Below, one piece after another: positions 1-39,059 of a DNA stretch of 39,059 nt. The notes beneath the pieces were generated by a model that saw nothing but the letters and a program-made list of their open reading frames with translations, was not told where the DNA came from and made no database searches. Position 1 is the first letter of the stretch; each line of letters opens with the position of its first letter. A program made the translations under genes and the position numbers. This DNA is from Lachnospiraceae bacterium. Lineage in GTDB: Bacteria; Bacillota; Clostridia; Lachnospirales; Lachnospiraceae. Location of the stretch: positions 1 through 39,059 of the forward strand of contig JAGAQJ010000001.1 in the NCBI GenBank assembly GCA_017622845.1, in the 5' to 3' direction.

Positions 1-6
1 AAGAGA

Positions 7-132
7 TAAGCCCAGAGGGCTTAGCAGGTAACTGACGTTGCGGTTGGCGAACCGTTCGATGAGTCTTTAGACTCTAGCGCCGGAAACGAGCCCTTATAGG
101 GCGAAAATCAAACCACCGGCTTAGCCGGTGGT
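7..132 (+). ncRNA. Multi-hairpin structured RNA; candidate IS605/TnpB right end
   Basis: Five consecutive perfect hairpins are visible: 7-23 (7-bp stem, loop AGA), 41-54 (CGGTT/AACCG), 61-74 (GAGTC/GACTC), 90-102 (GCCC/GGGC) and 112-132 (ACCACCGGC, loop TTA, GCCGGTGGT). All three plus-strand frames are closed by early stop codons, so this is not coding. A series of short hairpins ending in a strong terminal hairpin is the layout of the right end of IS200/IS605-family elements, which also serves as the scaffold of the TnpB guide RNA. The transposase or TnpB gene would lie left of base 1 and cannot be seen. A plain structured leader or terminator array is the alternative. Confidence 0.45.
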
Positions 133-209
133 ACTGATTTTTGGGACTATCTTTTTCCTGGCAGCTCTTTTCCAGTGCTCTCTCACATTAGTTGGAAATC
201 CTTCTGCAA

Positions 210-3200
210 TTATTTTGCCACAAGCACCATAATTTCTGTCATTTCATTAAGGCTTAGTGCAATATTGCCAATCTCATTGACAAACTGTGCATTTTTTAAT
301 TCATACAAGCCAGTCTCCGAAGATTTTACAAATATGTATGCAGGCGAATTCACATATTCAGAACCCAGATTCACATGCAGGCAGACAGGATATGGCAGCC
401 TGCCTTTTACCAATGGATTGATGTAGAACGCTTCAAAGCCTTCTGCAAAATCGGATATCTTCGTTTTAATAGTACTGATATTAATTTCTGTCATTGCCGC
501 ATCAATATCATTGGAATCCAGGCTATAACCGATTCCATTTCCAAGATGTGCCATAATATACACATTTCTGCCATAATATTTTGCAAGCAGTTCCTGTCTG
601 AGAATCGCATTGTTTCCGGAATAGATGACATTAACAACCTCTCTTCCGGCATCTAATACGTCTTTTATCTCATTCGCAATGGTATAGCTGCCTGGCTCGT
701 TAGCGTCTGTCCCAGCAGACGAAGCGTTATTTGCCGAAGACGAGCTGCTATTTATCGAAGACGAACTGTTACTTGTTGAATGCGAACTGTTATTTGTCGA
801 AGACGAATGATCAGATGCCCCACTGTCGCCAACAGTATAGTTCTGTGCCGCACGTTTTAGCTCCTCATTTTCATCTCTGAACTCAATACCAAGTGTATGC
901 TTTCCTTTCTTTTCTGATGTCTCCAAAGTCTCACTTCTGATCGTAATTCTGGTGCTGCCTGCTTCTGAAGTGTAATCCACACCCTTCTGCAGCTTGTCGC
1001 CGTCCAGATATACATCTACAAAGGTATCATATTCGCCCTGTGACACCAGGGTATAGCTGCCTGATACTCCGGATTGAATATTTCCGAGCTTCTCTGTCAA
1101 TTCATACCCTTCACTTGTTGCATTGCTGACATTGTCATCCGTATTCTCTAAAACTTTTAATGTAAAAATTTTATAACAGCTGCCAAAGCTACTGTAGCTG
1201 TTGTGCATGGTAACCCCAATCCGAAACTCACCATTTTCCTTCGGGACACCGTAAAGCTCGCCGTTTGACCTAAGTTCCATACCCTCCGGAAGGCTGCCAT
1301 AAGAAAGTTCATACGTAGTGTGATTCCAGCTGTATTTGTTGTTGTTCTGTATCATCATGCCATACGGAACGTATTTTACGGCATCTGGTATCTCCTCTGT
1401 CGTAATGGTCGGATTGCCCACTGTACCGGTAAGCACTAGGCGCATCAATGTCTGCGAGCCGGATTTAATCGTAAGCGTACCGGTAATCTCTCCACTGTAA
1501 TCAGAACTCTTCCGCTTAATGCGGATCTTGCCAAGATTGGGAAGTGCACCAAATTGTGTATCATTTTCGACTGTACTGAAACCTGACAGCGCATGACTGC
1601 CGCTGAATGTCCAGTAATCATCAAGGATAACTGTCTCCGAATCAAGCTCCACTGACAAATCAGGAATTTCCTGCGTGCCAATATTTGCAAGCAATATATC
1701 ATGCACATTATGATGTAGTGAATCAATCATCACTTCACGCGTGGAGGTTATCACGCCATCCTGTATCTCTGTATGCGAGCCTGGATCCTGCAGGCTGTTA
1801 ATATAAAGACTTTCCAGACTTCCAGCTCCGTTCTCAGGCCTTATAACACGCACCCAATAATTCTGCGACTGCTCACCATCCTCAGAAGATACTGTATATT
1901 GTACTACCCCCTTGGAGAAATCATGACAGCTTTTTCCACTTTCCTCCGCTATACTGCTGCCTGCAGCATACAGTTTAACTCCTGTTGACGTCGTGAACTC
2001 AGGCGCGAGATTTGTTAAATCGGCGCCGGCGTCCGCAAAAATACTGATGTAATTATATTCGCCATAGGAATCATCATCATAAACAGGTACAAAGCTTGGC
2101 ACTTCCTGACCATCATTGCTTCTCAAACCTGTAAATGTCACTGCCGTACCGCTATACAGGTTCGCTCCGCCATTTTTGCTGACAGTTCCCGTTTCCGTAA
2201 TAAAATGTAATACCAGCTTTTGTTGCTCCGCATCGTCATCTGTCCCGATAAAGGTTGTAAAATATACACCATTACTATAATCAGCAGCATATCCTTTCTC
2301 ACCAAACAGCTCATCCTTGATATCGGTACTGCCTTCCTTCAAAGCTGCCGCTATGGAATCATACTGGCCCACGAAAGCTGCCGTCACTGCTTCGTTATCA
2401 GTATCTCCGTGGTCGCTATAATAATTTGCCCGTAAATAATATATGCCATTTGCTGGGTATTCTTTATATAATGTTGCCGTTTCCTGCCAGATTCCGTATG
2501 CTGAACTTATTTTACCAGTATTTGTTACATATTGCCCATCTTCCGAACGCAATGATGCTTCACCTACATAAGCTTTTGAACGCATCCCAAAATACAAGTT
2601 AATTGGAATACAACCACTTATGTTTCCCCATGTATCATAAGTAACCATCGCTATGTAATTATTATCATACCTTCTTATCGGATAACCGCTGTCTTTCTGT
2701 GAAACATCCTTGCACAAAATCTTATCTGTGATATCATTTCCTTGTACGGCTACCTCAGCAGAAGTATAGCCGCCTTCAAATACCTTGATACTGCCATATA
2801 CAGGCGTTGGAAATACGGAGGGATTAACCTGAAGTCCTACGTAAAATGTGTCATTCTGCTGTGCATCTTCATAAGTCTGGTAGATATACAGTGTTCTCTC
2901 TACCGCTGCCTCATCCTCGCTTACATGAGAGCTATTTAAAAAATCATAATAGTAGAAATCAGCGACCTCTACTACACTGCGTGTATCATCACTTTCTTCC
3001 TTATAGATTTCCGGAATAAGCCATTCTCTTGAACCAGCATGCTTCATACGCACACGATATCTAACAGCATCCGCATCCAGCTGGCTTCCGTCACCTGCGA
3101 TGATTTCAAGATATTTATCAGAATTATATGTGGTATTCCAGCTTAAATTAATCGTATCTCCCTTGGCTGCCATATAAAAATCAGTATCATCATTTGACCA

Positions 3201-4145
3201 ATCTTCAAACGACCAAAAGACTTTTTGATCACTGTCAAGCTCCTGCTCCCCTGCAAAAATCGATGACAGCTTCACCATCGTAAGCTCGGCGGGCGTAAAA
3301 GCTGTCAAATCTATGTCAGCCAGAATAACTTCCTGAATTGGCTGCAGCGACAGCGCTGATATCCCATCACCATCTGTAAATTCCTTTTCCTTAGGATAAA
3401 GAACAATGGTTTTTCCGCCAATTTCCAAGCTTAACTGTGTCACAGTCTCTCCGTCAAAATCAGCAGACACATAAAATTTGTGACCATCAATCTCCACACA
3501 GTCATCGGGTGTCATAAACCATTTATTTGTTGTTGTTCCATCATAAGTAAATTGTACCTCATATGGGAAAAACGGATTCTCCTCGGGAATATGAATTGTA
3601 TAACTTCCATCTTCTTCAAAGTACGCATCTCCCAGCTCCCGTTCAAAAAAGTCCTCCTTTGTCACAACATGAAATGCTGCATTTCCGGTATTAAAAATAA
3701 TTTCTTCAGAAACGACTGCTTCTTCAGTTGTTTCTTCTTCGGTTATTTCTTCTTCTGTTGTTTCTTCTTCGATCGTTTCTTCTTCAGTCGTTTCTTCTTC
3801 GGTTATTATTTCTTCTTCTGTTGTCGTTTCTTCCGTTTCAGAATCTGTAGTTTCCTCCTCTGTTGTCTCTTCCAATGAGAAATCTTCCTCTGATGATTCC
3901 TCCTCTCCTGTTGAAAAACCTGACTCTGAAGTTTCCTCCTCTGTTGGAGAAGAACCTGTTTCCAGCGTTTCTTCCTCTCCTGTCGAAGAACTTGTTTCCG
4001 GTGTCTCCTGTTCTGCCTCCTGAGTCTCCGTGCTTATCTGTGTCGGCTCAGGTTCCTGCGCCGACACAGGCATAGTCGACATCAGCATCGCCGCAGTTAC
4101 CAGCGCTGCCAGCCCTTTTTTCATAAACCTGACATTTGCTTTCAT
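210..4145 (-). CDS. Large secreted protein with acidic Thr/Glu stalk and Ig-like domains
   Basis: This is a 1311-aa predicted exported protein. Residues 1-30 form a signal peptide (two Lys, hydrophobic run, VSAQ cleavage site). Residues about 30-145 are almost only Glu, Thr, Ser and Pro in short TTEEE-type repeats, typical of an extended surface stalk. The middle is beta-rich. A motif around SLPEGMELRSNGELYGVP matches putative Ig (He_PIG) domains, followed by a segment like the X2 domains of clostridial surface proteins (DGDKLQKGVDY). A Ser/Asn linker leads to a C-terminal globular domain of about 160 residues. No LPXTG motif, SLH domain or C-terminal anchor is visible. The start has a GGAGA ribosome site. 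It is the last gene after the kinase, 107 bp downstream of it. A role as an adhesin or as a surface partner of the kinase and pilus system is inference. Confidence 0.8.
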   Translation of the reverse strand: MKANVRFMKKGLAALVTAAMLMSTMPVSAQEPEPTQISTETQEAEQETPETSSSTGEEETLETGSSPTEEETSESGFSTGEEESSEEDFSLEETTEEETTDSETEETTTEEEIITEEETTEEETIEEETTEEEITEEETTEEAVVSEEIIFNTGNAAFHVVTKEDFFERELGDAYFEEDGSYTIHIPEENPFFPYEVQFTYDGTTTNKWFMTPDDCVEIDGHKFYVSADFDGETVTQLSLEIGGKTIVLYPKEKEFTDGDGISALSLQPIQEVILADIDLTAFTPAELTMVKLSSIFAGEQELDSDQKVFWSFEDWSNDDTDFYMAAKGDTINLSWNTTYNSDKYLEIIAGDGSQLDADAVRYRVRMKHAGSREWLIPEIYKEESDDTRSVVEVADFYYYDFLNSSHVSEDEAAVERTLYIYQTYEDAQQNDTFYVGLQVNPSVFPTPVYGSIKVFEGGYTSAEVAVQGNDITDKILCKDVSQKDSGYPIRRYDNNYIAMVTYDTWGNISGCIPINLYFGMRSKAYVGEASLRSEDGQYVTNTGKISSAYGIWQETATLYKEYPANGIYYLRANYYSDHGDTDNEAVTAAFVGQYDSIAAALKEGSTDIKDELFGEKGYAADYSNGVYFTTFIGTDDDAEQQKLVLHFITETGTVSKNGGANLYSGTAVTFTGLRSNDGQEVPSFVPVYDDDSYGEYNYISIFADAGADLTNLAPEFTTSTGVKLYAAGSSIAEESGKSCHDFSKGVVQYTVSSEDGEQSQNYWVRVIRPENGAGSLESLYINSLQDPGSHTEIQDGVITSTREVMIDSLHHNVHDILLANIGTQEIPDLSVELDSETVILDDYWTFSGSHALSGFSTVENDTQFGALPNLGKIRIKRKSSDYSGEITGTLTIKSGSQTLMRLVLTGTVGNPTITTEEIPDAVKYVPYGMMIQNNNKYSWNHTTYELSYGSLPEGMELRSNGELYGVPKENGEFRIGVTMHNSYSSFGSCYKIFTLKVLENTDDNVSNATSEGYELTEKLGNIQSGVSGSYTLVSQGEYDTFVDVYLDGDKLQKGVDYTSEAGSTRITIRSETLETSEKKGKHTLGIEFRDENEELKRAAQNYTVGDSGASDHSSSTNNSSHSTSNSSSSINSSSSSANNASSAGTDANEPGSYTIANEIKDVLDAGREVVNVIYSGNNAILRQELLAKYYGRNVYIMAHLGNGIGYSLDSNDIDAAMTEINISTIKTKISDFAEGFEAFYINPLVKGRLPYPVCLHVNLGSEYVNSPAYIFVKSSETGLYELKNAQFVNEIGNIALSLNEMTEIMVLVAK

Positions 4146-4194
4146 AGTCTCCTATCTCCTTTCGCTTAAGCTTTATCATCTATGTTTCCCCAGA

Positions 4195-4245
4195 AGCCAC
4201 GGCTTCTGAAGGGATTCAAGCGGCACTGCCGCTGATTCCCGAAGT
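4195..4245 (-). other. Tandem hairpins between kinase and secreted-protein genes
   Basis: The 107-bp gap holds two adjacent stem-loops. One pairs AGAAGCC with GGCTTCT. The other has an AGCGGC/GCCGCT core extended by a near-perfect GGGAATC/GAATCCC outer stem. Neither is followed by a clear T-run on the minus strand, so attenuation, RNA processing or differential mRNA stability between the kinase and the secreted protein is more likely than simple termination. Confidence 0.5.
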
Positions 4246-4252
4246 CCTGCTT

Positions 4253-7231
4253 CTATTTTATTTTGCTATATGCCTTTCCCAGGGCAGCCAACTCCTCAAG
4301 AGAATATATGTGACACTGCCGCAAATTTCCTTCTCCATAATCAAATACAAGCATATTGCCTGATATATCACAAAGTCCCGGAAGCTTAGCAAGCTTCTGA
4401 AGTTTCTCATCCAGCAGCAGTCCATACCTCTTTCCAGAGGCATCAATATATTCTGTAATAATGTAATTGTCCAATTGCGACACGTAGGTCAGATAGTCTT
4501 CCGTCTCCAGCTCTCCAATTCTTTTTCCCGACTCAACGGAATAAACCTGTGGAGCCGCATGAAGCTCAGAGATGATTTTATATTCCTTCGTATAAAATTC
4601 CTCATATAAGTCCTTAGCCGGAGCTTCACCCAAAAACTCGCTTATCACAGCTCCATTCTCTGCACTGTACCTGCGCCGCATGCCGTCATACCATATTACC
4701 TCAAGCCAGGAACCTGTCTCATCACTGTAAAACTGCTGATCATAAATATTATCCTTGTCAGGAAGTTCTGTTTCAGCTATCAGTGTTCCGTCTTTTCCAT
4801 AAATTCGAAAACCCTGATAGCTAAAAAGCATTGCTTCGGTTTTACTGCTGCTTATGCGCGCCTCATCATGCACATATTCCGCATCATAAGAAAAAACCGT
4901 ATCTCCCCTGCCATTCTCCAACTGCATCAATCTAAGCTTGGGGTCACTCCTGTTTCCCAAAACCGCATAACCTTCTCCCAATATCGCAAATGCACACTCC
5001 TTGCTGCATGTTCCCGTTGACATCAGCCTTGCTCTGCTGTCATAGAAAGAAAAGCAGTTATCATCTGTAGCAGCCAGCACATAATCCTTCCCTGCAATCC
5101 CTCTCACCGAAAATGCCGCAATATTTGCATTCTCACTGTATGCCATCTCAATCTCTGCCGCAGTATCTGCATCTACCCGCTCAACGAGCTTTCCAGCCGC
5201 AAGATAAATCCCTTTTTCATCCGCCTGTATTAACAGCTTCTCCGCAGTATCGAATCCACCTATATATGCTCCTTCATCCACATCAATAAGCCCAAACTGT
5301 GATGTTCCATTCTTATCAACCGTAAATGCAAAATACTTCCCACAAAAGCCGCCTGCAAACCTGCTATAATCAGACTCTTCGTAAATAATCAGGTCTTCGT
5401 CAGGATTTTCACAATCAAAGATAAAAAAGCCGCCATCGCTAAAGCTCACAGCCAGCATGCTTCCATCTGCATTTAATGCAAAAATATCTCTTTGGGCATC
5501 CGCAAAGAGATCATTTACCGGTACTGTAAAATGCCTGCCTTCAAAGGAACGCTCCGCGATTTTCTCTCCGTCCGTACTTCTGTACAGAACTACCCTGCTG
5601 TCTGCTCTGTTCACAGCCGCTATAACACTTCTGTCTGCGGATATAGTAAGCGCTGTCGCAATATCTCCCTTCCAGACGGCTTCTCCTGTCTCAACATTAC
5701 AGCATGTTACGCCCTCTGTTCCTGCATAAGCAATATGTGTTTCATCCAAGAAGACACAATCTGACAAAGCCGACTGCTGTGTCGGAAATGATGCAGTCTT
5801 CTCAAGCGTCCTCATGTCAAATACGGCTGTCTCATATGCATATACTACTGCCATACGTGTACCTTGAGGCGATATTGCAATGGCAAACGGAGCACCCGAA
5901 AGCGTCAATGTATCAAGAGGCTTAAAATTTTCTGATAAATCATATACGCCAAGCGCCTGCGACAGTGCCATCTGTGCCTCTGCTGTCACAGGACCATGAA
6001 GCAGGTTTTTCCCGTCCGGTATTGCCTGCAAAGCGTAATTGACTGATGCAGAAATGTCTCCTTCCAAAAGCGCATTTGCAGAATATTCCGAGAGTGCAAG
6101 CGCTTCCTGACGCTGCTCTAACTGTTTTAATCCAATGAATGTCAAACCTACTCCTGCAAGAAACATCACAGTCAATGCTGCTGTCACGGTAATTTTTCGT
6201 CTTCTATGGCGTACTGACCTCATATCGTTTTCATGCAGATGCAAAAATGCCTGAAGCATCTCCTCTGCTGTCTGATAGCGCTCGTCCGGCTGTGGATTCA
6301 TAGCCTTTTGTAAAATCAAAGAAACTGCTTCACTGCATATCTGATTATTCAATGGTTTTACGTCTCTCGCGTCTCTCTCAGGACGTACGCCAGAAAGCAA
6401 ATGATACAGTGTAGCTCCAAGACTATAAATATCAGAACGCACATCCAATAAAATTCCTTTTTGAACATTTGTCGTGAGCTTCACATCCGACTGAATTTTT
6501 CCGTCCATTCTGTCAACAGCAGTTTCTTCATCGACTGCTGTTTCCTCATCTACTGCTGTCCTTTCATCAACTGCTGTCTCCTCGTCTATTGCTGTCCTTT
6601 CATCATCAGCAGCTTTTTCCTCCTTCTGCTGATGATTCTCACAAAACATATTGGCTGTTCCGGCTGCGGCTGCCCGATGGCTTCTGATATAATCTGCTCC
6701 ATAATGCTCCGGTGATGCATACCCTCTGCTGAATCCAACCTTGACTGCGCCTTCTTCCCCCAATGCAAGTGCAATGTTAAAATCAATCAGACATACATCT
6801 CCATTCGGCCGGAGCATAATATTAGCAGGCTTAATATCGCCATGCAGAATGCCATAAGGAGGCTGGCTGTGCAGATATACCAATGCCTCCAAAAGCTGGC
6901 ATGCCCACTTAATCACCTCCGGCTGAGACGGAAGCTCTCCTCTGCCAATCAGCTTATCCAGGCTTTCGCCTTCAATATAATCCATCACTGTGTAAACTGT
7001 TTCGTTTTCCGGCACAAAGTCATAAACCTGTGGTATATACGTGTGACTTAAGCCTTTTAACAAATCAACCTCACGGCGCAGCTTTTCTATTCCTACACTG
7101 AGCTTCCGCTTATCAGCCTTAAGTACAACAGGCTTGTTTAAGCGTATGTGTTCTCCTAAATAGACAACTCCTCCGCCTCCGGCTCCGATTTTATCTTTGA
7201 TTTCATAGATTCCTGCAATTATCTGCGGCAT
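4253..7231 (-). CDS. Transmembrane Ser/Thr protein kinase with propeller-like C-terminus
   Basis: This is a 992-aa eukaryotic-like kinase. The Gly-rich loop is at 16-21 (GAGGGG), the catalytic Lys at 38, the catalytic loop HGDIKPAN at 130-137 and the metal motif DFN (not DFG) at 150-152. An APE-like SPEH follows at 173-176, and the F-helix motif SDIYSLG is at 266-272. Between the last two is an insert of about 80 residues with an acidic tandem repeat. A basic stretch and one membrane span follow (about 347-367). The remaining 600 residues or so look like a beta-propeller (WD40/PQQ-type) and would face outside. Ligand sensing by that domain is inference. A good AGGAG site precedes the ATG. It lies 21 bp after the 52-aa gene and shares its promoter. 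PknB-type kinases phosphorylate Thr residues read by FHA domains, and an FHA and a PP2C gene lie next door. Confidence 0.9.
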   Translation of the reverse strand: MPQIIAGIYEIKDKIGAGGGGVVYLGEHIRLNKPVVLKADKRKLSVGIEKLRREVDLLKGLSHTYIPQVYDFVPENETVYTVMDYIEGESLDKLIGRGELPSQPEVIKWACQLLEALVYLHSQPPYGILHGDIKPANIMLRPNGDVCLIDFNIALALGEEGAVKVGFSRGYASPEHYGADYIRSHRAAAAGTANMFCENHQQKEEKAADDERTAIDEETAVDERTAVDEETAVDEETAVDRMDGKIQSDVKLTTNVQKGILLDVRSDIYSLGATLYHLLSGVRPERDARDVKPLNNQICSEAVSLILQKAMNPQPDERYQTAEEMLQAFLHLHENDMRSVRHRRRKITVTAALTVMFLAGVGLTFIGLKQLEQRQEALALSEYSANALLEGDISASVNYALQAIPDGKNLLHGPVTAEAQMALSQALGVYDLSENFKPLDTLTLSGAPFAIAISPQGTRMAVVYAYETAVFDMRTLEKTASFPTQQSALSDCVFLDETHIAYAGTEGVTCCNVETGEAVWKGDIATALTISADRSVIAAVNRADSRVVLYRSTDGEKIAERSFEGRHFTVPVNDLFADAQRDIFALNADGSMLAVSFSDGGFFIFDCENPDEDLIIYEESDYSRFAGGFCGKYFAFTVDKNGTSQFGLIDVDEGAYIGGFDTAEKLLIQADEKGIYLAAGKLVERVDADTAAEIEMAYSENANIAAFSVRGIAGKDYVLAATDDNCFSFYDSRARLMSTGTCSKECAFAILGEGYAVLGNRSDPKLRLMQLENGRGDTVFSYDAEYVHDEARISSSKTEAMLFSYQGFRIYGKDGTLIAETELPDKDNIYDQQFYSDETGSWLEVIWYDGMRRRYSAENGAVISEFLGEAPAKDLYEEFYTKEYKIISELHAAPQVYSVESGKRIGELETEDYLTYVSQLDNYIITEYIDASGKRYGLLLDEKLQKLAKLPGLCDISGNMLVFDYGEGNLRQCHIYSLEELAALGKAYSKIK
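6509..6600 (-). repeat. 18-bp in-frame tandem repeat in kinase gene
   Basis: About five copies of an 18-bp unit encode TAIDEE, TAVDER, TAVDEE, TAVDEE and TAVDRM (residues 213-242). Each unit carries a Thr in an acidic context inside the insert that follows the kinase activation segment. Copy number in such repeats can vary by slippage. The Thr residues are possible autophosphorylation sites that an FHA domain could bind (inference). Confidence 0.85.
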
Positions 7232-7252
7232 GTCTGCTCCTTCACCTCATGA

Positions 7253-7411
7253 TTATCTTCTTGGTTCCCCATACTCCTGCTCCAAACGCTCTCTGAGACG
7301 TTTTCCTGTAAGCCTGAATATTATGATGCTTATGACAGCCAGCACGCATGCTGCTGCCATAAGCATCATTCCAGTAAAAAAAATAATTTCGCTTGAGCAT
7401 AAACCTGTCAT
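7253..7411 (-). CDS. Small single-span membrane protein, 52 aa
   Basis: A short open frame begins ATG ACA GGT and ends TAA. It encodes a hydrophobic helix (about residues 9-33) followed by a basic then acidic tail (RLTGKRLRERLEQEYGEPRR). A weak AAAGG ribosome site lies about 8 bases before the ATG. It is the first gene after the strong promoter at 7489-7517 and ends 21 bp before the kinase start, so it belongs to the kinase operon. The family is not recognised. A membrane partner or modulator of the kinase is inference. The alternative is a non-coding leader, but the helix-plus-charged-tail pattern and the position favour a real gene. Confidence 0.6.
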   Translation of the reverse strand: MTGLCSSEIIFFTGMMLMAAACVLAVISIIIFRLTGKRLRERLEQEYGEPRR

Positions 7412-7488
7412 AATAACACTGCCTTTCTCTTCTGTCCGTAGTATTTTTCTGCCGTAATCTCTTTCAAGCTGTCTATTTTATCTGATTT

Positions 7489-7517
7489 ATTATATAACTC
7501 CTTTGCTCTTTTGTCAA
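7489..7517 (-). promoter_or_regulatory. Consensus promoter of kinase operon
   Basis: On the minus strand TTGACA (7512-7517) and TATAAT (7489-7494) are separated by exactly 17 bp, a full sigma-70/SigA consensus. It points at the 52-aa gene and the kinase. The last base of the -35 box is the first base of the proximal ACTCTATAGAGT palindrome. Confidence 0.85.
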
Positions 7518-7550
7518 CTCTATAGAGTATAATGATATACTCTATAGAGT
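7517..7550. promoter_or_regulatory. Twin palindromic operator, ACTCTATAGAGT x2
   Basis: Two perfect 12-bp palindromes lie at 7517-7528 and 7539-7550, 22 bp centre to centre (two helical turns). Relative to the kinase promoter they centre near -41 and -63. The same pair with the same spacing and the same overlap with the -35 box occurs at 20860-20893. Likely binding sites for the XRE regulator encoded at 20963-21292. The sign of the effect cannot be told. Confidence 0.85.
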
Positions 7551-7586
7551 ATTTTAATTGGTTTTCTGTTTTCGTCTATTCTTTAC

Positions 7587-7614
7587 TTGATAATTCTATC
7601 GAATATATTATAAT
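7587..7614 (+). promoter_or_regulatory. Promoter of stand-alone prepilin peptidase N-domain gene
   Basis: TTGATA (7587-7592), a 16-bp spacer and TATAAT (7609-7614) precede the gene starting at 7666. The twin operator lies 40-70 bp further upstream, so the same regulator could act on both divergent promoters. Confidence 0.6.
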
Positions 7615-7665
7615 ATGCTATAGAAGTTCTAAACGTTGCAAATGTATCATAATAGGAGATGTATC

Positions 7666-8172
7666 ATGTCTGACTTCACATTTTTTGTCATACTGTTAAG
7701 CACCAGTGCCATATTCGGCACTACAATAGGCGCCTATTACTGCACTATTGAATACCGTATACGGGCAAATCTGCCTCTGGTGACCTCCGGCTGCATCTGT
7801 CCTTCCTGTGGTCACAGGCTTGCACTGTATCATCAGATACCCATACTCAGTTTTTTCCTATTAAAGGGAAAGTGCCATTATTGCCATGCCCCTATTCCCT
7901 TCCGTTACCCTTTGACAGAAGCTGCCTTTCTGACCTACTATACACTTACCTTCTGCATGTTATATCGTTTTCCTCTTATCTTTATATCATTATGGTATTT
8001 ATTTGTTATGATATGGATATTAAAAAATGTGCATACAAAAAACAGCCGGAACTATAACCGGCTGTTAAAGGGTCTGCTGATTATCACTGCGTATCACGCT
8101 GTTATCGGACTCTTGTACATCATTTTGTATCTGGCAGTCTATGGCTCTTTCTTTCTAAACTGCCTGCCCTGA
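7666..8172 (+). CDS. Stand-alone prepilin peptidase N-terminal domain (DiS_P_DiS type)
   Basis: This 168-aa membrane protein carries the zinc-ribbon region found at the start of bifunctional prepilin peptidases: C45xxC48 and C70xxC73 flank HQIPILSFFLLKGKC, followed by PFRYPLTE. The A24 aspartyl protease domain normally fused behind it is absent. That domain is a separate gene at 11639-12280. In PilD-type enzymes this region precedes the protease domain and is tied to N-methylation of the pilin. Hydrophobic segments lie at about 5-25, 85-120 and 135-160. I chose ATG 7666 because AGGAG lies 8 bases before it. An upstream in-frame ATG at 7636 has no such site. The 3' end overlaps the convergent PP2C gene by 34 bp. 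Confidence 0.75.
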   Translation: MSDFTFFVILLSTSAIFGTTIGAYYCTIEYRIRANLPLVTSGCICPSCGHRLALYHQIPILSFFLLKGKCHYCHAPIPFRYPLTEAAFLTYYTLTFCMLYRFPLIFISLWYLFVMIWILKNVHTKNSRNYNRLLKGLLIITAYHAVIGLLYIILYLAVYGSFFLNCLP

Positions 8173-8894
8173 TGTACATAAAGCAAAACAGAAGACGCAT
8201 TGTCTCTTTCGCCACGTACCCGTACTGTTTTTATGATTTTCTTATTGATAGCTGCGAGCCTTCTATCCGAGCACAGCTTGGAACCCCTTTCCACAATATC
8301 CTCAAAACGAAGCAACTTAAACACTCCATCAGTCCCCAACAGAAACATCTCACCAGACTGCATGACACCCTTTCTCTTATTAAGCCAAAGCTTACGTGAC
8401 TTCCCCATATAATTCGCAAGATAGGACTTTATCTGTCCCTCTTTATTTTTTTGTACAACTTCATCCGGCGTGAGCTGATCCATGCTGTCTTTGACAGAAT
8501 ATATTCTGCTGTCTCCCACATGAAAAATAAAATATTCTCCGCCAAGAAAAAGCATTAATGACATCGTGCAGCCAATAGCAATATCATTTTTGTCCTGATA
8601 CTCACATACCAACTCATTCAGCTCATAAATAGTACACTCAAGATCAGCCAGAATCTCTTCACTGGCAAGCCGGTCACAATGCCCTTCCATATCCCTAAAC
8701 CATTTTTTGATTCCGCTGGTGACAAGCTCCGCTGCAAACTCACTCATCTCAAAGCTTCCAATGCCGTCACATACGCAGGCCGCTGCAAATATCTTTTTCC
8801 CGCTATTTCTTATAAGACATACCGCTCTGTCCTGATTTTTCCTTCTGAAATTCCCTTTATCGCTGATGCAGCTTGAAAACAGCCTATATGACAT
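8139..8894 (-). CDS. PP2C-family Ser/Thr protein phosphatase
   Basis: A 251-aa PPM/PP2C phosphatase. Metal-binding motifs are in order: QD at 21-22, CDGIGS with D43-G44, HVGDSRIYS, GTDGVFK and RDNAS near the C-terminus. It has no membrane segment and should be cytosolic. It would reverse phosphorylation by the kinase at 4253-7231. It is the last gene of the pilus operon. The ATG at 8894 lies 2 bp after the FHA gene stop. A TTG at 8903 would overlap that stop codon. Its 3' end overlaps the convergent gene at 7666-8172. Confidence 0.88.
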   Translation of the reverse strand: MSYRLFSSCISDKGNFRRKNQDRAVCLIRNSGKKIFAAACVCDGIGSFEMSEFAAELVTSGIKKWFRDMEGHCDRLASEEILADLECTIYELNELVCEYQDKNDIAIGCTMSLMLFLGGEYFIFHVGDSRIYSVKDSMDQLTPDEVVQKNKEGQIKSYLANYMGKSRKLWLNKRKGVMQSGEMFLLGTDGVFKLLRFEDIVERGSKLCSDRRLAAINKKIIKTVRVRGERDNASSVLLYVHQGRQFRKKEP

Positions 8895-8896
8895 TC

Positions 8897-10213
8897 CTAG
8901 CAAACCTGGTATGTAATTCCATATTTTTTTGTAAATGTAATATGGTCGCCTGAGTGAATCTGATACCTGCGGTTAGGTAAAAGCTCCTCATTATTTAAAT
9001 ACGTATGATTTTTTGAATCCAGGTCTATCACAAAGAATGCTTCTTCCGTTTTCTCAAAGCGTGCATGCCTGCGCCCTATGAACGTAAGCGACATATCAAA
9101 GTTGAAATCGGCACTCATCTTTCCTGTCTTATCATATCTTCCCACAATAACATAACCCTTGCTCATATCAAGTTCCATAAGCCCCGGAACCTTGTCCACA
9201 GAACTGCTTTCCAGCCGCATACGCAATGTATCGATATTCTCTGCTACATCTTCATCAGCAATTTCCGTATTATACTCTTGCTCCGGTGTTTGATATTTCT
9301 TTTGTACAGGTATCTGTCCTGTCTTGTATACATTGCTGTCAAATGCCTCGCCCTGTCCATTATCATCAACATGCTCCTTTTTGTCTCCTTCTTTGTCTAA
9401 CAGCTTTCCAAAGAGTCCCTTTGATTTCCTGCCCTTCTCTAATTTGCTTTCCTTTTTATTCTCTTTTCTATTTTCTTTGTCATTTTTCTTTTTTGCTCCA
9501 CTCTCATAATCAAAAAGCTTTGACCCAATTGTACCTGCAAGATTATTATCGTCATACTTCGGACCGACAACAGGCAGTGTTTCTTTTGGTATTTCAGGTG
9601 ATACTTTTCTTTCCTTCACAGACTGTTCCGAATCCACATCGAAAGGCTTTGATTGTTCTGCCGTCTCAATGCCATTATTTTTCAGCATATCCAAAAGAGC
9701 GCCCAAAGATGCCTCCCTTCCAATTACACAACGCACAAGTGAAGCCATATACGCCGGATCGTCCTCGATGTCTACTGACGCAATCAATTCACTGAAGAAC
9801 TTCAAAATATCCTCATCCGAATTCATTGTATTACTGGCAAATTCATTCATGGGCAGATATATATATTTCACTTTATAATCATTCTGATCTACCATAATAT
9901 AACTTCGGTCCAAATAGATATTCCGATAATCAAGAAACCAATCCGCACATTTCATATATGGCTCAACCATATGGTACAACAGCCTGTTCATTTCTCTTTT
10001 CCTCATTTTCTGAGGCATATATGCAAGTCTGATTCCCCCTTGAATCTCATATCTAAGCTGCAGCATATTATCTATATTTACTAATCTTATCGGCAGAAGA
10101 AATGAAGGGCAATCATACCGGATGACTCTGATTGCTGTCTGATCCAGGCTTTCAGGCCTATCCACTGTAACAGATGCATAATTCTTATTTGCTACAACAA
10201 TTTCATTAAACAT
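8897..10213 (-). CDS. FHA-domain protein with N-terminal DUF6382-like domain
   Basis: This is a 438-aa cytosolic protein. Residues about 1-180 resemble the DUF6382 domain found in front of FHA domains in clostridia. A long charged Lys/Glu/Asn linker follows (about 195-330). The C-terminal 85 residues are an FHA domain with the usual landmarks: IVGR, a GRRHAR motif (canonical G-R-xx-S-R-xH region), DSKNHTYLNNE and a closing YQV strand. FHA domains bind phosphothreonine, so this is the likely reader for the kinase and phosphatase. AAGGAG precedes the ATG. It sits between the WG-repeat gene and the PP2C gene in the pilus operon. Confidence 0.88.
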   Translation of the reverse strand: MFNEIVVANKNYASVTVDRPESLDQTAIRVIRYDCPSFLLPIRLVNIDNMLQLRYEIQGGIRLAYMPQKMRKREMNRLLYHMVEPYMKCADWFLDYRNIYLDRSYIMVDQNDYKVKYIYLPMNEFASNTMNSDEDILKFFSELIASVDIEDDPAYMASLVRCVIGREASLGALLDMLKNNGIETAEQSKPFDVDSEQSVKERKVSPEIPKETLPVVGPKYDDNNLAGTIGSKLFDYESGAKKKNDKENRKENKKESKLEKGRKSKGLFGKLLDKEGDKKEHVDDNGQGEAFDSNVYKTGQIPVQKKYQTPEQEYNTEIADEDVAENIDTLRMRLESSSVDKVPGLMELDMSKGYVIVGRYDKTGKMSADFNFDMSLTFIGRRHARFEKTEEAFFVIDLDSKNHTYLNNEELLPNRRYQIHSGDHITFTKKYGITYQVC

Positions 10214-10305
10214 TTGTTTTCTCCTTTTTTACTTTTAACGATCATACAGCCATCAGATTCCCTTATAGCTGTGAACCGTCTATACTGACTCGTTCTATTC
10301 TGCAA

Positions 10306-11610
10306 TCAATATAAAAATGTCATAATTTCACAATAACCCATTTTTTTCACAATAGCGCTTCCTTCAAAGAACGGCATCGCCTGCTCAAATTCAGGATTTA
10401 TCGCAAATTCATTCTTTTTGCTGATATACCCCCATTTCCCGGCATATTTTACGGGTGCAACCTCGCAGGACATGGAATATGCATCTTCATATTGGCAGGG
10501 AATAACCTGTTCCTTTATGCCGTCTGTAAATCCCCATTTTCCTGTCTTATCTGTAACTGCAATCCAGCCTCCTTCCGCACCTTTTGCATTCTCATAGCGG
10601 AAGTCGTTTAATGCTTCGCCTTTTTCATTGATAATAAAATATCCCGTTTGATCTCTCACTACAGCCCGGCCTGACGCAAATGCCTCCGCATGACTGTTTA
10701 AAACAACCTCATCATAAAGAAAATCTGTAATCATTGTGCCGTTTCCATCGGCAATTCCCCATTTCCCATGCTTCTTTACAAAACACAGACCATTTTCACT
10801 GATTATGGCATCCTCATAAACAGCACCTGTTATCTCTGTAAAAGTATTGGAATAAATACCAAACTGTCCGTTTTTCTCAGCTGTAATGCGCGTACCGGCA
10901 TGTCCGGTTACCTTGTCCAGCCCCAGTTTGTCTACAGCATACCAGTCTCCGCTGCCGTCTATCAGTGTATAAATTCCGTCCAGCTTCACAACAGCATACT
11001 TCTCAGAAAACGCAAGTGCCTCCTCATAGCCTGCTTCCAGCACAAGTCTTGCTTTCGTGTCTGCATACCCCCATTTTGTTCCATCAAAAAAGGGAATATA
11101 TCCATTTGACTGCGGCTGTTTCATCTCTTCAATGTTAGACTCTGCTGTTTTGATGCCATACCTTAACTGCTCATATAAAGCTTCCATACCTGCATCCTGA
11201 TACACACGCATTCCTGCCTTCAATATCTTTAATGCATTTTTGGCATCACCTGCGTCCGCGTATACCTTGGCAAGCTCCATATATTCTCCTGCTTCTGCCT
11301 TTTTATTTTCAATCCGTTCTTCAAGTAAATCGTAATATTCCTCCAGCTTTCCTGCTTGCTTATAGGCAGCAATTATCATCTTTTCAATCTCCGGATTTTT
11401 CTCTGTCTGATATGCATCTGCTGCCTCCTGATATTTGGGAATTGCCCGCATATAAAGCTCATCCTCCAAAAATCCTTCTGCCTGGTTCAAAATAATATTT
11501 TGATTTCTGTGCGGATCATTCATCACCGAAACAACTGCTGCGGAAAACCAGCCTGCCCCAGTCAGCAGGATAGTCAAAAATATCAGTAACCTTTTCTTTT
11601 TCTTTACCAT
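10306..11610 (-). CDS. Membrane-anchored TPR and WG-repeat protein
   Basis: A 434-aa protein with a basic N-terminus and one membrane span (about residues 8-30). A helical TPR-like region (about 40-155) follows, containing EGFLEDELYMRAIPKYQEAA and ILKAGMRVYQ. Then come WG repeats (KWGYADTKARLV, KWGIADGNGTM, KWGFTDG, KWGYISKKNEF), each ending in a short beta segment. WG repeats form beta-rich binding surfaces of uncertain function. The bulk should lie outside the membrane. Two adjacent ATG codons follow GGAGG. The second (11610) has the better 6-base spacing. Its place in the pilus operon suggests an assembly or sensing role (inference). Confidence 0.82.
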   Translation of the reverse strand: MVKKKKRLLIFLTILLTGAGWFSAAVVSVMNDPHRNQNIILNQAEGFLEDELYMRAIPKYQEAADAYQTEKNPEIEKMIIAAYKQAGKLEEYYDLLEERIENKKAEAGEYMELAKVYADAGDAKNALKILKAGMRVYQDAGMEALYEQLRYGIKTAESNIEEMKQPQSNGYIPFFDGTKWGYADTKARLVLEAGYEEALAFSEKYAVVKLDGIYTLIDGSGDWYAVDKLGLDKVTGHAGTRITAEKNGQFGIYSNTFTEITGAVYEDAIISENGLCFVKKHGKWGIADGNGTMITDFLYDEVVLNSHAEAFASGRAVVRDQTGYFIINEKGEALNDFRYENAKGAEGGWIAVTDKTGKWGFTDGIKEQVIPCQYEDAYSMSCEVAPVKYAGKWGYISKKNEFAINPEFEQAMPFFEGSAIVKKMGYCEIMTFLY

Positions 11611-11638
11611 CATGAGCCTCCGTTCCCAAATCCTCTGT

Positions 11639-12280
11639 TTATCCCATTAAATATCTAATAATCACTCCCAAATATAAAAATGGAACAAACGGTATGCATG
11701 TCTTTCGCGTCATCCTCTTTGATACAAGCATCAAGCAGGAAAAAGCCGCGCTTAGAATACAGCCGTAGAGCACTGCTCCTACTACATATTCGCTTGTCAT
11801 ATAGATACCCATAATAACCGACAGCTTCACGTCTCCTGCGCCCATGCTTCCTCTGCTTATCAAATAACAAAATCCAAAGCTGAACATGCAGAACAGGAAT
11901 CCAAGGATGACACCGAACATATGGCGCAGCATTGCGTTCATGTCATATGCGCCATATAATCCAATGCACAAAATCCAAAGCATCAGCCATATCAGCAGGA
12001 GACGGTTCGGCACCACCTTCTCCCAATAATCAATCATACAGAGGATTGACATTCCATACAACATCAGCACAAGCATAGCAAACAGAAATACTGCACCGCT
12101 GTTTTTGCAAATGCTGAGCCAAATCCGAAGGATTGCCGTTTCCGATAATGCCAGCATGCAATACTCCTGTATCGAATGAAACGGTCTTCGATATCCGCTG
12201 AGCAAAACTCCTGCTGCATATACCACAGGAAGAAAAAGCATGCTGATGATTAATATAATTATTAAAAATAACTCATTCAT
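11639..12280 (-). CDS. Prepilin peptidase catalytic domain (A24, TadV/CpaA-like)
   Basis: A 213-aa polytopic membrane protein with both aspartates of the A24 family: D84 in CMIDYWEKVVPNR and D150 in GSMGAGDVKL. It cleaves the leader of type IV pilins and pseudopilins at the inner face of the membrane. The cysteine-rich N-terminal domain of bifunctional enzymes is absent, as in Tad/archaeal-type peptidases, yet a separate copy of that domain lies at 7666-8172. I placed the start at ATG 12280, 1 bp beyond the previous stop, because GGAGG lies 11 bases before it. Longer frames to 12382 overlap the upstream gene without a ribosome site. Likely substrates are the Flp and TadE-like proteins upstream. 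Confidence 0.85.
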   Translation of the reverse strand: MNELFLIIILIISMLFLPVVYAAGVLLSGYRRPFHSIQEYCMLALSETAILRIWLSICKNSGAVFLFAMLVLMLYGMSILCMIDYWEKVVPNRLLLIWLMLWILCIGLYGAYDMNAMLRHMFGVILGFLFCMFSFGFCYLISRGSMGAGDVKLSVIMGIYMTSEYVVGAVLYGCILSAAFSCLMLVSKRMTRKTCIPFVPFLYLGVIIRYLMG

Positions 12281-12281
12281 A

Positions 12282-13031
12282 TCAATAGCTGCCTCCATCC
12301 CCATCAAGCCATGCAGGAACAATTGCTCTTTGCACAATATGAATAGAAGGATCCTTAAATAAAAGCCGGAAAAAATATACATCTAAATCATATTCGACCA
12401 CAATATCAATCATTTTAAACTCCGAATCCATAAAAATTTTACTCTGCCCAAAATCCATACCCTTCATCCCATTACGCACGCCAAAGGCTTTCAGATACGC
12501 ATCTGCACTTTTTCCTTCCCTGGTTAAAAAAGATGTATCCAGATAATTTTCGGTGAGTGCTTCTGATATTGCTGCAATCAAAATTGTTTTACCAGCCTCC
12601 TCAGCTTTTCCGATACCAAGATAGACAACATTCCGAATCAACGTCTGCGGACTGCTCACAAGCTCTCTTCCACTTCCTGTCACTCCTGTAAAATCCTCCG
12701 TTGAAAACGTTCCTCCTTCAAGGTTCGAGCGCGCAGTCTCAATATCCTCCAAAAATGCAGTAAGCTCTGCCGTCCCTGCTTCAATATCCTTGCCGAGCTT
12801 ACCGTCAGCAGCTCTTACACCCAATGCCTGATAAAAATATGTATAGGCAGACAGCTCGTTTGCTGTTTCATACAGCGCCACTTGTATCTTACTGTGCACT
12901 ATAAAAATATTAATAAAAGATATAATCCCCAATATGACTAATATAAATGGTACAAGACACAGGACTGCCTCTACAGTCATCATTCCTTTTTCCTTATTAT
13001 TATCTTCCTTTTTGCTGATACTGCTGTTCAT
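12282..13031 (-). CDS. TadE-like pseudopilin
   Basis: A 249-aa protein with a charged leader, then KEKG-MMTVEAVLCLVPFIL. The Gly at 16 followed by Glu at mature position +5 and a hydrophobic helix is the classic prepilin peptidase site (TadE/TadF type). The rest is a soluble, mixed domain with no recognised family. It is translated from an AGAGGG site just 2 bp after the DUF5702 gene, so the two are tightly coupled. It probably acts as a minor pilin or part of the pilus tip or base. Confidence 0.75.
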   Translation of the reverse strand: MNSSISKKEDNNKEKGMMTVEAVLCLVPFILVILGIISFINIFIVHSKIQVALYETANELSAYTYFYQALGVRAADGKLGKDIEAGTAELTAFLEDIETARSNLEGGTFSTEDFTGVTGSGRELVSSPQTLIRNVVYLGIGKAEEAGKTILIAAISEALTENYLDTSFLTREGKSADAYLKAFGVRNGMKGMDFGQSKIFMDSEFKMIDIVVEYDLDVYFFRLLFKDPSIHIVQRAIVPAWLDGDGGSY

Positions 13032-13033
13032 AG

Positions 13034-15535
13034 TTAGTACCCTCTAATCATCGTGTAGCTGATATACCCATCATCATATGACTGTATCTGTTTCTGTGTA
13101 TCGTTTCCGTTCAGGAATAAGTCAAGCATATATTCCGGCACTACCACCATTTCCAGCTTTGCCTTACAAGTCGTTTTTACTGCCGTAAAGGTATCTGACA
13201 TATGAAATGCAAGGGGCGCACTTAAAACATCTTCTTTATTTTGGCTTTGATTTACATTCAGCGTAATCAAATCCGAGGTTCTGCTTACAATCGTGCCGGA
13301 ATCCTTGCACACAAAAAGCAGCACACGCAGATAATCCTCATATGACATTTTCAGCTTCTTTCTCTTCGTATCAGAACTCCCGCCAGAACTCTTTGATATA
13401 GGTCCTAATATATCTCCTAACGCATCTACGCATTGCAGCTCATCGAACTCCGATTTGAAGAGCAGTACATCCTCTCTGTTTTTTAACATTTTCCAGTCCT
13501 CAACTGTTTCTAATGCTGCTACCGCACTACGCAGAGCCGCACTGACTGCCACCTTCACCAAAGGTGCAGCGAATGCTCCTATTCCTGTCGCAGACACCGC
13601 GCTCGCGGCAGCCTGCGCTATAGCTTTTATGGCATCATTAACTTCCTTGATTTTATAGGTCGAAATAAAATTTAACGTCATCCGCACACCGCAAATTGTA
13701 TTTCTTGCCGCTGCCAGATTTTTCTGCGACTCTGCATGTCCTCCATAAATGTATTCGAGCTCCGCGCCATAAAGATAATTAATATCTTTGGACATTGGCA
13801 CTTTATTCAGACTATTCTCCACTATTTTTTCGGTCTCTGTGCTGCCATCTCCACCTTCTGATTTCTCCTTTATCCCCGTCACTCTGCTTGAAAACATTCC
13901 AAAATCATACTCTGTCATAAGGAATTTGTCATAAATAGCTGCACCAGCCTGACCTGCATTTTTAAAAGAAAAACCATTTTTAAAATAATCAAAAAAGCTC
14001 GGCACTTCTCCTGTTGATTTACAATCCTTTAGCTCATTCACTACGTCTGCCGGAATATCTCTTGCCTCTGTATCCTCTTCTTCCTCACTAATCTGTTTTA
14101 CCGCATCATCAGTCTTATTATTTGCAGCTTCTTTTGTCTCGTCCGCATCCTTTTTCTTTTTTCCGGCTTCCGTATTACTGTCATACAATTGCTGCAGCTT
14201 TGTATAGAGTGAATCCGGTCCCTCCGGTATCTTCCACCACTCAGCCTTATTTACATCAGCTGCACTATCAACCCAATAGACATTTCCCTCTATTTCTCCA
14301 CTGATAATATCATTTGCAAGCACGTTCAGTGCCTTGTATCCGTCAATTCCATTATACACTAAACCATGAAAATATATTTTATTCCTATTATTATTGCCCT
14401 TGTTATCCTTTAATTCCTCATTTAAGCATACCTCAATAAACATTTGGCTGAAATCGGCAATTGTCCGCATCTCTTTAACATCCTCTTCCATTCCTTTGCG
14501 AACATCTTCTGAGCACTTTTCCAGCTTTTTATCCAATACTTCAAGTTCTTCTTTAATCTCTGTAATATAATTCTCAATCTTGACTGCGGACTTTTTCAAT
14601 TCGTCTATCATTCGCGGAATATCTCTAAATAAGTCCCTGTCCAGCAAGTCAACTGCGGCTTTTGACTTCGGGTCTATCTTTTTTCTCATTTCTGACCTGT
14701 AAGTTTCCACATCAACATACTGTTCCGCCAGTTCCTTTATCTCTTCACTAACTTCCTCATCCGCCGCTTCAAGTTGTTCCTTTTCCCTCTTTGCCTCAAG
14801 AATTTTATCCTTATTATCTAAAAATTTTTTATACTTTACATAATCATTGCTGGAATAGATTTCCGTAAGCACACCGCCATATGCACCAACTGCCGTTTTT
14901 AAATCTTCCAAATATTTTTCATAGTCTTTTAGGGAAAGCAGCAGCGAATGATATGTATCAATCTCCTTTAACAGCTTTTCACTGCTTTCCCCTATATCAT
15001 TAAAGGCATCTATTGCCTCATTATCCTCCTCCATTTTGTTAAACTGCTCTATCATATCAAAAACACCATCATCCACATCTCCCATTTCATTTATAACCTG
15101 TCCGACAATGCGGAACTCCATATAATCAGCTACCTGTGTCATAAAAACATTTTCATTAGTAAGTGAAGAAGCTTCTATCTTTTCATATTGAAATAAAACA
15201 TCTGCATCACTAAAAAACATGGAACCTGAGAGTTCACTTCTATCTCCGTTCGGCTTGAAAGAGTATCCGATATAATCTGCATAGTCATCTATCGCTTTTA
15301 ATCCGGCTTCATTTTGTGTAACAGAAAAAAGCCCATAAAGCTCCTTTAGCAGATTATCATATTCGCTCAGTATCACATCGCCATAGGAATCAGATGCATA
15401 TGCTGTCTGTACCGCAAAAAGCTTCAGCCTTGCTACATCCACCATAATTCCTGTTATCACCACAACCGGCACCATAATCAGTACTACAAAAACCGTAATA
15501 ATGCCATGCCTGTTTTTTCCAAAATTTCTAAACAT
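13034..15535 (-). CDS. DUF5702-type membrane protein of Tad operons
   Basis: An 833-aa protein with one N-terminal membrane span (HGIITVFVVLIMVPVVVITG) after a short basic leader. Its TadE/TadG-like start has Phe, not Glu, at +5 after the Gly. It matches my memory of DUF5702 proteins found in clostridial pilus clusters. A long Glu/Lys-rich coiled-coil region spans about residues 180-370. An Ala-rich hydrophobic patch lies near residues 635-665, which could be a second membrane-interacting segment. By operon position and topology it resembles TadG, the large pseudopilin-like component. Start: ATG after AAGGA at 11 bases. Confidence 0.7.
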   Translation of the reverse strand: MFRNFGKNRHGIITVFVVLIMVPVVVITGIMVDVARLKLFAVQTAYASDSYGDVILSEYDNLLKELYGLFSVTQNEAGLKAIDDYADYIGYSFKPNGDRSELSGSMFFSDADVLFQYEKIEASSLTNENVFMTQVADYMEFRIVGQVINEMGDVDDGVFDMIEQFNKMEEDNEAIDAFNDIGESSEKLLKEIDTYHSLLLSLKDYEKYLEDLKTAVGAYGGVLTEIYSSNDYVKYKKFLDNKDKILEAKREKEQLEAADEEVSEEIKELAEQYVDVETYRSEMRKKIDPKSKAAVDLLDRDLFRDIPRMIDELKKSAVKIENYITEIKEELEVLDKKLEKCSEDVRKGMEEDVKEMRTIADFSQMFIEVCLNEELKDNKGNNNRNKIYFHGLVYNGIDGYKALNVLANDIISGEIEGNVYWVDSAADVNKAEWWKIPEGPDSLYTKLQQLYDSNTEAGKKKKDADETKEAANNKTDDAVKQISEEEEDTEARDIPADVVNELKDCKSTGEVPSFFDYFKNGFSFKNAGQAGAAIYDKFLMTEYDFGMFSSRVTGIKEKSEGGDGSTETEKIVENSLNKVPMSKDINYLYGAELEYIYGGHAESQKNLAAARNTICGVRMTLNFISTYKIKEVNDAIKAIAQAAASAVSATGIGAFAAPLVKVAVSAALRSAVAALETVEDWKMLKNREDVLLFKSEFDELQCVDALGDILGPISKSSGGSSDTKRKKLKMSYEDYLRVLLFVCKDSGTIVSRTSDLITLNVNQSQNKEDVLSAPLAFHMSDTFTAVKTTCKAKLEMVVVPEYMLDLFLNGNDTQKQIQSYDDGYISYTMIRGY

Positions 15536-15576
15536 ATTTATCTAAATCCTTTTTTGGCAAAAATATTCCTTCTTAC

Positions 15577-16239
15577 TTAATTAAATAATTTGCTGTGCAT
15601 TTTATCATAAACTTCCCCTATCTTAGAGGCAATTTTTCCTGCTGCCTCGCCGACCTTTGTATCCTCCAGTATATCAATCGCATAATCTGCATTTCTTATC
15701 AGCTCGTCATGATCCACCACCGCAACCCTTGCCGCTGCCGACAGATGTACATCACCGTCAATTCCAATAATAGAAAGGTCTATCGGAAACTTTATGTCCT
15801 GTTCGGCTGTTACCCGTATTTCTTTGAACAATATATAATTAGAATAATCTATCTTTAAGTTAATATCATCTTTATATAAAAGATTGTTTGCTATCGAATA
15901 GAAATATTTCTCAAACTCCTGCCAGCTTAACTTTTTATCCGTAATCGTAAACTTATTATATGGATTCAGCGGACCTGTTACCTGATAGCTGTTTCCCTGT
16001 GCTGCAACACTGCCCTCCCCGGCTGTATATGTGACCGTCTCATTCTGTGATACATAGTTGTCGGTCAGCGTATTTTTGAAATATACAACCGAGGTTTCCA
16101 GTGCCGACTGCAGAATGGCTTTTTGGAAGATAAAGATGGAGGTATACAGAAGAAATATGACACACAAAATCGCAATCGGTAACATAATAGTGGCTTCGAC
16201 TACTACGTCACCTCGTTCGTTTTTATTCTTATCCTTCAT
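15577..16239 (-). CDS. TadE-like pseudopilin
   Basis: A 220-aa protein with leader MKDKNKNERG then DVVVEATIMLPIAIL: Gly10, Glu at +5 and a hydrophobic helix, the canonical site for prepilin peptidase. The C-terminal domain (about 45-220) is soluble. GGAGG lies 7 bases before the ATG. It directly follows the flp pilin gene. Together with the genes at 12282 and 13034 it makes three TadE/TadG-like subunits in one operon. Confidence 0.78.
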   Translation of the reverse strand: MKDKNKNERGDVVVEATIMLPIAILCVIFLLYTSIFIFQKAILQSALETSVVYFKNTLTDNYVSQNETVTYTAGEGSVAAQGNSYQVTGPLNPYNKFTITDKKLSWQEFEKYFYSIANNLLYKDDINLKIDYSNYILFKEIRVTAEQDIKFPIDLSIIGIDGDVHLSAAARVAVVDHDELIRNADYAIDILEDTKVGEAAGKIASKIGEVYDKMHSKLFN

Positions 16240-16260
16240 CGCTAAACCTCCATCGCTAAA
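16237..16260 (-). repeat. 14-bp duplication spanning the tadE-like start
   Basis: The sequence TTTAGCGATG occurs twice, 14 bp apart. The second copy holds the true start of the tadE-like gene. The first creates ATG GAG GTT TAG, a four-codon frame that contains the ribosome site. It may affect translation initiation or simply be a slippage product. Confidence 0.5.
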
Positions 16261-16279
16261 TTAAAATTTAAATTTATTT

Positions 16280-16501
16280 CTAAGTTGGAGTGAAATTAAA
16301 TATTGTGTCCATCATATTGCCAAGCCACTCTGACAGTCGTTCCCAAAATACACCTATAATCAATACAACTATCAAAACCAATATAATTGTCGCCACCACA
16401 TTCGAAACACCATACTCCTCTGCAAAGAAATTTTCTATATTTTCCTTGCATTTCCACATACGGGTCTTCATGCTGACTGCCATATTATCCAATACGTTCA
16501 T
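16280..16501 (-). CDS. Flp1-like type IVb pilin
   Basis: A 73-aa small pilin. A charged N-terminal segment ends in FFAEEYG (Gly31), followed by a continuous hydrophobic helix (VVATIILVLIVVLIIGVFW) and a short C-terminal tail. This matches the Flp1-like pilins of Firmicutes. The mature +5 residue is not Glu, so the exact cleavage point is uncertain. I chose ATG 16501 because AGGAG sits 8-9 bases before it. An upstream start at 16522 lies inside that site. It should form the main filament. Confidence 0.82.
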   Translation of the reverse strand: MNVLDNMAVSMKTRMWKCKENIENFFAEEYGVSNVVATIILVLIVVLIIGVFWERLSEWLGNMMDTIFNFTPT

Positions 16502-16537
16502 TTCCTGCACTCTCCTTTGCATTATTTTATATTAAAC

Positions 16538-17635
16538 CTATATGCCCAAATTGAAGCCTGACATAACAGGAATAATAATCACTACAAGTACTCCGACAAA
16601 CATAATCATGGTCGGAATAAACAGCTTTGTCTGCACCTTATCTGCCATGCGCCTCGCCGAGTGCTTCTTTTCCAGCCAGCACTCATCATTCAGGTTTTTC
16701 AAATCATCTGCCAGATTTTCATTACCGGAGCTAAAGCTTTTTGAAACGATTGTTACAAGCTTGTCAATATACTTATTGCTGCATCTTCCCTGCATCCGTG
16801 TAAGCGCGCCCTCCAGCGATATGGACTGGCTGCTTTCCTTTACAACCGTAACAAATTCCCTGTAAATCAAACCTTCGCCGCTTACCGCTGCCTGTTCTAT
16901 TGCTTTGCTGATGTTCATTCCCGACAACAGCAAAAGCGCCAGCTTTGAAATCATATTCGGAAGCTCCCTGTCTATCTCCTCTTTCCTTTTTGCCGCTTTA
17001 TTTTTTAATGAATCAAGCGGAAGGTACCCGATAACCGCCATTGCTGCTGCCACAGCAATCCCTGTCATGAGCGATATACGCATTTCTTTACCTGACAGCT
17101 GCATCAGCAAAAAAGTAAAGCTGCCAAGCATTACACCCACATAAAGAAATGAAACCACAGATGAAAAAATATAATAAGAATAAAGCATGGAATTTTTCTT
17201 TCCGTTTGTCTCCTGTCCACGCTCAAGCTCCATATATCCTGACTGCTCGCAGCTCAGAATCAGACCTCTGAGCATGTCGCTGTCCACATCAAGGCCAACC
17301 GCCATACAGAATCGGTATCCCACCAAAGGAAGTAAATCTGTTATGCCGATTCCTTTTCCTGACAAATAAAACTCTTCCTTTTCGGCATAAGACGCAATCT
17401 GTTTCTCGTCTGCCTTTTTCTTCTTTTCCAGCTTTTTTTTGCTGTAAGTATGATATTTTTCGTTGTGCCGTATGTAATCACTGCACTTTTCCTGCAGCTC
17501 AATTTTTGCAAACCTGTTCTGCCATGCTTTTGCTATGACAATCTCCACAATCGTTTCCTGACTGCTTCCGGCAATACAAATCAGAAAATATACTGACAAT
17601 ACTGTCAGCAGCGCTGCTGCCACGATTACTGCCAT
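16538..17635 (-). CDS. tadC: Tad-type inner membrane platform protein TadC
   Basis: A 365-aa protein with an N-terminal span (about 3-23), a central pair of spans (about 160-215) and a C-terminal span (about 342-363). Between the last two is a T2SSF-like cytoplasmic domain (LPNMISKLALLLLSGMN, ALTRMQGRC). This is the usual TadC layout. It would form the membrane platform with TadB and take up force from the TadA ATPase. GGGGGAG precedes the ATG. It ends 36 bp before the flp pilin start. Confidence 0.85.
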   Translation of the reverse strand: MAVIVAAALLTVLSVYFLICIAGSSQETIVEIVIAKAWQNRFAKIELQEKCSDYIRHNEKYHTYSKKKLEKKKKADEKQIASYAEKEEFYLSGKGIGITDLLPLVGYRFCMAVGLDVDSDMLRGLILSCEQSGYMELERGQETNGKKNSMLYSYYIFSSVVSFLYVGVMLGSFTFLLMQLSGKEMRISLMTGIAVAAAMAVIGYLPLDSLKNKAAKRKEEIDRELPNMISKLALLLLSGMNISKAIEQAAVSGEGLIYREFVTVVKESSQSISLEGALTRMQGRCSNKYIDKLVTIVSKSFSSGNENLADDLKNLNDECWLEKKHSARRMADKVQTKLFIPTMIMFVGVLVVIIIPVMSGFNLGI

Positions 17636-17646
17636 ATTCTCTCCCC

Positions 17647-18411
17647 CTATACCTCAATATCTACTGCCTTCGTTGCAAGCACATAGGATATTCCAAGCGC
17701 CGCGACACCGACTGTAGCCGCCGCTCGTCCGGGCATGGTTGTAAACAGCGCATCCAGAAAACCGCTCCCCATCGCAGACATTGCAAGCACTATGATAACC
17801 GGCATTACAAGCATGGTATATGCCTCCGATTTTGCTGATGAGATCACTGTCTCAACTTCCTGCGTAATCTCAAGCTTGTCCCTGATGATATCATGCGTCT
17901 GCCTGATGATATAACTGAAGTCACTGCTTTTTCTGTCTATTGTCTCATAAATGGTCGCAAAACTCTTGATGTCGTCCACTTCACTTCTCTCGCCAAGTTC
18001 TTTGAAACCGTCCTTCATCGGAATCCCTGCCTGCTCATAATCACTGACGATCATTGCAATTTCCCTGACAATGTCAGCCTTTTCGTTAAACATCATTTTC
18101 AACTCACGCAGCGAGTCCTTAATCGCATTTTCCATAGAGCGGCCGCTTCCTCCACTGATGGAAATCGTAATAATTTCAAGAAAATCCTTAAACTGAACGC
18201 GTAGTCTGTTCTGACGCTTCTTTACTACTGATTTTGCATAAAATTTTTCCTGAAAAACAGCGATAACTGCTCCGCCTGCTACAGAGACAAGAAGATTATG
18301 GTAATAAATAAAAAGTATGACGCTGATAACCGCCATAAATATCAGATATGCAAGTAAATGCTGCAATTTTGTCATATTACATTCGTAATACTTAATTCTT
18401 ACCTTCTCCAT
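17647..18411 (-). CDS. tadB: Tad-type inner membrane platform protein TadB
   Basis: A 254-aa protein with hydrophobic spans near residues 20-50 and 205-250 around a T2SSF-like core (FLEIITISISGGSGRSMENAI, DYEQAGIPMKDGFKELG). It is shorter than proteobacterial TadB and lacks the N-terminal extension. Its start overlaps tadA by 20 bp, indicating translational coupling. It pairs with TadC to form the pilus platform. Confidence 0.85.
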   Translation of the reverse strand: MEKVRIKYYECNMTKLQHLLAYLIFMAVISVILFIYYHNLLVSVAGGAVIAVFQEKFYAKSVVKKRQNRLRVQFKDFLEIITISISGGSGRSMENAIKDSLRELKMMFNEKADIVREIAMIVSDYEQAGIPMKDGFKELGERSEVDDIKSFATIYETIDRKSSDFSYIIRQTHDIIRDKLEITQEVETVISSAKSEAYTMLVMPVIIVLAMSAMGSGFLDALFTTMPGRAAATVGVAALGISYVLATKAVDIEV

Positions 18412-19708
18412 TCTTCTCTCCCTTTGTATTCTGTTCTAAAAAATCATATATGCCGGAAAGCACAAATTTGTCCTGATGTAAAATAGGATTTGCAGTCCGT
18501 TTCAATCTTCCCGAGACCTTGTGAAGCGTTGTCTGCTCATCCTCTTCAAACTTATAAATCGGATTTAAAGTCACTCTGCCATCACTATACTCTACAACCT
18601 CGCAAATCTCCATAACTTTTCTCGAAAAGTCCCTGAGTCTCGAAAGATGCACAATATAATCAACCGCCGAGGCAATCTGCATACGTATCGCTTCCAGCGG
18701 CAGGTCCGCGCTTCCAGTTAGAACCATTGTCTCCAAACGGCTTATCATACCCTCCGGTGAATTAGCATGACCTGTCGAGAGACTTCCGTCATGTCCGGTA
18801 TTCATTGCCTGAAGCATGTCAAGCGCCTCCTCCCCCCGCACTTCTCCTACAACAATTCTGTCAGGACGCATTCTAAGAGATGCCTTAATCAAATCACGTA
18901 TTGTAATTTCATTTGCTTCTTTGGAATTTGCTTTTTTTGTCTCCATTCTTACTAAATTGGGAATGTTTTTAATCTGAAGCTCCGCAGAGTCCTCTATCGT
19001 TATCACACGTTCCCACGGCTGTATATAATTTGACAATGCGTTTAAAAAAGTTGTTTTACCGCTTCCTGTTCCTCCGCATACAAATACATTATGCCTTGAC
19101 CGGACAACCTTTTCCAAAAACTCTGCCGCCTCTGTCGTAATTGAGCCATACTGTAACAGTTTCTCAATGGTCATGGGATTCTTGGAAAATCTTCTTATCG
19201 TTACCGTCGCACCATTTAAAGCTACCGGCGGAAATACAACATGCACACGCGAGCCATCGTCCAGTCTGGCATCTACGATTGGATTACTGGCATCTACTGT
19301 CCTGTCCATAGCGCTTACAAACTTCTGTACAATTCTTATCAACTCGTCATTGTCCTGAAAGTGCTCATCCAACCGCATCAGTTTGCCTGCCTTTTCAACA
19401 AATATCGTATCATAGCCGTTTATCATAACCTCGGTAATATCAGAATCTGTGATAATTTTTCCTAAAATTCCAAGTCCCTCTACAGACTCATTAATCGTAT
19501 ATCTGAGCATGCTCTTTTCCTTAAAGCTCAAACCCTGATAATACCTGTATACCTCGATATCATTCGCATGTGCCCACTGTTCACGCTCAGTAAGCTTGTC
19601 ATTAATCAGCTTTTCAAATTCCTCTGCATTATATTCCCTGATTCTGCTTGCTTCCTGAACAGCTTGTTTTAAGACTGCTACCTCCTGCATAAATAAATTC
19701 TTTTCCAT
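18392..19708 (-). CDS. tadA: Tad pilus assembly ATPase TadA/CpaF
   Basis: A 438-aa secretion ATPase of the VirB11/CpaF branch. Walker A is GGTGSGKTT at 212-220. An Asp box (TIEDSAELQI) starts near 237. MRPDRIVVGEVRGEEALDML includes the Walker B region, and TGHDGSLSTGHANS is the histidine box. It hydrolyses ATP to drive pilin assembly. The start is the first ATG. AGGAAAGG lies about 13 bases upstream, so a slightly later start (ATG at residue 7) is possible. Strongly conserved; identity is secure. Confidence 0.95.
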   Translation of the reverse strand: MEKNLFMQEVAVLKQAVQEASRIREYNAEEFEKLINDKLTEREQWAHANDIEVYRYYQGLSFKEKSMLRYTINESVEGLGILGKIITDSDITEVMINGYDTIFVEKAGKLMRLDEHFQDNDELIRIVQKFVSAMDRTVDASNPIVDARLDDGSRVHVVFPPVALNGATVTIRRFSKNPMTIEKLLQYGSITTEAAEFLEKVVRSRHNVFVCGGTGSGKTTFLNALSNYIQPWERVITIEDSAELQIKNIPNLVRMETKKANSKEANEITIRDLIKASLRMRPDRIVVGEVRGEEALDMLQAMNTGHDGSLSTGHANSPEGMISRLETMVLTGSADLPLEAIRMQIASAVDYIVHLSRLRDFSRKVMEICEVVEYSDGRVTLNPIYKFEEDEQTTLHKVSGRLKRTANPILHQDKFVLSGIYDFLEQNTKGEKNGEGKN

Positions 19709-19738
19709 TTTTGTAACTGTACCTTTCCTTTGATCTTC

Positions 19739-20779
19739 TTATTGCAAAAGGTCATTTATATAAATGCCATTTTCCTGTCCAATGGAATTCAAAAGGTCAT
19801 TATTTAAAATACTTCCATAACTGTGGACAACACCAATTACCGGAAGCTGAAGCTCATAATTCTTTTTATTTGATTCCGCAAAATTTTTGACCAGAACCAT
19901 GCGTTCTCTATGCTCAGTAGTCCAAATCTGTTCGTCAAAATTTTTCATTTTCGCATCTGCATTTTCACTGTTTCTTTGAACTACGACAATTTTGTCAGAA
20001 GTCTCCAATACTGCTTTCGTCAATTTATCAAGACAACTCCCTGTATCAATCACCATAAAGTCGCACACGCCGCACTGCTTAATTTTACTGATAACCGTTT
20101 CCATTTCCTCCGAGTTTACATCATCATAATCTACAAGCCTGCGAAAACCTTCAAGATATAGAAATCCCATCTCATTTTCTTTTAAGATTCCTTTCAGAGT
20201 CAGTTGAAAATTGCCGGTTCCATTCAAGGTCTCTACCAATCGGGTGATTCCCTCATCCTGCACTTTAAAGCAGGAAGATGAACTACTAATCTGCTCTGTT
20301 GATAAAAACAGCACTTTTTTATTTACCTCATGAAGTTTCCTCGCAATTGCTAATGCAATTGTTGTCTTCCCACTCCCACCAATTGGCGAGTAAACTGATA
20401 TGACTTTTGTACTTTCCTCCCTGAAAAACTCCAAATCATCTTCCCCAACGTACTCTGCATAGTTTTTTAATATTTCCTTATAAATATTACTGATACGCTG
20501 ATACTTTTGAATTGCTGCTACTGATGGATATATCTTTCTGTTTTTTGTTTCTTCGCTGCAAAGGCATATTGGCATTGACCCTGTTGAAAAGTTTATTGGA
20601 TTTTCTGATATGTCAGGCTGAAAAAGAACAATTTGGAACGAATTTTGCTCCATAGCCTGCTCAAAAGTCTCTTTTCTTGAAAAAATGGAAACGGAAAGCT
20701 CATCATACTGCTGCAAAACACCTGACAAACGCTCCAAATAATTTCTATCTTTATCCAATATGGCTATTTTTATATTCAT
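19739..20779 (-). CDS. tadZ: TadZ/CpaE-like ParA-family ATPase
   Basis: A 346-aa protein. An N-terminal atypical receiver-like domain (about 1-110) is followed by a MinD/ParA ATPase domain with a deviant Walker A, SPIGGSGKTT (131-140), and VIDTGSCLD further on. TadZ/CpaE proteins place Tad machines at a defined site in the cell, often the pole. It is the first gene of the 12-gene operon, 53 bp behind the -10 box of the consensus promoter. GGAGG precedes the ATG. The following tadA gene starts 30 bp downstream. Confidence 0.85.
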   Translation of the reverse strand: MNIKIAILDKDRNYLERLSGVLQQYDELSVSIFSRKETFEQAMEQNSFQIVLFQPDISENPINFSTGSMPICLCSEETKNRKIYPSVAAIQKYQRISNIYKEILKNYAEYVGEDDLEFFREESTKVISVYSPIGGSGKTTIALAIARKLHEVNKKVLFLSTEQISSSSSCFKVQDEGITRLVETLNGTGNFQLTLKGILKENEMGFLYLEGFRRLVDYDDVNSEEMETVISKIKQCGVCDFMVIDTGSCLDKLTKAVLETSDKIVVVQRNSENADAKMKNFDEQIWTTEHRERMVLVKNFAESNKKNYELQLPVIGVVHSYGSILNNDLLNSIGQENGIYINDLLQ

Positions 20780-20831
20780 GTTCAGCCTCCAATAGATGTC
20801 TTACATCTTTTTCCAGAAATTTAATAAATTT

Positions 20832-20860
20832 ATTATATATTTATCATTTTCTTTTGTCAA
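20832..20860 (-). promoter_or_regulatory. Consensus promoter of the Tad operon
   Basis: TTGACA (20855-20860), a 17-bp spacer and TATAAT (20832-20837) on the minus strand, pointing at tadZ. Architecture is identical to the kinase-operon promoter at 7489-7517, including the overlap of one base with the operator. Spacer sequences differ, so this is conserved design rather than a recent copy. Confidence 0.88.
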
Positions 20861-20893
20861 CTCTATAGAGTATATTTTAATACTCTATAGAGT
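20860..20893. promoter_or_regulatory. Twin palindromic operator, second copy
   Basis: ACTCTATAGAGT at 20860-20871 and again at 20882-20893, 22 bp apart centre to centre, exactly as at 7517-7550. The distal copies are extended to TACTCTATAGAGTA in both loci. The site lies between divergent tadZ and the XRE gene, so it probably also controls the regulator itself. A weak plus-strand -10 (TATACT, 20918-20923) lies downstream of it. Confidence 0.88.
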
Positions 20894-20962
20894 ATATTTA
20901 ATTATGATATATGTTGCTATACTTACTTATAGGTAGTATTTAATCATGTTTGGAGTGAATTT

Positions 20963-21292
20963 ATGAAATCAGATAGGGAATACAATTTAATGGTAGGCCT
21001 AAGAATTCGTGAAGTTAGAGAATCTTTTCATCTTACAAGAGAAAAATTTAGTGAAAAATGTGATATATCTCCAAGTTTCCTTGCCGATATAGAGAGAGGA
21101 AATAAAAGCCTTACGGCAAAAACAATTTATAAAATTTGTGATGCCTGCAATATCTCGGCTGATTATATTATTTCAGGGCATAAATCGGGCTTTGATAAAG
21201 ATTTGGCTATAGAAATGCTTGATCACTATTCTGATGAACAGCTAGAACATATAACAAATATCCTATATGAAATACGCCAGCTTTCACGATAA
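20963..21292 (+). CDS. XRE-family transcriptional regulator
   Basis: A 109-aa protein. Residues about 11-65 form a Cro/CI-type helix-turn-helix (LRIREVRESFHLTREKFSEK, then CDISPSFLADIERGNKSL). A short C-terminal helical tail (EMLDHYSDEQLEHITNILYE) may mediate dimerisation. It has no sensor domain. GGAG lies 8 bases before the ATG. It is divergent from tadZ across the twin operator, the usual place for a local regulator, and is the best candidate to bind ACTCTATAGAGT here and at 7517-7550. Activation or repression is not decided by sequence. Confidence 0.88.
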   Translation: MKSDREYNLMVGLRIREVRESFHLTREKFSEKCDISPSFLADIERGNKSLTAKTIYKICDACNISADYIISGHKSGFDKDLAIEMLDHYSDEQLEHITNILYEIRQLSR

Positions 21293-21307
21293 AGGCTGGC
21301 GTATTTT
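21271..21307 (+). terminator. Terminator overlapping end of XRE gene
   Basis: A perfect 11-bp stem (AATACGCCAGC with GCTGGCGTATT) followed by TTTT. The stop codon of the XRE gene lies in the loop. It may also stop minus-strand transcription leaving the phospholipase D-like gene, which ends at 21328. Confidence 0.75.
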
Positions 21308-21327
21308 ACAAAATTCTGCACTGGTGT

Positions 21328-22791
21328 TTACAATAAATGCCGGAACAAGCCGGAGAAAATCTTCAGCATTTCCGAACTAATCTGTCTGAAAAAGGGCATT
21401 TCCTTTTCCCTAAAATTTATCCCGGGACTTTCTGTCCCATCCGGCATCACATGTCTGCTCATGTCCATCTTCGCGGCGGCATCTTTGCGCAGCATGTCAT
21501 TCAGTTGGGGGCAATCAATCACCAGCATTAATTCCGTATCAAGATACGTGCTTCTGATATCCAGATTATAAGAACCGATGACGCTGATGCGGTCATCTGC
21601 CAAGACGGTTTTTGTATGCAGCGATTGTCCTGCCATCAGTTCAAAAACCTCACTCCCTGTCCGGAGGATATTATCCTTTTCATTCAGATAATCCGTGCAG
21701 CCAAAGGGATTTGCTCCGCTTTCGACCGCATTGACAATGATCTGTATCTGCCTGCCTTCATCACACAATCCGGTCAATGCGTCATACATTGCATCATCGC
21801 ATATAATATAGGGAGTTTCTATGATTATCTGTTTTCCCTGCCGCATAACCAGGCAAAGCTGTTCCCACAGCTTTGGCTTTTTATTTTCCGGCTCTATCGG
21901 ATTGGTAAGAAGATGCACGCTCTCTGCCTCTATTGTTTCTGTCTGCCAGTCAATCGGCAAAGAGGTCTCCGGATACTGCTTCAGAAGCTCCTCATAATGT
22001 TCTTCGAGCCTTTTCAGCTCTTTTCCATATTTTTCACTGCAGAAGGCAAGCTGTTTGCAGCAGGGCAGCCCCCATATCTGTGTGAAATAATCCTTTACCT
22101 GGCTGACTGAGCCGCTGCCTTTCCCCGAGCAGACCAGCACATCTCTGTCCACATTGTACTTCTCCTGGTATTCCCCCAAAAAAAGGTCATTCGTATTCCT
22201 TCCGCCCAGAATGTAAAACGCATCATCAACAATCAAATATTTGTCATGCAGACGATAGTTCAGCTTCCACGGGGTCAAAAGATTTATCGGATTGTAAAAC
22301 CGTACCTGTATATTGGGGTGAGACGCAAATGCCTGAAAAATCCTGTTGCATTGTAAATAAAAGGTTCCTGAAATACCATCGATGATAACACGGACATTTA
22401 CTCCGCGCTGTGCGGCATTCAGCAGTGCTGCCATCATATCCTGTCCGCTGTTGTCGGCGCGGAAATCAAATGTTGACAGCACAATTTCTTCCTCTGCCGC
22501 TTCAATCATCCGCAAGCGCCAGATGAGCGCCTCCCTGTTGTCATCAACACATAAAATTCGTTCCTGCGTATCTGCGTTCGTTTCACCGGAAAGAGAGGTT
22601 TTCAAGTCTGCTTCTTTGTGAAAAAGAGGCGGAACGATACCGCTGATGACAACGTAGAGTAAAAACAGAACTACGAAAATTCCTGCCCCTTTTAAAATTC
22701 TGCCTTTGCTGTTTAACCCGTTTTCTTTTATATCCGGTTCCCCCCTGTCCGCTGCTCCTTCATCAGTTCCATTTGGAATCCCTTCTGCCAA
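21328..22791 (-). CDS. Phospholipase D-like / cardiolipin synthase-like membrane protein
   Basis: A 487-aa protein with one N-terminal span (about 36-55) and two HKD motifs: H182-K184-D189 (YRLHDKYLIVDD, then GGRNTND) and H392-K394-D399 (SLHTKTVLADD, then GSYNLD). Paired HKD motifs are needed for phosphatidyl transfer or hydrolysis. It resembles cardiolipin synthases but has one membrane span rather than two. The start appears to be TTG at 22791, overlapping the DUF308 gene by 29 bp. No ATG is available before the catalytic region. It is the last gene of the ftsH operon. Confidence 0.8.
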   Translation of the reverse strand: MAEGIPNGTDEGAADRGEPDIKENGLNSKGRILKGAGIFVVLFLLYVVISGIVPPLFHKEADLKTSLSGETNADTQERILCVDDNREALIWRLRMIEAAEEEIVLSTFDFRADNSGQDMMAALLNAAQRGVNVRVIIDGISGTFYLQCNRIFQAFASHPNIQVRFYNPINLLTPWKLNYRLHDKYLIVDDAFYILGGRNTNDLFLGEYQEKYNVDRDVLVCSGKGSGSVSQVKDYFTQIWGLPCCKQLAFCSEKYGKELKRLEEHYEELLKQYPETSLPIDWQTETIEAESVHLLTNPIEPENKKPKLWEQLCLVMRQGKQIIIETPYIICDDAMYDALTGLCDEGRQIQIIVNAVESGANPFGCTDYLNEKDNILRTGSEVFELMAGQSLHTKTVLADDRISVIGSYNLDIRSTYLDTELMLVIDCPQLNDMLRKDAAAKMDMSRHVMPDGTESPGINFREKEMPFFRQISSEMLKIFSGLFRHLL

Positions 22792-23317
22792 AAGCTTCCA
22801 TGATACTGTCGATTCCCATCAATACCAGATAAACTGCCACTACATATCCGATAGCCCTCATCGTCATAAAAGTAAGGAAAGGACGGAAAACCATCAAAAA
22901 ACCTAAAACAACTCCTATTACATTCATAATCAGCATAAAGTAATAGAAAACTTTTCCTCCTCTCATACCATTGGGATTCATATGAGAAAGCCGTGAGATG
23001 CAGTGGGCAATAAACCACACCGGAAACAGCAGCGATATAATCCATTTTCCCGCATTAGGATAAATCAGGAGCATGATTCCGCACATCACGCTTAAGATAC
23101 CGGAAATCAGCGATATGGTAGGACCAAAGCCCGTGTATTTTTCTACCCTTACGTAGGTTACAATATCAACGATTCCCGTGACAACAGCAATCATGCCATA
23201 AATCACAACAATGCCGGTCAGCATGCCTCCCGGACGGATAAAGGTAAAAATTCCAAGCAGTACCAGAAGGATTCCCATGACAAGCTCCATCCAGTCAAAT
23301 TTGAAGTTTCTCTTCAT
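22763..23317 (-). CDS. DUF308 / HdeD-like membrane protein
   Basis: A 184-aa protein with about six hydrophobic segments in pairs and the pattern GILLVLLGIFTFIRPGG, typical of DUF308 (HdeD-like) proteins. In enterobacteria HdeD is linked to acid resistance; the role here is unknown. It starts 2 bp upstream of the ftsH stop on the same strand, with AAGGAAGG before the ATG. Its 3' end overlaps the next gene. Confidence 0.8.
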   Translation of the reverse strand: MKRNFKFDWMELVMGILLVLLGIFTFIRPGGMLTGIVVIYGMIAVVTGIVDIVTYVRVEKYTGFGPTISLISGILSVMCGIMLLIYPNAGKWIISLLFPVWFIAHCISRLSHMNPNGMRGGKVFYYFMLIMNVIGVVLGFLMVFRPFLTFMTMRAIGYVVAVYLVLMGIDSIMEAFGRRDSKWN

Positions 23318-23319
23318 TT

Positions 23320-25143
23320 CTATGCACCTTCCTTTCCATTCAGAATTTCCATAAATTCCATACCGGTAATGGTTTCCTGTTCATAAAGGAACTTTGCCAG
23401 CTCATCTAACTTTCCGCGGTTTTCTTCCAATATCTGTTTTGCCTTTTGATGCTGCACTCTTACAATTTCCACCACTTTTTTATCAATCTCTTTTTGGGTC
23501 TCGGCGGAGCAGGTCAGCGTCGTATCACCGCCAAGATATTGATTATTCACATTTTCCATTGCCACCATATCAAATTCGTCGCTCATGCCATAACGGGTAA
23601 TCATGGCACGTGCTAATTTGGTCGCCTGCTCAATGTCATTGGAGGCGCCTGTTGTGATTTCTCCGAATACAATTTCTTCTGCTGCCCGTCCTCCGGTATA
23701 GGTTGCAATCTTATTTTCAAGCTCCTTTTTCGTCATCAGCACTTTATCGCCCTGCTCTACCTGCATGGTATATCCCAGCGCGCCGGAGGTACGGGGAATA
23801 ATCGTAATCTTCTGTACAGGAGCAGAATCCGTCTGCATCGCTGCCACAAGCGCATGTCCTATCTCATGATATGCCACCACTTTCTTTTCACTGTCAGAAA
23901 GAATCGCATTTTTCTTCTGATATCCTGCAAGAACGACTTCAATGCTTTCTTCCAAATCTGCCTGTCTCACGAAGCTGCGTTCATTTCTGACTGCCCGCAG
24001 CGCCGCCTCATTCACGATATTGGCAAGCTCTGCGCCGGAGGTGCCGGAAGCCATACGGGCAATCGTATGGAAATCCACATCATCTGCTACTTTAATCTTC
24101 TTTGCATGAACCTTCAATATCGCCTCGCGTCCGGCAAGGTCCGGAAGCTCCACCGGTACACGGCGGTCAAACCGTCCCGGTCTTGTCAGGGCAGGGTCTA
24201 AGGACTCCGGCCGGTTGGTGGCTGCCAGAATGATAACGCCATTGTTGCCTTCAAAGCCGTCCATCTCCGTAAGGAGCTGGTTCAACGTCTGCTCCCGCTC
24301 ATCATTGCCGCCGATTTGCCCGTCACGCTTTTTACCAATGGCATCAATCTCATCAATAAAGACAATGCATGGCGCTTTTTCCTTAGCCTGCCGGAACAGG
24401 TCGCGGACCTTGGAAGCTCCCATGCCTACAAACATTTCCACAAACTCAGAACCGGACATCGAAAAGAACGGTACGCCTGCCTCACCTGCCACTGCCTTTG
24501 CCAGCATGGTTTTTCCGGTTCCGGGAGGTCCCACTAAAAGCACTCCCTTCGGCATGGATGCGCCGACCTCGGAATATTTATTCGGGTTGTGCAGGTAATC
24601 TACAATTTCAGCAAGGTTTTCTTTCGCCTCATCCTCACCTGCCACATCATCAAAGTAAATCCCCTCTGTCGACTGGACGTAGACCTTCGCATTGCTCTTT
24701 CCCATACCGAAAGCCATGGCATTTGGTCCGTCGAGATTCTGCATCAGCTTTTTGTTCATATACTGCCCGATTCCGACAAAAATCAGCATCGGGAGGATTA
24801 CTGTCAGAAATATACTCAGTAACGGCGACATGGTTTTTTCGATATTTTTTGCGAATTTCGCACCCGAATCATAAAGCCGCTGTGTCAGTGTCGGGTCCTC
24901 CATGGCGCCGGTCTTGTAAACTGCCGTATTCTCCTTGTCCGTAAAGACAATTTGGGAATTTTCCACCTGCACACTGCCGATATTCTTGTCTTCAATCATT
25001 TCCATAAAAGTGCCGTAATCCACTTCTTCCACCTGTCCCTGCAGAAGCAGCGGCGTTACAATAATATTGAACAAAAAGATTACCAGCATTGCAATTCCAT
25101 AATAATAAAGCAACGATTTTTTTGGTGATTTGACTTCTTTCAT
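23320..25143 (-). CDS. ftsH: ATP-dependent zinc metalloprotease FtsH
   Basis: A 607-aa membrane AAA+ protease. Two spans (about 15-33 and 108-127) flank an extracytoplasmic domain. Walker A is GPPGTGKT at 205-212, Walker B FIDEID at 262-267, the second region of homology holds RPGRFDRR near 321-328, and the zinc site is HEIGH at 426-430. It degrades misfolded or short-lived membrane and cytosolic proteins. I chose ATG 25143 because GGAGG lies 5 bases before it. In-frame ATGs at 25155 and 25179 have weaker sites. The usual chromosomal ftsH lies next to tilS/hpt; this one does not, so it may be a second copy. Confidence 0.93.
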
Positions 25144-25234
25144 CGTACCCTCCATTCCGCCGCCTTTTCCCTGCGGCATAAATCGTAATCAGACTTTTGT
25201 ACCTTCACTCTGTCATGCAGATATTGGCGGAAAT

Positions 25235-25651
25235 CTATTTTTCCTGCTGCTCCATCTGTGCATCAATAGCCTCCAGAGACATTAACAATGCATGGTCAGC
25301 CGCCAGCATGGCGAAATCCAGAGCATATTCCGCCATGAGGATTTTCTCTTCCGGATAAAGTTCTTCGTTCTCATCCTCAGAAACGCACTTGTTCATTTTT
25401 TCCTTTGCCTTCCCTATCACTTGCTCTACCTCGCTAAAGGTATCGGAAAGCATGGCGAGCATCTCTGCTTTTGAAAACCTAAGATTCTTATGGAGCATCA
25501 TCTCAGTTTCTTCACACTCTTTACGGATTTTTGCTATCTCACTCTTTACCTGAGCATGTTCTGCATACTCGGTTAAGTGTATCCGGCTATGAAGCTTTCC
25601 GATTTTTTCATCAAGCTGGCATAATTTCACAGTAAGAATTTCATGAGACAT
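25235..25651 (-). CDS. Uncharacterised helical protein, first gene of ftsH operon
   Basis: A 138-aa, almost entirely helical, Glu/Lys-rich protein with heptad-like patterns (QVKSEIAKIRKECEETEMML) and no membrane span or known motif. Family not recognised. A strong AGGAGG site lies 7 bases before ATG 25651. The longer frame upstream runs through a repeat and is not credible. It is 91 bp ahead of ftsH on the same strand, so it may be an adaptor or a co-regulated stress protein (inference). Confidence 0.7.
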   Translation of the reverse strand: MSHEILTVKLCQLDEKIGKLHSRIHLTEYAEHAQVKSEIAKIRKECEETEMMLHKNLRFSKAEMLAMLSDTFSEVEQVIGKAKEKMNKCVSEDENEELYPEEKILMAEYALDFAMLAADHALLMSLEAIDAQMEQQEK

Positions 25652-25676
25652 CTGAATTCCTCCTTCCTTTATTAGG

Positions 25677-25769
25677 GTCAGTATACAGGGGACAACACGC
25701 TTCAGACCATGTAATCTCGCCGATGGCGGAGGTTGAAGAGTCAGAAATAGTCCGATTTGTGCTCCTGCC
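25677..25769 (+). repeat. Interspersed repeat fragment, copy A
   Basis: GTCAGTATACAGG (25677-25689) and a second block beginning GTCAGAAATAGTCCG (25740-25769) both recur at 32526-32577, where they lie closer together. Here they are separated by about 50 bp of extra sequence. The repeat sits in the untranslated leader of the ftsH operon. Confidence 0.6.
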
Positions 25770-25800
25770 AGTGTACGAAACATGAACCTTATTAAATTGC

Positions 25801-25829
25801 ATGATACTCTTTTTTCTTTGCCCTTTCAA
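25801..25829 (-). promoter_or_regulatory. Putative promoter of the ftsH operon
   Basis: TTGAAA (25824-25829), a 17-bp spacer and TATCAT (25801-25806) on the minus strand. The transcript would have a leader of about 140 bases holding the repeat fragment. Confidence 0.55.
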
Positions 25830-25860
25830 TTGACACAATTTCTTATGTGTATAGACAAAA

Positions 25861-25898
25861 TTACCGGAATGTAAAGATTTTTACACTCCGGCAATTCT
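25861..25898 (-). terminator. Terminator behind the TetR gene
   Basis: A 15-bp stem with a four-base loop. Two pairs that would be mismatched in plus-strand RNA become G-U pairs in minus-strand RNA, and a TTTTGT run follows on that strand. It therefore serves the tetR gene that ends at 25943. Confidence 0.75.
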
Positions 25899-25942
25899 GT
25901 TAAACACTTTTTTCAATGATAATTAATGTACTGTTCAGTATT

Positions 25943-26485
25943 TTAGGGCTTTTCGATATGAAACCGTTCCCCTGTCATCAGAAGATAAACCATATGGACA
26001 ATTTCATTTAAATTTTCCGTATCATCACTTGTCCAGCCACGGAGAAGTCCCATGACAGCCTGACTATGATAACGCAGGATAAACTGCAACTCCGAACGGC
26101 TGTATATCTGATGCATCTTTCTGTTCTCTGCTGCCGCTTCAAAAAAGTGATAAATGTACTGCTCCAGAAGCTTTTCTATTTCATCCCTGTAATTTGTCTG
26201 TATTCCTTTTTTCACATGGGAAATGGCATTTACTGCTGTCAGGAAAAAATACCGAAGCCCTTTTTCTGCATCTCCCTGGGCTTGTATTTCCTGAAGAAAT
26301 TGTTCCGTATCCTGCTCTAAAGACCACCGGACCATATCCGGAACATCTTCAAAATGATAATAAAATGCCTGCCTTGTAATCTGGCATTCCTCCACAATAT
26401 TCGTTACTGTCAGCTTTTTTACATTTTTTTCAAAGAGAAGCCTTTTGGCAGCCTCCACTATGTTTTTTTTCATATCGATTGCCAT
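25943..26485 (-). CDS. TetR/AcrR-family transcriptional regulator
   Basis: A 180-aa protein. The N-terminal helix-turn-helix (KKLTVTNIVEECQITRQAFYYHF) is typical of TetR proteins. The C-terminal helical ligand domain shows the LRYFFLTAV region and the GLLRGWTSDD motif near the end, as in the TetR C-terminal 8-like group (DhaS-type regulators). TGGAGG lies 6 bases before ATG 26485, which I prefer to an upstream ATG at 26527. No target gene is adjacent; neighbours are a toxin-antitoxin pair and the ftsH operon. Confidence 0.85.
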   Translation of the reverse strand: MAIDMKKNIVEAAKRLLFEKNVKKLTVTNIVEECQITRQAFYYHFEDVPDMVRWSLEQDTEQFLQEIQAQGDAEKGLRYFFLTAVNAISHVKKGIQTNYRDEIEKLLEQYIYHFFEAAAENRKMHQIYSRSELQFILRYHSQAVMGLLRGWTSDDTENLNEIVHMVYLLMTGERFHIEKP

Positions 26486-26553
26486 AAAATTCCTCCAAAC
26501 ATTCATTGTCCAGTGCGATAATTCCAATTAAAAAGCAATCTATTCCATCTGCT

Positions 26554-26973
26554 TTACTCCTGTTCAACCATGTTTACAAAATCATCAGGCAAAATAGCTT
26601 TTGTACTTCCTTCCTGATAGTCCTTTATGTTGTGGGTAACGATATAATCTATATCTTTCCTTGATGCCACTTTTTCCACGACAGCATCCTCATAATCATG
26701 AACCGGTGATGCCAGGGCTTCCATACAGTCAGTTCCTGTTACCTCCAATATTCCGGTCAGCGAATACAGCTTTCCCATGATCTGCTTTGCTTTTTCTGTG
26801 CTATGCAGATTTTTTCTTACAAGATAGTAAATATCAGTTGCAGAGCTTGCAGTAATGTACATGTCAATAGTGTGGTTGGCAGCCATAAGAAATATTTTTT
26901 CTGCACTTTCACTCCAAGACTCTCTTGAAGTCAGTGCATCAATTACTACATTGGTATCTATCAGTATTTTCAT
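26554..26973 (-). CDS. PIN-domain ribonuclease toxin (VapC-like)
   Basis: A 139-aa PIN-domain protein: LIDTNVVIDAL at the start gives the first acidic residue (D6), Glu/Asp residues follow in the middle (SPVHDYEDAVVEKVA), and THNIKDY is near the end. PIN toxins cut RNA with a Mg-dependent site. It begins on the base after the antitoxin stop codon, so the two are translationally coupled. Confidence 0.85.
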   Translation of the reverse strand: MKILIDTNVVIDALTSRESWSESAEKIFLMAANHTIDMYITASSATDIYYLVRKNLHSTEKAKQIMGKLYSLTGILEVTGTDCMEALASPVHDYEDAVVEKVASRKDIDYIVTHNIKDYQEGSTKAILPDDFVNMVEQE

Positions 26974-27189
26974 TTATTTTGCGCCAAGCCTCTCTGCCCT
27001 TGCTTCTTCCATATCTGCTTCCTTTGGCAAAATGCCAAACAAAGATTTTGCTGTCTCTACCCTGTCCTGATGCGGATTGGTCAGCTTCGCAATTATTTTT
27101 CCGTTTTTGGTAATAAAGATATCCTCTGTTGCTGATAACAGCAGGTATTTACCAAGGTTATTCTTTAACTCTGTTGCTGTAATTGACAT
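26974..27189 (-). CDS. Phd/YefM-family antitoxin
   Basis: A 71-aa protein with the Phd/YefM pattern: SITATELKNNLGKYLLLSATEDIFITKNGK, then IAKLTNP. The N-terminal part binds DNA and the charged C-terminal tail would wrap the toxin. It is the first gene of the pair, with GGAAG before the ATG, and probably represses its own promoter through the palindrome at 27229-27236. Confidence 0.85.
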   Translation of the reverse strand: MSITATELKNNLGKYLLLSATEDIFITKNGKIIAKLTNPHQDRVETAKSLFGILPKEADMEEARAERLGAK

Positions 27190-27206
27190 ATCACCACTTC
27201 CTTTCT

Positions 27207-27245
27207 TCGTACTATTATTATACTTATTTCGTACGATTTTTTCAA
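27207..27245 (-). promoter_or_regulatory. Promoter and operator of the antitoxin-toxin pair
   Basis: TTGAAA (27240-27245), 17 bp, TATAAT (27217-27222). A perfect palindrome TCGTACGA (27229-27236) lies inside the spacer and a half-matching TCGTACTA (27207-27214) lies near the start site, 22 bp away centre to centre. This fits autorepression by the antitoxin complex. Confidence 0.7.
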
Positions 27246-27267
27246 TGATTTTAGCTAAAATATTATG

Positions 27268-27301
27268 AAACTCTGATTATAATACCAGAGTTTGTTACTG
27301 T
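27268..27301 (+). repeat. Palindromic repeat unit ending CAGAGTTTGTTACTGT
   Basis: AAACTCTG and CAGAGTTT form a hairpin (27268-27292), and ACCAGAGTTTGTTACTGT (27284-27301) recurs at 28211-28228 with one change. A 10-base part also marks the break in yafQ at 27672-27681. The next 200 bp (27302-27506) are AT-rich and hold no convincing gene. Confidence 0.55.
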
Positions 27302-27506
27302 TCACAATAAAATCAATGGTTACAGCCATTTTCCATGTTACAGAAATATCTAATTTTTCCCTTAAATAATAAGAGTAAAAAATAGCAGCCTCTAAAAGAA
27401 AAAAAGAATCATCTTCTTTGGTTGAATAACTGCTTCATGCTAAATAAAATATTTTCTTCTGACAAACAACTACACCCAAGTTAAGAATATCATATCTATT
27501 TCTTTT

Positions 27507-27743
27507 TTAAAGAAATAATTTCCCAACTTTTTTACGCACAGAAAATTGCTTCACCCCCTTGTATTTACTGCATTTGTGACACATTTTTTCAAAGACAGGG
27601 GCTGTCTTTTCATAGAGAGGCAATTTGCCATAAAATAACATCTGAATGGAACAAAAAACACCAGCCCTAAGACCAGAGTTTCTATACTTTGCCAGCCTAT
27701 ATCCCTTTTTAAATTTGCTGGACCACTTAACTTCATATATCAT
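27507..27743 (-). pseudogene. yafQ: Truncated YafQ/RelE-type toxin fragment
   Basis: The first 21 residues (MIYEVKWSSKFKKGYRLAKYR) match the start of YafQ-type mRNA interferases of about 90 aa. After that the frame continues for 57 residues without family features. The family's FRECHI, WLLIY and GTHSDLF motifs are missing. The switch occurs at 27681, where a copy of the repeat AAGACCAGAGTTT begins. The toxin is therefore most likely inactive. It overlaps dinJ by 4 bp (ATGA), the normal coupling. Confidence 0.7.
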
Positions 27744-28012
27744 GTATCCAGCTCCCTAAACATTTCTTTCAAGTCAGTATATCCTTTTACACTTGGGTCC
27801 CTGCTTATTCTTTTTGCCTCTTCCATCGCTTCTATGACTTCAGGCTTATACTGCGGCACTTCTACTGCAAAGGGAAGTCCTCCTCTCATAACACACTGTC
27901 TTAGAAAGATATTCATTGCACTGGACATATCCATTCCAAGCTGATTGAATAATTCTACTGCCTGTTTTTTTAAATCTTCATCTATCCTTACCTGTGTCGG
28001 TACTGTTGCCAT
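27740..28012 (-). CDS. dinJ: DinJ/RelB-family antitoxin
   Basis: A 90-aa ribbon-helix-helix antitoxin: TVPTQVRIDEDLKKQAVELF, then LGMDMSSAMNIFLRQCV and GGLPFAVEVP, as in DinJ. GGAGAG lies 8 bases before ATG 28012. The gene is intact although its toxin partner is truncated, so it is an orphan antitoxin here and could still repress its promoter or bind related toxins elsewhere. Confidence 0.88.
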   Translation of the reverse strand: MATVPTQVRIDEDLKKQAVELFNQLGMDMSSAMNIFLRQCVMRGGLPFAVEVPQYKPEVIEAMEEAKRISRDPSVKGYTDLKEMFRELDT

Positions 28013-28065
28013 AATATCACTCTCCAAAATTTTTGACTTTGATTATAGTATCTCTTCTTATGCTA

Positions 28066-28094
28066 ATTATATTCGTTTTGCTTTACATTGTCAA
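28066..28094 (-). promoter_or_regulatory. Consensus promoter of dinJ
   Basis: TTGACA (28089-28094), 17 bp, TATAAT (28066-28071) on the minus strand. The promoter is intact despite the broken toxin gene. Confidence 0.8.
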
Positions 28095-28110
28095 TCATTT
28101 CAGTAAGGAA

Positions 28111-28228
28111 CCCTGATTACAAGGTAACAGTTCAGCCTTATGAATTATTTTAGCCGGGACGAAGGGCGGCAGATAAGAATGCATAAAAGACTGAACTGTA
28201 ACATTACAAGACCAGAGTTCGTTACTGT
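28111..28228. repeat. Composite interspersed repeat
   Basis: An imperfect inverted repeat (GTAACAGTTCAG at 28124-28135, CTGAACTGTAAC at 28191-28202) encloses a 40-bp block (28133-28172) that matches 32452-32491 at 38 of 40 positions. The unit ACCAGAGTTCGTTACTGT follows at 28211-28228. No open frame is present. It looks like nested small non-coding elements. Confidence 0.6.
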
Positions 28229-28395
28229 CACGCCCTATCTGATTTTGAGTCAATTTTATTTGTAAGAGGCGTCAACAGCAACATTTATGCGCACAAAATG
28301 CGAAAGAGCAGGTTTACAAAATTCTCCTAAAACGTCTCTCTGCCCCTTTGACAGAGCAGATTCCACTACCAAGCTTGTTGCTCGCGTAAATTACA

Positions 28396-28438
28396 AAAGA
28401 CCTCATAGAGATGTACTTTCCATCTCTACAAGGTCTTT
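28396..28438 (-). terminator. Terminator behind purL
   Basis: AAAGACCT and AGGTCTTT form the base of a stem of about 18 bp that includes TAGAGATG/CATCTCTA. T-rich sequence lies on both sides. It lies about 100 bp beyond the purL stop. The rest of 28229-28535 holds no supportable gene. Confidence 0.65.
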
Positions 28439-28535
28439 CTTTTTCTCGCTTTTTACTATGTCTTCTGTATGCCTCAGAATGCCCTCTTTTGCCTTTTCAG
28501 GATAATTGAGGTTGCCTCTGAATAACCCAATTTAT

Positions 28536-31500
28536 CTATTGAAAATACTTCACACCTGATTCAAATATCTTCATATCCTGCTCTCCGTAGATGTTCATGG
28601 CTACGGCATCGCCGCGGCGCTCTACATGTGCCATCTTACCAAGGCATCTTCCGTCAGGAGATGTAATACCCTCGATTGCCGCATACGAGCCGTTTACATT
28701 CCACTCCTCGTCCATGGAGATATTGCCGTTGAAGTCGGCATATTGTGTCGCAACCTGTCCATTTGCAAAGAGCTTATCAATCCACTCCTTCGGCGCTACG
28801 AAACGTCCCTCACCATGAGAAGCAGGTGTGACATAAGTCTTTCCAAGCTCTGCAAGCTGTAACCAGGGCGACTTGTTTGTGACAACCTTTGTGTATACCA
28901 TCTTTGAAATATGGCGGTTGATAGTGTTGTAGGTCAGTGTCGGAGAATCCTCCTTCTGTCCTACGATTTCACCATAAGGCACCAGTCCGAGCTTAATGAT
29001 TGCCTGGAATCCGTTACAAATACCAAGTGCCAAGCCGTCTCTCTCATTCAAAAGCTTATTCACAGCCTCCTTCATCTTGGCATTCTGGAATGCTGTCGCA
29101 AAGAACTTCGCACTTCCGTCCGGCTCATCTCCTGCTGAGAAGCCACCCGGGAACATGATAATCTGTGCCTGGGAAATTGCCTTTTCAAACTCATCAACCG
29201 AATCTCTGATATCGGAAGCTGACATATTTCGGAATACCTTTGTCACTACATTGGCTCCTGCGCGCTCAAATGCAATGGTCGAATCATACTCGCAGTTTGT
29301 ACCGGGGAATACCGGTATAAATACGGTCGGTTTTGCAACCTTATTCTTGCAGACATAGATATCCTTTGTATCATAGAGCTTCGTCTCAATCGCATCGGTT
29401 CCCTTTACCGCCTTCGTCGGGAATACCTTCTCAAGCTTAGAAGTCCACGCCTTGATTGCCTCATCCATCGTTACAGCCGTATCCTGATAGGTAAAGCCTG
29501 CATTTTCAGCAAGTACAGTACCAACGGTTCTGTAAGCCACACCGCTTGCTGCAAGTGCATCAAGCTTGTCAGCGGAAACCTCGGCAAGAATGCTTCCCAT
29601 GCCGTTTGCAAAAAGCGCCTCCGGCGCAAGTGTGCTGTCAAATGCCACACCCATTTTGTTGCCAAATGCCATCTTTGCCGCTGATGCCACAATTCCCTTT
29701 GAATCCAATGCATAAGCTGCTACAATCACTCTGTCTGCAATCAGCTTTGCGATACCGCTGTAAAGCTCCATGACTTTCTCATACTCCGGAAGGTCATACG
29801 CATTCTTCGGAAGGTCAAATACAACAAGTGCATCTCCTTCCTTCTTTAACTCCGGCGTAATAATATCCTGCTTCTTTGCAACATCTACTGCAAAGGAAAC
29901 AAGTGTAGGCGGTACATCGATTTCATTAAAAGTACCGGACATGGAGTCCTTGCCTCCGATAGAAGGAAGTCCGTAACCAATCTGTGCATCATATGCACCA
30001 AGCAATGCTGCAAAAGGCTGGCTCCAACGGGAAGGCTCCTCCGTCATACGTCTGAAATACTCCTGGAAGGTAAATCGTATCTTCTTATAATCCCCGCCTG
30101 CTGCCACAATCTTAGCCATGGATTCCGTAACAGCATAGACTGCGCCGTGATATGGGCTCCAGCTTGACAAATAAGGGTCAAAGCCGTATGCCATCATGGT
30201 AACAACATCTGTCTTTCCCTTTAAAACAGGAAGTTTTGCTACCATGGTCTGTGTCTCTGTAAGCTGGTACTTGCCGCCATAAGGCATAAAGACACTGCCT
30301 GCACCGATCGATGCATCAAACATCTCCACAAGACCTTTTTGCGAGCACACATTTAAATCATTTAGAGTCGTTAAAATCGCGCTCTTTACGTCACCGACTC
30401 CAAGCTCGTCTGCTACGGCCGGAATTGCATATTGGTTAAAATAATTATTCTCCTTTACAGGCGTATCAACATAGACTCCTGTCTCCTGATGCGCACCGTT
30501 TGTATCAAGGAAAGCCCTTGCAATGTCAACAACCTTCTTGCCTCTCCACAGCAGCACAAGTCTGGGTTCTCTTGTGACCGTTGCAACCTTCACAGCCTCA
30601 AGATTTTCCTCTGCCGCATAATCAAGGAACTTGTCAGCGTCCTTCGGGTCAACCACAACTGCCATTCTCTCCTGTGACTCTGAGATAGCAAGCTCTGTAC
30701 CGTCAAGACCTGCATACTTTTTCGGCACCTTATCCATATCAACGATAAGACCGTCTGCAAGCTCTCCGATGGCGACAGATACCCCGCCTGCACCAAAGTC
30801 ATTGCATTTCTTTATCAGCCTGCTTACTTCAGGGCGTCGGAACAGTCTCTGAAGCTTACGCTCTGTAGGCGCATTACCCTTCTGAACCTCAGCTCCGCAG
30901 GTTGTAAGTGATGCTGTCGTGTGCACCTTGGAAGAACCGGTCGCACCGCCGCATCCGTCACGTCCGGTACGTCCGCCAAGTAAAATAATGATATCATCAG
31001 GGTCAGAGTTTTCGCGGATAACGCTTGCTCTTGGAGCTGCCGCCATGACAGCGCCGATTTCCATTCTCTTTGCTACATAATTGGGATGATATACTTCCTT
31101 GACAAACCCTGTTGCAAGACCAATCTGGTTGCCGTATGAAGAATATCCGCTTGCTGCACCGCGCACCAGCTTCTTCTGGGAAAGCTTTCCTTTCATGGTT
31201 TCCTCTACGGGAACCGTAGGGTCTGCCGCTCCGGTAACGCGCATTGCCTGATAAACATAAGTACGTCCTGACAATGGGTCACGGATTGCACCGCCAAGAC
31301 ACGTAGCAGCACCGCCAAACGGCTCAATCTCTGTTGGATGGTTATGTGTTTCATTCTTGAAGTTTACAAGCCACTCCTCTGTGATAACGCCTTTACCGTC
31401 CTCTTTGTCTATCTCTACGGGAACGACAATCGAGCATGCGTTAATCTCATCAGACTTTTCCATGTCCTCAAGCTTGCCGTCCTTTTTCAGCTTTCTCATC

Positions 31501-32345
31501 GCCATGAGCGCCAAATCCATCAGGCAGACATACTTGTCCTTCCTGCCTGCAAAGATTTCCTCTCTCGTCGCAAGATACTGCTCGTAAGTCGTCTTAATCG
31601 GCTCTGTGTAATAGCCCTCCTCAAAGGTTACATCTTTTAACTCTGTTGAGAAGGTCGTGTGACGGCAATGGTCAGACCAATAGGTATCCAGCACTCTGAT
31701 TTCCGTTACGGTCGGGTCCCTGTGTTCCTCATTTCTGAAATAATTCTGAATATGAAGAAAATCCTTAAAGGTCATTGCAAGCCCTAAGGAGTCATAAAGC
31801 TCCTTTAGTTTATCCTCAGCCATATCCGCAAAGCCATCAAAGCTTGCCACATCAGCAGGCTCCTCGAACTCTGTAACAAGGGTTTCCGGTTTTACCATAT
31901 CTGTCTCTCTGGAATCCACAGGGTTAATACAGTAATTCTTTATCTTATCAAACTCACTGTCGGAAATTGTTCCTATCAAAAGGTAGGTGGTGGCAGTTTT
32001 GATGATTGGCTGCTCATCTTCCTTTAAAAACTGTACGCACTGTACCGCAGAATCCGCTCTCTGGTCAAACTGACCAGGCAGATACTCCACGGAAAAGCAT
32101 CTTGCGTTTTGAGGGATTTCAATGCTCTCTAAATACAAGTCATCAACCGGCGGCTCTGAAAATACACTTCTGCAGGCCTTTTCAAAAGTCGCGTCAGAAA
32201 GATTTTCCACATCATAGCGGATAAAGATTCTGACCTTTTCCAGTCCGGCAATCCCCAAATAGCTCTTTAACTCCTCCTCAAGCTCCCTTGCCTTTACTGC
32301 AAAGGAATCCTTTTTCTCAACGTAGATACGCTTCACATTTCCCAT
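28536..32345 (-). CDS. purL: Phosphoribosylformylglycinamidine synthase, single-chain
   Basis: A 1269-aa fused PurL (synthetase plus glutaminase) of the clostridial clade. It converts FGAR, glutamine and ATP to FGAM in purine synthesis. The synthetase core shows NHPTEIEPFGGAATCLGG and IGGKDSMSGTF. From about residue 1005 it is a class I glutaminase: GICNGFQ holds the nucleophile Cys1110, and MAHVERRGD supplies His1240 and Glu1242. ASHGEGRF is also conserved. All domains look intact. GGAGGA lies 8 bases before ATG 32345, so the longer frame to 32387 is rejected. It stands alone with its own promoter. Confidence 0.95.
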   Translation of the reverse strand: MGNVKRIYVEKKDSFAVKARELEEELKSYLGIAGLEKVRIFIRYDVENLSDATFEKACRSVFSEPPVDDLYLESIEIPQNARCFSVEYLPGQFDQRADSAVQCVQFLKEDEQPIIKTATTYLLIGTISDSEFDKIKNYCINPVDSRETDMVKPETLVTEFEEPADVASFDGFADMAEDKLKELYDSLGLAMTFKDFLHIQNYFRNEEHRDPTVTEIRVLDTYWSDHCRHTTFSTELKDVTFEEGYYTEPIKTTYEQYLATREEIFAGRKDKYVCLMDLALMAMRKLKKDGKLEDMEKSDEINACSIVVPVEIDKEDGKGVITEEWLVNFKNETHNHPTEIEPFGGAATCLGGAIRDPLSGRTYVYQAMRVTGAADPTVPVEETMKGKLSQKKLVRGAASGYSSYGNQIGLATGFVKEVYHPNYVAKRMEIGAVMAAAPRASVIRENSDPDDIIILLGGRTGRDGCGGATGSSKVHTTASLTTCGAEVQKGNAPTERKLQRLFRRPEVSRLIKKCNDFGAGGVSVAIGELADGLIVDMDKVPKKYAGLDGTELAISESQERMAVVVDPKDADKFLDYAAEENLEAVKVATVTREPRLVLLWRGKKVVDIARAFLDTNGAHQETGVYVDTPVKENNYFNQYAIPAVADELGVGDVKSAILTTLNDLNVCSQKGLVEMFDASIGAGSVFMPYGGKYQLTETQTMVAKLPVLKGKTDVVTMMAYGFDPYLSSWSPYHGAVYAVTESMAKIVAAGGDYKKIRFTFQEYFRRMTEEPSRWSQPFAALLGAYDAQIGYGLPSIGGKDSMSGTFNEIDVPPTLVSFAVDVAKKQDIITPELKKEGDALVVFDLPKNAYDLPEYEKVMELYSGIAKLIADRVIVAAYALDSKGIVASAAKMAFGNKMGVAFDSTLAPEALFANGMGSILAEVSADKLDALAASGVAYRTVGTVLAENAGFTYQDTAVTMDEAIKAWTSKLEKVFPTKAVKGTDAIETKLYDTKDIYVCKNKVAKPTVFIPVFPGTNCEYDSTIAFERAGANVVTKVFRNMSASDIRDSVDEFEKAISQAQIIMFPGGFSAGDEPDGSAKFFATAFQNAKMKEAVNKLLNERDGLALGICNGFQAIIKLGLVPYGEIVGQKEDSPTLTYNTINRHISKMVYTKVVTNKSPWLQLAELGKTYVTPASHGEGRFVAPKEWIDKLFANGQVATQYADFNGNISMDEEWNVNGSYAAIEGITSPDGRCLGKMAHVERRGDAVAMNIYGEQDMKIFESGVKYFQ

Positions 32346-32391
32346 CGAATGAGTCCTCCGTATATCATAAATAATCGTTTCCAACAATTTT

Positions 32392-32419
32392 ATTATAACG
32401 GATTCGACAGTTTTTTCAA
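32392..32419 (-). promoter_or_regulatory. Promoter of purL
   Basis: TTGAAA (32414-32419), 16 bp, TATAAT (32392-32397) on the minus strand, leaving a leader of about 45 bases. I see no purine riboswitch in it. Confidence 0.65.
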
Positions 32420-32451
32420 CTGTTGTTTTACGAGAAATTACAGTTCCAATC

Positions 32452-32577
32452 CAGCCTTATGAATTATTTTAGCCGTAACGAAGGGCGGCAGTCCTATGCC
32501 GCCCAATTTATTATCATCATCCAGCGTCAGTATACAGGACCAATCCGGTCAGAAACGTCCGAATTTGCGCTACTGTC
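32452..32577 (+). repeat. Interspersed repeat, copy B
   Basis: The block 32452-32491 matches 28133-28172. A hairpin GGGCGGCA/TGCCGCCC (32483-32504) follows. GTCAGTATACAGG (32526-32538) and GTCAGAAACGTCCG... (32548-32577) match copy A at 25677-25769. This is the most complete copy in the window. Its right end runs into the last codons of the nitrilase-family gene. Confidence 0.65.
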
Positions 32578-33466
32578 GATAATCACTTCTAACAAACGGC
32601 TCGTCAATTCTGGTATCTGTTAAAAGTTCATACTTCTTCGGATGTCGATATGCATTCCCGTGCACTTCTTTTTTACGATAATTACGAAGTTGTGCTAAAT
32701 CAAGTTCAGCCATATAAATTCCTTCCTGCCCATCCGCCTGTAAAATACATGTATCCCGCGAACCAGCCAACTCAGGAAGATAAGCCACTCCGTCAAAAAC
32801 ACTTGATCCGCCATTACACTCCGGTACTGTTCCAGGATAATTGCAGGTGGCAATCGCTGTCATATTTTCATAAGCTCTGGCACGGAGCTGTGAAAGACGG
32901 TTTATTTCCATCGGGCAGGCATTGGGAACAAGAATAAGTTCGGCGCCTTTCAACATTAAAATTCTTGCACTTTCAGGAAATTCCCTGTCATAGCAAATCA
33001 TAGCGCCGACCTTTACCTCGCCGCATGCTGTATCAAGCGCAGTAACATAAAAATCCTCGCCGGGCGTTAAATGATGTTCTACATCAAAGTCACAGGTATG
33101 TACTTTCGCATATATCAATTTTCGTTCTCCTAATCTGTCAAAAAGGACGAGCGAATTGCGAGGAGCATTTTCGTACTTTTCAAGCAGGGTTATACCAATA
33201 GCCATATTCAGCTTCTTCGCAAGGCTGCCAAAAGTATTGATAAAATCACTATTAACAGGAATAGCTTCCAATTTCCATTCATTGACAGGTCGATCATAAA
33301 TGTGATATCCGTTGCTCCACATTTCAGGAAACAATGCGATATCAGCACCGCTTTCTCTGGCTTTCCTGCAGTATTGGATTCCCTTTTCGAGATTTTCCTG
33401 CAATGTTTTACAAGGGGCAATCTGCAATAAAGCAATTTTTATATTGCATATAGGGTTTAAGCTCAA
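32570..33466 (-). CDS. Nitrilase-superfamily carbon-nitrogen hydrolase
   Basis: A 298-aa amidohydrolase with the Glu-Lys-Cys triad: E48 in ALFPEMWSNG, K121 in IYAKVH and C158 in MICYDREFPESARI. These enzymes hydrolyse amides or carbamoyl groups, and the substrate is not evident. The start is a TTG codon: AGGAGAG lies 8 bases before it and no ATG is near. The C-terminal residues SDYRQ are encoded within repeat copy B, so the original 3' end may have been altered. It is divergent from iorA. Confidence 0.85.
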   Translation of the reverse strand: MSLNPICNIKIALLQIAPCKTLQENLEKGIQYCRKARESGADIALFPEMWSNGYHIYDRPVNEWKLEAIPVNSDFINTFGSLAKKLNMAIGITLLEKYENAPRNSLVLFDRLGERKLIYAKVHTCDFDVEHHLTPGEDFYVTALDTACGEVKVGAMICYDREFPESARILMLKGAELILVPNACPMEINRLSQLRARAYENMTAIATCNYPGTVPECNGGSSVFDGVAYLPELAGSRDTCILQADGQEGIYMAELDLAQLRNYRKKEVHGNAYRHPKKYELLTDTRIDEPFVRSDYRQ

Positions 33467-33569
33467 AACGAATCTCTCCTTACTAAATATTGATTTGTCG
33501 AATTTTCAACATCTTTATCTTACCATAAAGTCCCGGCATATCCCACACTTTTCTCTAAATTGTATTTAC

Positions 33570-33598
33570 TTTACACCCTGAAAATGTTTTAATAAATA
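33570..33598 (+). promoter_or_regulatory. Possible promoter of iorAB-paaK
   Basis: TTTACA (33570-33575), 17 bp, TAAATA (33593-33598). This is a moderate match, about 40 bp ahead of iorA. Confidence 0.4.
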
Positions 33599-33640
33599 AG
33601 AATAACGGCAGAAATAAACAACAGCGAAAGGAGTTCAGCC

Positions 33641-35446
33641 ATGAAAAAAGAATATGTAATGGGTAACGGTGCTATCGCGCTTGGCGCTCTGGCGGCCGGT
33701 GTCAATGTTGTGTCGGGCTACCCGGGCACACCGTCATCAGAAATCATCGAAACCATCAGCAAATATCCTCATGACGGTCTTCATCTTGAGTGGTCTGTCA
33801 ATGAGAAAGCCGCAATGGAGGTTGCTGCCAGCGCTGCCTACGCCGGAGCAAGAACGCTCGTTACCATGAAGCAGGTAGGCTTAAATGTAGCCTCCGACCC
33901 GATTATGTCCCTTGCCTACGTTGGTGTAAAAGGCGGCATGGTCATCGTATCAGCCGACGACCCCGGTCCTATCTCCTCCCAGACAGAACAGGATACCAGA
34001 ATGTTTGCAGAATTTTGCAGGATACCCGTCTTTGACCCGACCTCACCTGAAGAAGCGTATCAGATGATACAGGATGCCTTTTCCTATTCTGAAAAATATA
34101 AGACTCCTGTACTTTTCAGGCCAACCACACGCGTCTGTCATGCATATGCTTCCATAGAAATTGCTGAATCCTTTGTCCCTCATGCATTTGAAGGCTTCAT
34201 AAAAGATTCCGGACGCTGGGTCATCTTCCCTCGTCTCTCCTTTGCCAATCATGCCATGATTGAAAAGAGAAATCCCGAAATCGGCAGCGACTTTTCAAAT
34301 TATGACAGGAATGTCATAACCGGAAGCAGCAAAAAGGCAGTTTTTACGTCCGGTGTCAGCTACGCATATGTAAAGGAATATTTAAAAAACTATGAGGAGG
34401 TCCGTCTATGCAAGATTGCCACTCCTTATCCTTTCCCCGAACAGCTCGTATTAAAAGCGCTTGAGGGTGTCGAGGAGGTACTTTGTATTGAGGAACTCAG
34501 CCCCTACATAGAAAATGCACTGTTAAAGGTTATCGGAGCCAATCAGTTACCGATAAAGGTTTATGGCAAGCTCACAGGTCATGTTTGTCTCAGCGGCGAA
34601 AATTCAGCAGACTCGGCTGCAAAAATCCTAAGCAGCTTTTTGGGTACTCCGTCAAGAGAAGACGGCATCGACCTCTCTGATATGCCCGCGCTGCCCATGC
34701 GTCCGCCTGTATTGTGCGCCGGCTGTCCTCACAGAGCCTCCTTCTATGCCGTAAAGAAAGCGATGCAGTCAATGCCTGACAAAAAAAGCTACTTCTGCGG
34801 CGATATCGGCTGCTATACGCTTGGAAACGCCATGCCGCTTGATATGGTCGACACCTGCCTATGCATGGGCGCCGGCATCACGATGGCACAGGGCTTCCAC
34901 TGGACGGACCCCGGCTCTGTATGCTTTGCTTTTGTGGGCGATTCTACGTTCTTCGCGTCAGGAATGACTGGCGTCGTAAACGCCATCTACAATGAAGCTG
35001 ATATGGTTCTGTGTGTGCTTGACAACTCTACCACCGCTATGACAGGCCACCAGCCACACCCCGGCACCGGAAAAAATATGATGGGAAATATCGTTGATAA
35101 AGTAAGTATTGTTCGCATTCTTGAAGGAATGGGTGTCAAAAAAATCGAGGTTGTCGACCCTCTCGACCTTGAGAAGGCTGTCAATACTGTAAAAGAATGT
35201 GCTGCGCTTTCCGGTGTGAAAGCAATTATCTTTAAATCACCCTGTATTGCCATCAGTAAGCCTTCCGGTAAGATGAAAATATCAGAAAAATGTATCCAGT
35301 GTAAAAAATGTATCCGTGAAATCGGCTGCCCTGCACTCATCACAGTCGATGGAAAAGTAACCATCGATGAGGGATTGTGCACAGGCTGCGGTTTATGCAG
35401 CAAAGTCTGTCCGGTATCGGCAATAGGAGGTGACTGCCATGAATAA
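33641..35446 (+). CDS. iorA: Indolepyruvate:ferredoxin oxidoreductase, alpha subunit
   Basis: A 601-aa thiamine-pyrophosphate enzyme. With IorB it oxidises aryl 2-oxoacids from aromatic amino acids to aryl-acetyl-CoA and reduces ferredoxin. The N-terminal pyrimidine-binding domain (GYPGTPSSEI) is followed by the TPP-binding domain (CGDIGCYTLG, GDSTFFASGMTG). Two 4Fe-4S clusters are at the C-terminus: Cys 551, 554, 557, 563 and Cys 580, 583, 586, 590. AAAGGAG precedes the ATG. It overlaps iorB by 8 bp. Confidence 0.95.
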   Translation: MKKEYVMGNGAIALGALAAGVNVVSGYPGTPSSEIIETISKYPHDGLHLEWSVNEKAAMEVAASAAYAGARTLVTMKQVGLNVASDPIMSLAYVGVKGGMVIVSADDPGPISSQTEQDTRMFAEFCRIPVFDPTSPEEAYQMIQDAFSYSEKYKTPVLFRPTTRVCHAYASIEIAESFVPHAFEGFIKDSGRWVIFPRLSFANHAMIEKRNPEIGSDFSNYDRNVITGSSKKAVFTSGVSYAYVKEYLKNYEEVRLCKIATPYPFPEQLVLKALEGVEEVLCIEELSPYIENALLKVIGANQLPIKVYGKLTGHVCLSGENSADSAAKILSSFLGTPSREDGIDLSDMPALPMRPPVLCAGCPHRASFYAVKKAMQSMPDKKSYFCGDIGCYTLGNAMPLDMVDTCLCMGAGITMAQGFHWTDPGSVCFAFVGDSTFFASGMTGVVNAIYNEADMVLCVLDNSTTAMTGHQPHPGTGKNMMGNIVDKVSIVRILEGMGVKKIEVVDPLDLEKAVNTVKECAALSGVKAIIFKSPCIAISKPSGKMKISEKCIQCKKCIREIGCPALITVDGKVTIDEGLCTGCGLCSKVCPVSAIGGDCHE

Positions 35447-36029
35447 AGATATTCTGATATGCGGCGTAGGCGGTCAGGGAACCGTACTCGCCTCAAAGCT
35501 TATCGCGGCGGCTGCCATGAATTGCGGTCATGCCGTACATTCCGCTGAAACAATCGGCATGGCGCAGCGCGGCGGTTCCGTTACAAGCCATGTCCGTATC
35601 GGCAGCAATGCTTACTCTCCGCTTATCCCTAAAGGAAGCGCTGACATTGTATTGGCATTTGAGCCGGCGGAGGCAGTACGAAATCTGCCTTATCTCAAAA
35701 AAGACGGAACGATCATCGTAAACAGCGTTCCTGTCAAGCCAACTACGGAATCTTTGAATGATACCGGCTATGATGGCGCAGAAATGCTTGAATACCTAAA
35801 AAAGAAATGCGGCTGTCTGATTATTGATGCAGAAAAAATCTGTGAGCCGTTTGGTTCCTCCCGCTATTTCAATGTTGCAATCCTTGGAGCTGCTGTCGGA
35901 AGCGGAAAGCTTGGACTGACTGCTGAGGCGTTGATGCAGGAAATCGAAGCAAGAGTTCCTGCCAAATTTATTGATACAAACAAGAAGGCCTTTCTTGCAG
36001 GTCTTGAATGTTCTAAATGTATAAAATAA
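35439..36029 (+). CDS. iorB: Indolepyruvate:ferredoxin oxidoreductase, beta subunit
   Basis: A 196-aa gamma-type 2-oxoacid oxidoreductase subunit with GVGGQGTVLASKLIA at the start, AETIGMAQRGGSVTSHVRIG in the middle and IVNSVPVKP further on. It completes the IorAB enzyme. GGAGGTGA precedes ATG 35439. The GTG at 35430 lies inside that site. It is coupled to iorA by overlap. Confidence 0.93.
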   Translation: MNKDILICGVGGQGTVLASKLIAAAAMNCGHAVHSAETIGMAQRGGSVTSHVRIGSNAYSPLIPKGSADIVLAFEPAEAVRNLPYLKKDGTIIVNSVPVKPTTESLNDTGYDGAEMLEYLKKKCGCLIIDAEKICEPFGSSRYFNVAILGAAVGSGKLGLTAEALMQEIEARVPAKFIDTNKKAFLAGLECSKCIK

Positions 36030-36071
36030 CCGTAAATCATGAATGTGCATTAAGAATTGGAGGATATCAAA

Positions 36072-37319
36072 ATGCAGTTAAATCAAACACAATTATCACA
36101 GGTCAACGCTCAGATCAAGCGTCTTATCAACACCGAAAGCTACTATGGCAAAATCTATCAGGAGCTTGGCATTGACGGCATCAGCAGTCAGGAGGATTTT
36201 GAAAAGCTTCCTTTTTCCAGCAAGGACGACTTAAGAAATGCCTATCCGCTTGGCATACAGGCAGTCCCGGACGAGGAGGTTGTCCGGATTCACTCGTCAT
36301 CAGGTACTACAGGCAAGCCTGTCATCATTCCCTATACGACAAAAGATGTCGACGACTGGGCTGCTATGTTTGCCCGCTGCTATGAGACGGCAGGCATCAC
36401 CAACAAGGACCGTATCCAGATTACTCCCGGCTATGGTCTGTGGACTGCCGGCATCGGTTTCCAGGCAGGCTGTGAGAAGCTCGGCGCTATGGCAATCCCT
36501 ATGGGACCCGGAAACACCGACAAGCAGCTCCAGATGATGATGGATTTAAAGTCAACCGTCATAACAGCTACCTCCTCCTATGCGCTGCTGCTTGCAGAAG
36601 AAATCAACAAGCGCGGATTAAAGGATAAAATCCATCTGAAAAAAGGGGTCATCGGCTCAGAACGCTGGAGCGAAAAGATGAGAGCCTATATCCGCGAAAA
36701 CCTTGGCATCGAACTGTACGATATCTATGGTCTGACCGAGGTGTACGGTCCCGGTATCGGTATTAACTGTGAAAAGGAAACCGGTATTCATTATTGGGAT
36801 GACTATATTTATATAGAGATTATTGACTCTAAAACGGGACAGCCCGTTCCCGACGGCGAGGAGGGTGAAATCGTAATCACTACATTAGTCAAAGAAGGTG
36901 CTCCGCTTATCCGCTTCCGCACACATGACATCTCAAGAATTATCCCCGAAAAATGTTCTTGCGGCAGATGTTATCCACGCATCGACATCATCAAGGGCAG
37001 AAGCGATGACATGTTCAAGGTACATGGTGTCAACATGTTCCCAAGTCAGGTAGAGGACCTTTTGCAGAATGTAGACGGCGTATCCAGTGAATACAGCATT
37101 ACGATTGCGCATGATGATGAGAAAAACCGTGATATTATGATTGTGACCGTTGAAGCAGAAGGACGCGTTAACTTTGAGGCTACGGCACAAAGAATTAAAG
37201 AACTGTTCAAATCACGCATCGGCGTCACGCCTAAGATTACCGTCGTACCGGTTGAGACGCTTCCAAGAAGCGAGAAAAAGACAAAGCGTGTCACGGATTA
37301 CCGTGAGGAACAACAGTAA
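36072..37319 (+). CDS. paaK: Phenylacetate-CoA ligase family protein
   Basis: A 415-aa adenylate-forming enzyme: P-loop SSSGTTGKP at 75-83, YGLTEVYGPG, RFRTHDISRI and GRSDDMFKVHGVNMFPSQVE near the C-terminus. A CSCGRCYPR motif could bind zinc. Next to iorAB it would act on aryl-acetate/aryl-acetyl-CoA, probably releasing the free acid with ATP gain, as in the archaeal model; activation of the acid is the alternative. GGAGG lies 8 bases before ATG 36072. A TTG at 36057 overlaps the site. Confidence 0.9.
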   Translation: MQLNQTQLSQVNAQIKRLINTESYYGKIYQELGIDGISSQEDFEKLPFSSKDDLRNAYPLGIQAVPDEEVVRIHSSSGTTGKPVIIPYTTKDVDDWAAMFARCYETAGITNKDRIQITPGYGLWTAGIGFQAGCEKLGAMAIPMGPGNTDKQLQMMMDLKSTVITATSSYALLLAEEINKRGLKDKIHLKKGVIGSERWSEKMRAYIRENLGIELYDIYGLTEVYGPGIGINCEKETGIHYWDDYIYIEIIDSKTGQPVPDGEEGEIVITTLVKEGAPLIRFRTHDISRIIPEKCSCGRCYPRIDIIKGRSDDMFKVHGVNMFPSQVEDLLQNVDGVSSEYSITIAHDDEKNRDIMIVTVEAEGRVNFEATAQRIKELFKSRIGVTPKITVVPVETLPRSEKKTKRVTDYREEQQ

Positions 37320-37361
37320 AAATATGCGAAAGTACCTTTCATCGTTCTGTTGATTCCCAAA

Positions 37362-37396
37362 ACAATAGAAAGCACGCTTTGCGAACTTTCTATTGT
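37362..37396. other. Hairpin in convergent gap
   Basis: ACAATAGAAAG and CTTTCTATTGT form an 11-bp stem between the ends of paaK and the purF-like gene. It has no T-run, so it may act in mRNA 3'-end stability. Confidence 0.45.
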
Positions 37397-37409
37397 CATG
37401 AATCACAAA

Positions 37410-37446
37410 AACAGGTGCCGGCAGAAATTTGCCAAGCACCTGTTTT
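37410..37446 (+). terminator. Bidirectional terminator between paaK and the purF-like gene
   Basis: AACAGGTGC pairs with GCACCTGTT, with an inner GGCA/TGCC stem, followed by TTTTG on the plus strand and a T-run (TTTTTGTG) on the minus strand. It serves both convergent genes. Confidence 0.8.
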
Positions 37447-37454
37447 GTATTCTG

Positions 37455-38861
37455 TTATTCCTTTCCATCCCAGCAATATGTGCAGAGTTTACAGCGGTCC
37501 AATCCTGTAGCGTCCAGCATATCATCTAACCGGTTAAATCGAAGTGAGGTGAAATTCAGCTCTTTTCTGATTTCCTCTACCATTCTCTCATACTTCTCTG
37601 ACTCAGGGTCCGCATACTCCTGTAATATCTCCTTTGTCACATTTCCGTTTTCAAGCCGCTCAATCACACGTCTTGTTATCAAATCCATCTCTGACGAAGA
37701 ACGAGAGAAGTTCAGATACTTGCAGCCATACAAAAGCGGCGGACAGGCAGGTCTGATGTGAACCTCCTTCGCTCCGCTCTGGTACAGAAATTCCGTCGTC
37801 TCTCTAAGCTGTGTACCGCGGACGATAGAATCATCAATCAGCAGCAGGCTCTTATCCTTGATTAAGTCATCTACTGCCAGCAGCTTCATCTTGGCAATCA
37901 GATTTCTTTTGCTCTGGATTGTCGGCATAAAGGAGCGCGGCCACGTAGGTGTATATTTGATAAATGGTCTGGAGAACGGTATGCCGGATTCATTAGCATA
38001 TCCGACTGCGTGTGCCGTACCGGAATCCGGCACGCCGGCCACAATATCAGGCTGTACATTATCACGCTGTGCCATCTTTGCCCCACAGTTATAACGCATC
38101 TGCTCTACGCTTAACCCCTCGTAAGAACTTGCCGGATAACCATAATACACCCAGAGAAAGGTGCAGATTTTCATATCATTTCCGGGATTTACAAGTGTAA
38201 TGCAGTTTTTCTCTGTCATCACCACAACCTCTCCCGGTCCCAGCTCCTTGTAATCCGTATATCCCAGATTCCTGTAAGCAAAATTTTCAAAGGAAGCACA
38301 GAATCCGTCCTCTTTTCTGCCAATCACGACAGGCGTCCTGCCGTACTTATCTCTTGCAGCATAAATTCCTGCCTTATTCATCAGCAGAATCGAAAGAGAA
38401 CCATCTATGACATCTAATGCAAAGTTAATGCCCTCTATCAGATTTTCCCTGCGGTTAATCAGCGCCGCCACAAGCTCCGTGGCATTGACTTCGCCTCCGC
38501 TCATCTCCTGAAAATGAGCATGTCCCACATCAAACAGGCGTTGAATCAATTCATCGGTGTTGTTAATTTTGCCTACAGTTGTAATCGCATATGTGCCGTG
38601 ATGCGAGCGGATTATCAATGGCTGCGGCTCATAATCCGAGATACAGCCAATGCCATAATTTCCATGCATCTCATTGACATCCTTATCAAATTTGGTTCGA
38701 AAGGGTGCGTTCTCAATGTTGTGTATGGCTCTGTTAAAGCCATCTTTTCCATAAACTGCCATACCGCCCCGTCTGGTACCCAGATGTGAGTGGTAGTCAA
38801 TACCAAAAAACAAATCAAATACACAGTCCTGCTGTGATGCTACTCCAAAAAAGCCGCCCAT
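37455..38861 (-). CDS. purF: PurF-like amidophosphoribosyltransferase lacking the glutaminase nucleophile
   Basis: A 468-aa PurF paralogue. The PRPP loop DDSIVRGT (343-350) is intact, and so are likely Fe-S ligands C233, C380, C457 and C460 (C463 is also near). However, it begins MGGFFGVAS: the Cys that normally follows the Met, or a propeptide, is Gly. The conserved Arg of the GHxRW motif, the Asn of HNGN and the substrate Asp are also absent from GNYGIGCISDYEP, TVGKINNTDEL and GGEVNATEL. It could use ammonia or a partner glutaminase, or be regulatory. AGGAGA lies 10 bases before the ATG. A normal purF may exist elsewhere. Confidence 0.85.
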   Translation of the reverse strand: MGGFFGVASQQDCVFDLFFGIDYHSHLGTRRGGMAVYGKDGFNRAIHNIENAPFRTKFDKDVNEMHGNYGIGCISDYEPQPLIIRSHHGTYAITTVGKINNTDELIQRLFDVGHAHFQEMSGGEVNATELVAALINRRENLIEGINFALDVIDGSLSILLMNKAGIYAARDKYGRTPVVIGRKEDGFCASFENFAYRNLGYTDYKELGPGEVVVMTEKNCITLVNPGNDMKICTFLWVYYGYPASSYEGLSVEQMRYNCGAKMAQRDNVQPDIVAGVPDSGTAHAVGYANESGIPFSRPFIKYTPTWPRSFMPTIQSKRNLIAKMKLLAVDDLIKDKSLLLIDDSIVRGTQLRETTEFLYQSGAKEVHIRPACPPLLYGCKYLNFSRSSSEMDLITRRVIERLENGNVTKEILQEYADPESEKYERMVEEIRKELNFTSLRFNRLDDMLDATGLDRCKLCTYCWDGKE

Positions 38862-38893
38862 GTCCGTTTCATCTCCTAGTTCTTTAATCTATC

Positions 38894-38920
38894 GTAACGA
38901 TTCAGTACCCTCATTGTTAC
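38894..38920 (-). other. Hairpin in leader of the purF-like gene
   Basis: GTAACGAT and ATTGTTAC can pair (one G-U) around an 11-base loop, about 35 bp before the start codon and behind the partial gene at the right edge. It could be a weak terminator or a leader structure. Confidence 0.3.
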
Positions 38921-38950
38921 TAGTACATTAAATAATTAATAACTGATACA

Positions 38951-39059
38951 TTAAACGATTGCTTCCTCAACTGAAATTTCTTCCATCTTGTATGTCCAGT
39001 GATATACGACTGGCTCCCTGTTTATTTCATCAAAATACAGATATATTCTGTTTGCCAGT
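38951..39059 (-). CDS. C-terminal end of an unidentified gene (partial)
   Basis: The last 35 codons of a minus-strand gene that starts beyond the right edge. The sequence reads LANRIYLYFDEINREP and ends EEISVEEAIV before TAA. It is acidic, without a motif I can assign. It ends about 90 bp before the purF-like gene in the same direction. Confidence 0.55.
   Translation of the reverse strand, partial: LANRIYLYFDEINREPVVYHWTYKMEEISVEEAIV

Follow-up and report, generated by a model that had tools for sequence, protein, structure and literature searches.

In the OR region of phage lambda, operators lie between divergent promoters, one of them with its centre near -42 of the weak promoter of the regulator itself, and cI activates at PRM. 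Another group of small XRE/HTH proteins with two operators beside their own promoters is formed by the C proteins of restriction-modification systems, such as C.Esp1396I and C.AhdI. C proteins are described as autoregulatory, and Esp1396I has a further operator on another gene (PMC4041747). Spacings between C-protein sites are about 4 bp or, for C.Csp231I and EcoO109I, 18 and 25 bp (PMC4321490).

The window analysed in this study, a stretch of 39,059 nucleotides from a Lachnospiraceae bacterium (contig JAGAQJ010000001.1), contains a locus with similarity to both systems. Similar to the C proteins, its XRE-family regulator is a small protein with two palindromic operators upstream of its own gene. 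Similar to cI at OR, these operators lie between divergent promoters, and one of them, as judged from sequence with an inferred start site, is near -42 of the regulator's own promoter, which has no good -35. Different from the C proteins, however, the 12-bp sites are separated by 10 bp, the apparent targets are pilus and secretion genes, and a Pfam scan of 28 proteins of the window, small ORFs excluded, revealed no restriction-modification gene. Different from lambda, the locus has two sites instead of three, the XRE protein of 109 amino acid residues has no cleavable C-terminal domain and no phage genes were found among the window proteins scanned. Among the literature matches listed, none described this operator or XRE control of Tad in Lachnospiraceae, and ACTCTATAGAGT itself appeared only in an article about a human thyroid receptor gene. 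The features of the locus are as follows.

20963..21292, + strand: XRE-family regulator, 109 aa, HTH_3, proposed binder of the palindromes
20915..20923, + strand: extended -10-like box before XRE, TGC TATACT, no consensus -35
20882..20893: distal palindrome ACTCTATAGAGT of the Tad promoter, centre 30 bp before the XRE -10 box
20860..20871: proximal palindrome ACTCTATAGAGT of the Tad promoter, one base in common with the -35 box
20832..20860, - strand: Tad-operon promoter, TTGACA (20860-20855), 17 bp, TATAAT (20837-20832)
8139..20779, - strand: Tad operon
7666..8172, + strand: A24_N_bact domain protein (Pfam), prepilin peptidase N-terminal domain only
7593..7626: third, degenerate operator pair ATTCTATCGAAT-N10-ATGCTATAGAAG, 22-bp spacing, straddling the -10 of a + strand promoter
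7587..7614, + strand: promoter-like site of the prepilin-peptidase-like gene, TTGATA, 16 bp, TATAAT, 11/12
7539..7550: distal palindrome ACTCTATAGAGT of the kinase promoter, 22 bp from the proximal one
7517..7528: proximal palindrome ACTCTATAGAGT of the kinase promoter, one base in common with the -35 box
7489..7517, - strand: kinase-operon promoter, -35 TTGACA (7517-7512), 17-bp spacer, -10 TATAAT (7494-7489)
7253..7411, - strand: small conserved ORF, 52 aa, apparently heading the kinase operon, 62% identity in genome G031 and 44% in G020
4253..7231, - strand: Ser/Thr protein kinase with a C-terminal extension, 992 aa, Pkinase 2.1e-35
210..4145, - strand: 1311-aa protein downstream of the kinase, only a sub-threshold Pfam match (CBM_X2)

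The four perfect ACTCTATAGAGT palindromes of the window form two pairs, each 22 bp centre to centre, and both accompanying promoters score 12/12 in the promoter consensus scan. Thus, the twin palindromes and the shared TTGACA-N17-TATAAT plan that the original prediction had placed at two minus-strand promoters are exact, and their coordinates were verified. The Tad operon encodes TadZ, TadA, TadB, TadC, Flp (a sub-threshold match), ORF220 (no match), DUF5702, TadE, an A24 peptidase, a WG-repeat protein, DUF6382/FHA and PP2C. Both pairs were also flagged as terminator-like on the + strand. As transcription of the flanking genes is inferred to start downstream of the pairs, these were read as DNA sites, and a terminator or RNA hairpin was rejected. 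In the third pair, the first site has one mismatch, and the pair has an E-value of 1.4e-4 in its own genome. The -10-like box of XRE is absent from the site list of the consensus scan because it has no -35.

Within the window, these four sites were the only ones with up to 2 mismatches to ACTCTATAGAGT, where shuffled sequences had a mean of 1.16 and 3 of 100 reached 4, a test that disregards that all four sites are perfect and paired. With 1 mismatch to AYTCTATAGART allowed, five sites were found, a number reached by none of 100 shuffles. In the genome (3.6 Mb, 95.3% complete), allowing 1 mismatch added just one site, on a different contig, to the four exact ones. As the reversed-pattern control gave 9 places per strand at 1 mismatch in the same genome, it is perfection and pairing that stand out, not the number of near matches. 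Moreover, the genome-wide search for pairs spaced by 22 bp that had been proposed originally found the pair, with up to 3 mismatches, at only these two places (control, 0) and not scattered over unrelated genes. In 247,222 bases of background from 37 other loci, one 12-mer matched at 11/12 and none at 12.

The pair and the XRE gene co-occur across genomes. A pattern search blind to XRE that allowed up to 3 mismatches found the pair in 7 of 397 family genomes. All seven belong to the 10 genomes that have an XRE ortholog (E ≤ 1e-22); the reversed pattern was found in 1 of the 397, which was outside the 10. Profile R1, a model of the pair, matched 8 of the 397, again all from these 10. It was built from 14 sites beside XRE and at kinase promoters and matches these by construction, so that the blind search is the check free of R1; the matches in G400 and G076 were not used in building it. 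Of 38 genus genomes, five have a close XRE ortholog, with E-values of 3.1e-49 or better, and in these R1 matched with E-values of 8.6e-11 or better. The other 33 had weak partial matches only, the best with an E-value of 0.0115 and those of six within 0.0115–0.094. Pair calls by R1 in both genome sets rest on a model that already includes most of the sites called. As R1 scores at most 150 candidates in each genome, or 16 in the family run, a weak pair may go undetected. TadA was matched in 36 of the 38 genus genomes and the pair only in the five with XRE, showing that the operator does not follow Tad. By our cut-off, no pair was found at six distant genus homologs (L047–L052, L051 with just 141 bases upstream) or at 16 of 18 order-level XRE-homolog loci, the exceptions being L150 with a pair at 22 bp and L153 at 21 bp. 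A contig pattern scan placed XRE beside the pair in 6 of 7 stretches. The Bacteroidales stretch in that scan, L057, was treated as unrelated: XRE was not matched there, and its four copies, spaced by 22 bp, are intergenic.

XRE scored 50.2 bits against HTH_3 (curated cut-off, 23), and its predicted structure is an all-helical HTH fold (mean pLDDT, 89.2). The model matched C.AhdI over about 62–65 columns with a TM-score by target of 0.87. First matches in the fold search were ClgR (3f51) and SinR (1b0n), with identities of 20–22% and TM-scores by query of about 0.55; the operators of ClgR and SinR differ from ACTCTATAGAGT. When 39 XRE proteins were placed in a tree, a single branch (support 90/74, recovered in 88% of bootstrap trees) set apart all 17 proteins labelled as carriers, where L076 (an imperfect pair) and L077 (one good site) were called carriers by hand, L059, whose XRE is cut by the locus end, was omitted and the pair cut-off of 21 was our choice. 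Residue 38 was S or G in 17/17 carriers and S in 1/22 others. As the carriers form one clade, the XRE helix and the site may reflect one common origin. Locus L166 had an S-type helix and weak sites only.

XRE stays beside the pair while its neighbour varies among the Tad pilus operon, a Ser/Thr-kinase operon, type VII secretion genes and an Ig-like surface protein; the partner is kinase and type VII genes in G020 and type VII genes in G023. The version with type VII genes is also present in the culturable Lachnospiraceae bacterium A4. In 12 of 16 XRE loci, the proximal site and the -35 of the neighbour have one base in common, with the near relatives L059/L073 and L070/L072 counted as separate loci. 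A -10-like box of XRE follows the distal site by 23–25 nt (centre near -42) in 12 of 16 loci by script and in 16 of 16 when four are added by eye, the script having chosen other boxes in L070, L071, L072 and L076, where those at 23–24 nt were taken. This layout is kept while the spacers differ, as expected if the plan is under selection, and the pair tracks XRE orthologs instead of Tad genes. Our results thus strongly support the earlier proposal that the operator concerns the XRE gene, and they agree with the proposal that the pairs, not being on scattered genes, link the two operons.

Since XRE and the pair co-occur, mostly at pilus and secretion promoters, they very probably constitute a genetic switch that times the production of surface machines in gut Lachnospiraceae. 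Specifically, we propose with a probability of about 0.62 that an autoregulated XRE repressor co-controls the Tad and kinase operons. One XRE dimer would bind each palindrome, and the two dimers of a pair, about two helical turns apart, would be on the same DNA face, possibly as a tetramer. At the proximal site, XRE would block the partner operon, Tad or kinase, at its consensus sigma-A promoter, and at the third pair, whose position across the -10 box we infer to be a repression geometry, it would block the prepilin-peptidase-like gene. As the distal site is near -42 of an XRE box without a -35, XRE is also proposed to control itself, either activating or limiting its own synthesis. Release of XRE by some signal would then turn on the pilus, the kinase and the large protein together. 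In favour of this proposal, G003, where the kinase is located behind PP2C on the same strand, yielded one pair; in G000 and G031, PP2C and the kinase are separated by a gene in reverse orientation, and it is there that the second pair is found. With XRE 13 kb away, the pair at 7517 is assigned to it on the basis of sequence identity. For the Tad pili and the type VII secretion genes of gut Lachnospiraceae, a candidate for both the regulator and its binding site is thereby available, and the site is rare enough to define a regulon by sequence, so that co-regulation of pilus, kinase and phosphatase is directly testable.

Within this repressor reading, a dual role like that of lambda cI, in which the partner is repressed and XRE's own gene is activated from the distal site as a two-state switch, is plausible at somewhat less than even odds. 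It is consistent with the distance of 23–25 nt between the distal site and an XRE box without a -35. In L070, L072, L076 and L077, moreover, no partner promoter was seen and the XRE-adjacent site is kept; autoregulation alone would explain the site there, a point against control of a partner. However, the same placement could autorepress, and the XRE start sites are predicted ones.

Whether XRE activates or represses the partner operons had been left undecided by the original prediction, and our analysis leans towards repression. Activation, with the proximal dimer at about -41 touching RNA polymerase in class II geometry, is unlikely. The constant placement near -41 and -63 would equally suit an activator, and the distance to the -35 is strict in the 12 loci above and at the kinase promoter of the window. 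Moreover, among the 12 partner promoters with a -35 box, the -10 is imperfect in five (L056, L074, L059, L073, and L075) and the -35 is TTGACT in two (L069 and L071); full consensus in just 5 of the 12 leaves room for activation. Acidic HTH residues like those of the activating patch of lambda cI are common in this XRE family and could count against repression. However, all seven partner promoters seen in the genus are TTGACA-N17-TATAAT and should need no activator, and the third pair covers a -10 box.

That another protein binds the palindromes and XRE is merely a neighbour is very improbable: XRE is distant from the palindromes at 7517 and 7539, but the presence of the site follows this clade of XRE proteins through several different kinds of partner gene. 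Finally, a mobile repeat or recent functionless copy of one promoter, suggested by the shared layout and some shared flanking letters of the two promoters, was rejected as extremely improbable, since the genome has only two perfect pairs, too few for a repeat, and in G031 pairs at the same two places have partly different letters in the same register.

As a tentative suggestion, the locus might be a portable two-state switch, all-or-none and self-sustaining, in which Lachnospiraceae across the family employ a single XRE clade and its fixed operator grammar to control quite different surface machines, among them Tad pili, the type VII secretion system and its Ser/Thr kinase, and Ig-like surface proteins. 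The splitting of an operon would then lead to a new operator copy.

The identical promoter plan originally predicted at two places in the window was exact: on the minus strand, a pair of perfect ACTCTATAGAGT palindromes with 22-bp spacing precedes TTGACA, a 17-bp spacer and TATAAT, and at both places one base is common to palindrome and TTGACA. Both minus-strand promoters scored 12/12 in a consensus scan. The genes around the sites are as follows.

20963-21292, plus strand: XRE gene, 109 aa, HTH_3 regulator, divergent from the Tad operon
From 20779, minus strand: Tad pilus operon, encoding TadZ, TadA, TadB, TadC, Flp-like, TadE, A24 peptidase, WG-repeat, FHA protein and PP2C phosphatase
7666-8172, reversed (plus strand): A24N gene, N-terminal prepilin peptidase domain only, between PP2C and the kinase operon
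Running toward the contig end, minus strand: kinase operon, headed by a small conserved ORF (ORF52), with the genes of a Ser/Thr kinase and a 1311-aa protein after it

The remaining window proteins scanned were housekeeping or unrelated (e.g., FtsH, purine synthesis, pyruvate/ferredoxin-type oxidoreductase). The prepilin peptidase is seemingly split between the A24_N_bact-only protein at 7666-8172 (+) and a Peptidase_A24-only protein at 11639-12382 in the Tad operon.

The genome-wide search proposed with the prediction recovered the pair, with up to three mismatches, nowhere but at these two places, and its control gave 0. No further exact palindrome was found in the 3.6 Mb genome (95.3% complete), a single-mismatch palindrome occurred once elsewhere, and the reversed control pattern with one mismatch occurred at 9 places per strand. 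R1, a profile covering the pair together with the -35 end and built partly from the window's own two sites, scored these places at E 1.7e-12 and 4.3e-12. It also matched a third, degenerate pair at 7593-7626 (E 1.4e-4 and 5.7e-4 on the two strands), which straddles the -10 box of the A24N promoter and of which the matching stretch in genome G031 retains only a part, recognisable by eye; the next match in the own genome was at E 0.108. A second TadA gene of this genome (G000 C4:34847-35947) was 55% identical, like others across the genus, and R1 found no operator pair on contig C4.

Among 38 genomes of the genus, close XRE orthologs (73-81% identity) were identified in G031, G023, G020, and G003 besides G000, the next homolog lying at E 3.8e-18. 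R1 matched these five genomes at E 8.6e-11 or better; its best match in the other 33 was only E 0.0115, with partial matches (E 0.0115-0.094) in 6 of them. Given that TadA matches were found in 36 of the 38 genomes, the operator does not simply track Tad. In the family sample, XRE was found at E<=1e-22 in 10 of 397 genomes and R1 at E<=5e-4 in 8, every one among the 10; G400 and G076, both matched, contributed no sequence to the model. Because R1 was derived from sites beside XRE, the test was rerun with the bare pair pattern (up to three mismatches), which was found in 7/397 genomes, all within the same 10, while the reversed control was found in one different genome. The XRE genomes missed by the bare pattern were G361 and G076, both found by R1, and G302, with a single good site. 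A scan of genome_contigs with the pattern yielded seven stretches, and XRE adjoined the pair in six, from Lachnospiraceae or Roseburia; judged by length, four of these are the same contigs as G003, G020, G023, and G341. The seventh (L057), whose locus lacks an XRE match, was treated as an unrelated Bacteroidales repeat; four copies resembling CTATAGAGT lie 22 bp apart in its intergenic region at ~6130-6210.

XRE is constant beside the pair while the partner, the gene or operon across the pair, differs between genomes. The partner is the Tad operon in G000, G031, and G003, TadZ plus TadA in L056, L074, and L075, and a protein with Big_2 Ig-like domains in L059 and L073. In G023 it consists of type VII genes with FtsK/SpoIIIE, FHA and WXG100 domains, and in G361 (L069/L149) of a TPR protein and a kinase, with FtsK/SpoIIIE and a sub-threshold WXG100 match farther on. 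No partner promoter was seen at the pair adjoining XRE in G400 and G076, where a second pair, with TTGACA-N17-TATAAT, precedes a LytTR-domain gene; no partner was identified for L071 (contig end), L076, and L077. In G020 (L046 1737-9935), the partner is the operon of ORF52, kinase and large protein, after which comes a type VII secretion cluster encoding a protein with FtsK/SpoIIIE plus FHA domains, YukD and WXG100 proteins. The kinase operon of the window, truncated where the contig ends, could thus be part of a type VII system; no type VII match was found within 19.9 kb downstream in G031.

In G003 (88% complete), the kinase lies on the same strand as PP2C, ~230 bases after it, and one pair was found genome-wide. 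PP2C and the kinase are separated by the reversed A24N gene in G000 and G031, where a second pair precedes ORF52 and the kinase. The G031 second pair has other letters (ATTCTATTGAAT and ACTCAATAGAAT) but matches that of G000 in register, spacing, -35 overlap and the 17-bp spacer. A second pair at the split operon would be expected if phosphatase/FHA and kinase had stayed under common control, and hints at such control.

Across 16 XRE loci, the best pair was at 22 bp in 16/16 because the script sought that spacing; both sites scored at least 10/12 in 15 loci, L077 having one good site only. In 12/16 loci, the proximal site shared one base with a -35 box (TTGACA in 10, TTGACT in 2); the other four had none. 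Seven of these 12 had TATAAT at the 17-bp position, and five had full consensus in both boxes. On the XRE side, a -10-like box 23-25 nt past the distal site was placed by script (range, 15-32 nt) in 12/16 loci and by eye in the remaining four, reading TG or CG, one base, TANACT in 14/16. Counted from inferred start sites, this distance would place the distal site near position -42 of the predicted XRE promoter; in the 12 loci where the script placed the box, 3 to 5 of the 6 positions in the -35 region of that promoter departed from consensus. In L041, a run of N lies between operator and XRE, with XRE promoter letters flanking both ends.

We take XRE to be a putative autoregulated repressor. 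Bound at the proximal site, it would occlude the -35 edge of the partner promoter, and at the third pair it would cover the -10 of the A24N promoter. Both arrangements were counted for repression, as were the consensus partner promoters of the genus (7/7). The fixed distance from pair to promoter also suits an activator of the partner operons, and the frequently weaker partner promoters outside the genus were counted against repression. As for autoregulation, the proposed repressor could plausibly activate itself from -42, which would yield a two-state circuit; autorepression fits as well. The C proteins of restriction-modification systems are described as binding paired operators and as first activating, then shutting off, their own gene, and that of Esp1396I as additionally repressing a further gene (PMC4041747). 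The kind of regulator is thus already known; the present XRE clade with its operator and targets is apparently new, no description being found among the matches listed from openly licensed papers.

In a tree of 39 XRE proteins, which contains several long branches, the 17 labelled carriers all fell to one side of a single branch (support 90/74; 88% of 200 bootstrap trees), and 0 of 500 label shuffles scored as low. All 17 carriers had S or G at residue 38; 21 of the 22 other proteins had K, Q or R there, the sole exception, L166, having weak sites. Since the carriers cluster together, the association between residue 38 and the sites may reflect one event rather than repeated co-evolution. The structure model of XRE (mean pLDDT 89.2) matched ClgR, SinR, and C-protein structures; by its modelled fold, XRE looks like an ordinary XRE regulator.
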